NCBI RefSeq assembly: GCF_031458235.1
Contig: NZ_JAVDYB010000001.1
Location: forward strand, 1,509,001 to 1,573,000
Reading direction: 5' to 3'
From: Catenuloplanes atrovinosus
GTDB lineage: Bacteria; Actinomycetota; Actinomycetes; Mycobacteriales; Micromonosporaceae
DNA: 64,000 nucleotides
Part shown: one piece after another, positions 1-64,000 of the stretch
Position numbering within the stretch: the first letter of the stretch is position 1
How the letters are laid out: every line of letters begins with the position of its first letter
Program-made: the position numbers and the translations under genes
Notes under the pieces: model-generated
Seen by the model: the letters and a program-made list of their open reading frames with translations, nothing else
The model's database searches: none
What the model was told of the DNA's origin: nothing

Positions 1-3
1 CCC

Positions 4-74
4 GCGCGTCGATCTAGGCCGGATTCGCGTGATTGGTGATCGACGCGCGGGAATCCGCCCTAGATCGGCGCGGG
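4..74. repeat. Palindromic dispersed repeat, copy 1
   Basis: Imperfect palindrome of about 70 bp. Its outer arms read GCGTCGATCTAGG-CCGGATTC and GAATCCGCCCTAGATCGGCGC. The middle contains a second GATCGACGCG motif. Three more copies lie at 149-220, 56304-56372 and 59461-59530, all between genes. The structure (non-coding, palindromic, dispersed) suits a REP- or MITE-like element. No transposase is linked to it here. Confidence 0.75.
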
Positions 75-148
75 GGTTGGTGACGCGGGGCGCCATCGGT
101 GGAGCGTCGGTGCGTGCGGTGTCCGCCGGTGTGGCGTGCGCCGACCGT

Positions 149-220
149 GCGCGTCGATCTAGGCGGGATTCGCGTGATCGGTGATCGACGCGCGGGAATC
201 CGCCCTAGATCGGCGCGGGG
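149..220. repeat. Palindromic dispersed repeat, copy 2
   Basis: Near-identical copy of the element at 4-74, in the same orientation and exactly 145 bp further on. The pair may come from a local duplication or two neighbouring insertions. The arms are GCGTCGATCTAGGCGGGATTC and GAATCCGCCCTAGATCGGCGC. The sequence between the two copies (about 75-148) shows no gene. Confidence 0.75.
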
Positions 221-289
221 TAGCAGATGGTCGGGCGCTTCGCGTCCGAAAACGTCATATTGAGGGTGGGGCCGGTCGTCCAGTGTGAC

Positions 290-340
290 TGTGAGGCTCA
301 GGCACCTTATACGCGCGGAATAAGGTGCCTGAGCCTCACA
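290..340. repeat. Perfect 21-bp inverted repeat (long hairpin)
   Basis: The arms at 290-310 and 320-340 are exact reverse complements over 21 bp, starting TGTGAGGCTCAGG and enclosing a 9-base loop. There is no T-tract on either side, so it is not a textbook intrinsic terminator. It lies in a gene-free stretch (1-615). It could be a bidirectional transcription stop, a protein-binding palindrome or a remnant of a mobile element. The rest of 221-615 shows only a short duplicated GCCCGGTGATGCTGA and no convincing gene. Confidence 0.7.
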
Positions 341-615
341 AAGTGAGCGATCGGGCGGAGCGGGCGAGATCGCTCGTGATCCGTGGACCGGCCGGCCCGG
401 CTCCCGGCATGACCGCGAAGGACTCCGCCGCCAAGGCCGGTGCCGCCGAGCCCGGTGATGCTGAGCCCGGTGATGCTGAGCCCGATGCCGTCGAAATCGC
501 TGACGCCGAGTCCGCAGGCCGGGCTACGACCGGCCGCCGGCCGAGGTCGCGCCCCGCCGCGGCGGGAGGGCGGCGGCGACGCTGATGGGGTCGTCGCCGC
601 CCGCGCGGACCCGGA

Positions 616-1092
616 TCACCAGGTGTGCCAGCGGAACCAGGAGCGGGCCGCGCGCGTGTTCAGCAGCAGCAGGTAGAGCGCCGGCCCCACCAGACCCGCT
701 GCCTGTGCCGGGTCGTTCGTGGTGGCGACCGCGACCACGACGCTTCCCACGGCGACCAGGTTCAGCATGATCATCAGAACCCGCGCCCACTGGCGCCCCC
801 GCTGAAGCTTGCGGCCGATGAAGACCGAGATGAGCGCGGACGCGGCCAGTACGCCGGCCACGGTGTAGGCGATCGGGGTCAGGCGGGCCGGGTCCGCGAA
901 CTGGCTGTCGCCGGCGAACGGGTCCGCGGGCATGGTGAGCAGCACGGCGGCCGCCGCGAGCTGCAGCGCGGCGCCGAGGTAGTGCAGGATCGCCAGCGTG
1001 TGCACGCTCGGCGGTGCGGACCGTCGCACCGGCTGCCGCAGGGGCGCGGCCGGGTACGCCGCGTAGTGGGGGTGGGCGTATCCGTACGACAT
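616..1092 (-). CDS. Membrane protein of unknown function
   Basis: The predicted protein has 158 residues. A short Tyr/Pro/His-rich cytoplasmic head (MSYGYAHPHYAAYP) is followed by about four hydrophobic segments, consistent with a small four-helix integral membrane protein. The start at 1092 is preferred over an upstream in-frame start at 1170 because a strong GGAGGAG ribosome site lies 6-12 bases before it. I do not recognise a named family with certainty. Many actinobacterial small membrane proteins have this layout. It stands alone, converging on nothing and downstream of the repeat-rich spacer. Confidence 0.75.
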   Translation of the reverse strand: MSYGYAHPHYAAYPAAPLRQPVRRSAPPSVHTLAILHYLGAALQLAAAAVLLTMPADPFAGDSQFADPARLTPIAYTVAGVLAASALISVFIGRKLQRGRQWARVLMIMLNLVAVGSVVVAVATTNDPAQAAGLVGPALYLLLLNTRAARSWFRWHTW

Positions 1093-1171
1093 CGTGTCGC
1101 TCCTCCTCGTTGGGGTGTCCGCTACAGCCTCGCGGGACCCCGGGCCCGGCGAATCCCGGGAAGATGCCACG

Positions 1172-1915
1172 TCAGGAGCGGCAGCGGTCCGCGCTGTAGA
1201 GGTGGCTGTCCGGGAACGCGGCGGCGGTCAGCGCCGGACCCACGATGATCACGGCGGTACGCCGGATGCCGGCGGCGTGGACCAGCGGCGCGACGGTGCC
1301 GAGCGTGCCACGCACGATCTCCTCGTCCGGGCGGGAGGCGCGGGCGACCACCGCCACCGGGCAGTCCGCGCCGTAGTGCGGGATCAGCTCGCCGACCAGG
1401 TGGTCGATGCGCTGCACGGCCAGATGCAGCACCAGCGTGGCGCCGGACGCGGCCAGCGTGGGCAGCTGCTCGCGGGGCGGCATCGCGGTCGCGCGCTCCG
1501 CGGTACGGGTGAGGATCACGGTCTGGGCGACCTCCGGCACGGTCAGCTCGCGGCGCAGGCTGGCGGCCGCGGCGGCGAAGGCCGGGACGCCGGGGACCAC
1601 GTCGTACGGGACGCCGGCCGCGTCCAGGCGGCGCATCTGCTCGGCCATGGCGGAGAAGACGGACGGGTCGCCGGAGTGCAGGCGGGCCACGTCGAGACCG
1701 GCCTCGTGCGCGGCGACCAGCGCGGCGATGATCTCGTCGAGCGACATGCGGGCCGTGTCGACCAGCCGGGCGCCGGACGGGCACCAGGTGAGCATCTCCG
1801 GCGGTACCAGGCTGCCGGCGTAGAGGCAGACCGGGCTGGCGGCGATCAGGTTCCGCCCACGCACGGTGATCAGGTCGGCGGCGCCCGGGCCGGCGCCGAT
1901 GAAGTGCACGGTCAT
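1172..1915 (-). CDS. cobM: Precorrin-4 C11-methyltransferase
   Basis: This 247-residue protein matches the tetrapyrrole methylase family, SAM-dependent enzymes that methylate corrin intermediates. The N-terminal [17 protein letters not shown] glycine loop, the YAGSLVP motif near residue 40, the [11 protein letters not shown] stretch and [15 protein letters not shown] are characteristic of CobM/CbiF. It acts on precorrin-4 in the aerobic cobalamin pathway or cobalt-precorrin-4 in the anaerobic one; the sequence does not separate these. Its ATG overlaps the stop of the upstream cobL by 4 bp (ATGA, 1912-1915), so the two are probably translationally coupled. The rest of the cobalamin pathway is not in this window. 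Confidence 0.95.
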
Positions 1916-3117
1916 GAGCTGCGTACCGTCCATTGGGTCACGGGGAGCGCGGGGCGCCAGGCGGTGAAGCCGCCGACCGCGCCGGCGCGGGAGATCTCGA
2001 TGCGGGTGAGGTCGCCGCCGAGCCGGTCCCGCGCGGCCGTGACCACGCGTTCCGACTCGAGGGTGACCGCGTTGACGACGAGCCGGCCGCCGGGGCGCAG
2101 CGCCGACCAGCAGGCGTCGATCATGCCGGGCGCGGTGACGCCACCGCCGACGAAGATCGCGTCCGGGCGTTCCAGGCCGTCCAGCGCGGCCGGTGCCGCA
2201 CCACGGACCACGGTCAGCGACGGCACGCCGAGCGCCGCCGCGTTCCCGGTCAGGCGCGCGGCCCGCGCCTCGTCCGCCTCGATCGCCACGGCACGGCAGG
2301 CCGGGTGGGCGCGCATCCACTCGATCGCGATGCTGCCCGCGCCCGCGCCGACGTCCCAGAGCAACTGCCCGGGTACGGGTGCGAGCCGGGCCAGCGTGAT
2401 CGCGCGGACCTCCCGCTTGGTGAGCTGGCCGTCGTGCTCGTAGGCGTCGTCCGGCAGGCCGGGCACCGCGGGCAGCAGCGCGGCGTCCGGGTCGGCCACG
2501 CACGTCACGGCCAGCACGTTCAGCGGCGCGGCGGGGGAGGCGGGCCAGGTCGCGGCCGTGCCGGTGACGTGCCGTTCGCCGTACCCGCCCAGGTTCTCCA
2601 GCACGGTGAGCGTGCTCCCGCCGTACCCGCGCCGGGTCAGCAGCCCGGCCACGGCGGCGGGCGAGCGGCCGTCGGCGCTCAGCACCAGCAGGCGCCGGCC
2701 GGGCTGGATCCTGGCGTGCAGCGCGTCGAGCGGCCGGCCGACCACGCTCACCACCTCGGTCTCCTCGACCGGCCAGCCCATCCGGGCGCAGGCCAGCGAG
2801 ATCGCGGACGGATGCGGCACGACGCGGAACCCGCGCGACCCGGCCAGCCGAACCAGCGTGCCGCCGATGCCGAAGTGCATCGGGTCGCCGCTGGCCAGCA
2901 CGCACACCGCGCGGCCGGCGTACCGGTCCAGCAGGCCCGGGAGCGCGGGGATCAAGGGCGCCGGCCACGGTACGCGTTCGGCCGCGACCTCCGCGGGGAT
3001 CAGCGCCAGCTGTCGCGCGCTGCCCAGCAGCACCTCGGCCGCGTGCACGGCCTCCCGCCCCGGCGGCGCCAGCCCGTCCCACCCGTCCGCCCCGATCCCG
3101 ACCACCGCGACGGTCAC
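1912..3117 (-). CDS. cobL: Precorrin-6Y C5,15-methyltransferase (decarboxylating)
   Basis: The protein has 401 residues and two parts, as in CobL. An N-terminal tetrapyrrole methylase half (CbiE-like, about 1-195) carries [12 protein letters not shown] and the [15 protein letters not shown] loop. A C-terminal CbiT-like half (about 215-395) carries the SAM-binding motif [14 protein letters not shown]. It methylates C5 and C15 of the corrin ring and decarboxylates the C12 acetate side chain. It is the first gene of a two-gene unit with cobM. A 75-bp tandem repeat array lies directly upstream (3136-3487), so the promoter must lie within or beyond the array. Confidence 0.95.
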
Positions 3118-3135
3118 GCCGAACCCCCGCTCGCG

Positions 3136-3487
3136 CCGCGGTGGCGTGGCGGGCGGCGCCGAGCCACCGCGGCGCTCGCAAGCGGGCGTGCGCCGGGTGT
3201 TGCGGCGGCCGTCCGGTGGCGTGGTGGGCGGCGCTGAGCCGCCGATTCGCTCGCACGCTCACGTGTGCCGGGTGTTGTGGCGGTCGTCCGGTGGCGTGGT
3301 GGGCGGCGCCGAGCCGCCGATTCGCTCGCACGCTCACGTGTGCCGGGTGTTGCGGCGGTCGTCCGGTGGCGTGGTGGGCGGCGCTGAGCCGCCGATTCGC
3401 TCGCACGCTCACGTGTGCCGGGTGTTGCGGTGGCCGTCCGGTGGCGTGGTGGGCGGCGCTGAGCCGCCGATTCGCTCGCACGCTCGC
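3136..3487. repeat. 75-bp tandem repeat array (about 4.7 copies)
   Basis: Units begin GTCCGGTGGCGTGGTGGGCG and recur at 3211, 3286, 3361 and 3436, exactly 75 bp apart. A decayed copy precedes them (about 3136-3210) and a truncated one ends at 3487. Units differ by only a few bases. Because 75 is a multiple of three, false open frames run through the array with a 25-residue period. The array fills the gap between cobL and the next upstream gene. Related single copies appear near 5234-5290 and, inverted and decayed, near 24985-25045. Confidence 0.9.
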
Positions 3488-3901
3488 TCATGTCACGTTG
3501 CCGAGTACGCGGGTGATGGTGATCTCGAGGATGACGCGGGCCGGGTTGACGCGTGGGGTGCGGTAGCGCTCGGCGTAGCGGCGTTCCGCGTCCGCGATGA
3601 AGTCCGGCTCGGCACGGACCCGGGCCCGGCCCTCGACCGTCGACCAGTGGCGGCCGTCCACGGAGCAGAGCGCGACCGTGCCGGTGGCCGCGGCGTTGCG
3701 CGCCTTGGTGCTGGTGCCGGACGTGAGGACCAGCGCGGTCCCGGCCTCCCAGTCGATCACGGCGCCGACCGGCGTGACGTGCGGCGTGCCGTCCCGGCGC
3801 AGCGTGGTGAGCGTGCACAGGTGCCGCTCGGTCCAGAACCGGCGGAAATCGTCCCCGACGTCGGCCAGCCCACGCCGGCGTTGCACGCTGCTCACCCGCA
3901 C
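3488..3901 (-). CDS. PPOX-class F420/FMN split-barrel oxidoreductase
   Basis: The 137-residue protein has the pyridoxamine 5'-phosphate oxidase-like split beta-barrel pattern: FRRFWTERHLCTLTTLRRDGTPHVTPVGAVID, then VLTSGTSTKARNAAATG, then ALCSVDGRHWSTVEGRARV. Small actinobacterial members of this family use F420 or FMN and often act on unknown substrates. The start is a GTG at 3901; another GTG six bases later is possible. The stop abuts the 75-bp repeat array. No linked gene gives a substrate clue; cobL/cobM lie beyond the array. Confidence 0.85.
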   Translation of the reverse strand: MRVSSVQRRRGLADVGDDFRRFWTERHLCTLTTLRRDGTPHVTPVGAVIDWEAGTALVLTSGTSTKARNAAATGTVALCSVDGRHWSTVEGRARVRAEPDFIADAERRYAERYRTPRVNPARVILEITITRVLGNVT

Positions 3902-3967
3902 GAGACTGTCAGATCCGGCGCCGGCCGGTGACCGGCCCCCGCCCGGTGGTGACGAAGAACCCAGCGC

Positions 3968-5089
3968 TCAGGTGGTGGGGCGGCGGCCCGGGCGCGGGTG
4001 GAAGCCGCGGCCCGGCCGGATGATCCGGCGCCGGGTGCCGCCCGGCACCGCGCAGGAGGGCAGGCCGCGCTGGCCGACCGCGATCTGCGCGCGCCGCCGG
4101 CCTGGAATGGTCACGGACCGCGACCGCTGCGCCGGCCCCGCCGTGGCGGAGGCGGTGGTCGCCGGCCCGGGGGACGCGACGCCGGGCTCGCCGGACACGT
4201 CGCCGGGCCCGGGGACGGCGGGGGAGCCGCCGCCGGTCTCCGGCGCCTCGGCGAGCTCGGTGTCGTCGCCGTCCGCCGGGCGGGTGAGCAGCAGCACGCC
4301 CCAGATGGCCAGCGCGCCCCCGGTGGCCGCCACGCCGCCGCCGGCCAGGCCGCCGACGAACCGCTCGTCCAGCAGCAGCATGCCGATCACCGCGGACGCC
4401 ACCGGGTTGGACAGCGACACCGTGGCCAGCGGCGCGCCGAGGCCGCCGTCCCGGTACGCCGCCTGGGACAGCAGCACGCCCGCGGACATGAACGCGGCCA
4501 GCGTGAACGCGGCCGGTGAGACGACCGCCAGCGGACCGTCCGCCGCGACCTGCAGCGACACGGTCTGGGTCAGCGCCGAGGAGCAGGCGAACGCCACGCC
4601 GGACGCCACCGCGTACAGCAGGCCGGACTGCGTGGCCGCGTGCAGTTGCCGGGCCAGCGTCGCCACCCCGATCACCACGCCGCCGCCGAGCATGGCGACG
4701 GTCAGCACCTCGGTGGAGTCGAGCGCGCGGGCGCTGCCCAGCGGCGCCGTGATGACCAGCAGCGCGAGGCCGGCGATGGTGAGCCCGGCGCCGCGCCAGT
4801 GCACGGCGGCGACCGTGCGGCCGATGACGGCCGCACCCATCGGCAGCGCGAAGACGAGCGTGAGCAGGCCGAGCGGCTGCACGATGCTGAGCGGCCCGAA
4901 CGCGAGCGCGCCGACGTGGAGCCCGGCACCGGCGCCGTTGAGCGCCACGGACAACCACCAGTGGGGGACGCGGAGCGAGGCGAGGATGCCGGCGCCGTGC
5001 GCGGCGACCCGCTCCTGCACCACCGCGCCCGCGGCGTAGGCGCCCGCGGACGCGACGCTGAGCGCGATGGCGATCGCCAGTGCGTTCAT
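3968..5089 (-). CDS. DMT-superfamily (EamA-like) membrane transporter
   Basis: This 373-residue protein has about nine or ten hydrophobic helices over residues 1-280, arranged as two repeats, with small-residue-rich helices such as SVASAGAYAAGAVV and PLGLLTLVFALPMGAAVIG. This resembles the drug/metabolite transporter superfamily. The second half carries SNPVASAVIGMLLLDERF, typical of EamA repeats. The last 90 residues are a Gly/Pro/Glu/Arg-rich tail with no predicted fold, longer than in most family members. The substrate is unknown. Confidence 0.8.
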   Translation of the reverse strand: MNALAIAIALSVASAGAYAAGAVVQERVAAHGAGILASLRVPHWWLSVALNGAGAGLHVGALAFGPLSIVQPLGLLTLVFALPMGAAVIGRTVAAVHWRGAGLTIAGLALLVITAPLGSARALDSTEVLTVAMLGGGVVIGVATLARQLHAATQSGLLYAVASGVAFACSSALTQTVSLQVAADGPLAVVSPAAFTLAAFMSAGVLLSQAAYRDGGLGAPLATVSLSNPVASAVIGMLLLDERFVGGLAGGGVAATGGALAIWGVLLLTRPADGDDTELAEAPETGGGSPAVPGPGDVSGEPGVASPGPATTASATAGPAQRSRSVTIPGRRRAQIAVGQRGLPSCAVPGGTRRRIIRPGRGFHPRPGRRPTT

Positions 5090-5217
5090 CTCGCTATCCA
5101 GTCCGGGCCATGCGACGTCATGCCCTCAACGATCCCGCATCGATCGGCGGGAGTCGTCCGGATAACGAGTGAATGTTGCGTACAGCACCCGTCGTACGCC
5201 GGATCGTTACCGTCATG

Positions 5218-5297
5218 CCTGAGGATGACGCCGCCGGCGGTTGCGTGGTGGTCGGCGCTGCACCGATGCCTCGCTCGCGCGCTCGCTCATCCTCAGG
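5218..5297. repeat. Repeat copy bounded by 11-bp inverted repeats
   Basis: CCTGAGGATGA at 5218-5228 and TCATCCTCAGG at 5287-5297 are perfect reverse complements. Between them lies a decayed copy of the 75-bp unit seen at 3136-3487 (GCGTGGTGGTCGGCGCTG followed by CGCTCGCGCGCTCGCTC). The 80-bp unit looks like a miniature element with terminal inverted repeats, or a long terminator hairpin after the gene that stops at 5309. The rest of the 5090-5308 gap shows nothing else clear. Confidence 0.6.
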
Positions 5298-5308
5298 TCG
5301 GACACCGT

Positions 5309-6781
5309 TCACGTCCACTCGTGGACCGGGCGGTTCGTGTGCATGTTGTCCAGGTACCGGCCGAGCATCTCGTGCAGCGCCGCCCGCCGGTCCAGGTTGC
5401 CGCGCTCCTCCAACTCACGCACGGTCTCCACCTGCCAGGTGGCGCCGTTGGCCGAGGCGAGGCAGCGGGCCTCGATCACGCCGAGCAGCCGGTCGCGCTC
5501 GTCCGGGCGTACCCCCCAGGCGTTAAGACCCTGGTATGCCAACGGCAGCAGCCGGCGTAGCACCAGCTCGGTGACCGGCACCGTGCCCGCGTCCGGCCAG
5601 TAGACGGACGCGGAGATGCCGTGCCGGGAGGCGGCGTGGAAGTTCTCCTCCGCCGCGCCGAAGGACATCCGCGACCAGAGCGGGCGTTCCGACTCGGCCA
5701 GCGCGCGGGCCAGCCCGAAGTAGAACGCGCCGTTCGCCAGCGTGTCGACCACGGTCGGGCCGGCCGGCAGCGTGCGGTTCTCCACGCGCAGGTGCGGTAC
5801 GCCGTTGACCACGTCGTACACCGGCCGGTTCCACCGGTAGATGGTGCCGTTGTGCAGGCGCAACTCCGGCAGTGACGGCGTCTCGCCGCGGGCCAGCGTC
5901 TCGACCGGGTCGTCGTCCTCGCAGACCGGCAGCAGCGCGGGGAAGTACCGGACGTTCTCCTCGAACAGGTCGAACACGGACGTGATCCACCGCTCGCCGA
6001 ACCAGACGCGCGGCCGTACCCCCTGGGCCTTGATCTCTTCCGATCTGGTGTCCGTGGCCTGCTCGAACAGCGGGATCCGGGTCTCCCGCCACAGCTCGCG
6101 GCCGAGCAGGTAGGGGGAGTTGGCGCCGAGCGCGACCTGCACGCCGGAGATGGCCTGGGCGGCGTTCCAGTACGCGGCGAAGTCGTCCGGGCTGACCTGC
6201 AGGTGGAACTGCGTGCTGGTGCAGGCCGCCTCCGGCACCACCGTGTCCGCGGTCAGCTCCAGCCGCTCCGGCCCGTCGATGCGGATGTCCAGGTCCTCGC
6301 CCCGGGCCGCGAAGATCTGCTCGTTGAGCAGCTGATAGCGCGGGTTCACGGAGAGCGAGTCCAGGGTGAGGTGCTCCGGCCGCAGCGTGGGCAGGATGCC
6401 GATCATGGCCATCCGGGCGCCGACCGCCCGCGCCTTGGACTCCGCCTCGTTGAGGCTGTCCCGCAGGTGCTTCTCGAACCCGGTCAGGCCCCCGTCGGAG
6501 AGGCCCAGCGGGGGTACGTTTATCTCGATGTTGAACTGGCCCAGCTCGGTCTGGAACGCCGGGTCGGCGATCGCGGCGAGCACGTCCGCGTTGCGCATGG
6601 CCGGGTCCGCGCCCGGGTCGACCAGGTTGAACTCGATCTCCAGGCCGGTCAGCGGGTGATCGGCGTCGAAGCGGTGCTCGGACAGCATCTCGGCCAGCAC
6701 GTCCAGGCAGCGCCGGATCTTCTGCCGGTACCTGGCACGGTCCTCGCGGGTGAACTCCCGGGGCCCGACCTCCTCGCCCAT
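5309..6781 (-). CDS. Glutamate-cysteine ligase family 2 (GCS2) protein
   Basis: The 490-residue protein matches the carboxylate-amine ligase GCS2 family. It has LTGLEIEFNLVD near residue 45, GQFNIEINVPPL near 95, a conserved ACTSTQFHLQVS stretch and a late NGTIYRWNRPVYD block. These enzymes join glutamate to cysteine or other amines with ATP. Mycothiol-making actinobacteria usually lack glutathione and this genome has mshC, so the real substrate may be different (for example an ergothioneine-type or unknown gamma-glutamyl product). No egtB-egtE genes are nearby. It is longer than the roughly 370-residue YbdK branch. Confidence 0.85.
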   Translation of the reverse strand: MGEEVGPREFTREDRARYRQKIRRCLDVLAEMLSEHRFDADHPLTGLEIEFNLVDPGADPAMRNADVLAAIADPAFQTELGQFNIEINVPPLGLSDGGLTGFEKHLRDSLNEAESKARAVGARMAMIGILPTLRPEHLTLDSLSVNPRYQLLNEQIFAARGEDLDIRIDGPERLELTADTVVPEAACTSTQFHLQVSPDDFAAYWNAAQAISGVQVALGANSPYLLGRELWRETRIPLFEQATDTRSEEIKAQGVRPRVWFGERWITSVFDLFEENVRYFPALLPVCEDDDPVETLARGETPSLPELRLHNGTIYRWNRPVYDVVNGVPHLRVENRTLPAGPTVVDTLANGAFYFGLARALAESERPLWSRMSFGAAEENFHAASRHGISASVYWPDAGTVPVTELVLRRLLPLAYQGLNAWGVRPDERDRLLGVIEARCLASANGATWQVETVRELEERGNLDRRAALHEMLGRYLDNMHTNRPVHEWT

Positions 6782-6853
6782 ACGCGCCGCCGCCCTCCGC
6801 CGTACGTCGTGGTTACTATCCGCTCTATCTCATTTCCAACCGGCGGAGGAATC

Positions 6854-7237
6854 ATGCGACGCGCCGCGCTGTCCCTGTTCTCGATCGTGGCGATCGCCGA
6901 GGCGTGCTCCTGGACCGGGCTGCTGATCGGGATGTTCTTCAAGTACGTGGTGGTCGGCACCGAGATCGGCGTGAAGATCTTCGGGCCGATCCACGGCGGG
7001 CTGTTCGTGGCCTACGTGGGGCTGACCCTCGCGGTCGCCCGGCTGAACCGGTGGCGCTGGACGACCGCGCTGGTCGGGCTGGTCTGCTCGATCCCGCCGC
7101 TGGCCACGCTCGCCTTCGAGCGGTGGGCGCGGCGGCGCGGGCTGCTCGCGCTAAAGCGCCACCCAGACGCCCACCACGAGCAGGATGATCACGACGCCGG
7201 CGATGGCCTGGAGCAGCATGCCCGGGCCGAGGTGTGA
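6854..7237 (+). CDS. DUF3817-type membrane protein
   Basis: The 127-residue frame starts at an ATG preceded by GGCGGAGGA. Residues 1-100 hold three hydrophobic helices with IAEACSWTGLLIGMFFKYV, IHGGLFVAYVGLTLAVARL and SIPPLATLAFERW, the layout of DUF3817 proteins (also found at the C-terminus of some MFS-like genes). The frame continues about 27 hydrophilic, His/Asp-rich residues beyond the usual end, and these are antisense to the 3' end of the converging gene at 7151. Either the stop codon was lost or this overlap is real. Function unknown; inner-membrane location likely. Confidence 0.75.
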   Translation: MRRAALSLFSIVAIAEACSWTGLLIGMFFKYVVVGTEIGVKIFGPIHGGLFVAYVGLTLAVARLNRWRWTTALVGLVCSIPPLATLAFERWARRRGLLALKRHPDAHHEQDDHDAGDGLEQHARAEV

Positions 7238-7711
7238 CCAGATGGTCGGCGGGTGCGGCACTATCACCTGCTGCGTGGTGATGTTGACGATCCGCTCGAC
7301 CCGCGGCTGAAGCTGCGGGTCCTTCTGCCGGCGCACGGTCACCTGGATGTGATCCTGCCGGATGATCGCGCTCTGGCCCACGTGCCCGTGCAGCTCCATC
7401 TCGTAGAGCTGGCCGTCGTCGCCGCGCATGCGCATCGGCGTGACCAGGAACTCCGGCCCCTTCTTCAGCTCCTTGAACTTGCGCCGCGTCGCGCCCTTGC
7501 CCGCGGCGCCCCGGACCAGCGTGAGCAGCGCGGTCCCGACCAGTTGCGCGGTGGTCGCGGCCACGAAGACCGCCATCAGGATCGGCTGGTCGACCTTGAG
7601 CTCCCGGGTGTAGCCACCGAGGTAGGTGAGGAACCGGCCGGTCACGACGGGACCGAAGCGGCGGACCACGGGCTCCGGGAAGAGTTCCTTGTCCCAGACT
7701 GCCTCGGGCAT
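7151..7711 (-). CDS. Tail-anchored hypothetical membrane protein
   Basis: The 186-residue product begins MPEAVWDKELF. One hydrophobic stretch lies near residues 45-65 (ILMAVFVAATTAQLVG) and a strongly hydrophobic C-terminal helix ends the protein (LLQAIAGVVIILLVVGVWVAL). The soluble middle has a basic patch (KGATRRKFKELKKG) and beta-rich sequence. The ATG at 7711 is chosen over a GTG at 7720 because GGAG sits 8 bases before it. I do not recognise the family. Its 3' end overlaps the convergent DUF3817 gene by 87 bp. Confidence 0.65.
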   Translation of the reverse strand: MPEAVWDKELFPEPVVRRFGPVVTGRFLTYLGGYTRELKVDQPILMAVFVAATTAQLVGTALLTLVRGAAGKGATRRKFKELKKGPEFLVTPMRMRGDDGQLYEMELHGHVGQSAIIRQDHIQVTVRRQKDPQLQPRVERIVNITTQQVIVPHPPTIWSHLGPGMLLQAIAGVVIILLVVGVWVAL

Positions 7712-7952
7712 GGGTGTCACTCCGTTTCTGCTGCCACGGGCTGAACGCTGGGTGAGCGTGGCACCTCTCGATTCTACTTTTGGTAGCCAGTTGGCGACAT
7801 TGAGTGAATCGCGCGTGATAACAAGCCCTCAAAGGCATAAACCGCCCATACGGTACGGCCGGATGGCGCGCGGTTCACCGCTTCCGCCGCGCCGGTGGCC
7901 GGTTGCGGGGGAAGATATCGGGCATAGGCCGCGGATCGCAGGGGGAAACGTG

Positions 7953-8348
7953 ATGAGCAGCCACTCGTACATCAATCCGGAGAGCGTGTTCGCGCAGACG
8001 GCGCTGGAGATGGTGGCCACGCACGGCCCGGACAGCGGCGCCCCGGACGACCACATGTGCGACCGGTGCCAGTCGCCGCTACCCTGCCCGCCGGTGCGCA
8101 ACGCGATCCTGGTCCTGGAGGGCGCCGGCCTGCCGGTCCACCCGGCCGGCAGCGCGGAGGCGCGCCGGGCCGCGGCGCAGTCCGCGCTCGGCCACCCGGC
8201 CTCCCGGCTCGGTGGCAGCCTGCTCGGCACGGGCTCCCGCGACGTCACGCCGCCCGCGCCGGACGCGGGCGACGCCGCGCTGCCGGACCGGCTGTCGGAG
8301 CCGGCCGGCGAGCCGGCGGACGCGGCCCCGGCGCGCGCGATCGCCTAG
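7953..8348 (+). CDS. Small hypothetical protein with a Cys cluster
   Basis: The 131-residue protein starts at an ATG preceded by a purine-rich CAGGGGG site. A GTG one codon earlier is also possible. Residues 34-45 contain H-x-C-x2-C-x5-C (HMCDRCQSPLPC), which might bind a metal. The rest is Ala/Pro/Gly-rich and probably disordered. I do not recognise a family. It converges on the anti-sigma-like gene that ends 2 bp further on. The 230-bp gap upstream (7721-7952) shows no other gene and probably holds the promoters of the flanking genes. Confidence 0.6.
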   Translation: MSSHSYINPESVFAQTALEMVATHGPDSGAPDDHMCDRCQSPLPCPPVRNAILVLEGAGLPVHPAGSAEARRAAAQSALGHPASRLGGSLLGTGSRDVTPPAPDAGDAALPDRLSEPAGEPADAAPARAIA

Positions 8349-8350
8349 GG

Positions 8351-8749
8351 TCACTCCGCGTCGGCGCGCAGCGCGGCCCAGACCACCTTGCCGCCGTCCG
8401 GCAGCGCGAGGCTGCCCCAGGCCTGCGACATCTCACCGACCAGCAGCAGTCCGCGGCCGCCCGGCGTGTGCGGGCTGGGCCGGGCCGGGATCGCCGGCCG
8501 GGGACTGCGATCCCGGACCGCGAGCAGGAACTTGCCGTCCGCGATCGCGAGCGTCATGTCCATCGGGGTGCCGGCGTGCCGTACCGCGTTGGTGACCAAC
8601 TCGCTGGCGATCACGCAGGCGACGTCCGCCAGCGCCGGCACGTTCCACCGTTCGCAGGCGTCGACCACCAGGTGGCGGGCGGTGCGGCTGGAGTCGGCGA
8701 CCGGCGGCAGCGACGCCCGGACCGTATGGTGCGAGGGCTGGGCTGTCAT
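8351..8749 (-). CDS. RsbW-like ATP-binding (anti-sigma-type) serine kinase
   Basis: The 132-residue protein has the GHKL/HATPase_c_2 fold signature: the N-box CVIASELVTNAVRHAG and a G1/G2 region PGGRGLLLVGEMSQAWG. Stand-alone proteins of this size in actinobacteria act as anti-sigma factor kinases or partner-switch proteins that bind sigma factors and anti-anti-sigma proteins. The start is placed at MTAQPSHH because upstream in-frame starts would add a poorly conserved segment beginning with TTG. No sigma or anti-anti-sigma gene is adjacent, so its partner is elsewhere. Confidence 0.85.
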   Translation of the reverse strand: MTAQPSHHTVRASLPPVADSSRTARHLVVDACERWNVPALADVACVIASELVTNAVRHAGTPMDMTLAIADGKFLLAVRDRSPRPAIPARPSPHTPGGRGLLLVGEMSQAWGSLALPDGGKVVWAALRADAE

Positions 8750-8932
8750 GGCTGGCAACGGTCTTCCCGCTCGGCGGTGCGCTTCGGAGCAGGCTTCAGT
8801 TACCCACGATGACGGAACGTGAAACAAAACGTCATTCAGTAACTATGCGTACTTTCACCACCACGTGGCGTGCCTGTGGTTTCGCTGAGGGCGGAGGGCG
8901 GATTCGAGCCCTCCGTGGCTAGCGTGGATCGC

Positions 8933-10696
8933 ATGACGGGGGAGACCGCACCGGTCGGGCTGCGCGCGCTCGCGCCCCACCTGCGCTCGCACTGGCCCAC
9001 GCTCGCCGTGGTCGCGGTGCTGTCCATGGCCGGCGCCGCCGCGTCGCTGGTCCAGCCGCTGCTCACCCGCGACCTGCTGGACGCGATCGGCGCGTCGCAG
9101 GCGGTCGGCGGCACGGTCGCGCTGCTGGCCTCGCTGGTGCTGCTCGCCGCCGCGATCGACGCGGTCCGGGACTACCTGCTCCAGCGCACCGCCGAGGGCG
9201 TGGTGCTCGGCACCCGCCGCCGGCTCGCCCAGCACCTGCTCCGGCTGCCGATCGCGGAGTACGACACCCGCCGCACCGGCGACCTGCTCTCCCGCGTCGG
9301 CGCGGACACCACGCTGCTGCGCGCGGTCGTCACGTCTGGACTGTTCGAGATCGTCACCGGCGCCGTGATGGTGGTCGGCGCGGTCGGCGCCATGGCCGTG
9401 CTCGACCCGCTGCTGCTCGGCGTCACGCTGCTGGCGCTGGCGTTCGGCATGACCGTGGCGATCGTCGCGTCCCGGCGGGTGCGCGCGCTGTCCCGCGCCA
9501 CCCAGGCGCGGATCGGCGAGATGACCTCCACGGTGGAGCGCGCGCTCACCGCCGCGCGCACGATCCGCGCCGCGCGCGCCGAGGGGCGCGAGGCGGACCT
9601 GGTGGTGGCCAGCGCGGAGGGGGCGTACGCGGCGGGCCTGCGCGTGGCGCGGCTGCAGGCGCTGATCTCCCCGGTCACGGCCACCGCCACCCAGGGCGCG
9701 TTCCTGGCCGTGCTGGGCGTGGGCGGCGCCCGGGTCGCGGCCGGTGACATCACGGTCGGCGACCTGGTGGCGTTCATCCTCTTCCTGTTCTTCCTGATCC
9801 TGCCGCTGGGTCAGGCGCTCAGCGCGTACACCCAGCTCCAGACCGGGCTCGGCGCGCTGGAGCGGATCGAGGAGGTGCTGCGCATCCCGGCGGAGGAGAA
9901 CGGGCGGTCCGCGCCGGGCGAGCCGAGCGAGATCGCGGTCGAGTTCGACGGCGTCGGCTTCGCCTACCCGTCCGCCGAGGACCCGGTGCTCACGGACGTC
10001 AGCTTCGCCGTGCCGTACGGGACGCGCACCGCGCTGGTCGGCCCCTCCGGCGCGGGTAAGTCCACGCTGCTGGCGCTGGTCGAGCGGTTCTACGAGACCA
10101 CCGCCGGCACCATCCGGGTGGACGGCCGCGACGTGCGCGAGCAGGGCCGCGACGCGCTGCGCGCCCGCCTCGGCTACGTCGAGCAGGAGGCGCCGGTGCT
10201 GGCCGGCACCATCCGGGAGAACCTGCTGCTCGCCGCGCCGGACACGGACGACGCGCGGCTGCTGGAGGTGCTGGAGTCGGTCAACCTCTCCGGCATCGTC
10301 ACCCGCACCGAGCAGGGCCTGGACGCGCAGGTCGGCGAGGGCGGCGTGCTGCTCTCCGGCGGTGAGCGGCAGCGGCTGGCGATCGCCCGCGCGCTGCTCA
10401 CCGACGCGCCGATCCTGCTGATGGACGAGCCGACCAGCAACCTGGACGCGCGCAACGAGGCCGCGCTGCGCCGCGCGATCGACGCCGCGGCCGAGTCGCG
10501 CACGCTGCTGGTGGTGGCGCACCGGCTCTCCACGGTCGTCGATTCCGACCAGATCGTGGTGATGGACGGCGGCCGCGTGGTGGCGACCGGCCGCCACGAC
10601 GAGCTGGTGGCGACGAATCCGCTCTACCGGGAGCTGGCCGCGCACCAACTGCTGGTGCCGGATTTGACAGATGCCCCTCACCACTCTGTGGCGTGA
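8933..10696 (+). CDS. ABC exporter, fused permease-ATPase
   Basis: The 587-residue protein is a half-transporter. Residues 1-320 form a six-helix ABC membrane domain, starting after GLRALAPHLRSHWPTL. Residues 340-580 form the ATPase with Walker A GPSGAGKST (about 370), a Q-loop YVEQEAP, signature LSGGERQR, Walker B ILLMDEPTSNLD and switch VVAHRLST. It should work as a homodimer exporting lipids, drugs or peptides. The start is the ATG at 8933; a TAGCGT -10-like hexamer ends 7 bases before it and there is no clear ribosome site, which suggests a leaderless transcript. It precedes secA2 by 19 bp. Confidence 0.92.
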   Translation: MTGETAPVGLRALAPHLRSHWPTLAVVAVLSMAGAAASLVQPLLTRDLLDAIGASQAVGGTVALLASLVLLAAAIDAVRDYLLQRTAEGVVLGTRRRLAQHLLRLPIAEYDTRRTGDLLSRVGADTTLLRAVVTSGLFEIVTGAVMVVGAVGAMAVLDPLLLGVTLLALAFGMTVAIVASRRVRALSRATQARIGEMTSTVERALTAARTIRAARAEGREADLVVASAEGAYAAGLRVARLQALISPVTATATQGAFLAVLGVGGARVAAGDITVGDLVAFILFLFFLILPLGQALSAYTQLQTGLGALERIEEVLRIPAEENGRSAPGEPSEIAVEFDGVGFAYPSAEDPVLTDVSFAVPYGTRTALVGPSGAGKSTLLALVERFYETTAGTIRVDGRDVREQGRDALRARLGYVEQEAPVLAGTIRENLLLAAPDTDDARLLEVLESVNLSGIVTRTEQGLDAQVGEGGVLLSGGERQRLAIARALLTDAPILLMDEPTSNLDARNEAALRRAIDAAAESRTLLVVAHRLSTVVDSDQIVVMDGGRVVATGRHDELVATNPLYRELAAHQLLVPDLTDAPHHSVA

Positions 10697-10715
10697 TGAA
10701 GTAGCGTTTCGCACC

Positions 10716-13013
10716 ATGGGTGTGTCGTCACGGTTGAAGAGCCGCTTCCAGAAGTTCCTGCAGCGCCCAGGGACGACCGTCGATCTCGCGCCGCTGCAGA
10801 AGCGGCTGCCCGCGGTCGAGGCGCTGGAGGAGGAGCTCAAGGAGCTCGACGACGCCGCGCTGACCGAGCGGGCCGGCGAGGCGAGTGAGACCGTCGAGAT
10901 CTGCGCGATCGGCCGGGAGGCCGCCCGGCGCGGTCTCGACCAGCGGCCGTACGACGAGCAGATCCTCGGCGTGATGGCGCTGCTGGCCGGCAGGGTGGCC
11001 GAGATGGCGACCGGTGAGGGCAAGACGCTCACCGCCGCGATCGCCGCCTACGGCCACGTCCGCCAGGGCCGCGGCCCGGTGCACGTGCTCACCGTCAACG
11101 ACTACCTGGCCGCCCGCGACGCCGACTGGATGCGCCCGGTGCTGACGCTGCTCGGCCTCACGGTCGGCTCGGTCACCGAGGCGTCCACGCCGGAGGAGCG
11201 CCGCGAGGCCTACGGCTGCGACGTCACCTACGTCTCCGTCTCCGAGGCCGGCTTCGACTACCTGCGCGACCAGCTCGTGGTGGACATCGACGACCGGGTG
11301 CAGCGCGAGCTGTCCACCGCGATCGTCGACGAGGCCGACTCCATCTTGATCGACGAGGCCCGCGTGCCGATGGTGCTGGCCGGCACCGTCCCCGGCGAGC
11401 AGGACCCGGTGCACGCCGCGGCCGCGCTGGTCAAGGGCCTGCGGCGCAACCGGGACTACGAGGTCGCGGAGGACGGCCGGAGCGTCGCGTTCACCGCCGA
11501 GGGCACCGAGAAGATCGAGAAGAAGCTGGGCGGCGTCGATCTGTACGCCGACGAGAACTTCGACCAGCTCTCCGCGCTCAACGTGGCGCTGCACGCGCAC
11601 GCGCTGCTGCACCGCGACGTCGACTACATCGTCCGCAACGGCGTGGTCGAGCTGGTCGACGAGTCGCGCGGCCGGGTGGCGCAGCGTCGCCGCTGGCCGG
11701 ACGGTCTCCAGGCCGCGGTCGAGGCCAAGGAGGGGCTCTCCGCGACCAGTGAGGGCGAGGTGCTGCAGACCATCACGGTGCAGTCGTTCATCGCGCTCTA
11801 CAAGACGGTCTGCGGCATGACCGCCACCGCGGTGCTCGTCGGTGACCAGCTCCGCGAGTTCTTCAAGCTCGAGGTCGCGGTGATCCCGCCGCACAAGCCG
11901 AACATTCGCGAGGACCTTCCCGACCGCATCTACGCGACGCGGCAGGAGAAGGAGGACGCGCTGGTCAAGGAGATCGCGGAGGCGCACGAGACCGGCCGCC
12001 CGGTGCTGATCGGCACGCGCGACGTGAAGGAGTCGGAGAGCCTGGCCGCCGCGCTGGAGGCGGCCGGCGTCCCCTGCGTGGTGCTGAACGCGAAGAACGA
12101 CGCCGAGGAGGCCGCGATCATCGCGGAGGCCGGCAAGCGCGGCGCCGTGACGGTCTCCACCCAGATGGCCGGCCGCGGCGTCGACATCCGCCTCGGCGGC
12201 AGCGACGAGGCCGACCACGACGAGGTCGCGGAGCTGGGCGGGCTCTACATGATCGGCACCGGCCGGTTCGACAGCGGCCGCATCGACGACCAGCTGCGCG
12301 GCCGGGCCGGCCGGCAGGGCGACCCGGGCACGTCCGTGTTCTACGGCAGCCTGGAGGACGACCTGCTGGTGCGGAACGCGGGCGACATGATCCCGCCGTC
12401 GCCGCACATGGACATGGAGGGCGTGGTCACCGACGAGCGCGTGGACTACGCGGTCGGCCACGCGCAGCGCGTCGCCGAGGGCGTCGGCCACGAGATCCAC
12501 CGCAACACCTGGCGGTACAACGTGGTGATCGAGCAGCAGCGGGTGGCGCTCTCCGAGCGCCGCGAGCGGCTGCTCACCACCAACGTCGCGGCGGACATGC
12601 TCAAGTCGAAGTTCCCGGACGAGACCGAGGAGATCGACGACGAGGTGCTGGACAAGGTGTCCCGGTCGATCGCGCTCTACCACCTCGACCGGCTGTGGGC
12701 CGAGCACCTGTCCTACCTGTCCGAGGTGCGCGAGGGCGTGCACCTGCGCGCGCTCGGCAAGCTGGATCCGCTGGACGAGTTCCACCGGGCCGCGGTGCCG
12801 GCGTTCAGCAAGATCATGCCCGAGATCGAGGACCGGACGGTCGACACGTTCGCCGAGATCGACGAGGTGACCGACACCTGGGAGCCGGCCCAGGCCAACC
12901 TGGTGCGCCCGAGCGCCACCTGGACCTACCTGGTGCACGACAACCCGTTCGGCTCCGAACTGGACCGGCTGATCGCGGCGGTCGGCCGGCGCCTCGTTAC
13001 CGGACGGAAATAA
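10716..13013 (+). CDS. secA2: Accessory preprotein translocase ATPase SecA2
   Basis: At 765 residues this is shorter than SecA1 (about 900 or more). It has the Walker A MATGEGKT (97-104), DEAD-box IVDEADSILIDEARVP, a TGRFDSGRIDDQLRGRAGRQGDPG motor motif and a scaffold region, but no C-terminal Cys-rich zinc domain. These features fit actinobacterial SecA2, which helps export a subset of proteins together with SecYEG. No secY2 or accessory gene is adjacent. A TAGCGT hexamer ends 8 bases before the ATG, suggesting leaderless transcription, although cotranscription with the ABC gene is also possible. A strong hairpin follows. Confidence 0.93.
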   Translation: MGVSSRLKSRFQKFLQRPGTTVDLAPLQKRLPAVEALEEELKELDDAALTERAGEASETVEICAIGREAARRGLDQRPYDEQILGVMALLAGRVAEMATGEGKTLTAAIAAYGHVRQGRGPVHVLTVNDYLAARDADWMRPVLTLLGLTVGSVTEASTPEERREAYGCDVTYVSVSEAGFDYLRDQLVVDIDDRVQRELSTAIVDEADSILIDEARVPMVLAGTVPGEQDPVHAAAALVKGLRRNRDYEVAEDGRSVAFTAEGTEKIEKKLGGVDLYADENFDQLSALNVALHAHALLHRDVDYIVRNGVVELVDESRGRVAQRRRWPDGLQAAVEAKEGLSATSEGEVLQTITVQSFIALYKTVCGMTATAVLVGDQLREFFKLEVAVIPPHKPNIREDLPDRIYATRQEKEDALVKEIAEAHETGRPVLIGTRDVKESESLAAALEAAGVPCVVLNAKNDAEEAAIIAEAGKRGAVTVSTQMAGRGVDIRLGGSDEADHDEVAELGGLYMIGTGRFDSGRIDDQLRGRAGRQGDPGTSVFYGSLEDDLLVRNAGDMIPPSPHMDMEGVVTDERVDYAVGHAQRVAEGVGHEIHRNTWRYNVVIEQQRVALSERRERLLTTNVAADMLKSKFPDETEEIDDEVLDKVSRSIALYHLDRLWAEHLSYLSEVREGVHLRALGKLDPLDEFHRAAVPAFSKIMPEIEDRTVDTFAEIDEVTDTWEPAQANLVRPSATWTYLVHDNPFGSELDRLIAAVGRRLVTGRK

Positions 13014-13032
13014 ACGACATACCACGCACGGG

Positions 13033-13076
13033 TGAAGCCCGCCTTGTCCGGTTCTAGGCCGGTAAGGCGGGCTTCA
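13033..13076 (+). terminator. Rho-independent-like terminator after secA2
   Basis: The 13-bp arms TGAAGCCCGCCTT (13033-13045) and AAGGCGGGCTTCA (13064-13076) are perfect complements around an 18-base loop. The hairpin lies 19 bp after the secA2 stop. There is no run of T, as is common for actinobacterial terminators. Confidence 0.75.
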
Positions 13077-13391
13077 TGCTGTCCGATTCATTACGCACCG
13101 CATCTCACCCCTTCGCCGTGAGTGATGTGGTTGCCGCCTCAGGAAATTTCTCCAATCTCTTTAATCCTTCCGCACCTACCGGTGCGTACATCGTGGCGAA
13201 CACAGCAGGCGTGCGGATGGCCCCGCGCGCCGGCCGGCTCACATGGGTTTCACCGGGTGATGGGGACATGGGGATGACCGTGGGTTGCGCGAGACGACTT
13301 CATAGCTAGGGCCGTACGAGGAACGCGCGGACCGGCCGGGATCCGGCCGCGCGGCAGCGGTGGTAGCGCGAATGCAGAAGATCGAGGAGCG
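13077..13391 (+). promoter_or_regulatory. Gene-free upstream region of the redox pair
   Basis: This 315-bp spacer is notably AT-rich for the window around 13130-13170 (GGAAATTTCTCC, CTTTAATCC). It contains a 6-bp-arm hairpin CGCACC-TACC-GGTGCG at 13171-13186. A GAGGAG ribosome site sits just before the next ATG. The composition suggests a regulated promoter for the downstream redox genes, but I cannot fix -35 and -10 boxes with confidence. Confidence 0.4.
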
Positions 13392-15494
13392 ATGGCTAAA
13401 CGCAAGCAGGTTCAACGGTCCACCCGTGAGACGGCTCCCGAGGCCGCACCGGGCGACGGCGAGAAGAGGAAGGGCCTGTCGGCCAGGATGTCCTGGCTGC
13501 TCATCGGCGGCGGCGCCGTCGTCGCGCTGTGGGCGATCGGCAGCCTGACCAACGCGGGGGTCAAGCCCGCCGCGTACCTCTTCGCGTACCTGGACTTCTA
13601 CGCGGGCGTGGTCGTGCTGGTCTCGCTGTCGATCACGGTCATGGTCGGGCTCGCCGCCACGGACCGGCTGATCCTCACGCCCCGCCATCGCGTGCTCGTC
13701 CAGGGGCTGCACCGCACCACCGGCACCATCGCGATCTCGTTCCTGCTGCTGCACGTGACGGTCAAGATCCTGGAGGCGCACGCCTCGGTGATCGACCTGG
13801 TGGTTCCGTTCATGAACCCGAACACGCTCTACGTCGGCATGGGCACGCTCGCCGCCTGGGGACTGATCGCCGCGTTCTGGAGCGGCATCGCGCGGGTGGC
13901 CTTCGCCGGCAAGGGCAAGCCGTGGGTGTGGCGCGCCGTCCACTCCGTCGGCTACCTCGCCTGGCCGCCCGCGCTCGGTCACGGCCTGCTCGCCGGCCGC
14001 GCGGCCGCCACCTGGGTCATCGTCTCGTACATCCTCTGCGTGGTCGGTGTGATCATCGCGCTGCTGGTCCGCGCGATCACCGCGTACGGCAAGCGGATCA
14101 ACCAGCCGAAGGCCGTGCCGTCCGCCGCGAAGGCCGCGGGCAAGGCGCAGACCGGCCCGCTGGAGGCGGCCACCGGGGCGCGCGGCGGCGCCGCCCGCCC
14201 GATGTACCGCGGCGCGGTCCGCAACCAGCCGTCCGCCGATGAGTCGCTCAGCGCGCCGCGCGGCGCGGCCTGGGGCGGCTTCTCCGACGAGAACGCCGAG
14301 CAGCGCCGCCAGCGCCAGACGCCGCTTCCGGCGAACGCGCTGGAGGAGACCCAGCTCATGTCCAAGATCTCCCGGGACGTGGTGGAGGAGGCGGAGGAAC
14401 TCGTCCAGGCCGCGGCCCGCCGCGCGCCGGCCACGGCCATGCTGGACGAGGACCTGATCGAGACCCGGCCGGCCCGCCGCGCGCCCGCGCCGCGCGAACC
14501 GGAGCCGATCGAGGACTACGAGGACGAGGCGCCGCGCCGCCCCGCCCGCCGGCCGCTGGTGCCCGAGCTGGTGGAGGAGGAGCCGGTCGCCCGCCGGCCC
14601 CGCCGCACCCCGCCGCCGGTCGAGGACGACTACGACGAGGTGCCGGTGCCGTCCCGCCGGACCCGCCGCGAGCCGGAGCCGGAGCTCGACTACGACGACG
14701 AGATCGAGGAGGAGGCGCCCGCGCCGCGCCGCACCCGCCCGGCCGCGGAGGCGCCGGCCAAGCCCGCGCCGCGCCGCTCCCGCCGTACCGACGACGAGGA
14801 GGAGTTCGGCGAGGCGCAGATCTCGGCCGCGGCCACGCCGCCGCGCCGTACCCGCCGGGCCGTGGAGGAGCCGGAGGAGACGGCCGCGCCGCGCCGCGCC
14901 CGCCGGGCCGCGGAGGACGAGGACGACGCGTACCCGACCGGCGAGTACGAGACCGTGTCCCGCCGTGCCCGCCGCGCGGTCGAGGAGGACGCCGAGGACG
15001 AGGTCGCGGCCGCCACCCGCCCGCGCCGCGCCCGCCGGGCCGCCGACGAGGACGCCGAGGACGAGGTCGCGATCGCCACCCGCCCGCGCCGCGCCCGCCG
15101 GGCCGCGGAGGAGGACGAGGAGGAGGCGCGCCCGCGCCGCTCGCACCGTGCCGCCGAGGACGTGGAGCCGGAGGTGGCCGAGGTGGCCCCGCCGCGCCGC
15201 GCCCGTCGCGCCGCGGAGCCGGAGGACACCGAGGAGCGCGCCGCCGTCGACGAGTACTGGCGCCCGCCGGCCAACCCGGTCAGCCGGTACGAGGAGGAGG
15301 AAGCCCGTCCCGCGGCCCGCCCCGAGTTCGTCGGCGACGACACCCCCACGCTGGTCGACCTGGCCTCCCGCCGGGCCGCCCGCTCGGCCCGCCCGGCCAA
15401 GGACGCGGCCCGCACCCGCCGCCCCGGCCGCGCCGCCGCGGACGAGGTCTCGGACGAGGAGTTCTGGGCGCGCATGCGTGGCGAGGCCAAGTAG
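13392..15494 (+). CDS. Bis-haem membrane cytochrome with long charged tail
   Basis: This 700-residue protein has two very different halves. Residues 30-230 hold about five or six helices with two pairs of histidines, H107/H121 and H184/H197, spaced 14 and 13 apart on two helices. That is the bis-haem arrangement of ferric reductase-like and cytochrome b561-like membrane domains. Residues 250-700 are low complexity, alternating Arg blocks (RRARRAAE) with Asp/Glu blocks, probably disordered and multivalent. The ATG follows GAGGAG. The NuoF-like flavoprotein begins 51 bp later on the same strand, so an electron path from NAD(P)H through flavin and FeS to haem in the membrane is likely. Confidence 0.8.
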   Translation: MAKRKQVQRSTRETAPEAAPGDGEKRKGLSARMSWLLIGGGAVVALWAIGSLTNAGVKPAAYLFAYLDFYAGVVVLVSLSITVMVGLAATDRLILTPRHRVLVQGLHRTTGTIAISFLLLHVTVKILEAHASVIDLVVPFMNPNTLYVGMGTLAAWGLIAAFWSGIARVAFAGKGKPWVWRAVHSVGYLAWPPALGHGLLAGRAAATWVIVSYILCVVGVIIALLVRAITAYGKRINQPKAVPSAAKAAGKAQTGPLEAATGARGGAARPMYRGAVRNQPSADESLSAPRGAAWGGFSDENAEQRRQRQTPLPANALEETQLMSKISRDVVEEAEELVQAAARRAPATAMLDEDLIETRPARRAPAPREPEPIEDYEDEAPRRPARRPLVPELVEEEPVARRPRRTPPPVEDDYDEVPVPSRRTRREPEPELDYDDEIEEEAPAPRRTRPAAEAPAKPAPRRSRRTDDEEEFGEAQISAAATPPRRTRRAVEEPEETAAPRRARRAAEDEDDAYPTGEYETVSRRARRAVEEDAEDEVAAATRPRRARRAADEDAEDEVAIATRPRRARRAAEEDEEEARPRRSHRAAEDVEPEVAEVAPPRRARRAAEPEDTEERAAVDEYWRPPANPVSRYEEEEARPAARPEFVGDDTPTLVDLASRRAARSARPAKDAARTRRPGRAAADEVSDEEFWARMRGEAK

Positions 15495-15545
15495 AGTCTC
15501 TCTCTTCCTCCGCACGACCCGTACAGCACATGAAGGAGACGAACG

Positions 15546-17078
15546 GTGAGCACAGGCGTTGTGCCTCCGGTGGGGTGCATCGGCCCGGCCCGGTTGACGG
15601 CGGGATTCGAGGACTTCGGGCGCCTGGACCTCTGGGCCCACCTGGAGGTCCACGGCGACCTGCGCCCGCTGTCCGCCGATGATCTGATCGACCTGGCCGA
15701 GAAGATCAAGCTCACCGGCCGCGGCGGCGCCGGCTTCCCGTTCCACCGCAAGGTCAAGGCCGTGGTCGAGTCCGCGGACCGGCAGGACCGCGCGCCGGTC
15801 GTGGTGGTCAACGCCACCGAGGGTGAGCCGCCCTCGTGGAAGGACAAGATGCTGCTCACCCGGGCGCCGCATCTGATCCTGGACGGGGCCGCGCTGACCG
15901 CGTGGGCGCTGGAGGCCGAGGAGATCGTCATCGGCGTGGCCGACGACGGCGTCGGCCAGAGCTCGCTGGAGGAGGCGCTGGCCGAGCGCCGCATGCCGGC
16001 CCCGACGCGGATCGTGACCGTGCCGCACCGGTTCATCGCCGGCGAGGGCGGCGCGCTGGTCCGCGGCATCAACGGCGAGGCGCACATCCCGCCCGGCATC
16101 AAGCAGCGCTCCTCGGAGAGCGGCGTCAACGGCCAGCCGACGCTGCTGTCGAACGCGGAGACGTACGCGCAGATCGCGGTCGCGGCCCGGCTGGGACCGG
16201 CGGAGTACACCGCGGTCGGCACGAAGAAGGAGCCGGGCACCGTCCTGCTCACGGTCGGCGGCGCCGCGGCGCAGCACATGGTGCTGGAGTGCCCGACCGG
16301 CGTGCCGCTGCGCGAGGTGCTGGACATCTGCGGCGCCACCGAGGGCCCCGGCATCCTGGTCGGCGGCTACCACGGCAAGTGGATCACCTGGGAGAACGCG
16401 CAGCAGGCGGAGATCTCCCGGGAGGGTTTCGCCGCGGTCGGCGGCACGCTCGGCGCCGGCATGATCATCCCGCTGGGCAACGACACCTGCCCGCTCGGCG
16501 AGGCCAGCCGCATCGTCCGCTACCTGGCCGGCGAGTCCGCCGGCCAGTGCGGCCCGTGCCGACTGGGCCTGCCCGACGTGGCCAACCAATTCCAGCTGCT
16601 CACCGCGTCCGGCTCGGCCGCGGCCGAACAGGCGGTACGGAACGCGGCCGGCATGGTCCGCGGCCGCGGCGCGTGCAGCCACCCGGACGGCACGTCCCGG
16701 TTCGCGATCACCGCGCTGGAGGTGTTCGCCGAGGACATCAAGCGGCACCGGCTCGGCGAGGGCTGCGGCAAGCCGGTCAAGAAGCTGCTGCCGATCCCGA
16801 ACGAGCTGCCCGGCGGCCCGAGCATCGGCAAGCTGAAGCTGGACTGGGCGCGCTGCGACGGCCACGGCCTGTGCGCCGAGGTGTTCCCCGAGCTGATCAA
16901 GCTGGACGGCAACGGCTACCCGACGTTCCCGGACGCGCCGGTGCCGATCTGGCTGGAGCAGAACGCGCGCAAGGCCATCCTGGTCTGCCCGGCGCTGGCG
17001 CTGCACCTCGACAAGGGCGGCAGCGAGCGGGGCGGCGACCGCGGCGGCAAGCAGAAGCCGGCCCCGCGGCGGCGCTGA
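15546..17078 (+). CDS. NuoF-like flavoprotein fused to a ferredoxin
   Basis: The 510-residue protein has the FMN/NADH-binding GRGGAGFP (59-66), an SLBB-like middle and the NuoF FeS region ESAGQCGPCR with C335, C338 and C377. The canonical first cysteine is Ala at 333, so one of the four usual [4Fe-4S] ligands is missing. Residues 430-485 form a Cx5C...CP ferredoxin (C437, C443, C481) of the [3Fe-4S] type. It starts with GTG after a good AAGGAG site. It is probably a soluble electron-entry subunit that feeds the membrane cytochrome upstream. No other complex I gene is present. Confidence 0.85.
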   Translation: MSTGVVPPVGCIGPARLTAGFEDFGRLDLWAHLEVHGDLRPLSADDLIDLAEKIKLTGRGGAGFPFHRKVKAVVESADRQDRAPVVVVNATEGEPPSWKDKMLLTRAPHLILDGAALTAWALEAEEIVIGVADDGVGQSSLEEALAERRMPAPTRIVTVPHRFIAGEGGALVRGINGEAHIPPGIKQRSSESGVNGQPTLLSNAETYAQIAVAARLGPAEYTAVGTKKEPGTVLLTVGGAAAQHMVLECPTGVPLREVLDICGATEGPGILVGGYHGKWITWENAQQAEISREGFAAVGGTLGAGMIIPLGNDTCPLGEASRIVRYLAGESAGQCGPCRLGLPDVANQFQLLTASGSAAAEQAVRNAAGMVRGRGACSHPDGTSRFAITALEVFAEDIKRHRLGEGCGKPVKKLLPIPNELPGGPSIGKLKLDWARCDGHGLCAEVFPELIKLDGNGYPTFPDAPVPIWLEQNARKAILVCPALALHLDKGGSERGGDRGGKQKPAPRRR

Positions 17079-17152
17079 GTTTAACCATTCGCCGCAGCCG
17101 GGTACACCCTCCTCAACCGGACGAACTCGCACCCCTGAGGAGGGCCGTACCC

Positions 17153-17389
17153 ATGGCTTACCAGACCGGTCGCCGCAGCACCGTATCCACCGCCCGCGTC
17201 TTCACGATCGCCGCGTTCGTCTGCGCCGTGGTGGCGCTGCTGTTCGCGCCGCTGGCGTTCGCGCTCGCCGCCATCGTGCTCGGCGCGGTCGGCTCCTACC
17301 TGGGCGACCGCCCGCTCGGCTGGTACGCCATGGGCGCGGGCGGCCTGGCCCTGCTGCTGGGCTACCTGTTCACCATCGCGGCGCTCTGA
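17153..17389 (+). CDS. Small two- to three-helix membrane protein
   Basis: The 78-residue protein begins MAYQTGRRSTVSTARVF and is then mostly hydrophobic (FTIAAFVCAVVALLFAPLAFALAAIVLGAVG and a second span near the C-terminus). The start follows GAGGAGGG at a good distance. I do not recognise a named family, though similar small proteins are common in actinobacteria. It lies 74 bp after the NuoF-like gene on the same strand, so it could belong to that unit. Confidence 0.75.
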   Translation: MAYQTGRRSTVSTARVFTIAAFVCAVVALLFAPLAFALAAIVLGAVGSYLGDRPLGWYAMGAGGLALLLGYLFTIAAL

Positions 17390-17405
17390 CGCCCCGACGC
17401 CGCGC

Positions 17406-17438
17406 GAGCCGGTCGTGAGGTCACCTCACGACCGGCTC
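17406..17438. terminator. Bidirectional terminator hairpin
   Basis: The 14-bp arms GAGCCGGTCGTGAG and CTCACGACCGGCTC are perfect complements with a 5-base loop. It sits between the convergent genes ending at 17389 and 17426 and runs over the last codons of the ankyrin gene. No T-tract follows. Confidence 0.75.
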
Positions 17439-17824
17439 TCCGTGAGCAGCGCCCGCATCTCGGGCAGCGAGAAGAAGTCCGCGGTCGCCAGCGCGCTCGG
17501 CGAGCCGTCCTCCGGGCGGGCGCCCGCGCCGAGCAGTATCCGCACGGTCTCCGCGTTCTGCCGGAACACCGCGGCCGCCAGCGCGGTCTGCCCGCGATCG
17601 TTGACCCGGGCCGGGTCGGCACCGCGGGCGAGCAGCGCCGCCACCGTCTCCGGGTGGTTGTGGTACGCCGCCAGGATCAGCAGCGTGTCACCCTTGTCGT
17701 TGGTCAGGTTCGCCGGAACACCGGCGTCCACGTTGGCCGCCAGCTCCCCGGTGCCGCCGCCGCGGGCCAGGTCGAACATCCGGTGGGCGAACTCCAGCGT
17801 CGCCTCGTCCAGCTCTCCAGTCAC
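17426..17824 (-). CDS. Ankyrin repeat protein
   Basis: The 132-residue protein holds about three ankyrin repeats: VDAGVPANLTNDKGDTLLILAAYHNHPETVAALLARGADP, then RVNDRGQTALAAAVFRQNAETVRILLGAGARP, and a partial third. Ankyrin repeats mediate protein-protein contacts. No enzyme domain or signal peptide is present, so it is likely cytoplasmic. A VOC-family gene lies 16 bp upstream on the same strand, so the two may share a transcript. The partner is unknown. Confidence 0.88.
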   Translation of the reverse strand: MTGELDEATLEFAHRMFDLARGGGTGELAANVDAGVPANLTNDKGDTLLILAAYHNHPETVAALLARGADPARVNDRGQTALAAAVFRQNAETVRILLGAGARPEDGSPSALATADFFSLPEMRALLTESRS

Positions 17825-17840
17825 GCCACCACAGTAGGGC

Positions 17841-18251
17841 CTACTCCCGGGGCGCGCCGATGTTGACCAGCCAGCCGACGCCGTACCGGTCGGTGAGCTG
17901 GCCGAACTCGTCGCCCCACATCTGCTTCGCCAGCGGCGTGTGCACGGTCGCGCCCTCGGAGAGCTTCTCCCAGTAGCCGCGCAGCAGCTCCGCCTCGTCG
18001 CCGCTCAGGCTGATCGTGATGTTCGACCCCGGCGTGGCGTCCATGTCCGGCGGCGTGTCCGCGACCATCAGCGTCATCCCGGCCGGCGTCTCCAGCTGCC
18101 CGTGCATGACCTGGTCGGCGAGCGGGCCCTCGGTGCCCATCTGACCGAAGGTCATCACGTCCACCTCGCCGCCGAGCACCTCCCGGTAGAACTCCAGCGC
18201 CTCCCTCGCCTGCCCGCGGAAGTTGATGTACGGGTTGAGCCGCGCGACCAT
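17841..18251 (-). CDS. VOC-superfamily (PhnB/glyoxalase-like) protein
   Basis: The 136-residue protein has the paired beta-alpha-beta pattern of the vicinal oxygen chelate fold. It starts LNPYINFRGQAREALEFYREVLGGEV and ends GDEFGQLTDRYGVGWLVNIG, both typical of the PhnB/YdcJ-like branch (often annotated 3-demethylubiquinone methyltransferase-like by mistake). The biochemical role is unknown. The start is at MVARLNPY; a longer in-frame extension is unlikely because it would overlap the divergent cupin gene. Confidence 0.88.
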   Translation of the reverse strand: MVARLNPYINFRGQAREALEFYREVLGGEVDVMTFGQMGTEGPLADQVMHGQLETPAGMTLMVADTPPDMDATPGSNITISLSGDEAELLRGYWEKLSEGATVHTPLAKQMWGDEFGQLTDRYGVGWLVNIGAPRE

Positions 18252-18359
18252 GCCAAGCCCTCCTGACCTGCGTGGATGTCGTCGACCGGAGCGTAACCCC
18301 GGCCGTGGCCCCGGCGTGTCAACCTCGCCGTCCCGGGCCGCGCCGGGCACAGTCGGCGC

Positions 18360-18734
18360 ATGACGGTCTACGTGGGAAACGCCGGCACGGACGCGCCCGC
18401 GGAGCGCGGCTGGCTGCTCGGCCACTTCAAGCCACCGGGCGGCCCGCTGCACAGCACGGACGTGGAGATCAAGTGGGGCGTCCACCCGGCCGGGGACCGC
18501 CGCGCCGCCTGGGCCACGGGGGAGACCCGTACCGCGCTGCTGCTCCTGATCAGCGGCCTGTTCACGCTGGAGTTCCGGGACCGCGAGGTGACGCTGTCCC
18601 GGCAGGGCGACTACGTGGTCTGGGGTCCCGGCGAGGACCACTCCTGGCACGTACCGCGCGACGCCGTCGTCCTCACGGTCCGCTGGCCGTCCGTGCCCGG
18701 CTGGCGGCTCCCGGCGGATTCCGCTGCCGGCTGA
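18360..18734 (+). CDS. Cupin-like small protein
   Basis: The 124-residue protein shows a single small beta-barrel pattern, with LLLLISGLFTLEFRDREVTLSRQGDYVVWGPGEDHSWHVPRDAVVLTVRWPS near the end. This resembles cupin domain proteins (H-bearing GEDHSWHV strand). The role is unknown; such proteins may bind a small molecule or metal. It is divergent from the VOC gene by 108 bp and is followed by an alpha/beta hydrolase 35 bp later. Confidence 0.75.
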   Translation: MTVYVGNAGTDAPAERGWLLGHFKPPGGPLHSTDVEIKWGVHPAGDRRAAWATGETRTALLLLISGLFTLEFRDREVTLSRQGDYVVWGPGEDHSWHVPRDAVVLTVRWPSVPGWRLPADSAAG

Positions 18735-18769
18735 TCACCCTTTGGCCGTACGACGCCTAGATTGGGGGT

Positions 18770-19561
18770 ATGAGCCTTCCGGTGTGGTGCGAGGCGCTCG
18801 GCGCCGGCCCTGCGATCATCTTCCCGTGCCGGACCCGCCGCGAGCACGCCGACCTCGCCGAGCGGCTGTCCGACCGCTTCCGCGTGATCCGCTACATGCC
18901 CCGCCACGTGACCGGCCTCGACGCCCCGGCCGGCGACGCCGGCGACTGGGTCACCTGGGAGGAGCAGGAGGACGGCCCCGCGTTCTGGGGCGGCAAGCCG
19001 ATCGAGGACTTCCCGGTCGACCTGGAGATCGCCGACCTGCACCGGGTCGCCGACGAGGCCGGTGCCGACCGTTTCGTGCTCGCCGGCTACTCCGGCATGG
19101 CCGCGCTCGCCGCGTTCCTCACCCCGCTCACCCCGCGCGCCGCCGGCCTGCTCGCCGGCGGCTTCCCCATCCTCGGCCCGAAGGAATACTGGATGGGGTC
19201 CGCCGAGGGCGCCCGCCTCGCCTATCTGACCGCCGGCATGCGCGCGCTGGCCGACAACGCGTTCGCCACCGCACTCATGTACCGCGCCTGGCACGACCGC
19301 GACGATCGCGCCGCCCTCACCGCCCTCCCCGGCCCCAAACTCCTCTGGTACGGCTCCGACGACGGCGAACCCGGCTGTCTCCTCCGCGAGTCCCGCCCCG
19401 GCGCCCGCCTCGCCGCCCGCGTCCGCGCCACCCGTCCCGACCTCGAGGCCTGCGGCTTCGCCGTCCTCGAACTCCCCGGCCTCGACCACATGTCCGTCCA
19501 GGCCAGCCCCGATGCGGTCGCCGCCCGCCTGCGCGTCCTGCTCGCCGACCGTTCCTGGTGA
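18770..19561 (+). CDS. Alpha/beta hydrolase
   Basis: The 263-residue protein has the alpha/beta hydrolase pattern with nucleophile elbow GYSGM (Ser near residue 108), a late Asp/Glu region and GLDHMSVQASPD supplying the catalytic His. The substrate is unknown. A TAGATT hexamer at 18757-18762 ends 7 bases before the ATG and no ribosome site is seen, which suggests a leaderless transcript. A dispersed intergenic repeat element begins shortly after the stop. Confidence 0.85.
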   Translation: MSLPVWCEALGAGPAIIFPCRTRREHADLAERLSDRFRVIRYMPRHVTGLDAPAGDAGDWVTWEEQEDGPAFWGGKPIEDFPVDLEIADLHRVADEAGADRFVLAGYSGMAALAAFLTPLTPRAAGLLAGGFPILGPKEYWMGSAEGARLAYLTAGMRALADNAFATALMYRAWHDRDDRAALTALPGPKLLWYGSDDGEPGCLLRESRPGARLAARVRATRPDLEACGFAVLELPGLDHMSVQASPDAVAARLRVLLADRSW

Positions 19562-19578
19562 CAAACCCTTTATATCTG

Positions 19579-19630
19579 CCCACTCCCGGCGTGGCCGGGG
19601 TCCGCATGCTCCCGCGGGCCCCGGTCCCGC
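19579..19630 (+). repeat. Dispersed intergenic element, copy 1
   Basis: CCCACTCCCGGCGTGG is followed by GCATGCTCCCGCGGG and CCGGTC, sharing its order of blocks with 36408-36490 and, inverted, with 46815-46900 and 61940-62030. It begins 18 bp after the hydrolase stop, in the same orientation as that gene. The remaining spacer to 19924 shows no gene. It includes the palindrome GTAACCGGTTAC at 19917-19928, which overlaps the stop of the next gene. Confidence 0.55.
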
Positions 19631-19924
19631 ACCACTCACCTTTCGACCAGGTCCGCGACCCGGCCCCGATCCAGCGTCCGTCTGCACCGAATACCCGCCG
19701 GCCGCGCCGACTCCGGTCGGTGAATCCACGTCCCCGGGCGCCGCACGCCCGAACGTTCGGCATTGGCGACTCTCGGCCGTGGTGGTGTCAGGCGTGGGCA
19801 CGTCATGTGCCGGAATTCCGTGCCCGGGCCGCGCACAGTGAGTGATCGATCGAAAGGTCGCGCTCTCCCGAGAGGAGCTCGGCCGCGGATCGGAACAGCT
19901 GCTGGCCGGAAAGGCTGTAACCGG

Positions 19925-22336
19925 TTACTCGGTGGCCGACTCGCGTTGCCAGAGGCGTTCGCAGACGCGCTCGATGCCGCGGTGCAGGTGCCGGCGGTAG
20001 GTGCTGAACGACAGGCCGAGCCGCTCGGCCGCCGCCACCTGGGTGGGAAGCCGATGGAAGAACGTCGTCGCCACCACGCGGTGCAGGCGCGCGTCCTGCG
20101 GGTCCTCGCGCAGCCCGTCGACCGCGTCGATCAGCAGCTCGCGCAGCGCCTCCACGGACTCCTCGGCCGACGCCGACGCCGACGCCGACTCCGCCTCGAA
20201 GCCCGGCGTCGCCCGAAGTCCCGCCTCCGGCTCCCGGGCGAGGTCTCGGCGTGCGGCTCCCGGGCCGTGAGCCGGGTCGGCGCGGTGGCCGAGGCCCCAT
20301 CCGTCGTCGGTATCCGCACCGGAGCCGGAAACCTCCGCCGGACCGGCGCGGTGGCCGGGTTCCGGGGCGGTGGCGGGGTCGGCGGACCGTGCCGGGGCGG
20401 CGCGGTGGCCGGGTGCCGGGTCTGCGGCCCGGGCCGGGACGGGACGGTGGGCGGAGTTCGCGTCGGGAGACGGCGGCGGCGTCGCGCGGCGGGCCGGGTG
20501 CCGTCCGGCGCCGGGAACCGGCCCCGCACCGGAGCGGGCGTCCACAGGGGAGGCCGGCCGGGGGGAGGCGGCGATCATGCGGGTACGCAGGAGCGGGCTG
20601 GAGGCCAGCGAGGCGGGGCGGTGGAAGTCGCGGAGGGCGTCGCGGACGGCGGCGTCGAAGTCGGGGCGGGAGAGGGCGGTGGCGGACTGGGTGGGGGAGG
20701 AGGTGGAGGTGGCCGCCGGGGCGGTGAGGCCGAACCAGACGTGCGACGCGGTGACGCGCCAGTCGCAGCCGAAGAGCGTGTAGTGGCGGCCGCCGATGGT
20801 GGCGGTGGCGTCGACCGGGTGGTGGCCGACCAGGGCGAGCAGGGGCTCCCACTTCGCGGCGCTGACGGCGGGCACGTACGTCCAGGCCAGGCGGTCGGAG
20901 CGAATCCACATGGCGTAGACGCGCTGCTGGAGCACGTGCATCGCGGACGTCAGCGCGTCGTACGCGGCACCGTCGATCATGAAGCGGGTGATGCCGACGT
21001 GTTCGCCGGCGCCGAGCGGGCGGGTGCGTTCCGCGTGGGCCCAGGCGGCGGTCGCGACCGGGTCGGCGGCGACCGCGTCCGGGCTGCCGGCCGGGAGGCG
21101 GAGCCAGAGCAGGAATCCGGCGGGGGCGTCGTCGGCGGAGTGGCGGTAGACGCGGAACGACTCGGGCTGGACGCGCAGCCAGTGGGTGACGATCGCGGCG
21201 GATTCCTCGCCCTCGGCGGCGCGGGTCATCTCCACGATCGCGGCGTGGTCGCCGGGGCGCAGGCCGTCCTCGTAGCCGCCGCCGTGCTGCGGGAGCATGG
21301 CCTGCCAGGCCGCGGCCGGGCCGTACCGCTGGAGGTGGACCAGCGCGCGGGTGGCGGTGAGCGTCTCCGCCGGGGTGGCCGCGTCCCGTACCAGCGTGAG
21401 CAGATGATCTCCGATCGCGTGGTGCATCCGCTCGTATCCGGTGGGGTCGCGCCAGCGCAGGTCCGCGTCGATCGCCTCGCGCACCATCTCGTGCAGCGCC
21501 ACGCCGTGCCGGCCGGTCTCCGCGAACGGCAGCGACCGCAGCCAGGCCAGCAGCGCGCCCGCGTCGACGCCGCCCAGCACGGCCGCGAGCAGCGCCTCCG
21601 TGGTGTGCGGCGCGTGCGCGCAGATCTCCAGCGCGCGCCGGTACGCGCCGGACGGCACCTCGCCGATCAGCGTGCCGAGCAGCGAGGCGAGCACCTCGGG
21701 CCCGGGGCACCAGGGCGGGCCGGCGGACGGCAGCGCGTCGGGCGGCAGCGTGGCGGCGAGGCTGAGCGCGAGCGGGTGACCGCCGGTGAAGGAGAGCACG
21801 GCGGCGCGGGACTCCGCCGGTACGCCGCGGACCTCCAGCAGCCGCGCGGCCTCCTCGGCGCTGAGGTCGCCGAGCTCCCGCGACGTGGCGGAGAACGGCT
21901 CGCGGCCGGCGATCACCACCACGCTGCGCTCCGGCAGCCGGGGCAGGAACGCCTCGCGCAGCCAGCCCTCAAGGCCCTGGCAGTGCTCGAACGCGTCGAC
22001 GAGCAGCACCGGCGCGGGACCGCCGGCCCGGGACACCTCGGCCGCGAACGCGGCCGGCGTCGGGTCCAGCGTGCGGCCGTCGACCTCGGCGACCGCGCGG
22101 CCGGCGTCGCGTGCCTCGTCCGCGAGCCGGCGCAGCAGTGTGGACTTGCCGATGCCGCCGGGGCCGTGCAGGCAGAGCGTGCCGCCGTCGCGCAGCAGGG
22201 ACCGGAACGCGGCCAGCTCACGCTCCCGGCCGACGAAGACGCGGTCGCGGGCGGCGCGCAGCCGCTCGCCGAGACTGCCGGGCCGTACGGTGGCAGGACG
22301 CGGTCGGGGAATGACGAGGTGGCCGCCGGTGTCCAT
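19925..22336 (-). CDS. AAA/STAND-type ATPase with C-terminal HTH
   Basis: The 803-residue protein has an N-terminal ATPase (about 35-240) with Walker A GPGGIGKS (58-65), a VLLVDAFEHC Walker B and a GREPF sensor. A middle region (about 400-560) looks like a GNAT-type alpha/beta fold but I cannot confirm this. A Pro/Ala-rich linker (about 570-720) follows. The C-terminal helical domain contains QVAAAERLGLSFSTYRRHLHRG, a helix-turn-helix. The layout is that of a large signal-sensing transcription regulator. The ligand and targets are unknown. The stop overlaps a GTAACCGGTTAC palindrome. Confidence 0.7.
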   Translation of the reverse strand: MDTGGHLVIPRPRPATVRPGSLGERLRAARDRVFVGRERELAAFRSLLRDGGTLCLHGPGGIGKSTLLRRLADEARDAGRAVAEVDGRTLDPTPAAFAAEVSRAGGPAPVLLVDAFEHCQGLEGWLREAFLPRLPERSVVVIAGREPFSATSRELGDLSAEEAARLLEVRGVPAESRAAVLSFTGGHPLALSLAATLPPDALPSAGPPWCPGPEVLASLLGTLIGEVPSGAYRRALEICAHAPHTTEALLAAVLGGVDAGALLAWLRSLPFAETGRHGVALHEMVREAIDADLRWRDPTGYERMHHAIGDHLLTLVRDAATPAETLTATRALVHLQRYGPAAAWQAMLPQHGGGYEDGLRPGDHAAIVEMTRAAEGEESAAIVTHWLRVQPESFRVYRHSADDAPAGFLLWLRLPAGSPDAVAADPVATAAWAHAERTRPLGAGEHVGITRFMIDGAAYDALTSAMHVLQQRVYAMWIRSDRLAWTYVPAVSAAKWEPLLALVGHHPVDATATIGGRHYTLFGCDWRVTASHVWFGLTAPAATSTSSPTQSATALSRPDFDAAVRDALRDFHRPASLASSPLLRTRMIAASPRPASPVDARSGAGPVPGAGRHPARRATPPPSPDANSAHRPVPARAADPAPGHRAAPARSADPATAPEPGHRAGPAEVSGSGADTDDGWGLGHRADPAHGPGAARRDLAREPEAGLRATPGFEAESASASASAEESVEALRELLIDAVDGLREDPQDARLHRVVATTFFHRLPTQVAAAERLGLSFSTYRRHLHRGIERVCERLWQRESATE

Positions 22337-22390
22337 GGATGCGCATCCTAGACCGGCCTCGACACGCCGAGGATTGCGCAGAGTGACGGA

Positions 22391-22621
22391 CTATCCGGCG
22401 GCGGAGCGGCTGCCCCGGACCTCGATCGAGTCGAGCAGCGCGCGGGTGGCGGCCGCGACCGCGTCCACGGCGGCGTCGAACGCCTCCCGGTTGTGCGCGG
22501 CGGGCGCCCGGAAGCCGCTGATCTTCCGTACGTACTGCAACGCGGCGGCGTGCACGTCGTCCTCACCGGCGTCCTCGACGTACGGCGGACGGAGGGTCTT
22601 GATGCTTCGGCACATGGGCAC
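22391..22621 (-). CDS. DUF2277 family small protein
   Basis: The 76-residue protein matches DUF2277: MCRSIKTLRPPY, then DDVHAAALQYVRKISGF and REAFDAAVDAVAAATRALLDSI. The function of the family is unknown. The first residues MPMC allow starts at 22621 or 22615; family members start at MCR. It lies between the AAA/HTH regulator and the MocR-type regulator on the same strand but probably has its own job. Confidence 0.88.
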   Translation of the reverse strand: MPMCRSIKTLRPPYVEDAGEDDVHAAALQYVRKISGFRAPAAHNREAFDAAVDAVAAATRALLDSIEVRGSRSAAG

Positions 22622-22651
22622 AGGTTATCGGCGTTTTCAGGGGCGGCGGGG

Positions 22652-24034
22652 CTATCGGGTTCCGCGGCGCAGGGAGCGGGTCCGGCGGCCGCTGGTGCGG
22701 TGCCGGGCGCCGGCCGCCTCCGCCAGGATGTCCGCCAGGTCGTCGAAGCCGTCCCGGATCAGCCCCACCGTGATCCGGATGTGGTCGCCGTCCAGCGGTT
22801 CGACCTCGAACGGCGCGCCCGGTGCCACCCCGATCCCGTGCGCGGCCAGGCTGAGCATCGCCACCTGCTGGTCCCGCACGCTCACCCACATGTTGATCCC
22901 GTCCCCGGCCGTCGCCCGCACGTCCCGGGCCTCGAGCGCGGACAGCATCGCCGCGCGCCGCGCCGCGTACTCCTTCCGCGCGGCCGACACCTGCTTGACC
23001 GTGGCCGAGTCGGTGAGCAGGTCGAGCAGCACGGCCTGGAGGATGCGGCTGGACCAGCCGGGCCCGAGCAGCCGCCGGTCGGCCACGGCCGCGATCAGCG
23101 CGCTGGGCCCGCCGACCGCGGCCAGCCGCAGGTCCGGGCCGTGCGACTTGGAGAAGCTGCGCACGTGCGCGGTCTGCTCGGGCAGCCAGGCGCCGATGCT
23201 GACCGCGGTGGCGGTGGCGATGTCGCCGGCGTGGTCGTCCTCCACCACCATCACGCCGCCGCCGAGCGGGTGCCCGGCGAGCACGGCCGCGAGCCGCTCG
23301 GCGCGCTCCGGCGTCATCGACGCGCCGGTCGGGTTGTGCGCCCGCGGTTGCAGGTAGAGCGCGGTCGGGCCGACGTCGAGCGCCGCCTTCAGCGCGGCGG
23401 GCAGCAGCCCCGCGGCGTCCATCGCCACCGGTACGGCCACCGCGCCCACGGATTCGAGCAGGTCCAGCACGGGCGGGAAGGCCGGGTTCTCCACCAGCAC
23501 GTGGTCGCCGAACCGGACCACGGCGGAGGTGAGCCGGTCGATCGCGTCCAGCGCGCCGTCCACCACGGTGAGCTGGTGCGGCGGGAACGGCCACCGCTCG
23601 CGCAGCACGGATTCCAGCCGGGGCAGCACCGGCTCCTCCAGGTACGAGGTGGTGAACCGGGTGTCGCCGATCCGGCGCAGCGCACCGGAGAGGTCGGGCA
23701 GCAGGTCGTGGTCGGGCACGCCGGTGGAGAAGTCGTGCGGCAGCGCGGCCGGCCCGGCGGTGATCCGCGCGTAGCGGAGCTTCTGCCGCGGGCGGCCGGG
23801 CGTGAGCACGAACGTGCCGGACCGGCCGCGGGTCTGGATCGCGCCGGCGGTGGCGAGGCTGCGCCAGGCCTCGCTCACCGTGGTGGGGCTGATGCCCAGC
23901 TCGCGGGCGACGGACCGGACCGTGGGCAGGCGGGTGCCGGCCGGTAGCTCTCCGGTGTGGACGAGCCGGCTGACCGCGGCCGCTATTCCGCGTGCGCTGC
24001 GGTCATTGACCGCTCCGGCAATGAGCTGCAGCAT
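22652..24034 (-). CDS. MocR-type GntR regulator with aminotransferase domain
   Basis: The 460-residue protein has a GntR winged helix (about 1-75; GTRLPTVRSVARELGISPTTVSEAWRSL) fused to a fold-type I aminotransferase domain (about 90-440). The PLP-binding lysine is K296 in FSKSHGPDLRL and RAHNPTGASM is near 231. Such fused proteins are regulators that sense PLP or an amino compound. It diverges from the pyrimidine-degradation operon with 115 bp between starts, so it is the likely regulator of that operon. The ATG follows GCGGAGAAG; an in-frame ATG five codons earlier is less favoured. Confidence 0.9.
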   Translation of the reverse strand: MLQLIAGAVNDRSARGIAAAVSRLVHTGELPAGTRLPTVRSVARELGISPTTVSEAWRSLATAGAIQTRGRSGTFVLTPGRPRQKLRYARITAGPAALPHDFSTGVPDHDLLPDLSGALRRIGDTRFTTSYLEEPVLPRLESVLRERWPFPPHQLTVVDGALDAIDRLTSAVVRFGDHVLVENPAFPPVLDLLESVGAVAVPVAMDAAGLLPAALKAALDVGPTALYLQPRAHNPTGASMTPERAERLAAVLAGHPLGGGVMVVEDDHAGDIATATAVSIGAWLPEQTAHVRSFSKSHGPDLRLAAVGGPSALIAAVADRRLLGPGWSSRILQAVLLDLLTDSATVKQVSAARKEYAARRAAMLSALEARDVRATAGDGINMWVSVRDQQVAMLSLAAHGIGVAPGAPFEVEPLDGDHIRITVGLIRDGFDDLADILAEAAGARHRTSGRRTRSLRRGTR

Positions 24035-24149
24035 GTTACTTCTCCGCAATAGGCTGTAACAAATTGGCCATTGTCCGCCCGAACCTGTGTCGTTAAAGTC
24101 CTACGCCATCGGCATTGGCGAACACAAGACTGCCCTTGGAGGTAAACCC
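24035..24149 (+). promoter_or_regulatory. Divergent control region of the pyrimidine operon
   Basis: This 115-bp spacer separates the MocR-type gene (minus) and the beta-ureidopropionase gene (plus). A palindromic TGGCCA lies at 24065-24070, and ATTGGC motifs occur near 24063 and again near 24114. These could be sites for the regulator, which typically binds repeats in its own divergent promoter. TTGGAGG precedes the ATG. The motif assignment is an inference. Confidence 0.4.
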
Positions 24150-24989
24150 ATGGCAGACGTCGTTCGAGCCGCCATCGTCCAGACGAACTGGACGGGCGAC
24201 AAGGAAAGCATGATCAAAGCCCATGAGGAGTACGCACGGCAGGCCGCCGCGCAGGGCGCCAAGGTCATCTGTTTCCAGGAGCTGTTCTACGGGCCGTACT
24301 TCTGCCAGGTGCAGGACGCGGAGTTCTACTCGTACGCGGAGTCGATCCCGGGGCCGACCACCGAGCGGTTCCAGGCGCTCGCCGCGGAGCTGGGCATGGT
24401 CATGGTCCTGCCGATGTACGAGCAGGAGCAGCCCGGCGTGCTCTACAACACCGCCGCCGTGGTCGACGCGGACGGCAGTTACCTCGGTAAATACCGAAAG
24501 AACCACATCCCGCAGGTGAAGGGGTTCTGGGAGAAGTTCTACTTCCGCCCCGGAAACCTGGGATATCCGGTCTTCGACACCGCGGTCGGCCGGATCGGCG
24601 TCTACATCTGCTACGACCGGCACTTCCCGGAGGGCTGGCGCGCGCTCGGCCTGGCCGGCGCCAAGATCGTATTCAACCCGTCCGCCACCAGCCGCGGCCT
24701 CTCCGCCTATCTCTGGCAGCTGGAACAGCCGGCCAGCGCGGTGGCGAACGAGTACTTCATCGGCGCGATCAACCGCACCGGCATCGAGGAGCTCGGCGAC
24801 AACGACTTCTACGGCACGTCGTACTTCGTCGATCCGGAGGGCAAGTTCGTCGGCGAGGTCGGCGACGCGCACAACCCCGAGCTGATCGTCCGCGACCTGG
24901 ACCTGAGCCTGCTCGACACGGTCCGCGACCGGTGGCAGTTCTACCGCGACCGCCGCCCGGACACCTACGACGGGCTGGTGCGGCCGTGA
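24150..24989 (+). CDS. Beta-ureidopropionase (N-carbamoyl-beta-alanine hydrolase)
   Basis: The 279-residue protein is a nitrilase-superfamily amidohydrolase with the Glu-Lys-Cys triad at E44 (FQELF), K117 (YRKNHIP) and C154 (YICYDRHFPE). The KYRKNHIPQV and GFWEKFYFRPG blocks are typical of N-carbamoyl-beta-alanine hydrolases, which release beta-alanine, CO2 and ammonia in reductive pyrimidine degradation. It is the first gene of the operon with dihydropyrimidinase. The start is the ATG after TTGGAGG. Confidence 0.92.
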   Translation: MADVVRAAIVQTNWTGDKESMIKAHEEYARQAAAQGAKVICFQELFYGPYFCQVQDAEFYSYAESIPGPTTERFQALAAELGMVMVLPMYEQEQPGVLYNTAAVVDADGSYLGKYRKNHIPQVKGFWEKFYFRPGNLGYPVFDTAVGRIGVYICYDRHFPEGWRALGLAGAKIVFNPSATSRGLSAYLWQLEQPASAVANEYFIGAINRTGIEELGDNDFYGTSYFVDPEGKFVGEVGDAHNPELIVRDLDLSLLDTVRDRWQFYRDRRPDTYDGLVRP

Positions 24990-25045
24990 GCGGCCTCGCG
25001 AGCGAACCGGTGGCTCGCTGCGTCCCACGGCGGAACCGCGGCGCA
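24985..25045 (-). repeat. Decayed inverted copy of the 75-bp unit
   Basis: GTGAGCGGCCTCGCGAGCGA and the following CCGGTGGCTC match the reverse complement of the 3136-3487 unit (GTGAGCGTGCGAGCGAATCG...GGCTCAGC) with scattered changes. It fills the gap between two genes of the pyrimidine operon, so it is transcribed with them. Confidence 0.5.
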
Positions 25046-25062
25046 GAGGGTGGGCGAGCGTC

Positions 25063-26463
25063 ATGGCCACGCTGATCAAGGGCGGCTCCGTCGTCTCCGC
25101 GACCGGCCGGCACCCGGCGGACGTGCTGATCGACGGCGAGCGGATCGTCGCGCTGTTCGCGCCCGGCACCGGCCCGCAGGACGTGGAGATCATCGACGCG
25201 ACCGGGAAGTACGTGATCCCCGGCGGCGTGGACGCGCACACCCACATGGAGCTGCCGTTCGGCGGCACGCATGCGTCCGACACGTTCGACACCGGCACCC
25301 GCGCGGCCGCGTTCGGCGGCACCACCACGATCGTCGACTTCGCGGTCCAGCGCACCGGCGAGGTGGTGCAGGACGGCCTGGCCGCCTGGCACGCCAAGGC
25401 CGACGGCGAGGCGCACGTCGACTACGCGTTCCACATGATCCTCGGTGGCGTGGACGACGACGCGCTCAAGGCGATGGACGTGCTGGTCGCGGACGAGGGG
25501 ATCACCAGCTTCAAGCTGTTCATGGCGTACCCCGGCGTGTTCTACAGCGACGACGGGCAGATCCTGCGCGCGATGCAGAAGGCCCGCGACAACGGCGCCA
25601 TGATCATGATGCACGCGGAGAACGGCCCGGCCATCGACGTGCTGGTCCAGCAGGCGATCGCGCGCGGCGAGACCGCGCCGTACTACCACGGCGTGACCCG
25701 GCCGGAGGCCCTGGAGGCGGAGGCGACGCACCGGGCGATCCAGTTGGCCAGCGTGGCCGCGGACTGCCCGCTCTACATCGTGCACCTGTCCGCCAGCAAG
25801 GCCCTGGAGGCGGTGGCGGAGGCGCGCGACGCCGGCCGCAACGTGTTCGCGGAGACCTGCCCGCAGTACCTCTACCTGTCGCTGGAGGATCAGCTCGGCG
25901 CGCCCGGGTTCGAGGGCGCGAAGTGGGTGTGCTCCACGCCGCTGCGGTCCAAGCACGAGAACCACCACCGGGACCTGTGGAAGGGCCTGCGCAGCAACGA
26001 CCTGGCCGTGGTCTCCACCGACCACTGCCCGTTCTGCATGAAGGACCAGAAGGAACTGGGCGTCGGCGACTTCTCCAAGATCCCGAACGGGATCGGCGGC
26101 GTCGAGCACCGCGTCGACCTGCTCTACCAGGGCGTGGTCGACGGCAAGCTGTCGCTGGAACGCTGGGTGGAGACCATCGCCACCACCCCCGCCCGGATGT
26201 TCGGCCTCTACCCGCGCAAGGGCGTCATCGCGCCCGGCTCGGACGCGGACATCGTGCTCTACGACCCGGCCGGCCGCACCCGGATCAGCGCCGAGACCCA
26301 CCACATGAACATGGACCACTCCGCCTGGGAGGGCTGGGAGATCGCCGGGAAGGTCGACACCGTCATCTCCCGCGGCACGGTCCTGGTGCGCGACGGCGAG
26401 TACCACGGCCGCAAGGGCCACGGGCGGTACGTCAAGCGCGGACTCTCCACCTACCTGCACTGA
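25063..26463 (+). CDS. hydA: Dihydropyrimidinase (hydantoinase)
   Basis: The 466-residue cyclic amidohydrolase has the metal-binding GGVDAHTHME (H59, H61), the carboxylated lysine K151 in TSFKLFMAYPG, later histidines in MHAEN and VHLSASKAL, and the metal-ligand STDHCPFC. It opens the ring of dihydrouracil, dihydrothymine or hydantoins to give the carbamoyl amino acid used by the preceding gene product. Both enzymes fit the same pathway. It sits 73 bp after that gene. Confidence 0.95.
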   Translation: MATLIKGGSVVSATGRHPADVLIDGERIVALFAPGTGPQDVEIIDATGKYVIPGGVDAHTHMELPFGGTHASDTFDTGTRAAAFGGTTTIVDFAVQRTGEVVQDGLAAWHAKADGEAHVDYAFHMILGGVDDDALKAMDVLVADEGITSFKLFMAYPGVFYSDDGQILRAMQKARDNGAMIMMHAENGPAIDVLVQQAIARGETAPYYHGVTRPEALEAEATHRAIQLASVAADCPLYIVHLSASKALEAVAEARDAGRNVFAETCPQYLYLSLEDQLGAPGFEGAKWVCSTPLRSKHENHHRDLWKGLRSNDLAVVSTDHCPFCMKDQKELGVGDFSKIPNGIGGVEHRVDLLYQGVVDGKLSLERWVETIATTPARMFGLYPRKGVIAPGSDADIVLYDPAGRTRISAETHHMNMDHSAWEGWEIAGKVDTVISRGTVLVRDGEYHGRKGHGRYVKRGLSTYLH

Positions 26464-26474
26464 GAGGGCGGTAC

Positions 26475-27476
26475 ATGGACATCGGTGTCGTCTTCCAATG
26501 CGATCCGCCGGCCCGCCGCGTGGTGGAGCTGGCCCAGCGGGCCGAGGCCGCCGGCTTCAGCCACGTCTGGACGTTCGACTCGCATCTGCTCTGGCAGGAA
26601 CCGTACGTGATCCACTCCCGGATTCTGGCCGCCACCGAGCGGGTGATCGTCGGCCCGATGGTCACCAACCCGAGCACGCGCGACTGGACCGTCACGGCCA
26701 GCACCTTCGCCACGCTCAACGAGCTGTACGGCAACCGCACCGTCTGCGGCATCGGCCGCGGCGACTCCGCGGTCCGCACGCTCGGCCTGAAGCCCACCAC
26801 GCTGGCCGAGCTGCGCGAGTGCGTGCGGGTCATCCGCGACCTGGGCAGCGGCCGGCACGCCACGATCAACGGCAACGACGTGCACTTCCCGTGGATCCCG
26901 GACGACGCCGCGCTGGAGGTGTGGGTCGCCGCCTACGGCCCGAAGGCGCTGGCGCTGACCGGCGAGGTCGCGGACGGCTACATCCTCCAGCTCGCCGACC
27001 CGGACATCGCGGCCTGGATGATCAAGTCGGTGCGGGACGCGGCCGCGGCGGCGGGCCGCGACCCGGACGCGATCACGTTCTGCGTGGCCGCGCCGGCCTA
27101 CGTGGGTGACGACCTGGCGCACCAGCGGGAGCAGACGCGCTGGTTCGGCGGCATGGTCGGCAACCACGTGGCGGACATCGTGGCGCGCTACGGCGCGGAC
27201 GGCGCGGTCCCGCAGGCGCTCACCGACTACATCAAGGGCCGTCAGGGGTACGACTACCGCGAGCACGGCCGGGCCGGGAACAGCCACGCCGAGTTCGTAC
27301 CGGACGAGATCGTGGACCGGTTCTGCGTGCTCGGCCCGGTCGAGGCGCACCTGGAGAAGCTGGCCCGGCTGCGGGAGCTCGGCGTCGACCAGTTCGCGGT
27401 CTACCTCCAGCACGACGACCAGGAGCACACGCTCGCCGAGTACGGCAAGCACGTCATCCCGGCGTTCACCGCATGA
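26475..27476 (+). CDS. LLM-class F420-dependent oxidoreductase (TIGR03842-like)
   Basis: The 333-residue protein has the luciferase-like monooxygenase barrel: VFQCDPPARRVVELAQRAEAAGFSHVWTFDS, then VGPMVTNPSTRDWTVTAS and GIGRGDSAVRTLG. The TIGR03842 group of F420-dependent oxidoreductases often lies beside dihydropyrimidinase genes. Its reaction is unknown; oxidation or reduction of a pyrimidine or an aldehyde product is plausible. It begins 11 bp after hydA and overlaps the next gene by 4 bp (ATGA). Confidence 0.9.
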   Translation: MDIGVVFQCDPPARRVVELAQRAEAAGFSHVWTFDSHLLWQEPYVIHSRILAATERVIVGPMVTNPSTRDWTVTASTFATLNELYGNRTVCGIGRGDSAVRTLGLKPTTLAELRECVRVIRDLGSGRHATINGNDVHFPWIPDDAALEVWVAAYGPKALALTGEVADGYILQLADPDIAAWMIKSVRDAAAAAGRDPDAITFCVAAPAYVGDDLAHQREQTRWFGGMVGNHVADIVARYGADGAVPQALTDYIKGRQGYDYREHGRAGNSHAEFVPDEIVDRFCVLGPVEAHLEKLARLRELGVDQFAVYLQHDDQEHTLAEYGKHVIPAFTA

Positions 27477-28333
27477 CCGCATGGTGGCGCACCACGCTCG
27501 CGGCCGGCGCCGGGCTGGCCGCGGGCGTCGCGCTCTGGGAGGGCTACAAGGCGGTCGGCGACCCGCGCGGCACCGAGCTGTTCGGCGTCCGGGTGCTGCC
27601 CCGGGCGAGCGACGCCGCGATGCCGCACGTGTGGGACGTGCTGGAGCGCTTCGGCCGCGCGGAGCTGACCGGCGGCGACCCGATCTGGCTGGTGGTGCTG
27701 GCCGCCTGCCTGTTCACGCTGCGGAACGTGGCGGTCGGGTTCGCGGCCGGCGGCGCGATCGGGATGCTGCTGGCCGTGCTGATGCAGCGGTTCCGGATCG
27801 CGGAGCGCGGCCTGCTGCCGTACGTGATCCTGTCCCAGACCGTGCCGCTGATCGCGCTGGCGCCGGTCATCGCGGGCTGGGGCGGGCGGCTGGCCATCGG
27901 CCCGTACCCGTGGCAGCCCTGGATGTCCGTCTCCGTGATCGCGGCCTACCTGGCGTTCTTCCCGGTCGCGGTGGGCGCGCTGCGCGGGCTGCAGAGCCCG
28001 GCGCCGATCGCGGAGGAGCTGATGCGCAGCTACGCGGCCGGCTGGTGGCGCACACTGTGGACGCTGCGGCTGCCCGCGTCCACGCCGTACCTCTTCCCGG
28101 CGCTGCGGCTGGCGGGCGCGTCCGCGGTGGTCGGCGCCGTGGTCGGGGAGATCTCCACCGGCACGCGCGGCGGCATCGGCCGGCTGATCATCGAGTACTC
28201 GCGCGAGGCGACCAGCGACCCCGCGAAGGTCTACACCGCCATGATCGGCGCGGCTCTGCTCGGGCTCGCGGTGGCGGGCGCGCTCGCGCTCGCCGAACTC
28301 CTCCTGACCCGCCGCACCGCGCCGACGCACTGA
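27473..28333 (+). CDS. ABC importer permease
   Basis: The 286-residue integral membrane protein has about six helices and the permease EAA-type loop EELMRSYAAGWWRTLWTLRLPASTPYLFPALRLAG, typical of SsuC/TauC/ThiX-type (NMT1) importer permeases. It starts inside the preceding stop (ATGA). The operon also has a second permease, an ATPase and a binding lipoprotein, so a heterodimeric permease is likely. By context the substrate is a pyrimidine, hydantoin or related compound. Confidence 0.92.
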   Translation: MTAWWRTTLAAGAGLAAGVALWEGYKAVGDPRGTELFGVRVLPRASDAAMPHVWDVLERFGRAELTGGDPIWLVVLAACLFTLRNVAVGFAAGGAIGMLLAVLMQRFRIAERGLLPYVILSQTVPLIALAPVIAGWGGRLAIGPYPWQPWMSVSVIAAYLAFFPVAVGALRGLQSPAPIAEELMRSYAAGWWRTLWTLRLPASTPYLFPALRLAGASAVVGAVVGEISTGTRGGIGRLIIEYSREATSDPAKVYTAMIGAALLGLAVAGALALAELLLTRRTAPTH

Positions 28334-28369
28334 ACCCCCACCCCGGTACGCCACGGAAGGCGCTTCCCT

Positions 28370-29176
28370 ATGACCGCACCCGAGACGGCCGTGGAGCTGA
28401 GCGGCGTCGACAAGATCTTCAACCAGGGCCGGGCCGGTGAGGTCACCGCGCTCACCGGCGTCGACCTGAGCATCGCGCGCGGCGAGTTCGTCGCGCTGAT
28501 CGGCCCGTCCGGCTGCGGCAAGTCCACGCTGCTGCGGCTGGTCGCGGACCTGATCGAGCCGAGCTCCGGCACCGTCACCGTGGCCGGCAAGCCCGCCCGG
28601 AGGGCCCGGCTCGACCAGGAGTACGGCATCGCGTTCCAGCAGGCCGGGCTGTTCGAGTGGCGGACCGTGCTGCGCAACGTGGAGCTGCCGCTGGAGTTGC
28701 GCGGGCACGGCCGGAAGGAGCGCCGCGCGCGGGCCGGGGAGATGCTGGAGCTGGTCGGGCTGGCCGACTTCGCGCGGCACTATCCGGCGCAGTTGTCCGG
28801 CGGCATGCAGCAGCGCGTCGCGATCGCCCGCGCGCTCGCGGTGCACCCGCCGCTGCTGCTGATGGACGAGCCGTTCGGCGCGCTGGACGAGATGACCCGC
28901 GAGCGGTTGCAGGACGAGTTGCTGCGCGTCTGCGCGGCCACCCGGACCAGCACGATCTTCGTGACCCACTCCATCCCGGAGGCGGTCTACCTGGCCGATC
29001 GCGTGGTGGTGATGAGCCCGCGGCCGGGCCGGATCACCGGCGTGATCCCGATCGAGCTGGGGGAGCGGACCGAGAGCACGCGCCAGTCGCCCGGGTTCTT
29101 CACCGGCATCACGAAGGTCCGCGCGGCGCTGCGCGGCACCCGCGTCCCGGAGGAGACCGTGGGGGCGGAGCGGTGA
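28370..29176 (+). CDS. ABC importer ATPase
   Basis: The 268-residue protein has Walker A GPSGCGKST, a Q-loop AFQQAGLFEWRTV, signature LSGGMQQR and Walker B LLLMDEPFGALDEMTRERLQDEL, with TVFVTHS-like FVTHSIPEAV. This is the SsuB/TauB/ThiZ branch that energises NMT1-type importers. It starts 36 bp after the first permease and its stop overlaps the GTG of the second permease. Confidence 0.94.
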   Translation: MTAPETAVELSGVDKIFNQGRAGEVTALTGVDLSIARGEFVALIGPSGCGKSTLLRLVADLIEPSSGTVTVAGKPARRARLDQEYGIAFQQAGLFEWRTVLRNVELPLELRGHGRKERRARAGEMLELVGLADFARHYPAQLSGGMQQRVAIARALAVHPPLLLMDEPFGALDEMTRERLQDELLRVCAATRTSTIFVTHSIPEAVYLADRVVVMSPRPGRITGVIPIELGERTESTRQSPGFFTGITKVRAALRGTRVPEETVGAER

Positions 29177-30009
29177 CCGTGCGGGTGGATCACACGCTGG
29201 CGGCGGATCCGGCCGGGCCGGCGCGCGGGCGGCGCCGTACCGCGAAAGGGTTGCGGGGTGTGGCTTCCGGGGTCCTTCCGCCGCTCGTCGTGGGCGTCGC
29301 CGGGCTGGCCGCGTGGGAGGCCACGGTCACGCTGGGGCGGGTGGCGCCGTTCGTGCTGCCCGCACCGTCCGCGATCTGGGAACAGTTCACCCTCAATCTG
29401 GACACGATCATCAAGACCGGACTGGCCAGCGGTACGAACGCGCTGGCCGGCCTGGTGCTCGGCACGGTCGTGGCGCTGCTGGCCGCGATGACGGCGAGCC
29501 GGTTCCGGTTCGTCGGCGAGGTGTCCGTGCCGGTCGCGGCCGCGCTCAACGCGCTGCCGATCATCGCGCTGGCCCCGATCCTGAACAACATGTTCTCGGC
29601 CACCAGCACCATCCCGCGCCGGCTGGTGGTCGCGATCGTGGTGTTCTTCCCCGTCTTCATCAACACGCTGCGCGGGCTGCGCGAGGTCGACCCCACCCAC
29701 CGGGAACTCATGGACAGCTACGCCGCGAGCGGCTGGACGTTCACCCGGCTGGTGCGGTTGCCCGGCGCGCTGCCGTTCGTCTTCACCGGGCTCCGCCAGG
29801 CGTCCTCCCTGGCGGTGATCGCGGCGGTGGTCAGCGAGTACTTCGGCGGTCTCCAGGACGGCCTCGGCTCGCGGATCACCTCGGCGGCGGCCAACACGGC
29901 GTACCCCAGGGCATGGGCCTTCGTGCTCGGGGCGTGCCTGCTCGGACTGGTCTTCTACCTGATCGCACTGCTGGTGGAGCGTTTCGCGACCCCCTGGAGG
30001 ACACCATGA
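29173..30009 (+). CDS. ABC importer permease, second subunit
   Basis: The 278-residue protein has six helices and the EAA loop HRELMDSYAASGWTFTRLVRLPGALPFVFTGLRQASS. An Arg-rich N-terminus (ARGRRRTAKG) is cytoplasmic. It starts with GTG inside the ATPase stop (GTGA), after GGCGGAG, and overlaps the next gene by ATGA. It pairs with the permease at 27473. Confidence 0.92.
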   Translation: MTVRVDHTLAADPAGPARGRRRTAKGLRGVASGVLPPLVVGVAGLAAWEATVTLGRVAPFVLPAPSAIWEQFTLNLDTIIKTGLASGTNALAGLVLGTVVALLAAMTASRFRFVGEVSVPVAAALNALPIIALAPILNNMFSATSTIPRRLVVAIVVFFPVFINTLRGLREVDPTHRELMDSYAASGWTFTRLVRLPGALPFVFTGLRQASSLAVIAAVVSEYFGGLQDGLGSRITSAAANTAYPRAWAFVLGACLLGLVFYLIALLVERFATPWRTP

Positions 30010-31139
30010 GGAAACGTCTGTTGATGAGCGCGGTGCTGGCCGCGAGTCTGACGCTGACCGGCTGCGGCACCGCCGACTCCGGCAGCCCGGCGCCGGGTGG
30101 CAGCGGCGGGCTGACCCCGGTCAAGCTGCAGCTCCAGTGGTTCGTGCAGGCCCAGTTCGCCGGCTTCCTCGCCGCCGTCGACCAGGGCTTCTACCGCGAG
30201 CAGGGGCTGGACGTGCAGATCCTGGAGGGCGGCGTCGACATCGTGCCGCAGACCGTGCTCGCGCAGGGGCACGCCGACTACGCGGTCGCCTGGGTGCCCA
30301 AGGCACTGGCCTCCCGCGAGCAGGGCGCCGGGATCACGCAGGTGGCGCAGGTCTTCCAGAAGTCCGGTACGTACCAGGTGTCGTTCGCGTCGTCGAACAT
30401 CAAGTCCCCGGCCGACCTGCGCGGCAAGAAGGTCGGCAACTGGGGCTTCGGCAACGAGTTCGAGCTGTTCGCGGCCATGACCAAGGCCGGGCTGGACCCG
30501 GGCCGGGACGTCACGCTGGTGCAGCAGCAGTTCGACATGCAGGCGCTGCTCGCCGGCGACATCGACGCGGCCCAGGCGATGAGCTACAACGAGTACGCGC
30601 AGCTGCTTGAGGCGCGCAACCCGGACACGGGTCAGCTGTACCAGCCGTCCGACTTCACCGTGCTGGACTGGAACACGGCCGGCACCGCGATGCTGCAGGA
30701 CGCGGTGTGGGCGAGCTCCGAGCGGCTGACCGACCCGGCGTATCAGGACACCACCGTGAAGTTCCTGGCCGGGTCGCTGAAGGGCTGGGCGTTCTGCCGG
30801 GACAACCCGGAGAGGTGCCGGGACATCGTGGTGGCGAAGGGCTCCAAGCTCGGCGCCAGCCACCAGCTGTGGCAGATGAACGAGGTCAACAAGCTGATCT
30901 GGCCGTCCGCGTCGAGCGTCGGCCTGATCGACGAGGCGGCCTGGAACGCCACGGTCGACCTGGCACTGACCACGAAGAACCAGGACGGCCAGACCGTGCT
31001 GACCGCGCGGCCGGAGGGCACCGCGTACACCAACGAGTTCGTGCGGAAGGCGGTCGACTCGCTGACGGCGTCGGGCACGGACGTGGTGGGCTCCGGCTTC
31101 ACGCCGGCCACGGTGACGCTCACGGAGGGCGGCGCCTAG
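30006..31139 (+). CDS. NMT1/ThiY-type substrate-binding lipoprotein
   Basis: The 377-residue protein begins with a lipoprotein signal (MRKRLLMSAVLAASLTLTGC) and the lipobox LTGC with Cys20. The mature part has the SBP signature LQLQWFVQAQFAGFLAAVDQGFYREQGLDV and the NMT1-type WGFGNEFELFAAMTKAGLD. Members bind HMP-thiamine precursors, pyrimidines, sulfonates or hydantoins. The operon context points to a pyrimidine-type ligand. It ends the operon; an imperfect GC hairpin followed by CTCTTTTT (about 31150-31189) follows. Confidence 0.93.
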   Translation: MRKRLLMSAVLAASLTLTGCGTADSGSPAPGGSGGLTPVKLQLQWFVQAQFAGFLAAVDQGFYREQGLDVQILEGGVDIVPQTVLAQGHADYAVAWVPKALASREQGAGITQVAQVFQKSGTYQVSFASSNIKSPADLRGKKVGNWGFGNEFELFAAMTKAGLDPGRDVTLVQQQFDMQALLAGDIDAAQAMSYNEYAQLLEARNPDTGQLYQPSDFTVLDWNTAGTAMLQDAVWASSERLTDPAYQDTTVKFLAGSLKGWAFCRDNPERCRDIVVAKGSKLGASHQLWQMNEVNKLIWPSASSVGLIDEAAWNATVDLALTTKNQDGQTVLTARPEGTAYTNEFVRKAVDSLTASGTDVVGSGFTPATVTLTEGGA

Positions 31140-31149
31140 ATCACGGCGC

Positions 31150-31189
31150 GAGGGGGGCGTTCGGCGCGGTGTGCCGGGCGCCTCTTTTT
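31150..31189 (+). terminator. Terminator of the pyrimidine operon
   Basis: An imperfect GC-rich inverted repeat (GAGGGGGGCGTTCGGC with GCCGGGCGCCTC) is followed directly by TTTTT, a textbook intrinsic terminator shape for this very GC-rich genome. It lies about 11 bp after the lipoprotein stop. Confidence 0.65.
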
Positions 31190-31202
31190 CGTGTCGGTGT
31201 AT

Positions 31203-31236
31203 CCCTATCAAACCTATAGGGTTTATCGTCTACACT
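31203..31236 (+). promoter_or_regulatory. Putative operator/promoter of the cysteine dioxygenase operon
   Basis: An AT-rich patch carries the near-palindrome AAACCTATAGGGTTT (31210-31224) and the arms CCCTAT/ATAGGG (31203-31208, 31216-31221). A TACACT -10-like box follows at 31231-31236. This is unusual for the local GC content and suggests regulated transcription of the following operon. The regulator is not known. Confidence 0.5.
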
Positions 31237-31281
31237 CGGCGGTGTTCGGTTTGTTCCGACGAGTTCCGAAGGACCTCAACG

Positions 31282-31767
31282 ATGAGTGCACTTGATCTGG
31301 AAGCCCCCGGCCGGGTGAGCCGGCTGCGCGACATCGCCCGGCGCGTCGCCGCCGAGCCGTCCTCGTGGGGCGTGACGCCGCGCTTCGACGCCGCCGCCCG
31401 GTGGTACGCGCGGTTGTTCGCCGCCGCCGACCACGAGGCCTGGCTGCTGACCTGGCTCCCCGGGCAGGGCACCGACCTGCACGACCACGGCGGGTCGGCC
31501 GGCACGTTCGTGGTGGTCTCCGGCGCGCTCACCGAGGAGACCGTGCACGCGGGCACCGACGGCGCCGTGCTGCGGTCCACGCCGTACACGGCCGGCGACG
31601 CGCGCCCGTTCGGGTCGCAGCACGTGCACCGGATCGTGAACACCTCGGCCGAGCCCGCGATCAGCCTGCACGTGTACGGCCCGGCGCTGACCCAGATGAC
31701 CCGCTACCGGCTGGCGGACGGCGCGCTGCGCGTGCTGGAGATCGACCGCGCGGGGGTGGCCTGGTGA
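31282..31767 (+). CDS. Cysteine dioxygenase (CDO-type)
   Basis: The 161-residue cupin has the iron-binding histidines of cysteine dioxygenase: H67 and H69 in TDLHDHGGSAGTFVVVSG and a third His near 114-116 (SQHVHRIVN). These enzymes add O2 to cysteine or a related thiol to make cysteine sulfinate. GAAGGAC precedes the ATG. It overlaps the rhodanese-like gene by 4 bp (GTGA), so the pair likely handles sulfur from thiols. Confidence 0.93.
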   Translation: MSALDLEAPGRVSRLRDIARRVAAEPSSWGVTPRFDAAARWYARLFAAADHEAWLLTWLPGQGTDLHDHGGSAGTFVVVSGALTEETVHAGTDGAVLRSTPYTAGDARPFGSQHVHRIVNTSAEPAISLHVYGPALTQMTRYRLADGALRVLEIDRAGVAW

Positions 31768-32243
31768 TCACGCCCTGGGACGTCTCCGCGCTCACCTGCT
31801 GTACCACCCCGCCGCCCGGCTCGCGCGGCATCGCCGAGGTGCTGGAGGAGGCCCGCCGCCGCCTCATCCGGCTGGAGCCCGAGGCCGCGCACCTGGCGGT
31901 CCGCGCCGGCGCGCTGCTGGTCGACATCCGCCCGGCCGCCCAGCGCGCGGCCACCGGCGAGATCCCCGGCGCCCTGATCATCGAGCGGAACGTGCTGGAG
32001 TGGCGCCTCGACCCGCGCTCCGACGCGCGCCTGCCGTTCGCGGACCGGTACGACCTGCCCGTGATCGTGTTCTGCCAGGAGGGCTACACGTCGTCGCTGG
32101 CCGCGGCCGCGCTCCAGGACCTCGGCCTGCACCTCGCCACCGACCTGGCCGGTGGCTTCCGCGCCTGGCGGGGCGCCGGGCTGCCCGCCTTCCCGCCCGC
32201 CAACGCGCCCCGCCTGCAACCCAGCTATCAGCCCGCGTCGTAG
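31764..32243 (+). CDS. Rhodanese-like sulfurtransferase
   Basis: The 159-residue protein has the rhodanese pattern LLVDIRPAAQRAATGEIPGALIIERNVLEWRLDP followed by active-site loop FCQEGYTSS (catalytic Cys). Rhodaneses move sulfane sulfur between thiols. It is translationally coupled to cysteine dioxygenase (GTG start inside its stop). Together they suggest oxidation and detoxification of cysteine or persulfides. No persulfide dioxygenase is nearby. Confidence 0.92.
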   Translation: MITPWDVSALTCCTTPPPGSRGIAEVLEEARRRLIRLEPEAAHLAVRAGALLVDIRPAAQRAATGEIPGALIIERNVLEWRLDPRSDARLPFADRYDLPVIVFCQEGYTSSLAAAALQDLGLHLATDLAGGFRAWRGAGLPAFPPANAPRLQPSYQPAS

Positions 32244-32279
32244 TCCGGGCTCGTCGTTCGTCGTCCGTAGGAGGAAGAC

Positions 32280-32834
32280 ATGTCGGTCATCGCACTCGCC
32301 CCCCGTCAGCAGCGGCCCGTCCCCGGTCCCGCCCGTCGCCGCCCGGCCGTGACCGTCACGCTCTCCATCCCGCTGGGCGCCGGGGACAACACCCGCCTGC
32401 TGGAGGTGATCCGGGAGCTGGCCGCGCTGGGCGAGGCGCAGGTGTCGGTGCTGGACGCGCCGGCCGAGCCGGTGCTGACCGACCTGGGCGGGCCGGCCGC
32501 GGAGCCGGAGCTGCGGGTGGTCGCCGACCCGGCGGAGCTGACCGTCTACTCCGGCTCCCGGACCGTCTTCGTCGGCCCCGAGCCGCTGTTCCTCACCCGG
32601 CTCGAGTTCGACCTGCTGCACTTCCTGGCGAGCAACCCGCGCCGCGTCTTCAGCCGGGTGCAGCTGCTCTCCGCGGTCTGGGGCTACGAGCACGCCGGCG
32701 TCCGCACGGTCGACGTGCACGTGCGGCGCCTGCGGATGAAGCTCGGCACCGAGATCCCGCTGATCACCACGGTCTACGGCGTCGGCTACCGGCTGGCCGA
32801 CGACGCGCGGGTGTCCGTGCGGACCGACGGCTGA
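32280..32834 (+). CDS. Orphan OmpR/PhoB-type winged-helix protein
   Basis: The 184-residue protein has a C-terminal winged helix (about 95-175): LTRLEFDLLHFLASNPRRVFSRVQLLSAVWGYEHAGVRTVDVHVRRLRMKLG, then TVYGVGYRLAD. The N-terminal 90 residues replace the usual receiver domain and carry no phospho-acceptor aspartate pocket that I can recognise. GTAGGAGGAAGAC gives a strong ribosome site. It lies 36 bp after the rhodanese gene. It could control this operon or the neighbouring gene at 32907. Confidence 0.88.
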   Translation: MSVIALAPRQQRPVPGPARRRPAVTVTLSIPLGAGDNTRLLEVIRELAALGEAQVSVLDAPAEPVLTDLGGPAAEPELRVVADPAELTVYSGSRTVFVGPEPLFLTRLEFDLLHFLASNPRRVFSRVQLLSAVWGYEHAGVRTVDVHVRRLRMKLGTEIPLITTVYGVGYRLADDARVSVRTDG

Positions 32835-32841
32835 CCCCGCG

Positions 32842-32890
32842 TTGACGGCGGATAGAAGGGCTATCCATAATCGGATAGTCCGGCTATCCG
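32842..32890 (+). promoter_or_regulatory. Sigma70-like promoter with two identical inverted-repeat operators
   Basis: TTGACG (32842-32847) and CATAAT (32865-32870) are 17 bp apart. GGATAG-N5-CTATCC occurs twice, at 32850-32866 (within the promoter spacer) and 32873-32889 (just after the -10), with centres 23 bp apart. This placement suits a repressor binding as a dimer pair on one face of the helix. The next gene is the membrane protein at 32907. The regulator is not identified; the winged-helix gene just upstream is a candidate. Confidence 0.7.
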
Positions 32891-32906
32891 AAGGGGTCCC
32901 GCCGTC

Positions 32907-33320
32907 ATGCACCCGATCACGCTGATCACCACCGGCGTCACCGTCCTCACCGTCGTCACCATCGCGTTCGGCGGCACGTTCGTGCTGCGCGTCGTCACCG
33001 GCGGTCAACCCGCCAACGACCTCCAGAGGTCCTTCTTCCGCGCCGGCCACGCACACGCCGGCGTGCTGGTCACGCTCGGCCTGGTCTGTGCCCTGCTGCT
33101 GGAGACCGGCGGCGCCGACGGCGCCTTGCGCTGGTCCTACCTCGGCGTGCTCGCCGCCGCCGTGCTCATCCCGGCCGGCTTCTTCCTCAGCGTCCTCGGC
33201 CGCGACCCGGCCCGCCCCGGCCCGCCGATCGCCCTGCTCTGGGCCGGCGCCGCCGTCCTCACCCTCGGCCTCCTGCTCACCGGCACCGCCCTCATCGCCA
33301 CCGGCCTCACCGCGGCCTGA
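32907..33320 (+). CDS. Four-helix membrane protein of unknown function
   Basis: The 137-residue protein has four hydrophobic helices. The second begins with FRAGHAHAGVLVTLGLVCALL, a His pair in the membrane region that might bind haem or a metal. Small actinobacterial membrane proteins with this layout are annotated hypothetical. The promoter with tandem inverted repeats directly upstream indicates tight control. Confidence 0.75.
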   Translation: MHPITLITTGVTVLTVVTIAFGGTFVLRVVTGGQPANDLQRSFFRAGHAHAGVLVTLGLVCALLLETGGADGALRWSYLGVLAAAVLIPAGFFLSVLGRDPARPGPPIALLWAGAAVLTLGLLLTGTALIATGLTAA

Positions 33321-33404
33321 AGGCGGCGGGGAGGTGTTCCCCTAGGGGAAAGGGCAGGGGCGCGGCACAGGTAATCATCAGGTTCGGTTGGCACGATGGG
33401 GCGC

Positions 33405-34034
33405 ATGATGATCCGGCCCATCTCCCCGGCGAAGCTGGTGGAGGAGCTCGCCGACCGCCTCGCGGCGGACGCGCCGGGGGAGCGCCTGCGCGTCGCCGTG
33501 GACGGTGCGGGGGCGGCCGGTCCGGGGGAGCTGGCAGCGGCGCTGGTCGATCCGCTGCGGGTACGGGGCCGCGCGGCCCTGCACGTGCCCGCTGATGGGT
33601 TCTTGCGGCCCGCGTCGCTGCGGTACGAGTTCGGCCGGCGCAACCCGGACGCGTTCTACGAGGGGTGGCTGGACGAGGCCGGCCTGGTGCGCGAGGTGCT
33701 GGGCCCGGCCGGTCCCGGCGGCTCCGGCCGGGTGCTGCCCTCGCTGTGGGACGCGACGGCCGACCGGGCCACCCGCGCGCCCTACCGGCAACTCCCCGAG
33801 GACGGCATCGTGCTGGTCAGCGGGCCGTTCCTGCTGGGCGGCATGCTCACGTTCGACGTGGCCGTGCACCTGACCCAGTCGGCCGCGGCACTCGCCCGGC
33901 GGACGCCCGACAGTGAGCTGTGGACGGTCCCGGCCTTCGCTCGTTATGACGACGAGGTCGCGCCCGCCACGTTCGCCGACGTCGTTGTCCGGATGGACGA
34001 TCCGCGGCATCCCGCGCTGGTCGAAAATGCGTGA
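33405..34034 (+). CDS. Uridine kinase-like protein with degenerate P-loop
   Basis: The 209-residue protein resembles actinobacterial uridine kinase-family proteins (RPISPAKLVEELADRLAA...VPADGFLRPASLRYEFGRRNPDAFYEGWLDEAGL). The expected Walker A G-x4-GK[ST] is replaced by VDGAGAAGPGELAAAL, which lacks the lysine. The protein may therefore not be a working kinase, or may use another site. MMIRPISP is the start that matches the family pattern; an in-frame ATG lies three codons earlier. Confidence 0.75.
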   Translation: MMIRPISPAKLVEELADRLAADAPGERLRVAVDGAGAAGPGELAAALVDPLRVRGRAALHVPADGFLRPASLRYEFGRRNPDAFYEGWLDEAGLVREVLGPAGPGGSGRVLPSLWDATADRATRAPYRQLPEDGIVLVSGPFLLGGMLTFDVAVHLTQSAAALARRTPDSELWTVPAFARYDDEVAPATFADVVVRMDDPRHPALVENA

Positions 34035-34176
34035 TCTTCCCCCGGCGGATCCGGTTTGGAGGACGATTACGCGGGGTACCTGGCCGACCTCACCACAGCG
34101 ACGGCAGCGGGCTCCTCGTGCGGGGGACGAAGGCCGGGCGAAGTTACGACCCGAAGAGAAGGCAAGAGGGGGGACC

Positions 34177-34587
34177 ATGCTCGTCAACAGCGTCATGACC
34201 GGTGGCACCAAGACCGCGCGCCCGGAGCACGAGACCGACCAGATCCGGCAGAGCCTGCAGGACCGGTTCGACGAGCTCAACGCGGAGTACGAGCAGGCGC
34301 TGGCGGACAGCCAGGCGCTGCGCCTGGCCGAGATGGATGACGCGGCCGGCGACGACAGCGCGGACAGCGGCACCAAGGTCGCCGAGCGGGAGGCCGCCTC
34401 CCTGCTGCTCCAGACCGTGCTGGACCGCCGCGACCAGTTCGCCCGCGCGCTGGAGTCGCTGGACGCCGGCACCTACGGCTACTGCGAGTCCTGCCGCGAG
34501 CCGATCGCGGTGGAGCGGCTGGCGATCTTCCCGTCCGCCACCACCTGCGTCGCCTGCAAGAGCAACCGCGAGCGCCGCTCGTTCTGA
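34177..34587 (+). CDS. TraR/DksA-type zinc finger protein
   Basis: The 136-residue protein has an N-terminal helical coiled region and a C-terminal C4 zinc finger (YCESCREPIAVERLAIFPSATTCVACK). This is the DksA/TraR fold, which binds the RNA polymerase secondary channel. Actinobacteria commonly have short DksA-like proteins. The start is the ATG after GAGGGGGG. A terminator follows. Confidence 0.9.
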   Translation: MLVNSVMTGGTKTARPEHETDQIRQSLQDRFDELNAEYEQALADSQALRLAEMDDAAGDDSADSGTKVAEREAASLLLQTVLDRRDQFARALESLDAGTYGYCESCREPIAVERLAIFPSATTCVACKSNRERRSF

Positions 34588-34600
34588 TCCACCGCATGCG

Positions 34601-34626
34601 AAAGGCCCCGGGAGACCGGGGCCTTT
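34601..34626 (+). terminator. Terminator after the DksA-like gene
   Basis: The arms AAAGGCCCC (34601-34609) and GGGGCCTTT (34618-34626) are perfect complements around an 8-base loop. The downstream gene converges from the minus strand, so the hairpin can serve both genes. Confidence 0.7.
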
Positions 34627-34639
34627 GGATCGTCCTCGG

Positions 34640-35578
34640 TCAGGCGACGACCGCGCGCGGCGCGCTGCACGCCGTGACGATCTCGTCGAGCACCCGCGCC
34701 GCCTCCTCGTGCGGCACCTGGCAGGTCCCGGCCGCGAGGTGACCGCCGCCGCCGTACCGCAGGCAGATCGAGCCGACGTCCACCGGCGAGCTGCGGTCCA
34801 CGATCGACTTGCCGACCGCGAACACCGTGTTCAGCTTCTGCCGTCCCCAGATCACGTGCACGGAGACCCGCGCCTCCGGATAGAGCGCGTAGACCATGAA
34901 CCGGTTGCCCGCGTGGATGATCTCCTCGTCCCGCAGGTCCACCACGACCACGTCGTTGGTGATCGTGCTGACCCGCTTGAGCTGTGCCACGAAGAGTTCC
35001 GACTGGTCCCGGTAGAGCCGCACCCGCTCGGCCACGTCCGGCAGCGCCAGGATCTGCTCCACGTCCTGGTGGTGCAGGCAGGCGTCGATCAGCTGCATCA
35101 TGAGCTGGTAGTTCGAGATCCGGAAGTTCTGGAACCGGCCCAGTCCGGTGCGGGAGTCCATCAGGTAGTTGAGCAGCGTCCAGCCGGTCGGCCGGAGGAT
35201 CTCCTCCACGCTGTACGCGGCAGAGTCCGCCTTGTCGACCGCGTCCATCAGGTCGAACGACAGGTCCGGGAAACGGGCCACGCCGCCGTAGTAGTCGTAG
35301 ACCACGCGCGCGGCCGACGGCGCGCTCGCGTCGATGACGTGGTTGGCCGGCTTGCCCTCGACCCGCAGCGTCTCGGAGTGGTGGTGGTCGAAGACCAGGT
35401 GCGCCTGTGGTGCGTACGGCAGGTTGGTCAGGATGTCGGTCGGCCGGATGTCCACGACGCCGTCCTGCACGTCCTTGGGGTGCACGAAGAGCACGTCGTC
35501 GATCATGTCGAGCCGGCGCAGCAGCACCGCGCAGACCAGGCCGTCGAAGTCGCTCCGGGTCACCAGCCGATGCCTCAC
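34640..35578 (-). CDS. DHH-family phosphoesterase
   Basis: The 312-residue protein has the DHH-type metal sites: TRSDFDGLVCAVLL near the N-terminus, FDHHHSE near residue 65, DKADSAAYS, and the C-terminal DHHA1-like GGGGHLAAGTCQV. Relatives include oligoribonuclease NrnA, c-di-AMP phosphodiesterases and exopolyphosphatases; the substrate is not clear here. A GTG at 35578 follows GAGGGACC. Confidence 0.88.
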   Translation of the reverse strand: MRHRLVTRSDFDGLVCAVLLRRLDMIDDVLFVHPKDVQDGVVDIRPTDILTNLPYAPQAHLVFDHHHSETLRVEGKPANHVIDASAPSAARVVYDYYGGVARFPDLSFDLMDAVDKADSAAYSVEEILRPTGWTLLNYLMDSRTGLGRFQNFRISNYQLMMQLIDACLHHQDVEQILALPDVAERVRLYRDQSELFVAQLKRVSTITNDVVVVDLRDEEIIHAGNRFMVYALYPEARVSVHVIWGRQKLNTVFAVGKSIVDRSSPVDVGSICLRYGGGGHLAAGTCQVPHEEAARVLDEIVTACSAPRAVVA

Positions 35579-35630
35579 GTGGGTCCCTCCGGGCCGCTCG
35601 CAGTATTCACCACGGCTCCCATCGGCCCGT

Positions 35631-36377
35631 TCAGTGACGTCCTGAGCGCTTTTGCTCCCTCCTTCCGGCGACCCGGGCGGCCGTCATCGCGTCCCCGACC
35701 GCGGCCCCGCCCTGGTCGTTGTTGAGGAACAGGTAGGCGTCGTCGTCACCGAACGTCTCGTCCAGCCGCCGCACCCACGACCCGAGCGCGTCCCGGCCGT
35801 AGTGCGGCCACGGCGACGCCCGCCCCTCGTGCAGCCGCAGGTAGCCGAAGTCCGTGGTCCGCCAGCGCGGCGTCAGCGGCCGGCTGCGCCGGTCCGCCCA
35901 GCACAGCGCGGCCCCGCGCCGCTCCAGCAGCCGCCGCGTGGCCGGCGTCCACCAGCTCGGATGCCGCGGCTCGACCGCCACCCGCACCCCGCGCGGGAAC
36001 TGCCGCAACGTCTCGTCCAGCGCGTCCAGGTCGATCTGCAGGTTCGGCGGCAACTGCACCAGCACCGGTCCCAGCTTCTCGCCGAGCGCCTCCGCCCGTC
36101 CCATGAACCGCGCCACCGGCTCGGCCGGCTCCCGCAGCCGCTTCACGTGCGTCAGGTACCGGCTCATCTTCACCGCCACCCGGAAGTCCCGCGGGGTGCG
36201 CGCCCGCCAGTCCGCGAACGTATCCCGCTCCGGCAGCCGGTAGAACGCCCCGTTCGCCTCCACCGCCCCGAACCGCTCCGCGTAGTGCTCCAGCCAGAGT
36301 CGCTGCGGCAGCCGCATCGGATAGAACCGGCCGCGCCAGTCCTTGTACTGCCATCCCGACGTCCCGACGAGGATCAC
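35631..36377 (-). CDS. DUF72 family protein
   Basis: The 248-residue protein has the DUF72 TIM-barrel-like pattern: VGTSGWQYKDWRGRFYP at the start, then VEANGAFYRLPERDTFADWRARTP and VRVAVEPRHPSWW. The function of the family is unknown. The start is a GTG at 36377. It lies 53 bp upstream of the DHH gene on the same strand. Confidence 0.88.
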   Translation of the reverse strand: MILVGTSGWQYKDWRGRFYPMRLPQRLWLEHYAERFGAVEANGAFYRLPERDTFADWRARTPRDFRVAVKMSRYLTHVKRLREPAEPVARFMGRAEALGEKLGPVLVQLPPNLQIDLDALDETLRQFPRGVRVAVEPRHPSWWTPATRRLLERRGAALCWADRRSRPLTPRWRTTDFGYLRLHEGRASPWPHYGRDALGSWVRRLDETFGDDDAYLFLNNDQGGAAVGDAMTAARVAGRREQKRSGRH

Positions 36378-36407
36378 CTTCGGTGATTACCCACAAACCA
36401 TGATTTT

Positions 36408-36490
36408 CCCACTCCCGGCGTGGTCACCCCCGCGTGCTCCCGCGGGCACCGGTCGTCGCCGGCGCTCCTCCCTGCCGGTCCCGCGGCGGT
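36408..36490 (+). repeat. Dispersed intergenic element, copy 2
   Basis: The blocks CCCACTCCCGGCGTGGTC, GTGCTCCCGCGGGCACCGGT and CTCCTCCCTGCCGG recur in the same order at 19579-19630 (partly), and inverted at 46815-46900 and 61940-62030. Here it lies between the LacI gene (stop at 36578) and DUF72. No gene is seen in 36378-36577. Confidence 0.6.
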
Positions 36491-36577
36491 CCGGTCCGGT
36501 ACCCGGGGCCTTCTCGACCACGGATTTCGCCGTGCATCGGCCCCGCACGCCGCCACCGGGCGGGCATGGAACGGGTC

Positions 36578-37585
36578 TCAGGCCGTGCCGCGGGGGACGA
36601 GCCGGGTGGGGAGCGTGATGGGCGGTGGGGGAGCGGTGTCGGGGCTGGATTGGATCATGGAGATGAGGGCCTCGGCCGCGGCGGTGCCGAAGCCGGCGCG
36701 GTCCTGGGCGATCGTGGTGAGGCCGGGTGGCAGGAGCGCGGCCAGCTCGATGTCGTCGAAGCCGACGATCGCGAGGTCGCCGGGGACGCGGAGGCCGGCG
36801 TCGGTGGCGGCCTGGAGCGCGCCGACCGCCATCTCGTCGCCGGCCGCGAAGACCGCGGTGGGGGGCGTGTCGAGCCGCAGCAGGCGGTGCGTGGCGGCCC
36901 GGCCGCTGTCCAGGTAGTAATCACCCTCCACCACGTAATCCGGCGGTAGCGGGACGCCGTGCGCGGCCAGCTCCGCGCGGAAGCCGGCCAGCCGGTCGGC
37001 GCCGGGGCCGGGGCGGGACGGGCCGGATATCGTGGCTATCCGGCGGTGCCCGCGGTGCAGCAGGTGGGCGACGGCCTGCCGGGCGCCGCCCGCGTTGTCG
37101 GACGTGACGTAGGTGCAGCACGGCCCGGTCAGCGGCAGGTCCAGCGCCACGCAGGGGATGCCGGCGTCGGCCAGGGCGAGCACCGCCGGGTCGCGGCTGC
37201 CGTTGTCGATCAGGACCACGCCGTCCAGGTTGTGCCGCCGGACCGCCGCGAGATGCCGGTCGGGCGCGTCCGCGCCGGTGGCGAGCAGCAGCAGGTGCAG
37301 GCCGTGCGCGGAGAGCGCGGTCTTCAGCGCGACCAGGATCTCCTGGAGGAACGGGTGCCGCCAGCCGCTGCGCCGGTGGTCGGTGTCCCAGACCAGGCCG
37401 ATCATGTTCGACTTCTTGGTGGCGAGCGTGCGCGCGGACTCGTTCGGCAGGTAGCCGATCTCGGCGGCGGCGGCCTCGACGCGCTGCCGGGTGGCGCGGC
37501 TGACCACCTCCGGCGTGTTGAACACGCGCGAGACCGTGGCGACGGAGACGCCGCAGTGCCGGGCCAGTTCGCGGATCGTCGCCAT
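36578..37585 (-). CDS. LacI-family sugar-responsive regulator
   Basis: The 335-residue protein has an N-terminal LacI-type helix-turn-helix (TIRELARHCGVSVATVSRVFNTPEVVSRATRQRVEAAAAEIGYLPN) and a periplasmic-binding-like effector domain. The start MATIRE is preceded by GAGGTGGTGG. It diverges from a GH1 beta-glucosidase with 61 bp between starts, where a palindrome resembling a LacI operator lies. It probably represses that gene in the absence of a glucoside. Confidence 0.93.
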   Translation of the reverse strand: MATIRELARHCGVSVATVSRVFNTPEVVSRATRQRVEAAAAEIGYLPNESARTLATKKSNMIGLVWDTDHRRSGWRHPFLQEILVALKTALSAHGLHLLLLATGADAPDRHLAAVRRHNLDGVVLIDNGSRDPAVLALADAGIPCVALDLPLTGPCCTYVTSDNAGGARQAVAHLLHRGHRRIATISGPSRPGPGADRLAGFRAELAAHGVPLPPDYVVEGDYYLDSGRAATHRLLRLDTPPTAVFAAGDEMAVGALQAATDAGLRVPGDLAIVGFDDIELAALLPPGLTTIAQDRAGFGTAAAEALISMIQSSPDTAPPPPITLPTRLVPRGTA

Positions 37586-37612
37586 GACCACCACCTCACC
37601 ACAGGAAGGCTA

Positions 37613-37626
37613 TGTAACCGGTTTCA
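37613..37626. promoter_or_regulatory. LacI-type operator between lacI-like and bgl genes
   Basis: TGTAACCGGTTTCA reads as a near-palindrome with the core AACCGGTT at 37616-37623. It lies between the divergent starts, the usual place for a LacI-family operator. The assignment is by position and symmetry. Confidence 0.6.
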
Positions 37627-37646
37627 GGCAGCGTACCATCGTGCCC

Positions 37647-39044
37647 ATGAGCCTGATGGAGATAGATGAGCGTGAGAAGCCGAGGCTACCGGACGTGCCG
37701 GCCGGCTTCGTGTGGGGCACGGCGACGGCCGCGTATCAGATCGAGGGCGGTGCGGCCGAGGACGGGCGCGGGCCGTCGATCTGGGACACGTTCACCCGCG
37801 TGCCCGGCGCCATCGCGGACGGCAGCAGCGGCGACGTGGCGTGCGACCACTACCACCGCTGGGCCGAGGACGTGGACCTGCTCGCCGAGCTCGGCGCGGA
37901 CGCGTACCGTTTCTCGATCTCCTGGTCCCGGGTCCTGCCCACCGGCAGCGGCGCGGTCAACCAGGCCGGGCTGGACTTCTACCGGCGGCTCACCGACCGG
38001 CTGGCCGAGCGCGGCATCCGCCCGTTCGTGACGCTCTACCACTGGGACCTGCCGCAGGCGCTGGAGGAGCGCGGCGGCTGGCGGTCCCGGGACACCGCGG
38101 AGCGGTTCGCCGAGTACGCGGGCGTGGTGGCGGACGCGCTCGGCGACCGGGTGCACGACTGGATCACGCTCAACGAGCCCTACTGCTCCAGCATCACCGG
38201 GTACGCGGAGGGCCGCCACGCGCCCGGCACGCGCGAGGGCCACGGCGCGCTCGCCGCCGTGCACCACCTGCTGCTCGGCCATGGCCTGGCCACCCGGGTG
38301 CTGCGCGAGCGCCGCCCGGACGCGCGCGTCGGCATCACGCTCAACCTCTCGCCGGCCGTGCCCGCCAGCGGCGACGAGGCCGACCTGGCCGCCGCCGCCC
38401 GGCAGGACCTGCTGGTCAACCGCCAGTTCACCGATCCGGTGCTGGCCGGCGCGTACCCGGCGGGCCTGACCGAACTCTACGACGGCGTCACCGACTTCGG
38501 CTTCCGCCGGGACGGGGACCTGGAGATCATCTCCGCGCCGCTGGACTTCCTCGGCGTCAACTACTACTACCGCATCCACGTGGCGGACGCGCCGTTCGCC
38601 GAGCCGGACCCGGCGCGGCGCTCCGCGTACGACATCGGGGTCCGCACGTTCAAGCCGGACGGCGTGCCGGTCACCGACCTCGGCTGGCCGATCGAGCCCG
38701 AGGGCCTGCGCGCCACGCTCACCGGCCTCGCCGACCGCTTCCCGGCCCTCCCGCCGATCTACGTCACCGAGAACGGCCGCGCCGAGCTGGCCCCCGGCCC
38801 GGTCCCGGACCCGGAGCGCATCGACTTCGTCGCCGGCCACCTGGCCGCCGTCCGCGCCGCGATGGACGCCGGCGTCGACGTGCGCGGCTACTTCTACTGG
38901 TCCCTGATCGACAACTTCGAGTGGGCGCGCGGCTACGGCCCCCGCTTCGGCCTGGTCCACATCGACTACGCGACCGGCACCCGCACCCCCAAGGAGAGCT
39001 TCCACTGGCTGCGCGCCGAACTGCGCTCCCGCCGTACCGGCTGA
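37647..39044 (+). CDS. GH1 beta-glucosidase
   Basis: The 465-residue protein is a family 1 glycoside hydrolase. The acid/base is E177 in TLNEP and the nucleophile E375 in YVTENG. The start motif FVWGTATAAYQIEGG and the WDLPQALEERGGW motif are typical. It hydrolyses terminal beta-linked glucosides such as cellobiose. No signal peptide is present, so it is cytoplasmic and needs an importer that is not in this window. It is probably controlled by the divergent LacI protein. Confidence 0.95.
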   Translation: MSLMEIDEREKPRLPDVPAGFVWGTATAAYQIEGGAAEDGRGPSIWDTFTRVPGAIADGSSGDVACDHYHRWAEDVDLLAELGADAYRFSISWSRVLPTGSGAVNQAGLDFYRRLTDRLAERGIRPFVTLYHWDLPQALEERGGWRSRDTAERFAEYAGVVADALGDRVHDWITLNEPYCSSITGYAEGRHAPGTREGHGALAAVHHLLLGHGLATRVLRERRPDARVGITLNLSPAVPASGDEADLAAAARQDLLVNRQFTDPVLAGAYPAGLTELYDGVTDFGFRRDGDLEIISAPLDFLGVNYYYRIHVADAPFAEPDPARRSAYDIGVRTFKPDGVPVTDLGWPIEPEGLRATLTGLADRFPALPPIYVTENGRAELAPGPVPDPERIDFVAGHLAAVRAAMDAGVDVRGYFYWSLIDNFEWARGYGPRFGLVHIDYATGTRTPKESFHWLRAELRSRRTG

Positions 39045-39056
39045 TGGCGTGCGGGT

Positions 39057-39082
39057 CCTGCTCCTCGTGCGGGGGGAGCAGG
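39057..39082. terminator. Terminator hairpin between convergent genes
   Basis: The arms CCTGCTCC (39057-39064) and GGAGCAGG (39075-39082) are perfect complements. It lies between the convergent beta-glucosidase (ends 39044) and the methyltransferase gene (ends 39097). Confidence 0.55.
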
Positions 39083-39096
39083 GCCCGGCGGTGCCG

Positions 39097-39987
39097 TCAC
39101 GCCGGCGGGCGGACGGGTGGGCGGCCCAGGGTGGTGGCGATCGTCGCGATGGCGGCGGGGCCGACGCGGCAGCAGCCACCGATCAGGTGGGCGCCGGTGG
39201 GGATGCCGGCCGGCAGCGTGACCGGGCCGGTCCAGGCGCGGGTGGTCGCGTCCCAGGTCTCGCCGCTGTTGGGGTAGACGACGACGGGTTTGCCGCCGCC
39301 GGCCGCCCGTGCGACGGGGACGGCCGCGGCCGCGTCGGCCGGGGTGCAGCAGTTGACGCCGGTGGCGATGATCGCATCCACTCCGCTGACCAGGGCGAAG
39401 GCCTCGGACAAGGGCTGGCCGGCGCGGGTCCGGGAACCCTCGACGGTGTAGGACAGCCAGGCCGGTACGCCGAGGCCGTCCAGCGCGAGCAGCAGCGCCT
39501 CGGCCTCGCGGGTGTCGGGGACGGTCTCCAGGGCGAGCACGTCGGGGCCGGCCTCGGCGAGGATCTCCAGGCGCGGGCGGTGGAAGGCGGCCAGCCGGCG
39601 CACGCTCAGGCCGTAGTCGCCGCGGTATTCGGAGCCGTCGGCCAGCATCGCGCCGTACGGGCCGGCGGACGCGGCCACCCAGGCGGCACCGCCGGCGGCC
39701 TCGCGGGCCAGCGCCACGCTACGGCGCAGCAGGGCCGCGGCCTCGGTGGAGCCGATGCCGGCGCGGGCGAAGCCGGGCAGCGTGGCCTGGTAGCTGGCGG
39801 TGGTGAGCACCTGCGCGCCGGCGCGCAGGTAGGCGGTGTGCGCGGCGACGATCGCGGCCGGGTCGTCGCGCAGCAGCCGGGCCGACCACAGGCCGCCGGA
39901 CAGGTCCGCGCCCGCGGCCTCGAGCTGCGTGGCGAGGCCGCCGTCCAGCACCACCGGGCCCGCGGCCAGCGCGTCTGCGAGTGTCAC
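39097..39987 (-). CDS. mmuM: Homocysteine S-methyltransferase
   Basis: The 296-residue protein has the zinc-thiol methyltransferase motifs GVNCC and GGCCR with a conserved N-terminal VLDGGLATQLE. It transfers a methyl group from S-methylmethionine (or SAM) to homocysteine to form methionine. The GTG start overlaps the stop of the upstream membrane-protein gene by 4 bp (GTGA), so it appears translationally coupled to the FtsK-like operon. There is no obvious functional link. Confidence 0.92.
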   Translation of the reverse strand: MTLADALAAGPVVLDGGLATQLEAAGADLSGGLWSARLLRDDPAAIVAAHTAYLRAGAQVLTTASYQATLPGFARAGIGSTEAAALLRRSVALAREAAGGAAWVAASAGPYGAMLADGSEYRGDYGLSVRRLAAFHRPRLEILAEAGPDVLALETVPDTREAEALLLALDGLGVPAWLSYTVEGSRTRAGQPLSEAFALVSGVDAIIATGVNCCTPADAAAAVPVARAAGGGKPVVVYPNSGETWDATTRAWTGPVTLPAGIPTGAHLIGGCCRVGPAAIATIATTLGRPPVRPPA

Positions 39988-40637
39988 CCGACGTTCTGTA
40001 CCACGATCGCCAGGCCGGCCGCCACCAGCGCGGACACCACCAGCACGGTCACCGAGCCGGGTTCCAGCACGGCGCCGCGCCGGTCCGCGTAGACCTTCGC
40101 GGCCAGCAGCGCGATGATCGGGCCGAGCGCGAGCGTGAGCAGCAGCGCCAGCACCGGCAGCACCACGGCGAGGTCGCCGCCGAGGGAGCGGCCGGCGGCC
40201 CGCACGCCGAAGCCGGCCAGCCCGGCCAGCACGCCGCCGAGCACGCCCAGCGCGACCAGCACGTTCCGGGTCTGCTCGGGCAGCCCGGGGCGGCGGCCGG
40301 AGCGGGCCAGCTGCGCGTGCGCGTCCAGCAGCCACTCCTCGGCGCCGCGCGGGTCGCCGTCCGGCGGCGTCAGCGGCGTGGGGTGGTGACCCACGCGGCC
40401 GAGGCGTGCGCGGGCCTCCTCCCAGGCGTCGTAGACCCGCATGTCGATGTCCTGGAAGTGGTGTTCGGCGGCCCGCATCCCGGCCTCGGCGTCGGTGGCG
40501 CGCTGCTCGGCCTCGCGGTACTTCGTCTCCGCGTTCGCCACGGTGCGTGCGTACCACTCGTGCGCCTCGGCGCGGTGCGTGTCCACCTCCGCGTCGATGC
40601 CGGCCAGGCCACGGATCAGCTCACGGTAGGAAGCCAT
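39984..40637 (-). CDS. Coiled-coil membrane protein, partner of the FtsK-like ATPase
   Basis: The 217-residue protein has a charged helical N-terminal half (about 15-75; RGLAGIDAEVDTHRAEAHEW and AETKYREAEQRATDAEAG), then three hydrophobic helices in the C-terminal half (LVALGVLGGVLAGLAGF, VVLPVLALLLTLALGPIIALL, VTVLVVSALVAAGLAIVV). Its ATG overlaps the ATPase stop by one base (TGATG). It could anchor the soluble ATPase at the membrane. I recognise no family. Confidence 0.75.
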   Translation of the reverse strand: MASYRELIRGLAGIDAEVDTHRAEAHEWYARTVANAETKYREAEQRATDAEAGMRAAEHHFQDIDMRVYDAWEEARARLGRVGHHPTPLTPPDGDPRGAEEWLLDAHAQLARSGRRPGLPEQTRNVLVALGVLGGVLAGLAGFGVRAAGRSLGGDLAVVLPVLALLLTLALGPIIALLAAKVYADRRGAVLEPGSVTVLVVSALVAAGLAIVVQNVG

Positions 40638-43492
40638 CAGGTCCATCCGTACGGGATGATCGCCTCGGCGACGCGGTGCACCGCCCGGTCGAAGAACAGC
40701 CCGCGCCACGGCCGCGGATACCAGGCCGGGCCGCGGCCGTCCGGGTAGAACTGGGACAGCTCGCTGCCGTGCACGTCCAGCGCCAGCCACGCGCCGATCG
40801 CGTCCGTCCGCGAGCCGATGCCGCCCAGGTCGTCGCGGAGCCGGCCGGGCTGCCGCCACCAGCCGAGCACGTGCGTGTGGTGCTCCGGGCCCGCGGTGAG
40901 GATTCGCCGCAGGTCGTCGAGGCCGGTCGGGGCGGCGGCCGGTTGATCGGGGCCGGCGGGTTTCGGCGCGGCCCCGGCGTGCGCGCCGACCGGCGGGATG
41001 ATGCCGCGCCGCTGAGCCGGGGCCGGACCCGAGCGGGCCAGCCTGGGGGTCACCGCGTCCACCGCGTAGAGCAGCAGGAAGTGCGGTTCGTCGCCCTCGT
41101 CCTCCAGCCCGGCCGCGGTCGCGCGCAGCAGCGCGGTCACGTTGTCCGCGTGGTAGACCGCGGTCCGGTCCGGCGGCAGGATGCCGTGCAGCGCGTCCAC
41201 GGCCAGCGCGGCGGACGCGTCCAGCACCGCGACGGAGAAGCGCGCGCCGCCGTCCGGGTACTGCGCGGCCAGCGAGCGGGCCGCCGCGTTCAGCACCGCG
41301 CAGGCCTCGTCCGCCCGGGTGCCGAGCACGGCCAGGTTGCGGCCGGGCGCGCGGTTCAGCGCCAGCCGCGCGGACCGCGCCTGCACGTCGATCGCCTCGC
41401 CGAGCAGCGCGACCGGCATGCCGGTGGCCCACCGCCGCCCGGCCGGGTCCGCGCCCGGGGCGAGCGACACGAAGTCCGGCGCGGTCTCCAGGCGCGGGAT
41501 CGCGTCGCCGTCGAACAGGCGCGGGGCCAGCGAGCCTTCGGGCCGCCGGGTCCACAGCTCGCGTTGCAGCGAGCCCCACGCCTCCCGGTCGCCGGCCGGC
41601 GGCACGCGCAGGATCCGGTTCGCCTCCGGCGCGCCGGAGTCCGGGTTGACGATCGCGTGGTGGCGGGGCAGCGTGTCCGCGGCCGTGTTCTGCTCCGGCA
41701 GCACCTTGCGCGCCTTGGGCAGTGCGATCCGCAGCGAGAACTGGGCGACCAGCGACGGCCGGCCCCACAGCGCCTCGATGCCGGAGACGTCCTGGCTGGC
41801 CAGGACCAGGTGGATGCCCTGCGAGCGGCCGCGGCGGGCCAGGTCGTCGAGCAGGTTGACCGACTCGGTGACCACCGCGTCGCGGCCGTTGAGCAGCACC
41901 TGGAACTCGTCGATCACGGCCACGATCCGCGGCCAGTGCCCGGCCGGGTCCTCCGCGCGCAGCTCCGGCAGCTTGGTCGCGTCGAACGCCTTGGCCGCGT
42001 CCGCCCGGCGCCGCAGCTCCTCGCCGAGGAACCGCAGCAGCGCCAGCCCGAACTCGCGGTCGGTGTTCACGTTCACCCCGACCAGGCGTACGTGCGGCAG
42101 CCAGCTCGGGTCCCGGCGGCCCGGCGCGAACCGGGCGAACGACACGCCCTCCTTGAAGTCGAGCAGGTAGAACTCCAGCTCGCCGGGGGAGTAGCGGGCC
42201 GCGAGCGCGCCCATCCAGGCGTAGATCAGATTGGTCTTGCCGGTGCCGGACGGGCCCGCGATCAGCGCGTGCGGCGGGTAGTCGGCCAGCGTCACCGGCA
42301 CCGGGCGGCCCTGCGCGTCCTCGCCGACCGGCGCGACCAGGCCCTCCGCGGAGGACTCCCGCCAGAACTCGGCCGGGAGCAGGTCGGCGAACCGGACCGG
42401 GGCCGGACCCTCGGCCGCCCGCCGGGCCAGCGCCGTGGACGTCTCGGTGACCAGCCGCGCCGGCGGTGGCGGGTCGAGCACCACGGGCAGCCCGCGCAGG
42501 CCGCCGACGCGCACCCGGCCGCCGGTGCCGGTGCGTACCCGCTCCACGGCCGGGCCGGACGGCATCGGCAGGCCGCGCACGATCAGGTGCACGCCGCAGG
42601 CCACGCCGGTGCGCGCGATGCGTTCCAGCTGCGCCTGCTCGTGCGGGGTCAGCTCGTCCTTGCGGCCGGCGCCGAGCAGCACCGCGATCCGCCACGGCTC
42701 CGGGCGGCGGCCCTCGGCACGGGCCAGCTCGCGCAGCGACGTGTACGCGCCGGCCAGCACCTTCTCGTTGATCCGCCGGATGTGGTCGACCAGGCCGTCG
42801 AGCAGCCCGGACAGGCCGCCGGGACCGACGAACGTGAGCAGTCCCGCGTTCGCCAGCGCGGCGAAGCCGGCCAGGCCGCCGCCGAGCTGCTCCGGGTCGT
42901 ACCCGGTGATGTGCACCTGGCCCGGCGGGGCGGTGCCGAGCGCGCGCAGCAGCAGCGTGGTGACGACGCGGTCGCCGGTCTCGGCGTATCCGGGCGCGTG
43001 CGCCGGCTCGGCGTCGCCCGCGGCTATCTGCCGCGCGGTCGCGGCGTCCTCCGCCTCGGGCAGCGTGGACAGGTGCACGTGCGCACGGTCAAGGAGCGGG
43101 ACCAGCGCGGGTACGGGTGTGGTGCGGGCGATCCGGACCGCGCCGATCCGCAGCTCCGGCGCCACCTGCCCGCGCTCGGCCGGCGTCGGCTTCCACTCGT
43201 CCCAGCCGTCCCCGGCCGCGCCCGGCGCCTCCCGGTCGCCGGCCTCCGCCGCCTGCCGGGTCAGCGTGGCCAGCTTCGTCGCGTACAGCTCGTCGATCTC
43301 GGCCAGCCGGGCGTCGCGCTGCCGGGCCGCGCGCACCGGCACCTCGTCCGCGACCGTGCCGAGCCGGTCCAGCCGGGCCAGGGCGGTGTCCAGCTCGCGC
43401 TCCGCGTCGGCCAGGTCGCCGCGGGCGCGGCCGAGCGCGTAGGACAGCGCACGGCGCACCTGGTCGACGGAGGTGGTCCGCGAGTCAGGCAT
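40637..43492 (-). CDS. FtsK/SpoIIIE-type ATPase, EccC-like, soluble
   Basis: The 951-residue protein has a helical N-terminus (about 1-85), a first FtsK-like domain without a P-loop (about 190-340), an ATPase with Walker A GPSGTGKT (413-420) and Walker B IVAVIDEF (523-530), and a third, degenerate domain near 700-800. No membrane segment is seen, unlike FtsK or EccC proteins. The multi-domain arrangement resembles EccC, the motor of type VII secretion, more than chromosome-segregating FtsK. It overlaps the preceding gene by 8 bp and the next by 1 bp. The substrate is unknown. Confidence 0.85.
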   Translation of the reverse strand: MPDSRTTSVDQVRRALSYALGRARGDLADAERELDTALARLDRLGTVADEVPVRAARQRDARLAEIDELYATKLATLTRQAAEAGDREAPGAAGDGWDEWKPTPAERGQVAPELRIGAVRIARTTPVPALVPLLDRAHVHLSTLPEAEDAATARQIAAGDAEPAHAPGYAETGDRVVTTLLLRALGTAPPGQVHITGYDPEQLGGGLAGFAALANAGLLTFVGPGGLSGLLDGLVDHIRRINEKVLAGAYTSLRELARAEGRRPEPWRIAVLLGAGRKDELTPHEQAQLERIARTGVACGVHLIVRGLPMPSGPAVERVRTGTGGRVRVGGLRGLPVVLDPPPPARLVTETSTALARRAAEGPAPVRFADLLPAEFWRESSAEGLVAPVGEDAQGRPVPVTLADYPPHALIAGPSGTGKTNLIYAWMGALAARYSPGELEFYLLDFKEGVSFARFAPGRRDPSWLPHVRLVGVNVNTDREFGLALLRFLGEELRRRADAAKAFDATKLPELRAEDPAGHWPRIVAVIDEFQVLLNGRDAVVTESVNLLDDLARRGRSQGIHLVLASQDVSGIEALWGRPSLVAQFSLRIALPKARKVLPEQNTAADTLPRHHAIVNPDSGAPEANRILRVPPAGDREAWGSLQRELWTRRPEGSLAPRLFDGDAIPRLETAPDFVSLAPGADPAGRRWATGMPVALLGEAIDVQARSARLALNRAPGRNLAVLGTRADEACAVLNAAARSLAAQYPDGGARFSVAVLDASAALAVDALHGILPPDRTAVYHADNVTALLRATAAGLEDEGDEPHFLLLYAVDAVTPRLARSGPAPAQRRGIIPPVGAHAGAAPKPAGPDQPAAAPTGLDDLRRILTAGPEHHTHVLGWWRQPGRLRDDLGGIGSRTDAIGAWLALDVHGSELSQFYPDGRGPAWYPRPWRGLFFDRAVHRVAEAIIPYGWT

Positions 43493-44489
43493 CGGCGTCG
43501 GGGTCCCGGTACGTCGGCACCGTCTCCGGCGCGGACGGGTTCAGCGAGCCGGGGTCGCGGCCGAGGCGCTTGAGCAGCACGCCGGTGAGCACCGCACCGG
43601 CCACGGCCGCGTCCGCCGGGTGCGCGCGCTCGGCCTCGTTGCGCCGGCGCCCGTCCTCGGTGCGCTGCTCGCCGTCGCCGTCCGGCTCGTCCTCCCGGGA
43701 CTTGCGCTGCTCCGGGGGCACCCGGCAGACCCGCTCGGCCAGCGTGTCGATGGTGGTGGCGGGCAGGCCGGGGAGCAGTTCACGCAGCTGCTCGGCCTCC
43801 TTGCGTACCCGCGGCAGGTCCTCGGGTCTGGGCTCGTGTCCCAGCAGGTCCGCGGTCAGCCGGTGCAGCAGCGCGGGGGTGAGCGCGGCCAGGCCCAGCC
43901 CGACCGGGGGCTCGACCTCGCCCAGCTCGCGGCGCATGCGGCCGGGGCTGTCCGCGCCGACGGACGCGGCGACGCGACGCATCAGGTCCGCGCTGTCCGT
44001 GGCCGCGTCGCGGTCGTGCCGGTCCCGCTCGCCCGGCGTGGCCCGGCCCGGGCCGCCGGCCGCGCCGGCCGACTCGTCGGCGCTCGCCTCGCCGCCGGTG
44101 AGGACCGTGACGCGCGCCTTCCACCAGCGGCCGAGCGGCGCGGCGTCCGGCGTCCGGGGCTGCTCTTGCGGACGGTCGCGCTCCTCGAACGCGACCGCGT
44201 CCCGCCAGCTGCCGTCCGCGCCGCGGGTGGCGTCGTGGGCCAGGCCGATCGCGGCGAGGTACTCGCTGATCGCGTCCTGCGCGCTGCGCAGCGCGAACAC
44301 GGCGTGCTCGGCGTGCTCGGTGGCGTTGGCCAGCTGCGGCACGCCCATCGGCTGGGAGGACGCCTGGCGGACCCAGACCAGCAGCTCGGACGCGACCCGC
44401 AGGCGCTCCAGCGCGGCGAGGACCAGCCCGACCGGGAGTTCGTCGTTGGTCGCGCGGATGCGCGCGCCCAGCTCTTCGAGCAGCGACAT
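43485..44489 (-). CDS. Helical protein of unknown function in the FtsK operon
   Basis: The 334-residue protein has an N-terminal helical region of about 90 residues (SLLEELGARIRATNDELPVG, then ATEHAEHAVFALRSAQDAISEYL) that resembles WXG100-like helical folds without the W-x-G motif. The middle is acidic and disordered, followed by a helical part near 200-260. The last 80 residues are polar and charged. I recognise no family. It lies between the WXG100-like gene (10 bp upstream) and the ATPase (8-bp overlap), so it probably works with both. Confidence 0.7.
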   Translation of the reverse strand: MSLLEELGARIRATNDELPVGLVLAALERLRVASELLVWVRQASSQPMGVPQLANATEHAEHAVFALRSAQDAISEYLAAIGLAHDATRGADGSWRDAVAFEERDRPQEQPRTPDAAPLGRWWKARVTVLTGGEASADESAGAAGGPGRATPGERDRHDRDAATDSADLMRRVAASVGADSPGRMRRELGEVEPPVGLGLAALTPALLHRLTADLLGHEPRPEDLPRVRKEAEQLRELLPGLPATTIDTLAERVCRVPPEQRKSREDEPDGDGEQRTEDGRRRNEAERAHPADAAVAGAVLTGVLLKRLGRDPGSLNPSAPETVPTYRDPDADA

Positions 44490-44499
44490 GGCGTCGGTG

Positions 44500-44760
44500 C
44501 TACAGCGTCGCCGTGTAGGTCTGCGCCTGTTCCACCGCGGCGAGCGTGGCGGTGTAGCAGTTCTCCAGATCCACGGTGGCCTGCTGCAACGACGCGTACG
44601 CCGCCTGGGTGGCCTGGTGGCCGGAGCCGTCCCATGCCGAAGCCAGACTCATCTGCGCCTCCGAGAGTTTCTCGTTGGCCGCGCTGATCGCCACCTGGGA
44701 CTCGGTCACCTGCTGGATCGCGGCCTCGATGGCGGCGCGGACCTCAGCGACACTGGCCAC
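44500..44760 (-). CDS. WXG100-like (ESAT-6-type) small protein
   Basis: The 86-residue protein is nearly all helical with W43-D44-G45 at its midpoint (SLASAWDGSGHQATQAAY), matching the helix-WxG-helix hairpin of the WXG100 superfamily. The typical C-terminal Y-x3-[DE] export signal is not found. The start is a GTG after GGGGAGGGG. It is the first gene of the operon. It could be a secreted substrate, an adaptor or a structural subunit. Confidence 0.8.
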   Translation of the reverse strand: MASVAEVRAAIEAAIQQVTESQVAISAANEKLSEAQMSLASAWDGSGHQATQAAYASLQQATVDLENCYTATLAAVEQAQTYTATL

Positions 44761-44997
44761 TCGAACCCCTCCCCAACTTCTGCGGGAAGATCCTAACGGA
44801 GGCGGGTGTCCTCCGTGGAGCGCCCCGGCGTCTCGTAGGGACAATCGCCGGCGAATGTCGTGTATCGGGATAGCGCGACACTGCGTCTCCGTACCGTAAC
44901 CACTCGTCACTTCGCTGCGCCACTCGAAACACGGCGAATAGTTGCTCACGCCGTCTTTCATTCATCGCACGGATCGTGAAACCTCAGCTTTGAGGCC
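44761..44997. promoter_or_regulatory. Spacer upstream of the WXG100/FtsK operon
   Basis: This 237-bp region has no gene. On the minus strand it must contain the promoter of the WXG100-like gene; TTGTCC near 44842 is a weak -35-like match but I cannot fix a -10. A small hairpin CCTCA-GCTT-TGAGG (44982-44995) near the stop of the NYN gene could be its terminator. The composition is more AT-rich than the flanks around 44880-44975. Confidence 0.35.
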
Positions 44998-45360
44998 TCA
45001 TCGGACGGATCGCGGGCCGAGCACGCCCGCGCCCAGCGCGGTCACCCGCTCGCGCAGGCCACGGTCGGCGGTCACCACCACCACGGCCGGGTCCCCGGCG
45101 TCGCGCACCAGGTCGACGATGGTGTCGTCGCCGGAGCCGGGCGCGTCCACCACGGACACCCCGGGCGCGGCGCCGATGCCCTTCGCACGGCCCTCCACCA
45201 CGAGCACCACATCCAGCGGCGGCGGCAGGCCGGGCAGTCCGGCGGCGGCGATCGGGCGCAGCCGCTCGCGCAGCCGCACGGCGGCCCCGGCGCGGTCGCG
45301 CCACCACCCGTCCGGCACCGAACCGACCACGTTCGCCCCGTCCACCACCAGCAACGTCAT
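44998..45360 (-). CDS. NYN/PIN-domain nuclease-like protein
   Basis: The 120-residue protein has the NYN (YacP-like) pattern: LLVVDGANVVGS at the start, DVVLVVEGRAKG, SGDDTIVDLV and VVVVTADRGLRERV. Conserved Asp residues likely bind Mg for RNA cleavage. The ATG overlaps the LysR stop by 4 bp (ATGA). The targets are unknown. Confidence 0.88.
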   Translation of the reverse strand: MTLLVVDGANVVGSVPDGWWRDRAGAAVRLRERLRPIAAAGLPGLPPPLDVVLVVEGRAKGIGAAPGVSVVDAPGSGDDTIVDLVRDAGDPAVVVVTADRGLRERVTALGAGVLGPRSVR

Positions 45361-46361
45361 GCCAACGAGACTAGGCGCTCGTCGGCGCGCGCCGGGCCGT
45401 TGCCGCCCTGCACGCCGAGTCTCGGCTTGCCCGCCACCCACTCCAGGTACCGCGTGTTCCGCGCGACCGACTCCTGGTACGACGCCGTGGCCAGCTCCAC
45501 CACCCGGTGCGCGAACCCGGCCGCGCCGCTCTCCGGGTGCCAGCCGACCAGGTGCCGCCAGCGCAGCGGCGTGCCGGCCAGCGGCACGGTCACCAGGCCC
45601 GGCGGCGGCCGGAACGTGGGCTGGCAGATGCCGATCGCGGCGCCGGACTCGACCATGTCGATCGCGGCCCGCACGTCGATCTCGAACACCTGGCGTGGCG
45701 TGAACCCGGCCCGTGCGCACGCCGCCGCGAAGCAGTCCGCGAAGCAGCCGTCGCCGGGCGCGGCCACCCAGTTGTCGTCCGCCAGGTCGCCGAGGGCCAC
45801 CTCGTCCGCGCCGGCCGCCTTGTGGCTCTCCGGCAGCATCACGCACACGCCGTCCACCGCGACCGCGGCCCAGGCCAGCCCGTACTCCGCGGACGGCGAC
45901 GAGTCGCCGCACATGCCGAGCAGCGCGAAGTCCAGCCGGCCGCCGGCCAGTTTCTCGTACAGCTCGTCCCGCAACCACGACGAGTACGTGGTGATCTGCG
46001 CCTGCGGCTGGTCCTCCGCGAGCCGGCGCAGCAACCCGCCCACGATCGGGCCCATCGTGGAGCCGATCCGGTACCGCGTCATGGCGCTGCCGTTGCCCGC
46101 CAGCCGCGCCGCCTCGTCCTGCAGCCCCTTCATCGCCGGCAGCAGCACCCGCGCGCGGGCCAGCACCAGCTCGCCGAGCGCGGTCGGCCGCGCCCCGCGC
46201 CGGTCCCGGTCGAACAGCGGGCCGCCGAGCGCGCGCTCGATGCGTTGCAGCTGCGCCGTCAGCGCGGGCTGGGCGAGCCCCAAGGTCGAGGCCGCCTTAG
46301 TGACACTCCCCGTTTCCGCAATCGTGCAGACCACCTTGAGATGCCGCAGCTCCAGGTTCAT
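45357..46361 (-). CDS. LysR-family regulator
   Basis: The 334-residue protein has an N-terminal winged helix (LELRHLKVVCTIAETGSVTKAASTLGLAQPALTAQLQRIERALGGPLFDRDRRG) and a LysR substrate-binding domain. No divergent target gene is adjacent: the upstream spacer (46362-46913) is gene-free. It is translationally coupled to the NYN gene, which is an unusual partner. Confidence 0.9.
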   Translation of the reverse strand: MNLELRHLKVVCTIAETGSVTKAASTLGLAQPALTAQLQRIERALGGPLFDRDRRGARPTALGELVLARARVLLPAMKGLQDEAARLAGNGSAMTRYRIGSTMGPIVGGLLRRLAEDQPQAQITTYSSWLRDELYEKLAGGRLDFALLGMCGDSSPSAEYGLAWAAVAVDGVCVMLPESHKAAGADEVALGDLADDNWVAAPGDGCFADCFAAACARAGFTPRQVFEIDVRAAIDMVESGAAIGICQPTFRPPPGLVTVPLAGTPLRWRHLVGWHPESGAAGFAHRVVELATASYQESVARNTRYLEWVAGKPRLGVQGGNGPARADERLVSLA

Positions 46362-46814
46362 AGCGTGACGGTAGGACGCGCGGGGGAGTAAGCGAAAGAG
46401 TTTCAGGCAATGAAGTCCGGCCGAAAATATGAGCCGGAGTTCGCGGGCGCCCGTCGATCAGTTCACCGCCGCCTTGTGCTGCGGTAACCCGCCGGTACCG
46501 CGCGTCCCGGGGGCACCCTACGGTGCAGAACAAGGGAAACCCCGATCCCACCTGCTGATCCACTCAGGCCTTCGGGGTGCGCCGCCGCCTGCGGCTTTGT
46601 GGGTGATCGTCACCCGATCGGGGGCTTCCCACCGGCGCCGGGCGTACCCATTCGGATCGACTCGCACCGTTGCCGCGACAACCTCCGATGGCGCCGATCC
46701 GTTCACCATTTCTTCTCATCGCAATTCGGAGGGTTCAATAGTTGAAACAATCCCGTGCTGCCCCAAGGTCAACGCCTGCCGGGCGAGAATCCCACAGCTG
46801 GTGATCTTCGGTGA
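46362..46814. other. Gene-free spacer
   Basis: About 450 bp between the LysR start and the dispersed element at 46815. Short open frames here lack family similarity, ribosome sites or consistent codon bias. An AT-richer patch near 46705-46755 (TTTCTTCTCATCGCAATTCGG and AATAGTTGAAACAATCC) could hold a promoter, but I see no gene it would serve on the plus strand. Nothing else is clear. Confidence 0.45.
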
Positions 46815-46900
46815 CCCGCCACGGATCCGACCGGGAGGCCGGCCACGGCCGACCGGTGCCCGCTCCCGGCTTGCGGGCAGCGGCCACGCCGGAAGCGGGA
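46815..46900 (-). repeat. Dispersed intergenic element, copy 3
   Basis: Read on the minus strand it shows CCCGCTTCCGGCGTGGCC, GGGAGCGGGCACCGGTCGGCC and CGGCCTCCCGGTCGG, the same blocks as the element at 61940-62030. It begins about 14 bp after the hemerythrin stop, in the direction of that gene. Confidence 0.55.
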
Positions 46901-46913
46901 CGATCAAAAGGGT

Positions 46914-47546
46914 TCAGGAGTCCTTGAGGTCCGACGGGTACGTCGGCCGGCCGGTGACCGCGTCGAGGACCTTGTCGACGACGGCGACCGCGGGGTCGAC
47001 GACCTTGTTCCACGGCGGCGTGGCCGGGGTGCCCGGGTGCGGGCGCGTGGGCGCGGCCTCCTCGGCGATCTGCACGCGGTTGCCGAGGCGGATCAGGTCG
47101 GCCTCGCTGGCGGCGTCCGCGAGGCCGGGGAGGAGCCGGCCGGTGGCGGTCTCCGCATGCCGGGCGAGTTGCCCGCAGATGGTGCCGGCGATGCGGTCGA
47201 AGTCCGGGTCGGCGGGCTTGATGGAGGAGAGCGACCGGAGCGTGAGCAGGATCTCGCGGTCCTCGGCGATCTCCCGCTCGGCCAGCGTGCGGCCGTCGTC
47301 CAGGGTGCCGGCGACGGCGGGGTAGAGGTACTGCTCCTCGGCGGAGAGGTGCCGGGTGACGGTGGCGATGACGACCTCGGCCACCCGGGCGCGCTCGTCC
47401 TCGGGCACGGACTCGTCGGTCAGCCGGGAGCAGAGCTCGGCGATGCGGCGGTGCTCGTCCGCGAGGACCTTGACGACCTCCTCACCGGCCGGCTTCCACG
47501 TCTCGTCGCCGGGGGTGCTGGGGAGCGGGGGAAGGGGGAGAGCCAC
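46914..47546 (-). CDS. Hemerythrin-domain protein
   Basis: The 210-residue protein has the helical hemerythrin HHE pattern: VVKVLADEHRRIAELC near the start, VIATVTRHLSAEEQYLYPAVAG, and GQLARHAETATGRLLPGL. These motifs bind a di-iron centre that senses or handles O2, NO or iron. The last 60 residues are Pro/Ala-rich without a clear fold. Function unknown. Confidence 0.88.
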   Translation of the reverse strand: MALPLPPLPSTPGDETWKPAGEEVVKVLADEHRRIAELCSRLTDESVPEDERARVAEVVIATVTRHLSAEEQYLYPAVAGTLDDGRTLAEREIAEDREILLTLRSLSSIKPADPDFDRIAGTICGQLARHAETATGRLLPGLADAASEADLIRLGNRVQIAEEAAPTRPHPGTPATPPWNKVVDPAVAVVDKVLDAVTGRPTYPSDLKDS

Positions 47547-47664
47547 GGAGTCCTCCTAGAGACGGGCTGGCGGACGCGTGATTCCCGGGGCGCTCGACCG
47601 GCAAACGCCCGCGCGGTCACGCGGCGAGCGCCGCGCCGTCAACGGGGGATGGTAAGAAAGGCGG

Positions 47665-48966
47665 ATGAGCGACGCGGGTGAGGTTGTCGGGATCTGCCGG
47701 GACCTGCTGCGGATGGACACCAGCAACACGGGTGATCCGGAGACCAGCAAGGGTGAGCGGGTGGCCGCGGAGTACGTGGCGGAGAAGCTCTCGGCGGCCG
47801 GCATCGAGCCGGTCGTGCACGAGACGCTGCCCGGCCGGACCTCACTGGTGGCGCGCATCCCCGGCGCCGACCCCGGCCGCGGCGGCCTGCTGGTGCACGG
47901 GCACCTGGACGTGGTGCCGGCGGACGCGAGCGAGTGGTCGGTGGATCCGTTCGCGGGCGAGATCCGGGACGGCTACCTCTGGGGCCGCGGCGCGGTGGAC
48001 ATGAAGGACTTCGACGCGATGGTGCTGGCCGTGGTCGGGCAGTGGCATCGGGAGGGGTACGTGCCGCCGCGCGACATCGTGCTCGCGTTCACCGCGGACG
48101 AGGAGGCGGGCGGCCGGTACGGCGCGAAGGCGCTGGTCGAGGAGCGCGCGGAGCTGTTCGAGGGGGTGACCGAGGGGATCGGCGAGGTCGGCGGCTACTC
48201 CTTCACGGTCCACGACGACCTGCGCCTCTACCTGATCGAGACCGCGCAGAAGGGCATGGACTGGCTGCGCCTGCACGCCAAGGGCCGTCCGGGGCACGGC
48301 TCGATGGTGCACGACGACAACGCGGTGACCGCGCTCGCGGCGGCGGTGGCCCGGGTCGGCGCGCACAAGTTCCCGCTGACCGTGACTCCCACGGTGCGCA
48401 CGTTCCTGGAGCAGACGACCGAACTGCTCGGCATCGAGCTGGACCTGGACGACCCGGAGAAGGCGATCGCGAAGCTCGGCCCGATCGCGAACATCATCGG
48501 CGCGACCGTGCGGAACACGGCGAACCCGACGCGCCTGGACGCGGGCTACAAGGACAACGTGATCCCGGGCCGGGCGTCGGCGACCATCGACTGCCGGACG
48601 CTGCCGGGCCAGCAGGAGCTGTTCTACGAGCAACTCCGCGAGCTGGTCGGGCCGGACATCGAGATCGAGTCGCGGGACCCGCAGGGGGCGCTGGAGACCT
48701 CGTTCGACGGCGCGCTGGTGGACGCGATGGCGTCCGCGCTGAAGGCGGAGGACCCGGGCGCCCGCGCCGTGCCGTACATGCTGTCCGCGGGCACCGACGC
48801 GAAGCACTTCAACCGGCTCGGCATCCGCTGTTTCGGCTTCGCGCCGCTGCGGTTGCCGGCCGACCTGAACTTCTCCGCGCTGTTCCACGGCATCGACGAG
48901 CGCGTTCCGGTGGAGGGTCTAGAGTTCGGCACGCGAGTGCTGGACCGATTCCTGCGCGGTTGCTGA
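47665..48966 (+). CDS. M20-family metallopeptidase
   Basis: The 433-residue protein has the M20 dizinc peptidase motifs: LLVHGHLDVVP (about 77), GRGAVDMKDFDAM (about 112) and TADEEAGGRYGAK (about 150), and a dimerisation domain. Family members cleave dipeptides or N-acyl amino acids. The substrate is unknown. It begins 118 bp from the divergent hemerythrin gene and lies 28 bp before the next gene. Confidence 0.92.
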   Translation: MSDAGEVVGICRDLLRMDTSNTGDPETSKGERVAAEYVAEKLSAAGIEPVVHETLPGRTSLVARIPGADPGRGGLLVHGHLDVVPADASEWSVDPFAGEIRDGYLWGRGAVDMKDFDAMVLAVVGQWHREGYVPPRDIVLAFTADEEAGGRYGAKALVEERAELFEGVTEGIGEVGGYSFTVHDDLRLYLIETAQKGMDWLRLHAKGRPGHGSMVHDDNAVTALAAAVARVGAHKFPLTVTPTVRTFLEQTTELLGIELDLDDPEKAIAKLGPIANIIGATVRNTANPTRLDAGYKDNVIPGRASATIDCRTLPGQQELFYEQLRELVGPDIEIESRDPQGALETSFDGALVDAMASALKAEDPGARAVPYMLSAGTDAKHFNRLGIRCFGFAPLRLPADLNFSALFHGIDERVPVEGLEFGTRVLDRFLRGC

Positions 48967-48994
48967 GTACACCCCTAGATCTGAGGAACCTTCC

Positions 48995-49651
48995 ATGACT
49001 GATGTGCAATCGACCGACCTCGACGCCGCGCTGGAGCGCGTGTTCGAGGCGGCGCGGGCCCACCTCGCGGCCGTCAAGGCGAGCGGCGGCGCGGTCGAGG
49101 ACGACAACGTCGGCAAGGCGTACGTCGCGCTGAACAACGCCTCGTTCGAGTACGACGAGCTGCTGCTCGACGCGTTCAACGAGGTCACGCCGTGGGACGT
49201 CAAGCCGATCGACGAGGACGAGGCGGCGCACGACCACGAGCACGAGCACGAGCTCCCGACCGACCCGTACCCGAACGCGATCGCGGTCCGCCAACGCCGG
49301 GACTACCGGGTGCCGAGCGTCGCCGCGCTGATCCGGGTCGCCGAGTCCGCCCGCCGCGCCGCCGCCGGCCCGGACGCGGACGACAAGGAGCTGGGCGAGC
49401 CGATCACCTCGGTCGGCGAGGCCGTGCTGGAGCTGCTGCAGAGCGGCGACGGCTCGCTCGGCGAGCTGGACATCCCGGAGCTGGAGCCGCTCGACGGCCT
49501 GGTCACCGTGACCGAGGTCGCGGCGCCGCTGGACCTCGACGCGTTCGAGGAGGAGGACGGCGACGGCCCGTTCGCCCCCGGCCCGGAGGACCGGCTGCTG
49601 GGCCGGCTGGACGAGCACCCGTTCCTGGAGCTGCCCGAAGAGGAGCGCTAG
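48995..49651 (+). CDS. Acidic hypothetical protein
   Basis: The 218-residue protein is rich in Glu/Asp and Ala with an HDHEHEHE stretch near residue 79. It begins DLDAALERVFEAARAHLAAVK, helical. The pattern resembles a conserved actinobacterial protein sometimes annotated primosomal protein, but there is no evidence for that activity. Function unknown. It lies 28 bp after the peptidase gene and converges on a DUF5703 gene. Confidence 0.7.
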   Translation: MTDVQSTDLDAALERVFEAARAHLAAVKASGGAVEDDNVGKAYVALNNASFEYDELLLDAFNEVTPWDVKPIDEDEAAHDHEHEHELPTDPYPNAIAVRQRRDYRVPSVAALIRVAESARRAAAGPDADDKELGEPITSVGEAVLELLQSGDGSLGELDIPELEPLDGLVTVTEVAAPLDLDAFEEEDGDGPFAPGPEDRLLGRLDEHPFLELPEEER

Positions 49652-49656
49652 GAGCG

Positions 49657-49848
49657 CTAGATCGACAGGCCCGGTTGCGGTTGCTCCCGGACCCGGCGGC
49701 GCAGCATCACCTGCCGCGTGCCGTCCCGGTAGAGCCGCACCCGGGCCAGCTCCCAGCCCGAGAACTCGGCCTGGATCGCCAGCTGCGCCGTGGCGGTCAT
49801 CCGGTCGACATTCGGGGGCAACCGCAGCGGCGCGTATTCGTAGTCCAT
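49657..49848 (-). CDS. DUF5703-type small protein
   Basis: The 63-residue protein (MDYEYAPLRLPPNVDRMTATAQLAIQAEFSGWELARVRLYRDGTRQVMLRRR) matches small DUF5703-like proteins of actinobacteria, predicted beta-rich. Its function is unknown. It lies 34 bp after the aldo/keto reductase on the same strand. Confidence 0.75.
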   Translation of the reverse strand: MDYEYAPLRLPPNVDRMTATAQLAIQAEFSGWELARVRLYRDGTRQVMLRRRVREQPQPGLSI

Positions 49849-49882
49849 GGCGTATATCCTGCGCCGGTCGAGCGCCGAATTG

Positions 49883-50854
49883 CTAGTCGTCGCGCTCGGG
49901 GTAGCCGTAGCCGATGGCGGAGACGTCGTCGAGCGCGAGCGTTATCTCCGCGGGCAGCTCCACGTACTCGGACTGGAGCGCGCCGAGCAGCTGGCCCACC
50001 GTGCGTGCGCCCAGGATCGGCGCCACCACGCCGGGCTGGTCGCGGACCCAGGCGAGCGCCACCTCCAGCGGGGACACGCCGAGCCCGCCGGCCGCGGTGA
50101 CGACCGCCTCCACGATGCTGGAGCTGCGCGGGTCGAGGTAGCTCTCCACGAACGCGGCGAAGTGCGGCGAGACCGCGCGCGAGTCGGCGGGGCGGCCGTT
50201 GCGGTACTTCCCGGTGAGCACGCCGCGGCCGAGCGGCGACCAGGGCAGCAGGCCCAGGCCGAGCGCCGCGCAGGCCGGGAGCACCTCGCGCTCGACGCCG
50301 CGCTCCAGCAGCGAGTACTCCATCTGGGTGGCGACCACCGGCGCGCGGCCCGGGTAGGCGGCCTGCCAGGTGGCGGCGCGCGCGGTCTGCCAGCCGGAGT
50401 AGTTGGACAGTCCGACGTAGCGCACCCGGCCGCTGTCCACGGCGTGGTCGAGCGCGGCCATGGTCTCCTCCAGCGGCGTGGCCGGGTCGTACCCGTGCAC
50501 CTGGAAGAGGTCGACGTAGTCGGTGCCGAGCCGGCGCAGCGACGCGTCCAGGCTGCGCAGCAGGTGCCCGCGCGAGCAGTCGCGGCGGCGGCCGCTGCCC
50601 GGCCGTACCCCCGCCTTGGTGGCGATGAGCAGGTCCTCGCGCGGGACGAGGCCGCCCAGCAGAGAGCCGATCACCGCCTCGGCGTCGCCGTCGCCGTAGA
50701 CGTCCGCGGTGTCGACCAGGTTGCCGCCGGCGTCCAGGTAACTCTTCAGCTGCGCGGCCGCGTCGTCGGCGTCGGTGTCCCGGCCCCACGTCATGGTGCC
50801 GAGCGCGAGCCGCGAAACCGCTAGCCCGCTTCGGCCGAGCGGTCGCTGTTGCAT
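49883..50854 (-). CDS. Aldo/keto reductase
   Basis: The 323-residue protein is an (alpha/beta)8 NADPH-dependent aldo/keto reductase: LALGTMTWGRDTDADDA near the start, NLVDTADVYGDGDAEAVIG (catalytic Asp and Tyr), DLFQVHGYDPATPLEETMAALD and a late VVAPILGARTVGQL. Sugar, aldehyde or steroid substrates are possible. It is divergent from an LLM oxidoreductase gene across 96 bp. Confidence 0.92.
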   Translation of the reverse strand: MQQRPLGRSGLAVSRLALGTMTWGRDTDADDAAAQLKSYLDAGGNLVDTADVYGDGDAEAVIGSLLGGLVPREDLLIATKAGVRPGSGRRRDCSRGHLLRSLDASLRRLGTDYVDLFQVHGYDPATPLEETMAALDHAVDSGRVRYVGLSNYSGWQTARAATWQAAYPGRAPVVATQMEYSLLERGVEREVLPACAALGLGLLPWSPLGRGVLTGKYRNGRPADSRAVSPHFAAFVESYLDPRSSSIVEAVVTAAGGLGVSPLEVALAWVRDQPGVVAPILGARTVGQLLGALQSEYVELPAEITLALDDVSAIGYGYPERDD

Positions 50855-50950
50855 GGGTGAACCTTATTAAGAACAGCGCCGTACGGATATCCTCGTCGGC
50901 ACTCTGACGTTACTCGTGGGTATCGAAAACCGGCTAAAGGGGTTGAACGC

Positions 50951-52000
50951 GTGAAACTCGGACTCAGCCTGGGGTATCAGACCGCGTGGAGCACGCCCGC
51001 GGACCACCTCGCGCTCGCGCAGGAGGCGGACCGGCTCGGCTACTCCGTCGTGTGGGCGGCCGAGGCGTACGGCTCGGACTCGGTCAGCATCCTGTCCTGG
51101 ATCGCCGGGCAGACCTCGCGCATCGACGTCGGGTCCGCGGTCATGCAGATCCCCGCGCGCACGCCGGCCGCCACCGCGATGACCGCGGCCACCATCGACA
51201 CGTTCTCCGGCGGCCGGTTCCGGCTCGGCCTCGGCGTCTCCGGCCCGCAGGTCTCCGAGGGCTGGCACGGCGTGCGGTTCGGCGCGCCGCTCGGCCGCAC
51301 CCGGGAGTACGTGGACATCGTGCGGATGGCGCTGAGCCGCTCCCGGGTGGAGTACCGCGGCGAGCACTACACGCTGCCGCTGCCGGACGGGCCGGGCAAG
51401 GCGCTCAAGCTCAGCTTCCGGCCGCCGCGCGCGGACATCCCGATCTACCTGGCCGCGGTCGGCCCGAAGAACCTGGAACTGGCCGGCGAGATCACGGACG
51501 GCTGGCTGGCCATCTTCTACGCGCCCGACCTCGCGGACGGCTACCTCGCCTCGGTCGCGGCCGGGCGGGCGCGGGCCGGCCGCGAGCTCGCCGGTTTCGA
51601 CGTGGTGGCCTCCGTGCCGGTGGCGACCGGCGACGACGAGGCCGCCTGCGCGGACCGGATCCGCCCGCACGCGGCGCTCTACGTCGGCGGCATGGGCAGC
51701 CGGAAGCAGAACTTCTACCACCAGATCGCGGTACGCATGGGGTACCCGGCGGAGGCCGCCGAGGTGCAGGAGCTCTACCTCACCGGGCGGCAGCGGGACG
51801 CGGCCGCGGCCGTACCGCACGACTTCATCGACCGCACCTCGCTGATCGGGCCGAAGAGCAAGATCAAGGACGGCATCCAGCGGTACGCCGAGAGCGGCGT
51901 CACCACGCTGTCGGCGCACCTGTTCACGCCCGACCTGCCCTCGTCCGTCGCCACGCTGCGCACGCTGGCCGAGGCCTACGAGGCGGCCGGGGTCGGGTGA
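50951..52000 (+). CDS. LLM-class F420-dependent oxidoreductase
   Basis: The 349-residue protein has the luciferase-like pattern LGLSLGYQTAWSTPADHLALAQEADRLGYSVVWAAEAYGSD, then RIDVGSAVMQIPARTPAATAM and FRLGLGVSGPQVSEGWHG. This resembles mycobacterial Rv3520c-type F420 enzymes. The substrate is unknown. A GTG start is used. It lies just before the mshC-linked cluster. Confidence 0.92.
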   Translation: MKLGLSLGYQTAWSTPADHLALAQEADRLGYSVVWAAEAYGSDSVSILSWIAGQTSRIDVGSAVMQIPARTPAATAMTAATIDTFSGGRFRLGLGVSGPQVSEGWHGVRFGAPLGRTREYVDIVRMALSRSRVEYRGEHYTLPLPDGPGKALKLSFRPPRADIPIYLAAVGPKNLELAGEITDGWLAIFYAPDLADGYLASVAAGRARAGRELAGFDVVASVPVATGDDEAACADRIRPHAALYVGGMGSRKQNFYHQIAVRMGYPAEAAEVQELYLTGRQRDAAAAVPHDFIDRTSLIGPKSKIKDGIQRYAESGVTTLSAHLFTPDLPSSVATLRTLAEAYEAAGVG

Positions 52001-52023
52001 GCGGCCCTGTAGTGTGAACCGCT

Positions 52024-52740
52024 GTGGCAACCGTCCTTCTCCTCCGGCACGGGCGGACCACCGCCAACGCCTCCGGCACGCTCGCCGGCCGACAGCCCGT
52101 CGAGCTGGACGACGCCGGCCGTGGCCAGGCCGCCGCGGTCGGCGCCCGGCTCGTCGGGCTGCCGCTGGCCGCGGTGGTCTCCAGTCCGCTGCTGCGCTGC
52201 CGGCAGACGGTCTCGCTCGCGCTGCCGGACGTGCTGCCGCAGCTGGAGGACGGCATCGTGGAGTGCGACTACGGCGCCTGGGAGGGCCAGCCGCTGAAGA
52301 AGCTGGCCAAGGACCCGCTCTGGCCGGTGGTGCAGCAGCACCCGAGCGCGGCCGTCTTCCCCGGCGGTGAGGGGATGGCCGCGATGGCGTCCCGGGCCGT
52401 GGCCGCGGTCCGCCGCTGGGACGAGAAGATCACGGCGGAGCACGGGCCGGAGGCGGTCTGGCTGGCGTGCAGCCACGGCGACGTGATCAAGGCGATCGCC
52501 GCGGACGCGCTCGGCCTGCACCTGGACCAGTTCCAGCGGATCGTGGCGGACCCGGCCTCGGTGACCGCGATCCGCTACACCGCGACCCGCCCGTTCGTGC
52601 TGCGCTCCAACGACACCGGCGGCGACCTGGCCTCGCTGGTCCCGCCGCCGGTCAAGAAGCACCGGGGCCGCCGCGCGACCGCGCCCGCGGAGTCGGACGC
52701 GGCCGTCGGCGGCGGTGCCGGTGGCGGCCAGTTGCCGTGA
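52024..52740 (+). CDS. Histidine phosphatase (MSMEG_4193 family)
   Basis: The 238-residue protein has the RHG phosphoenzyme site LLLRHGRTTANASGTLAGR (His near residue 8), a second catalytic region DYGAWEGQ and ACSHGDVIKAIAADALG. It matches the MSMEG_4193 putative phosphomutase family, which is found beside DUF3090 and mshC genes. The start is a GTG. The disordered C-terminal tail (PPVKKHRGRRAT) is typical. Confidence 0.93.
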   Translation: MATVLLLRHGRTTANASGTLAGRQPVELDDAGRGQAAAVGARLVGLPLAAVVSSPLLRCRQTVSLALPDVLPQLEDGIVECDYGAWEGQPLKKLAKDPLWPVVQQHPSAAVFPGGEGMAAMASRAVAAVRRWDEKITAEHGPEAVWLACSHGDVIKAIAADALGLHLDQFQRIVADPASVTAIRYTATRPFVLRSNDTGGDLASLVPPPVKKHRGRRATAPAESDAAVGGGAGGGQLP

Positions 52741-52878
52741 CGTGATCCGCTGACGTTGTCAACGGCGTGATGATCAACACCTGGCATGTCCTGTGTGCCC
52801 GGAATCCGCCGATCGGTTCGGTCTCATTCGGCCCTGTGCGCTACGCGCGTGACCGTTCGGGCGGATAGGGTTCTCCGT

Positions 52879-53454
52879 ATGACCCACCAGGTGCATGCGT
52901 TCGAGCCGCCGGACCGGTTCGTCGCCGGGACCGTGGGGACGCCCGGCGACCGGACGTTCTTCCTCCAGGCCCGGGGTGGCGGCCGAGTGGTCAGCGTGGC
53001 GCTGGAGAAGGTCCAGGTGTCCCTGCTCGCGGAGAAGCTTGAGGAATTGCTCGCCGAGGCGCACCGCCGCTTCGGCGTCGACCTGCCCGTGCTCGCCGCC
53101 GGCGCCGACCCCGACAACGACCCGCTCGACACCCCCGTCGACGAGGAGTTCCGGGTCGGCACGCTGGGCCTCGCGTTCGACGTGGACACCGCCACCGTCA
53201 TCATCGAGGCGATCGCGGCCGGTGAGGGCGAGCAGGAGCTGATCGGCGACGACGACGACGCCGACGACGAGGCCGAGGAGCCCGACGACGACCTCGACCG
53301 GCTGCGCGTCCGGCTGACCCCGGAGGCCACCCGCGCGTTCATCGACCGGGCCCGCCGCGTGCTCTCCGCCGGCCGCCCGCCGTGCCCGCTCTGCGGCCAG
53401 CCGCTCGACCCGCGCGGCCACCTCTGCCCGCGCCACAACGGCTACCATCGCTGA
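52879..53454 (+). CDS. DUF3090 family protein
   Basis: The 191-residue protein matches DUF3090, found with mshC: VHAFEPPDRFVAGTVGTPGDRTFFLQARGG, then LEKVQVSLLAEKLEELL, and a C-terminal C-x2-C...C zinc-like site (CPLCGQPLDPRGHLCPRHNGYH). A TAGGGT hexamer ends 7 bases before the ATG, suggesting leaderless transcription. Function unknown. Confidence 0.93.
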   Translation: MTHQVHAFEPPDRFVAGTVGTPGDRTFFLQARGGGRVVSVALEKVQVSLLAEKLEELLAEAHRRFGVDLPVLAAGADPDNDPLDTPVDEEFRVGTLGLAFDVDTATVIIEAIAAGEGEQELIGDDDDADDEAEEPDDDLDRLRVRLTPEATRAFIDRARRVLSAGRPPCPLCGQPLDPRGHLCPRHNGYHR

Positions 53455-53479
53455 TCATGACCTGCGTACCGGGGGCCGC

Positions 53480-54313
53480 GTGACGTCCACCGAGACCGAG
53501 CGCGTGCTGGACGAGCCGGACGCGCTCCAACTGCTGCGCCGCGGCGAGCTCGAGCTGGAGGGCCGGCTCGTCGACGCGTCCAACACCACGCTGCGTGCGT
53601 TCGTGACGCTCGACGGGATCACCCGCCGGTGCGTCTACAAGCCGGTGCGCGGCGAGCGCCCGCTCTGGGACTTCCCGGACGGCACGCTCGCCGGGCGCGA
53701 GGTCTCCGCCTACCTGGTCTCGTCCTGGCTGGGCGAGCGGGACCCGGGCTTCGCGCTGATCCCGCCGACCATATTGCGCGACGGGCCGCTCGGCCCCGGC
53801 GCCTGCCAGCTCTGGATCGACGAGCCGGACGACGCCGAACAGGTGGTCGGCTTCGTCCCGGTCTGGGAGCTGCCGCCCGGCTGGTTCCGGGTCGCGTCCG
53901 CGGAGGACGAGGACGGTGAGCGATACGCGCTGGCCCACGCGGACGACGAGCGGCTGGCCCGGCTCGCCGTGCTGGACGCGGTGCTCAACAACGCGGACCG
54001 CAAGGGCGGGCACGTGCTGCTCGGCCCCGGCGGCCGGATCTACGGCGTCGACCACGGCATCTGCTTCCACACGGAGGAGAAGCTGCGGACCGTGCTGTGG
54101 GGCTGGTCCGGCAAGCGGCTGCCCGACTGGGCGCTGGCCGCGCTGGAGCAGTTGCGGGCCGGGCTGCGTGGCGACCTCGGCGAGGCGCTGGACGAGCACC
54201 TGACCACGGCCGAGGTCGACGCGGCGCGACGGCGGGTGGCGCGGCTCTACGCGCGCCGCAAGTTCCCCGACCCGCCGGAGGGCTGGCCGGCCGTACCGTG
54301 GCCGCCGATCTGA
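53480..54313 (+). CDS. SCO1664 family protein
   Basis: The 277-residue protein matches the SCO1664 family (also called PI3/4-kinase-like): RRCVYKPVRGERPLWDFPDGTLAGREVSAYLVS, then LDAVLNNADRKGGHVLLG and YGVDHGICFH. The invariant VLNNADRKGGH and VDHGICFH motifs recall the catalytic and metal motifs of protein/lipid kinases. The activity is unknown. It is conserved next to DUF3090 and mshC. Confidence 0.92.
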   Translation: MTSTETERVLDEPDALQLLRRGELELEGRLVDASNTTLRAFVTLDGITRRCVYKPVRGERPLWDFPDGTLAGREVSAYLVSSWLGERDPGFALIPPTILRDGPLGPGACQLWIDEPDDAEQVVGFVPVWELPPGWFRVASAEDEDGERYALAHADDERLARLAVLDAVLNNADRKGGHVLLGPGGRIYGVDHGICFHTEEKLRTVLWGWSGKRLPDWALAALEQLRAGLRGDLGEALDEHLTTAEVDAARRRVARLYARRKFPDPPEGWPAVPWPPI

Positions 54314-54394
54314 TGCTTCCCGCGCCGCTCGGGTGAGCGCTTGATCACCCGATGGTACGGACCGAAGGCGCGGGCCGGTCGTTAGGCTTGCGCC

Positions 54395-55639
54395 ATGGAT
54401 GCATGGACCGGGCACGAGGTGCCGGGGCTGCCGGGTGACGGGCGGCCGCTGAGCTTGTACGACGCGTCCCGGCAGGGCGTCTTCCCGGTGACGGCGTCCG
54501 CCGGGCCCGCCTCGATGTACGTCTGCGGCATCACGCCATACGACGCGACGCACCTCGGTCACGCCGCCACGATGATCGCGTTCGACCTGGTCAACCGCGT
54601 CTGGCGGGACACCGGCCGGGACGTGAACTACGTGCAGAACGTGACCGACATCGATGACCCGCTGCTGGAGCGCGCCGCGCGCGACGGCGAGGACTGGGTC
54701 GTGCTCGCGATGCGCGAGACCGCGCTGTTCCGCGAGGACATGGAGGCGCTGCGAATCATCCCGCCGCGGCACTACGTGGGCGCCGTGGAGTCCATCCCGG
54801 AGATCGCGAGCCGGGTGGCCGGCCTGCTCGCCGACGGCTCCGCGTACCGCCTCGACGACGGCACCGGCGACGTCTACTTCGACCTCGCGGTCGCGGCACC
54901 CCGATTCGGGTACGAGTCCCGCCTGAGCCGCGAGGAGATGCTGCCGCTCTTCGCCGAACGCGGCGGCGACCCGGAACGCGCGGGCAAGAAGGACCCGCTG
55001 GACCCGCTGCTCTGGCGCGGCACCCGCGAGGGCGAGCCGGCCTGGGACGGCGGCGCACTCGGCCCCGGCCGCCCCGGCTGGCACATCGAGTGCGCGGTGA
55101 TCGCGCTCGGCCTGCTCGGCGACCGGATCGACGTACAGGGCGGCGGCAACGACCTGATCTTCCCGCACCACGAGTGCTCCGCCGCGCACGCCGAGCGCCT
55201 CACCGGCGTCGCACCGTTCGCCGGCCACTACACGCACGCCGGCATGATCGGCCTCAACGGCGAGAAAATGTCCAAGTCCCGCGGCAACCTCGTCTTCGTG
55301 TCCCGCCTGCGCGCCGACCACGTCGACCCGATGGCGATCCGGCTGGCACTCATCGCCGACCACTACCGCGCCGATCGACAATGGACGGACGACCTCCTCA
55401 AGACCGCACAACAGCGCCTGTCCCGCTGGCGCGAGGCGATCGCCCGCAACGGCGGCCCATCCGGCACCGCGGTCCTGGAGGCGGTGCGCACCCGGCTGGC
55501 CGACGACCTCGACACGACCGGCGCACTGGCCGCCGTGGACGAGTGGGCCGCGGCCACGCTGGCCGGCGACCCGGCCGACCCGGACGCCCCCCGCCTGGTC
55601 GCGGACACCGTCGACGCACTCCTCGGCGTGCGCCTCTAA
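54395..55639 (+). CDS. mshC: Mycothiol ligase (Cys-GlcN-Ins ligase)
   Basis: The 414-residue protein is a cysteinyl-tRNA-synthetase-like enzyme: HIGH-type motif [16 protein letters not shown] (about 47), [11 protein letters not shown], zinc-binding [10 protein letters not shown]...FPHHECSAA, and KMSKSRGN. Without an anticodon-binding domain and with the [10 protein letters not shown] variant it is MshC, which joins cysteine to GlcN-Ins in mycothiol synthesis. It ends a cluster with the phosphomutase, DUF3090 and SCO1664 genes. Confidence 0.95.
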
Positions 55640-56303
55640 CCTTCCCGCCACGGTCCCGGCCCGCCGGGTCCGGTCTGCCGGAATGCGGAATACCGCGGGG
55701 TTCCGGCCTGCCAGGGCCCCGGTGCGCCGGGACCTCGGCTGCCGCGGGGACCTCGGCTGCCGCGGGGACCTCGGCTGCCGCGGGGACCTCGGCTGCCGCG
55801 GGGACCTCGGCTGCCGCCGGGACCTCGGTCTGCCGCCGGGTTTCGGCCTGCCATGGGTTCGGCCTGCCGTCGCGTCCCGGCCTGCCGGGACGTCGGCTTG
55901 CCGCTGGGTCCTGGTCTGCCGCGATCTCGTCTGCCGAGGTTCGGTCTGCCGTGATCCCGGCTTGCTGGGACCTGCTCGGCCGGGACCTCCTCCGCCGGGG
56001 TCCCGGCTTGTCGAGACACCAGGTCCGCCGTGTTGGCACCCGGCGATCTCGGCCCCGCAGCGATCCCGGCCCCAGCGATCCTCCCGCTCGCCCCGGCGAT
56101 GCCGCCCTCCGGGTCCCGGCCTCCCGGGTCCCGGCCTCCCGGGTCCCGGCCTCCCGGGTCCCGGCCTCCCGGGTCCCGGCCTCCCGGGTCCCGGCCTCCC
56201 GGGTCCCGGCCTCCCGGGTCCCGGCCTCCCGGGACCCGGTCTGCCGGAGTCCTGAGCGGCCGGGTGCCGATCTGCCGCGATCCCGGCCCGTCGTGACTCC
56301 CTG
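55640..56303. repeat. Low-complexity tract with 18-bp and 15-bp tandem arrays
   Basis: About 660 bp of degenerate CCGGCCTGCCGG-type units. Five nearly perfect 18-bp units GACCTCGGCTGCCGCGGG occur at 55731-55820, with two decayed ones after. Eight perfect 15-bp units GGGTCCCGGCCTCCC occur at 56111-56230. The region between shows older, diverged units. The long false open frames are a product of the 18- and 15-bp periods. No start with a ribosome site or family match is seen, so I call no gene here. Confidence 0.8.
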
Positions 56304-56372
56304 GCGCGTCGATCTAGGGCGGATTCCGGCGCGTCGATCTTCAAACGCGCGAATCCGCCCTAGATCGACGGC
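56304..56372. repeat. Palindromic dispersed repeat, copy 3
   Basis: The same palindromic element as at 4-74: GCGCGTCGATCTAGGGCGGA ... GAATCCGCCCTAGATCGACG. The centre carries a second GCGTCGATCT. It follows the low-complexity tract. The remaining 50 bp to the GntR gene show nothing. Confidence 0.75.
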
Positions 56373-56421
56373 AACGCGCGGCGTGTGGTGCGGGCGCGGA
56401 GGCGGGAGGAGTGGCGGCGGG

Positions 56422-57216
56422 TTAGGCGAGGGTGAGGCCCGGGTCGGGGTCGGGGTCGGGTGTGGGGGCGGGGATCGTGTACTGCTCGGTGAGGGTGGTC
56501 TGCGGGCCGGGCCAGGTGGCCTGGGAGACCTCGATCGGCTTGTGCGCGGGGTCGAAGGCCACGTGCAGCAGGTGCAGCACGGGCGTGTCCGGGCGGATCT
56601 GGAGGATCATCGCCTCCTCGCGGGACGGCTGGCGTGCGCTGATCACGTCGCTGGCGGACGCGTACCGGCGGCCGATGACCTCCTCGGCCTCCTGGTAGAG
56701 CGGGCGGCCGAACGCCTCCATCCGCTCCAGGCTGGTGCCGGCGGCGTCCTGCACGCGGAACCACGCGGCGCCGACCTCGACGGGGGAGTCGTCCACCCGG
56801 ACCAGGTGCCGCCGCACGATCAGGTCGGTGCCGTCCTTCACGCCGAACGCGTCCGCCACCTCGGCCGGCGCGGGCGCGCGGGTGACCTCGATGAGCTGTT
56901 GCCGGTAGCGGGCCGCGAGATCCGCGTGGTAGCCGCGGTGCCCGCCGTAGCGCCCCCGGGAGAGGCGGTTGAGCCGGCGGCGGGTGCCTCGCACGTACGT
57001 GCCGGAGCCCGGCTTGGTGATCAGCAGCCCTTCCACGCGCAGTTGGTCGATGGCGCGCTGCACGGTCTGCTTCGCCACGCCGTACTGCTCGGCGATGCCC
57101 GGGATCGACGGCAGGCGCTCGCCGGGCTGCCAGTCGCCACGGCGGATCTGCGTCCTGAGCTGGTCGGCGATCTGCCGGTGCGGGAACTCGGCGGCGCCGG
57201 GATTGATCTGGGCCAT
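56422..57216 (-). CDS. GntR-family regulator with UTRA domain
   Basis: The 264-residue protein has an N-terminal GntR winged helix (FPHRQIADQLRTQIRRGDWQPGERLPSIPGIAEQYGVAKQTVQRAIDQLRVEGLL) and a C-terminal UTRA-type ligand domain (about 100-250). Members of this HutC subfamily respond to sugars, amino compounds or lipids. No clear target operon is adjacent; the divergent gene is a TM2 protein. Confidence 0.9.
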   Translation of the reverse strand: MAQINPGAAEFPHRQIADQLRTQIRRGDWQPGERLPSIPGIAEQYGVAKQTVQRAIDQLRVEGLLITKPGSGTYVRGTRRRLNRLSRGRYGGHRGYHADLAARYRQQLIEVTRAPAPAEVADAFGVKDGTDLIVRRHLVRVDDSPVEVGAAWFRVQDAAGTSLERMEAFGRPLYQEAEEVIGRRYASASDVISARQPSREEAMILQIRPDTPVLHLLHVAFDPAHKPIEVSQATWPGPQTTLTEQYTIPAPTPDPDPDPGLTLA

Positions 57217-57307
57217 GCGCGGTGTGCCCTTCTCTTGCGGCTAGGTTCCTAGGATGCCGTACGGCGGGGGCGGCGCGCCACCGCGACACGCGATATCGTG
57301 GGCGGTG

Positions 57308-57601
57308 ATGCTGCCGGAGTGGGAACGTCTGCGGATCCAGCGGGCCGAGGCGGAGTTCGCCTCGGTGCAGAAGCGCGCGCGGGTCGCCGTCGCGCTCTGG
57401 GTCGTGATGGGCGTGTTCGGCGGGCACCGGTTCTATCTCGGCGATACCGCGCAGTCCGCGGCCATGCTGTTCACGCTCGGCGGGCTCGGCGTGTGGACGC
57501 TGATCGACGGCTTCTTCCTGCTCCGCCGGGTGCGGGTGGTCAACGGCCGCCGGCGTGCCGCGATCATGGCCCGGCACGGCATCATCGAGCAGACCGCCTG
57601 A
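57308..57601 (+). CDS. TM2-domain membrane protein
   Basis: The 97-residue protein has the TM2 signature ALWVVMGVFGGHRFYLGDTAQSAAMLFTLGGLGVWTLIDGFFL: two helices with GGHRFYLG between. Function unknown. Starts at 57305 (GTG) and 57308 (ATG) overlap; TATCGT at 57294-57299 may be a -10 for a leaderless transcript. It converges on a LysR gene 13 bp away. Confidence 0.85.
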   Translation: MLPEWERLRIQRAEAEFASVQKRARVAVALWVVMGVFGGHRFYLGDTAQSAAMLFTLGGLGVWTLIDGFFLLRRVRVVNGRRRAAIMARHGIIEQTA

Positions 57602-57614
57602 CCGGAGCGACCGG

Positions 57615-58469
57615 TCATCGAAGCCGCGTGGCGACCCGTACCAGCGCGGCGACGTCCCGTGACCGGCTGTGCGCGGGCCAGACCAGGTGCACCGTGAGCG
57701 GCGCCGCGTCCGTGACCGGCACCGCCGCGACGCCGCGGGGCAGCGACGGCCGGGCCGACTCGGGCAGCACCGCGCAGGCCCGGCCGAGAGCGATCAGCTG
57801 GAACAGCTGCGCGCTGTCCAGGAACGCGGGGCCGGGACCGTCCGGGTAGCTGCCGTCCGTACGGGGCCAGCGCGGCCGCGGAAGGTCGGGCAGCTCGGCC
57901 AGGGTCAGTGCGGGCCGGGCCGCGAGCGGGTGCCCACCGGGCAACACCACGATCACGCCCTCGGTGGCGATGTCCTCCCGGTCGAGGCCGGTGGCGGGAT
58001 CGTCGTCCGGCAGGTGCAGCAGCGCCACGTCGGCCCGGCCGTCGCGCAGCATCCGCTCCGGCTCGCCGATCTGCGCCGGCACCACGTCCACGGGCACCGC
58101 GCCCGGCTCCGCGGCGTACGCGTCGAGCAGCGCGGCCAGCAGGTCGACGGAGACGCCGGCCTTCGTCGCCAGCGCGATACCGGGCCGCTCCGCCTCCGCC
58201 CGCCCGGCGCGGCGGGTGCGGCGGTCGGCCGCCTCCACCGCGTCGAGCGCGTTGCGGCCCTCGCGCAGCAGCACCGAGCCGGCCGGGGTGAGACTGACCG
58301 TGCGGCCGGACCGGACGAACAGCGGGGTGCCGAGGCGGCGCTCCAGCTTCTGCACCGTGCGGGTCAGCGCCGGCTGCGCGATGCCGAGCCGCGCGGCCGC
58401 GCGCCCGTAGTGCGACTCCTCGGCGACGGCGACGAAATAGCGCAGTTCACGGGTCTCCACGCGGGGCAA
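57615..58469 (-). CDS. LysR-family regulator
   Basis: The 284-residue protein has the LysR winged helix (ETRELRYFVAVAEESHYGRAAARLGIAQPALTRTVQKLERRLGTPLFVRSGRTVSLTPAG) and effector domain. It is divergent from the SDR gene by 115 bp, a typical LysR-target pair; the SDR is the likely target. Confidence 0.93.
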   Translation of the reverse strand: MPRVETRELRYFVAVAEESHYGRAAARLGIAQPALTRTVQKLERRLGTPLFVRSGRTVSLTPAGSVLLREGRNALDAVEAADRRTRRAGRAEAERPGIALATKAGVSVDLLAALLDAYAAEPGAVPVDVVPAQIGEPERMLRDGRADVALLHLPDDDPATGLDREDIATEGVIVVLPGGHPLAARPALTLAELPDLPRPRWPRTDGSYPDGPGPAFLDSAQLFQLIALGRACAVLPESARPSLPRGVAAVPVTDAAPLTVHLVWPAHSRSRDVAALVRVATRLR

Positions 58470-58584
58470 CGGTACTCCGGACGATAACGCGCCGGCATCG
58501 GTCGGTCCGCACTCGGCATTGGAGCACCGGGCGTGGTGGGCCGCAGGATCGAAGGGTCACCGACGCTCGATGGGAGTAACGCAC

Positions 58585-59373
58585 ATGGATCTGGAGCTGA
58601 CGGGCAAGCGCGTCCTGGTCACCGGCGCCAGCAAGGGGCTCGGCCTGGGGATCGTCAGAGCCTTTCTCGGTGAGGGCGCCGAGGTGGTCGCGGTGGCCCG
58701 GCGCGGCACGGCCGAGCTGGACGCCACCGGCGCCACGTTCGTCGCCGCGGACCTGGCCCGGGCGGACGGGCCGCGACGGATGGTGGACGCCGTGCTCGCC
58801 GGCGACGGCCGGCTCGACGTCCTGGTCAACAACGCGGGCGGCGGCGAACTGCCGGACGACGCCTTCGGCGACACGTTCGACGGCGACGACGACGTCTGGT
58901 CCGAGGTGGTCGCGTTCAACCTCCTCTCGGTGGTACGCGTGACCAGGGCCGCGCTGCCGGCGCTGACCGCGTCGCGCGGGGCCGTGGTCAACATCGGGTC
59001 CAACTCGGCCCGGGTGCCCGGCGCCGCGCCGCTGCCGTACGCCGCCGCCAAGGCCGCGCTGGCCATGGTGTCGCGCGGACTGGCGGAACGGCTGGCGGCC
59101 TCGGGCGTACGGGTCAACACCGTGTCGCCGGCCGGCGTGCGCTCATACACGCACGAGGGCCCGGACGGCTACACCGCGCGGCTCGCCGCGCACCTCGGCA
59201 TGGACCACGCCACGCTGCTGGAGGCGCTGCCGCGCCAGGGCGGCATGCTCACCGGACGGCTGGCCGAGCCGGACGAGATCGCCCGCGCCGTCCTGCTCCT
59301 CGCCTCCCCCACCCTCCCGAGCGCCATCGGCCAGAACTGGTCCATCGACGCCGGCGCCGTCAAAACCACCTAA
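58585..59373 (+). CDS. SDR-family oxidoreductase
   Basis: The 262-residue protein is a classical short-chain dehydrogenase: NAD(P)-binding TGASKGLG (13-20), NNAGGG, catalytic Ser in NIGSNSA and Tyr/Lys in YAAAKAAL. It oxidises or reduces an alcohol/ketone; the substrate is unknown. GGGAG precedes the ATG. It is divergent from the LysR gene that probably controls it. Confidence 0.93.
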   Translation: MDLELTGKRVLVTGASKGLGLGIVRAFLGEGAEVVAVARRGTAELDATGATFVAADLARADGPRRMVDAVLAGDGRLDVLVNNAGGGELPDDAFGDTFDGDDDVWSEVVAFNLLSVVRVTRAALPALTASRGAVVNIGSNSARVPGAAPLPYAAAKAALAMVSRGLAERLAASGVRVNTVSPAGVRSYTHEGPDGYTARLAAHLGMDHATLLEALPRQGGMLTGRLAEPDEIARAVLLLASPTLPSAIGQNWSIDAGAVKTT

Positions 59374-59460
59374 CCCCACCCCGCCCACCCCCTGCCGCGC
59401 CCACCCTTCCTGCCGCGCCCACCCCCTGCCGCGCCCACCCCTGCCGCGTCGAACCCCCTG
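59374..59460. repeat. CGCCCACCC-type short repeats
   Basis: The sequence CCGCGCCCACC is repeated with small changes over about 85 bp (CCACCCCCTGCCGCGCCCA and variants). It follows the SDR stop and leads into a palindromic element. No gene is seen. Confidence 0.5.
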
Positions 59461-59530
59461 CCGCGTCGATCTAGGGCGGATTCCGGTGAGTCGATCTCCG
59501 ATCACGCGAATCCGGCCTAGATCGACGCGG
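59461..59530. repeat. Palindromic dispersed repeat, copy 4
   Basis: Arms GCGTCGATCTAGGGCGGATTC and GAATCCGGCCTAGATCGACGC, as in the copies at 4-74, 149-220 and 56304-56372. It is sandwiched between two short-repeat tracts. Confidence 0.75.
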
Positions 59531-59532
59531 GC

Positions 59533-59698
59533 GGGCAGCACGCGCGGGCAGGCAGCGCGGGCGGGCAGCGCGGGCGGGCAGCGCGCGCAGGCAGCACGCG
59601 CAGGCAGCACGCGCGGGCAGCGCGCGCAGGCAGCACGCGCAGGCAGCACGCGCAGGCAGCACGCGCAGGCAGCACGGCCAGGCAGCGCGCGCGGGCAG
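59533..59698. repeat. 13-bp tandem repeat tract
   Basis: Degenerate units of GCAGGCAGCACGC with a 13-bp period (clear for example at 59641 and 59654) interrupted by GCGGGCGGGCAGC variants. It ends about 27 bp before the PAC2 stop. Possible translation frames here look like shadows of the repeat period, so no gene is called. Confidence 0.7.
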
Positions 59699-59724
59699 CG
59701 CGGGCACCGGGCCGGGGCGGCGGG

Positions 59725-60594
59725 TTACCAGGAGCCGGCGGTGGGGCCGGGGGAGCCGCCGCGGCGGCGCAGGTACTTCTCGAACTCCTTGGCGATCTCG
59801 TCGCCGGACAGGGGCTGGATGCCGGCGTCCTGGGAGCGTTCCTCCAGCTCGCGCACGTATTCGCCGAGTTCGGCGTCCTGCTCGGCGGCGGCGCGGACGC
59901 GCTCCTCCCACTCGGCGGTCTCCTCCTCCAGGTCGGCGGTGGGGACCGGGATGTCGAGCACGTCCTCGATGCGGTGCAGCAGCGCCAGCGTCGCCTTCGG
60001 GCAGGGCGGGTTGTTCGCGTAGTGCGGCACGTGCACCCAGAACGAGACCGCCTCCAGGTCGGCCCGGGTGGCCGCGTCGTGCAGCACGCCCACGATGCCG
60101 GTCGGCCCGTCGTAGCGGGTCGGGACCAGCTTGTAGCGCTCGGCCGCGCCGACCTCGGTGGCGCCGCCGCTGATCGGCAGTGGCCGCGAGTACGGCACGT
60201 CGGCCAGCAGCGCGCCGAGCAGCACCACCTTGTTGATCTCCATGCTGTGGCAGACCTCGAGGATCTGCTCGCAGAACGTGCGCCAGCGCATGCTCGGCTC
60301 GATGCCGCGGATCAGCACCACGTCGCGCTCCGCGCCGGGCGGGCTGGCCACCATGAACTTCGTGCTCGGCCACTCGATGCTGCGCGTCTCGCCCTCGGCC
60401 ATGGTCACCGTCGGGCGGCTGACCTGGAAGTCGTAGAACTCCTCAGGATCGAGCTCGGTGACCTTGCGTGCGTCCCACACCTGTTCCAGGTGCTCGACGG
60501 CGGCCGTCGACGCGTCGGCCGCGTCGTTCCAACCCTCGAACGCCGCGACCGCCACCGGGGATCGCAGCATGGGCAGCCCGTCGAACTCCGTCAC
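59725..60594 (-). CDS. PAC2-family (proteasome assembly chaperone-like) protein
   Basis: The 289-residue protein matches the PAC2 family: VAVAAFEGWNDAADASTAAVEHL, then VLIRGIEPSMRWRTFCEQIL, LLGALLADVPYSRPLPISG and SFWVHVPHYANNPPCPKATLALL. It resembles archaeal/eukaryotic proteasome assembly chaperones, and actinobacteria often have these proteins with a 20S proteasome. Function is not proven. A GTG start follows GGAAAGGG. Confidence 0.9.
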   Translation of the reverse strand: MTEFDGLPMLRSPVAVAAFEGWNDAADASTAAVEHLEQVWDARKVTELDPEEFYDFQVSRPTVTMAEGETRSIEWPSTKFMVASPPGAERDVVLIRGIEPSMRWRTFCEQILEVCHSMEINKVVLLGALLADVPYSRPLPISGGATEVGAAERYKLVPTRYDGPTGIVGVLHDAATRADLEAVSFWVHVPHYANNPPCPKATLALLHRIEDVLDIPVPTADLEEETAEWEERVRAAAEQDAELGEYVRELEERSQDAGIQPLSGDEIAKEFEKYLRRRGGSPGPTAGSW

Positions 60595-60698
60595 GCCATC
60601 ACCCTTTCCATACTCACCTCAAGCAGCCTACGTCCCGGCGCCGGAACTGGCTTGTCGGCCGCGCCGCCGGGCCGAGTGCTGGGCGCATTGCGTACAAT

Positions 60699-60711
60699 GG
60701 GGCTTTTGCCC
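60699..60711. terminator. Small hairpin between P450 and PAC2 genes
   Basis: GGGC-TTTT-GCCC sits directly at the P450 stop (60712). A TACAAT box at 60692-60697 suggests promoter activity nearby on the plus strand, but no plus-strand gene follows. As a terminator the stem is short (4-5 bp), so the call is weak. Confidence 0.35.
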
Positions 60712-61863
60712 TTAATGGACCGACGGTACGGGCCAGGTGGCGGCGAGCCGGATCGGGCCGCGGTGCAGCAGGTTCGCCGGGTACGACACCCGGAACCCGT
60801 CCGCGGCGCGCAGCCCGGGCAGCCGGGTGGCGAGCGTGCGCAGCGCGATGCGCGCCTCCACCCGGGCGAGCTGAGCCCCCACGCAGTAGTGGATGCCGCG
60901 CCCGAAGGCGAGGTGCGGCTCCGCGGACCCGTCGGGATCGTGGTTCGCCGCACCGAGCGCCGCGTAGAGCTGCGCGCCGGCCGGGATCGGCGCGCCGCCG
61001 AGCTCCGTGTCCGCCACGGTACGCCGGAACGTGCCCTGCACCGGCGGGTCCGCGCGCAGCGTCCGCTCGATCACGTCGTCCGGGTCGTCCGGCAGCCCCT
61101 CGGGCCGGGCGAGCGCGGCCAGCAGCGCGTTGCCGATCAGGTTCGTGGTGGTCTCGTGCCCGCCGAAGATCAGCGTGATCAGCAGGCTGATGATCTCCAG
61201 GTCGGTCAGGTCGCCGCGCAGGACGTCGGTGAGCAGGTCGTCGCGGCCGTGGGCGCGCCGCTGGGCGATCAGCGCGGCCAGGTACCGCTCGAACTCCACC
61301 GAGCCGTGCGCGGCCGCGACCTGCTCCGCGTCGCTCGCGCCGAACGAGGTCAGCACCTTCAGCTGCTCGATCCACCCGCGCACCCGGGGCGCGTCCGCGC
61401 GCGGGATGCCGATCAGTTCGCAGATCACCAGCAGCGGCAGCGGCAGCGCCAGCGACCGGATCAGATCGGCCGCGCCGTCCGCCGCGATCGCGTCCACCAG
61501 TTCGCCCGCCAGCCGCTCCACCCGCGGGGTGAGCGCGCGCACCCGGCGCGGCGAGAACGCGGCGGCGACCAGCGCGCGCACCCGGGTGTGCTCCGGCGGG
61601 TCCTGGTTGAGCAGCGCGAACACCTCGGGGTGCCCGGTGGCGAGGGTCTCGGCGACGCCCGGCGCCGGCGACATCGGCGTCCGGATCAGGAACTCCGACG
61701 AGAACCGGGCGGGGTCGCTGAGCACCGCCTTCACGTCCGCCCGCCGGGTCACCACCCACACGCCGAACGCGTCCGCGAAGAACGGCGGGCCCTCACGCAA
61801 CCGCGCGTACAGCGGATACGGATCGTCGAGGTGCGGCGGCGCGAAACGGTCGAACTCCGGCAT
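60712..61863 (-). CDS. Cytochrome P450 with altered ExxR motif
   Basis: The 383-residue protein has the haem-binding FGRGIHYCVG with the axial Cys327 and an I-helix GGHETTT (about 234-240). The K-helix ExxR, normally near 267-270, reads ERTLRADPPVQ: the glutamate that should sit at position 267 is Arg, so the usual E-R-R triad is broken. The fold is otherwise that of a bacterial P450 using ferredoxin. No ferredoxin is adjacent, so it must use electrons from a distant gene product. The substrate is unknown. Confidence 0.9.
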   Translation of the reverse strand: MPEFDRFAPPHLDDPYPLYARLREGPPFFADAFGVWVVTRRADVKAVLSDPARFSSEFLIRTPMSPAPGVAETLATGHPEVFALLNQDPPEHTRVRALVAAAFSPRRVRALTPRVERLAGELVDAIAADGAADLIRSLALPLPLLVICELIGIPRADAPRVRGWIEQLKVLTSFGASDAEQVAAAHGSVEFERYLAALIAQRRAHGRDDLLTDVLRGDLTDLEIISLLITLIFGGHETTTNLIGNALLAALARPEGLPDDPDDVIERTLRADPPVQGTFRRTVADTELGGAPIPAGAQLYAALGAANHDPDGSAEPHLAFGRGIHYCVGAQLARVEARIALRTLATRLPGLRAADGFRVSYPANLLHRGPIRLAATWPVPSVH

Positions 61864-61939
61864 GCGGGCGCTCCTGTGAACCGGGGTACGACGCAGCGTA
61901 GGCGATCCCGGGCCGCCCGTGGGGGCGTGGTTCCTCCGG

Positions 61940-62030
61940 CGACCACCCACGGCTCCGGCAGGGAGGCCGCCCCGCGGCCGACCGGTGCCCGCGGGAGCAT
62001 GCGGACGGGGACCCGCCGGAAGCGGGCAAA
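61940..62030 (-). repeat. Dispersed intergenic element, copy 4
   Basis: Read on the minus strand it gives CCCGCTTCCGGCGGGTCC, GCATGCTCCCGCGGGCACCGGTCGG and GGCGGCCTCCCTGCCGGAGCC. It lies directly after the HAD stop (62039), in the same direction as that gene, as with copies 1 and 3. Confidence 0.6.
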
Positions 62031-62038
62031 TCCAGATC

Positions 62039-62761
62039 TTAAAGATCCTTCCGCGGTACGAGCAGCGTCGCCAGGTGCGGGACGTCGACGTCGGCGAGGG
62101 AACCGCGCAGGTGGATGCCGGTCTCGCCGTGCAGGTGGCTGAGGTCGAGCTCGCACGGGACCGCGAGCACGGTGGCGCCGGCCGCGCGGGCGGACGCGAT
62201 GCCGGCCGGCGAGTCCTCGATCGCGACACACGCGGTGATGTCGACGCCGAGCGCGTCCGCGGCCGTCCGGTACGGGGCCGGGTCGGGCTTGTTCGCGCTG
62301 ACCTCGTCGCCGCAGACCACGACGTCGAACGAGTCGCGGCCGAGCGTGTCCAGCGCGACCTCGACCAGCCGGCGGCGGGTGGAGGTGACCAGCGCGGTCG
62401 GGATGCCGGCGGCGCGGACCGCGGCCAGCAGCACCATGGCGCCGGGCCGCCAGACCAGGCCGGAGCGGAACAGCTCGACGACGCGGTCCTCCAGCGCCAG
62501 GGCGCCGGCGGCCGGGTCGCGCCACGGCTGGCCCAGGTCCCGGTGCATGATCCGCATGGACTCCTCCATCGCGGTGCCGACCATGGCGGCGCGCGCGGCC
62601 TCGGAGATCTCGCCGCCGTAGGAGCGGCCCAGCTCCACGATGGCGATCTCCCAGACCTTCTCGCTGTCGATCAGGGTGCCGTCCATGTCGAAGAGCACGG
62701 CGGCGGGGCGGAGGACGGCGGGGGACTGGGTCTCGGTACGCAGGTCACTCACCCGGCCCAT
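62039..62761 (-). CDS. HAD-superfamily phosphatase
   Basis: The 240-residue protein has the HAD motifs DMDGTLIDSEKVWE (nucleophile Asp), LVTSTRRRLVEVAL (motif II Thr/Ser), CGDEVSANKPDPAPY (motif III Lys) and VAIEDSPAGIASARAAGATV (motif IV). It is a beta-phosphoglucomutase-like phosphatase by cap type. A GTG nine bases later is an alternative start. Confidence 0.92.
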   Translation of the reverse strand: MGRVSDLRTETQSPAVLRPAAVLFDMDGTLIDSEKVWEIAIVELGRSYGGEISEAARAAMVGTAMEESMRIMHRDLGQPWRDPAAGALALEDRVVELFRSGLVWRPGAMVLLAAVRAAGIPTALVTSTRRRLVEVALDTLGRDSFDVVVCGDEVSANKPDPAPYRTAADALGVDITACVAIEDSPAGIASARAAGATVLAVPCELDLSHLHGETGIHLRGSLADVDVPHLATLLVPRKDL

Positions 62762-62870
62762 TGTCCGGATCACCGCGCCCGGCTGCCACGGAGTGTGAGC
62801 GGATCCGCTCAGCCGGCGCGGTGCAATGCCGATGAGCGACACGGCCGGTGAAAGCGTTGTGAGCAGGTGA

Positions 62871-62897
62871 CCGCCCCGGGAGGTTCTCCCGGGGCGG
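62871..62897. terminator. Terminator hairpin after the metalloprotease gene
   Basis: The 11-bp arms CCGCCCCGGGA (62871-62881) and TCCCGGGGCGG (62887-62897) are perfect complements with a 5-base loop, 5 bp after the end of the metalloprotease gene. Confidence 0.8.
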
Positions 62898-62902
62898 ACT
62901 AC

Positions 62903-63592
62903 TCAGCTGATGTCGCAGACGTCCAGGCCGCGTTCGTAGCCGCTGAAGAACGCGTTGGTCCGCTGCTCGGCGGTGCCGTGCGCGTTCGGCGCGAACCACG
63001 GCTGGCTGGGGTCGTCACCGACAGCGAGCAGGCCGGTGCGCAGCTCCTCCATGTCCCCGTCCTCGATCTGGAGCCGGCCGGCCTGGATCGAGCCGCCGAG
63101 GTAGGCGCCGGCCATGCAGTCGGCCTGGAGCTCCTGCTCGATCGTGTACTCGTACTGGAGCCCGAACCGGACCTGGACGCCGTGCGCGTACTCGTGGCCG
63201 AGCAGGTAGTAGACGAACGCGTCGCCGATCTGCCCGAACGCGCCGAACGCCCACTCGATGTCGTACGCGATGAAGTCGCCGGCCGAGCAGTAGACCGCGT
63301 TGCGCGCGGGGATCGGCTGCCGCGCGCAGGCGACCTCGCCGTCCTCCCGGTACGGGACGATCTCCCGAACCGGCTCGAAGGCGAGGCCGCTCTGCCGGAA
63401 CACGTCGTTCCAGTACTGCTCCGCGACCGTGACCGCGGACTCGATGTCCGTGGCGAACTCGTCCTCGTTGCTGGCCCGGCCCGGGTTGTCGGCGGCGCCG
63501 GTCGTCCCGCCGCCGCCGACCCCGTCCCCGACGGCACAGCCGACCGCCAGCACCGCGCCCGCGATCAGCGCGGCCACCACGCGTCTTCTCAC
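62903..63592 (-). CDS. Neutral zinc metallopeptidase lipoprotein (YpfJ-like)
   Basis: The 229-residue protein begins with a lipoprotein signal peptide (lipobox AVGC, Cys19). The mature part has the zincin motif LGHEYAHG (H133, E134, H137) and third ligand in EQELQADCMAGAY, as in the KPN_02809/YpfJ family of putative neutral zinc metallopeptidases. It is exported and anchored to the membrane. The substrates are unknown. Confidence 0.92.
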   Translation of the reverse strand: MRRRVVAALIAGAVLAVGCAVGDGVGGGGTTGAADNPGRASNEDEFATDIESAVTVAEQYWNDVFRQSGLAFEPVREIVPYREDGEVACARQPIPARNAVYCSAGDFIAYDIEWAFGAFGQIGDAFVYYLLGHEYAHGVQVRFGLQYEYTIEQELQADCMAGAYLGGSIQAGRLQIEDGDMEELRTGLLAVGDDPSQPWFAPNAHGTAEQRTNAFFSGYERGLDVCDIS

Positions 63593-63628
63593 ATCCTCGA
63601 GGGTACGGCCTCCACGGTGGACCCTCGA

Positions 63629-64000
63629 TCACTCGTAGGCGATGGCGTCCAGGACGTTGAGCCGGGACGCCCGCCGGGCGGGCAGCACCGCGGCGAGCAC
63701 GCCGGCCAGCGCGGCCGCCACCAGCAGGCCGGCGAGCTGCGCGTACGGGATGGTGACCACGGACAGCAGATCCTGCTGGCGCAGGGCCAGCGACGCGGAC
63801 GCGCCCAGACCGACGCCGAGCGCGATGCCGAGCAGGCAGCCGTAGACCGCGATCAGCAGCGACTCCACCCGCACCATGCCGCGCACCTGGCGCCGCGTGG
63901 TACCGATCGCGCGGAGCAGGCCCAGCTCGCGGGTCCGCTCGTAGATGCTGAGCACCAGCGTGTTCACGATGCCGAGGAAGGCCACGATCACGGCCAGGGC
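63629..64000 (-). CDS. FtsX-like ABC permease, 3' end only
   Basis: The visible 123 residues are the C-terminal end of a permease: FLGIVNTLVLSIYERTRELGLLRAIGTTRRQVRGMVRVESLLIAVYGCLLGIALGVGLG, the FtsX/MacB-type signature of lipoprotein-releasing or antibiotic exporters. The gene runs off the window, so its start and ATPase partner are not seen. It ends 36 bp after the metalloprotease start. Confidence 0.9.
   Translation of the reverse strand, partial: ALAVIVAFLGIVNTLVLSIYERTRELGLLRAIGTTRRQVRGMVRVESLLIAVYGCLLGIALGVGLGASASLALRQQDLLSVVTIPYAQLAGLLVAAALAGVLAAVLPARRASRLNVLDAIAYE

Follow-up and report, generated by a model that had tools for sequence, protein, structure and literature searches.

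What can a motor of the type VII secretion kind do when it stands beside small hairpin proteins and a single membrane protein? Type VII export is thought to require a large membrane complex, and the locus described here offers a far smaller set of four genes. The locus lies in a window of 64,000 nucleotides, the whole stretch of DNA that was analyzed, from Catenuloplanes atrovinosus (Micromonosporaceae; genome of 8.9 Mb in a single contig), whose nearest named relative, Catenuloplanes japonicus, carries an ATPase that is 88% identical. The favored answer, given a probability of roughly 0.45, is that the four genes may form a stand-alone, ESX-independent, type VII-related unit that exports or remodels hairpin proteins while tethered to the membrane.

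The four minus-strand genes (44760-39984) are packed as a tight unit (table 1). The open frames and a codon-based gene caller, which returned the same four genes, agree with an earlier note made from the sequence alone that described four genes in one direction joined by short gaps and overlaps. Gene 1 starts with GTG, has GGGGAGGGG five bases upstream of its start and is separated from gene 2 by 10 bp, and gene 2 overlaps the ATPase gene by 8 bp. Gene 4 encodes 220 amino acids when read from the ATG at 40646, or 217 from the ATG at 40637, which overlaps the stop codon of the ATPase gene by one base. From the gap upstream of gene 1 we infer a probable promoter region. A homocysteine S-methyltransferase gene (39097-39987, PF02574, E 3.7e-70) begins 4 bp inside gene 4, and ten neighboring proteins in the window belong to ordinary Pfam families or to none. 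Conservation of the gene order had been named beforehand as a test of the module, and 45 of 53 related loci have the hairpin gene first, then gene 2, the ATPase gene, and gene 4; the remaining eight are five paralogue loci (L071, L072, L074, L079, and L083), two loci at contig edges (L085 and L087), and L090.

Table 1. Features of the four-gene unit (positions within the window).
Feature	Coordinates	Strand	Basis
Gene 1: 86-aa helical hairpin protein, distant WXG100 relative, ends Y-T-A-T-L	44500..44760	-	PF06013 profile, alignment
Gene 2: 334-aa all-helical protein	43485..44489	-	Model, alignment
Gene 3: 951-aa soluble EccC-like ATPase	40637..43492	-	Pfam, NCBIfam, PDB, Foldseek, tree
Gene 4: coiled-coil protein, three predicted membrane segments	39984..40646	-	Hydropathy
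237-bp gap upstream of gene 1, before next same-strand gene	44761..44997	.	Probable promoter region

The ATPase has a single Walker A motif, the intact P-loop GPSGTGKT at residues 413-420 that had been pointed out before, and one Walker B motif (VAVIDEF at 524). Its layout consists of an N-terminal coiled-coil helix (residues 4-88, a single long helix in the predicted model), a degenerate domain (about 113-362), the P-loop domain (about 375-640), and a C-terminal degenerate domain (about 690-947). The statement that the protein lacks membrane helices holds, as hydropathy revealed no N-terminal hydrophobic segment and one marginal window at 754. The two degenerate domains had both been described as FtsK-like: the comparison with the central domain supports this for the N-terminal part as a worn copy of the same fold (hhalign probability 58.6, E 9.5e-5), but the case for the C-terminal part is weak (probability 2.5). 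A match of the C-terminal domain to EccC D3, which was expected, reached a profile probability of just 2.3. Because the ATPase model is poor in its central domain (pLDDT below 50 across 363-468), that domain was read from the sequence.

Searches by profile, sequence, and fold gave EccC/EssC proteins as the best matches, in line with the earlier proposal of a type VII-related soluble ATPase. The Pfam family FtsK_SpoIIIE (PF01580) matches residues 375-570 (E 5.9e-21), and the first NCBIfam match is EccCa (E 8.4e-23, 81 bits against a cut-off of 509), with the scores for both EccCa and EccCb far under cut-off. The best PDB sequence is EccC of Thermomonospora curvata (4nh0, E 5.2e-27), which also leads the Foldseek list, aligned along the length of the ATPase (E 9.8e-19, with TM-scores of only 0.28 and 0.31). 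Compared with the genome's six EccC proteins, the central domain is closest to D1 (E 3.3e-22), followed by D2 (1.9e-13) and D3 (7.8e-11), and a central-domain HMM matched the genome's own EccC D1 domains with E-values of 4.9e-17 to 2.2e-19 versus 1.3e-7 for the best own FtsK candidate, which is encoded by a separate gene. A tree built from 48 domain rows, of which 35 belong to the module family, sets this family apart from EccC D1, EccC D2, and FtsK (support 92/93, not starred); the place of FtsK is unsure because it is represented by a single row on a very long branch. As had been anticipated, the ATPase does not group with chromosome-segregation FtsK in the HMM scores or in this tree with its long FtsK branch; judged by its sequence, it is EccC-like rather than FtsK-like, yet it forms a branch of its own.

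The kinship of gene 1 to the WXG100 proteins is more distant than had been claimed. The protein matches PF06013 with E 8.6e-5 and 23.2 bits, under the curated cut-off of 27.3, and a match at E up to 0.1 was obtained for 11 of 29 relatives; DUF6244 weakly matches 15 of the 29 (best E 0.0014). The length of 86 residues and the W-D-G turn of the hairpin were described correctly for the window, but the W of W-x-G is present in just two of the 29 aligned hairpins, those of the window and of C. japonicus, with close relatives mostly reading L-D-G or L-E-G at this place, while G45 is invariant in all 29. With the W not conserved and the profile score below cut-off, the description of gene 1 as encoding a WXG100 protein in the strict sense is not supported. 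Direct reading bears out that it has no YxxxD/E export signal; a terminal YxxxL stands instead.

Gene 2 fits the description of a helical partner in that its product is all-helical and keeps its place in the conserved order. It has no match in Pfam, NCBIfam, or PADLOC at E up to 1. In its model, for which a PDB search at E 0.001 gave nothing, helices at residues 20-44 and 50-80 precede a C-terminal part that is also helical (about 120-309), and the stretches of about 160-260 and 290-320 are modelled well. The tyrosine of a Y-L-A-A-I sequence (Y77) is invariant in 34 gene 2 sequences. In f15, a different family from the same order, the ATPase gene directly follows two small genes of 86 and 81-83 aa, a layout read fully in five loci (L108, L109, L111, L112, and L113). 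Since gene 2 occupies the place of the second f15 hairpin and its model begins with these two helices, it is probably an extended hairpin protein.

The terminal YxxxL of gene 1 belongs to a wider pattern, [YF]xxx[LIV] at the last five residues, found in 86 of 103 hairpin-like genes near the ATPase (mostly close relatives) versus two of 59 controls farther away; the motif was seen first and counted later, and an amphipathic helix alone favors hydrophobic residues four apart. After clustering at 40% identity, the motif is present in 11 of 33 clusters compared with two of 32 controls, and 2000 shuffles of the 33 clusters gave a mean of 0.26 and a maximum of 4 with the motif. These 33 clusters take in plain non-hairpins and the small helical proteins of five distant loci (L105, L114, L136, L138, and L140), which are mostly W-x-D proteins and all lack the motif. 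Among the W-less hairpins kept by eye the motif occurs in 11 of 14 clusters (11 of 15 with a hairpin-like gene that lies downstream in L111); those without it among the 14 are both hairpins of L108 and one of the three of L107. Overall, a motif-bearing small gene on the same strand and at most four genes from the ATPase was found in 82 of 114 loci; the other 32 include contig ends, incomplete records, L099 (called too short), and L104 and L137 (hairpins farther off). Second and third copies of the family (L071 type, L097, L098, L115, and L116) and L131-L133 seem to be without a motif gene, and the terminal motif was not found in four W-x-G proteins near EccC genes of the window's genome.

The proposed coiled-coil protein with three possible anchoring helices was confirmed in gene 4 by three hydrophobic segments near residues 129, 165, and 198. 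More generally, of the genes that follow the ATPase in 112 loci, 109 share its strand, 99 lie within 60 bp of it, and 91 have one or more predicted membrane segments; over half of the 112 come from the window's own family. In a subgroup of f15 this gene encodes 118-139 amino acids and has no membrane segment, which means that an anchor encoded at the locus is not universal. Of 119 next genes, among which at least three records repeat the same gene, a gene 4 profile gathers 73, with none of 1210 controls; the 73 are copies in the window's own family plus L110. Contrary to expectation, homology of gene 4 was not detected across all lineages, as third copies (L098, L115, and L116) and other lineages fall outside the profile; beyond its own family and L110, gene 4 is a likeness of place and layout.

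Independence from ESX was assessed by searches for EccB and EccD. Both are found in 14 of 31 family-carrying genomes (EccD over cut-off in the same 14) and both are missing in the other 17, of which one is only 83% complete; a fifteenth genome gave a trace EccD match (E 9.4e-4). The absence of EccB and EccD from these 17 carriers argues that the unit does not need ESX. The window's genome itself has ESX, with six EccC-size ATPase genes, five EccB genes (with two of the six matches in a single frame), and five EccD genes over cut-off plus one below. Whole-genome searches place neither EccB nor EccD in the window, as stated earlier, the nearest being about 288 kb away, and in this genome the unit could cooperate with ESX.

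The membrane-tethered exporter or remodeller proposed above might operate as follows. The soluble ATPase is probably a hexamer, as in its superfamily, and its N-terminal coiled coil would dock on the coiled coil of gene 4 and so be held at the cytoplasmic membrane. The substrates or adaptors would be the gene 1 hairpin and the one at the N terminus of gene 2; the two are expected to pair, and the [YF]xxx[LIV] sequence may take the place of the YxxxD/E signal of ESX. ATP hydrolysis in the single active domain would then lead to export of the hairpin complex or to its remodelling at the membrane, with the helical C-terminal domain of gene 2 as a putative passenger or functional part. Neither a pore nor an effector-immunity pair nor an export signal could be recognized at the locus, and no evidence was found for the contact-dependent system that had also been suggested.

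A sister clade bears on what the motor handles. An Hsp70 gene lies on the same strand and at most 2.3 kb upstream of the ATPase gene in eight of 114 loci, with an upstream J-TPR relative in five and a GrpE relative in two (phmmer). Seven of the eight Hsp70 loci fall into one branch of eight rows in the tree (support 87/91, not starred); the eighth (L137) is outside the tree, and the last row of the branch (L101) starts near a contig end. Pfam recognized HSP70 in the three loci tested (L103, L104, and L107; E 4e-109 to 1e-120), TPR in L103 together with DnaJ over cut-off and in L107 together with DnaJ below cut-off, and GrpE in L107, where it overlaps the start of the ATPase. Neighbors of this kind point to protein handling rather than DNA handling. 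The full chaperone set is joined to the motor in L107 (6027-12564), from a genome of 1.8 Mb in the same phylum, where Hsp70, a zinc-ribbon J-TPR protein, GrpE, the ATPase, and three hairpins form one run. A small gene stands just upstream of the Hsp70-linked version in L099, L100, L102, and L103 (two families), which we take to be BldC-like.

The same chaperone genes are the main argument for a cytoplasmic remodeller without export, in which the ATPase would unfold or disassemble hairpin-marked complexes together with chaperones and the helices of gene 4 would only place the machine. The f15 subgroup without membrane segments is in keeping with this explanation. However, the phmmer search of the 114 loci found no Hsp70 near the Micromonosporaceae version, the closest family of the ATPase is a secretion motor, and most of the next genes do carry a membrane segment, and we consider a purely cytoplasmic role rather unlikely, though a serious alternative to the tethered exporter or remodeller. 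A broader scheme, also rather unlikely, would be a separate actinobacterial system for translocating or remodelling proteins: its soluble EccC-like motor, detached from the membrane part, would handle W-less hairpins through a terminal [YF]xxx[LIV] tag and, in the sister clade, would be fed by the clade's own Hsp70/J-TPR/GrpE cycle.

The distribution of the family bears on a role in conflict. At E 1e-40 the ATPase family was found in 87 of 101 genomes sampled from the Micromonosporaceae, a count that takes in second and third copies, and gene 2 was found in 71 of the 101 at E 1e-5. A class-wide alignment search gave an ATPase match at E 1e-80 or better in 47 of 296 genomes; the next best genome reached 1.8e-45, and weaker ones were mostly in frames of EccC size. 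Across the phylum at least five of 396 genomes had a match at E 1e-30 (two candidates scored per genome). A LysR gene lies upstream of the unit in 44 of 53 loci and 41 of the 53 have gene clusters in common on either side, which suggests inheritance together with the chromosome. With these shared flanks and the presence in 87 of 101 genomes, a mobile distribution was not found, and a mobile element was given low weight.

A conflict or defense module against invaders, with gene 4 or gene 2 as the effector, would resemble the WXG100/EssC-like extension linked to CoCoNuT systems, the ATPase of which appears to have the same layout as far as the accessible text describes it (PMC11090510). The central domain also resembles the PADLOC models Mads8 (E 4.7e-19) and SspH (3.3e-16), and two distant ATPase relatives (L105:7381-12130 and L114:7601-12613) have different small helical proteins as neighbors (W-x-D in L105), together with a coiled-coil protein that differs in its C-terminal part. 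Against this, the Mads8 and SspH matches span only the shared FtsK domain, none of ten neighboring proteins (34640-49651) matches PADLOC at E 0.001, and the distribution is that of a core-genome gene, which makes a defense role improbable. The C terminus of the coiled-coil protein in L105 and L114 reads NGYHRI and presumably recalls ParB-like domains, for which no Pfam match was found in this protein.

Further copies have other neighborhoods. The second family member of the window's genome (L097:7981-12014) consists of the ATPase and gene 4 beside a DUF4126 gene and has no hairpin beside the ATPase, as in L071, L072, and L074. The third (L098:8246-19901) is located near genes for a VirB4-like AAA_10 protein and an M23 peptidase, and similar neighbors recur at L115, where the family member (8925-11492) is without the searched Walker A pattern. 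In L131, L132, and L133 a downstream helical-looking protein of 201 amino acids and one of 122-142 replace the short hairpin.

A DNA translocase of the FtsK/HerA kind for segregation, sporulation, or conjugation, to which the superfamily membership (PF01580), the presence of FtsK, HerA, and TcpA in the Foldseek list, and the VirB4-like and M23 peptidase neighbors of the third copy would point, is the least probable explanation, given the much stronger EccC D1 scores, the separate gene and tree position of the genome's own FtsK candidate (on its very long branch), and the absence of an FtsK gamma domain among the Pfam matches of the ATPase at E up to 1; chromosomal FtsK, like a defense module, was given low weight.

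How the four-gene unit compares with known systems depends on the system chosen. ESX (T7SSa; EccBCDE, MycP, and EsxA/B) shares the FtsK-like motor beside hairpin proteins, with a central domain nearest to EccC D1. It differs in that the present locus is without EccB and EccD, the motor is soluble, the hairpins lack a conserved W, gene 1 lacks YxxxD/E, and the family also occurs in genomes without EccB and EccD. T7SSc-T7SSj (Garrett, Higginson and Palmer 2024; PMC11217815) likewise combine a WXG100 protein with an FtsK-like ATPase in a small set; their ATPase is membrane-bound and often accompanied by FHA domains, a YukD-like protein, or kinases; the window's ATPase is soluble, and no soluble one was found in the accessible part of their description. 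The Hsp70-linked sister clade resembles the GAP1-N2 conflict systems, which are centered on GTPases, in having Hsp70, GrpE, and DnaJ or TPR genes in one actinobacterial neighborhood (PMC7159879), whereas no WXG protein or EccC-like ATPase was found in the sections of that description that could be consulted.

The closest likeness is to stand-alone WXG100/FtsK-EssC-like operons, called "mobile versions of T7SS" in a table footnote from 2012 (PMC3482391) and including copies with only the middle ATPase domain active (PMC3482391; PMC11090510). The 2024 description of the CoCoNuT Type III-A extension, which cites an earlier paper for stand-alone copies, adds an N-terminal coiled coil, two WXG100 proteins of which one is W-less, and ATPases without membrane helices, so that a different mechanism is considered likely (PMC11090510). 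To the extent that these sources are accessible, the features shared with the present unit are the N-terminal coiled coil, the lack of an ATPase membrane helix, the one P-loop in the middle domain, and small WXG-type proteins with or without the W. The earlier view that the arrangement differs from known loci therefore stands for ESX and needs qualifying for these operons. The differences are that the window's unit lies in shared flanks and is not mobile, that no VWA, CoCoNuT, or nuclease-fusion gene was recognized beside it, and that gene 4 has membrane helices and gene 2 an extension. Actinobacteria are absent from the list in the 2012 footnote (PMC3482391), and the comparison of the present branch with the published operons covers their descriptions in the accessible text. 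A search of the openly readable literature, partly in extract and with subscription papers outside its scope, found no description of the actinobacterial branch or of the Hsp70 link.

On these partial sources, the general kind, a solo WXG protein with an FtsK/EssC-like ATPase in which only the middle domain is active, is already known (2012, 2024). What appears to be new is a chromosomally fixed, ESX-independent branch in soil actinomycetes with its own partners and, in its sister clade, Hsp70. A set of this small size, widespread and also found in genomes without EccB and EccD, keeps the motor and its membrane partner as separate proteins and would reveal how much the motor and the hairpins can achieve alone. 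For this branch, gene 4 is a concrete candidate answer to the missing membrane helices of the ATPase noted in the accessible text on the CoCoNuT extension (PMC11090510), and the Hsp70-linked sister clade suggests a motor that is fed by chaperones.
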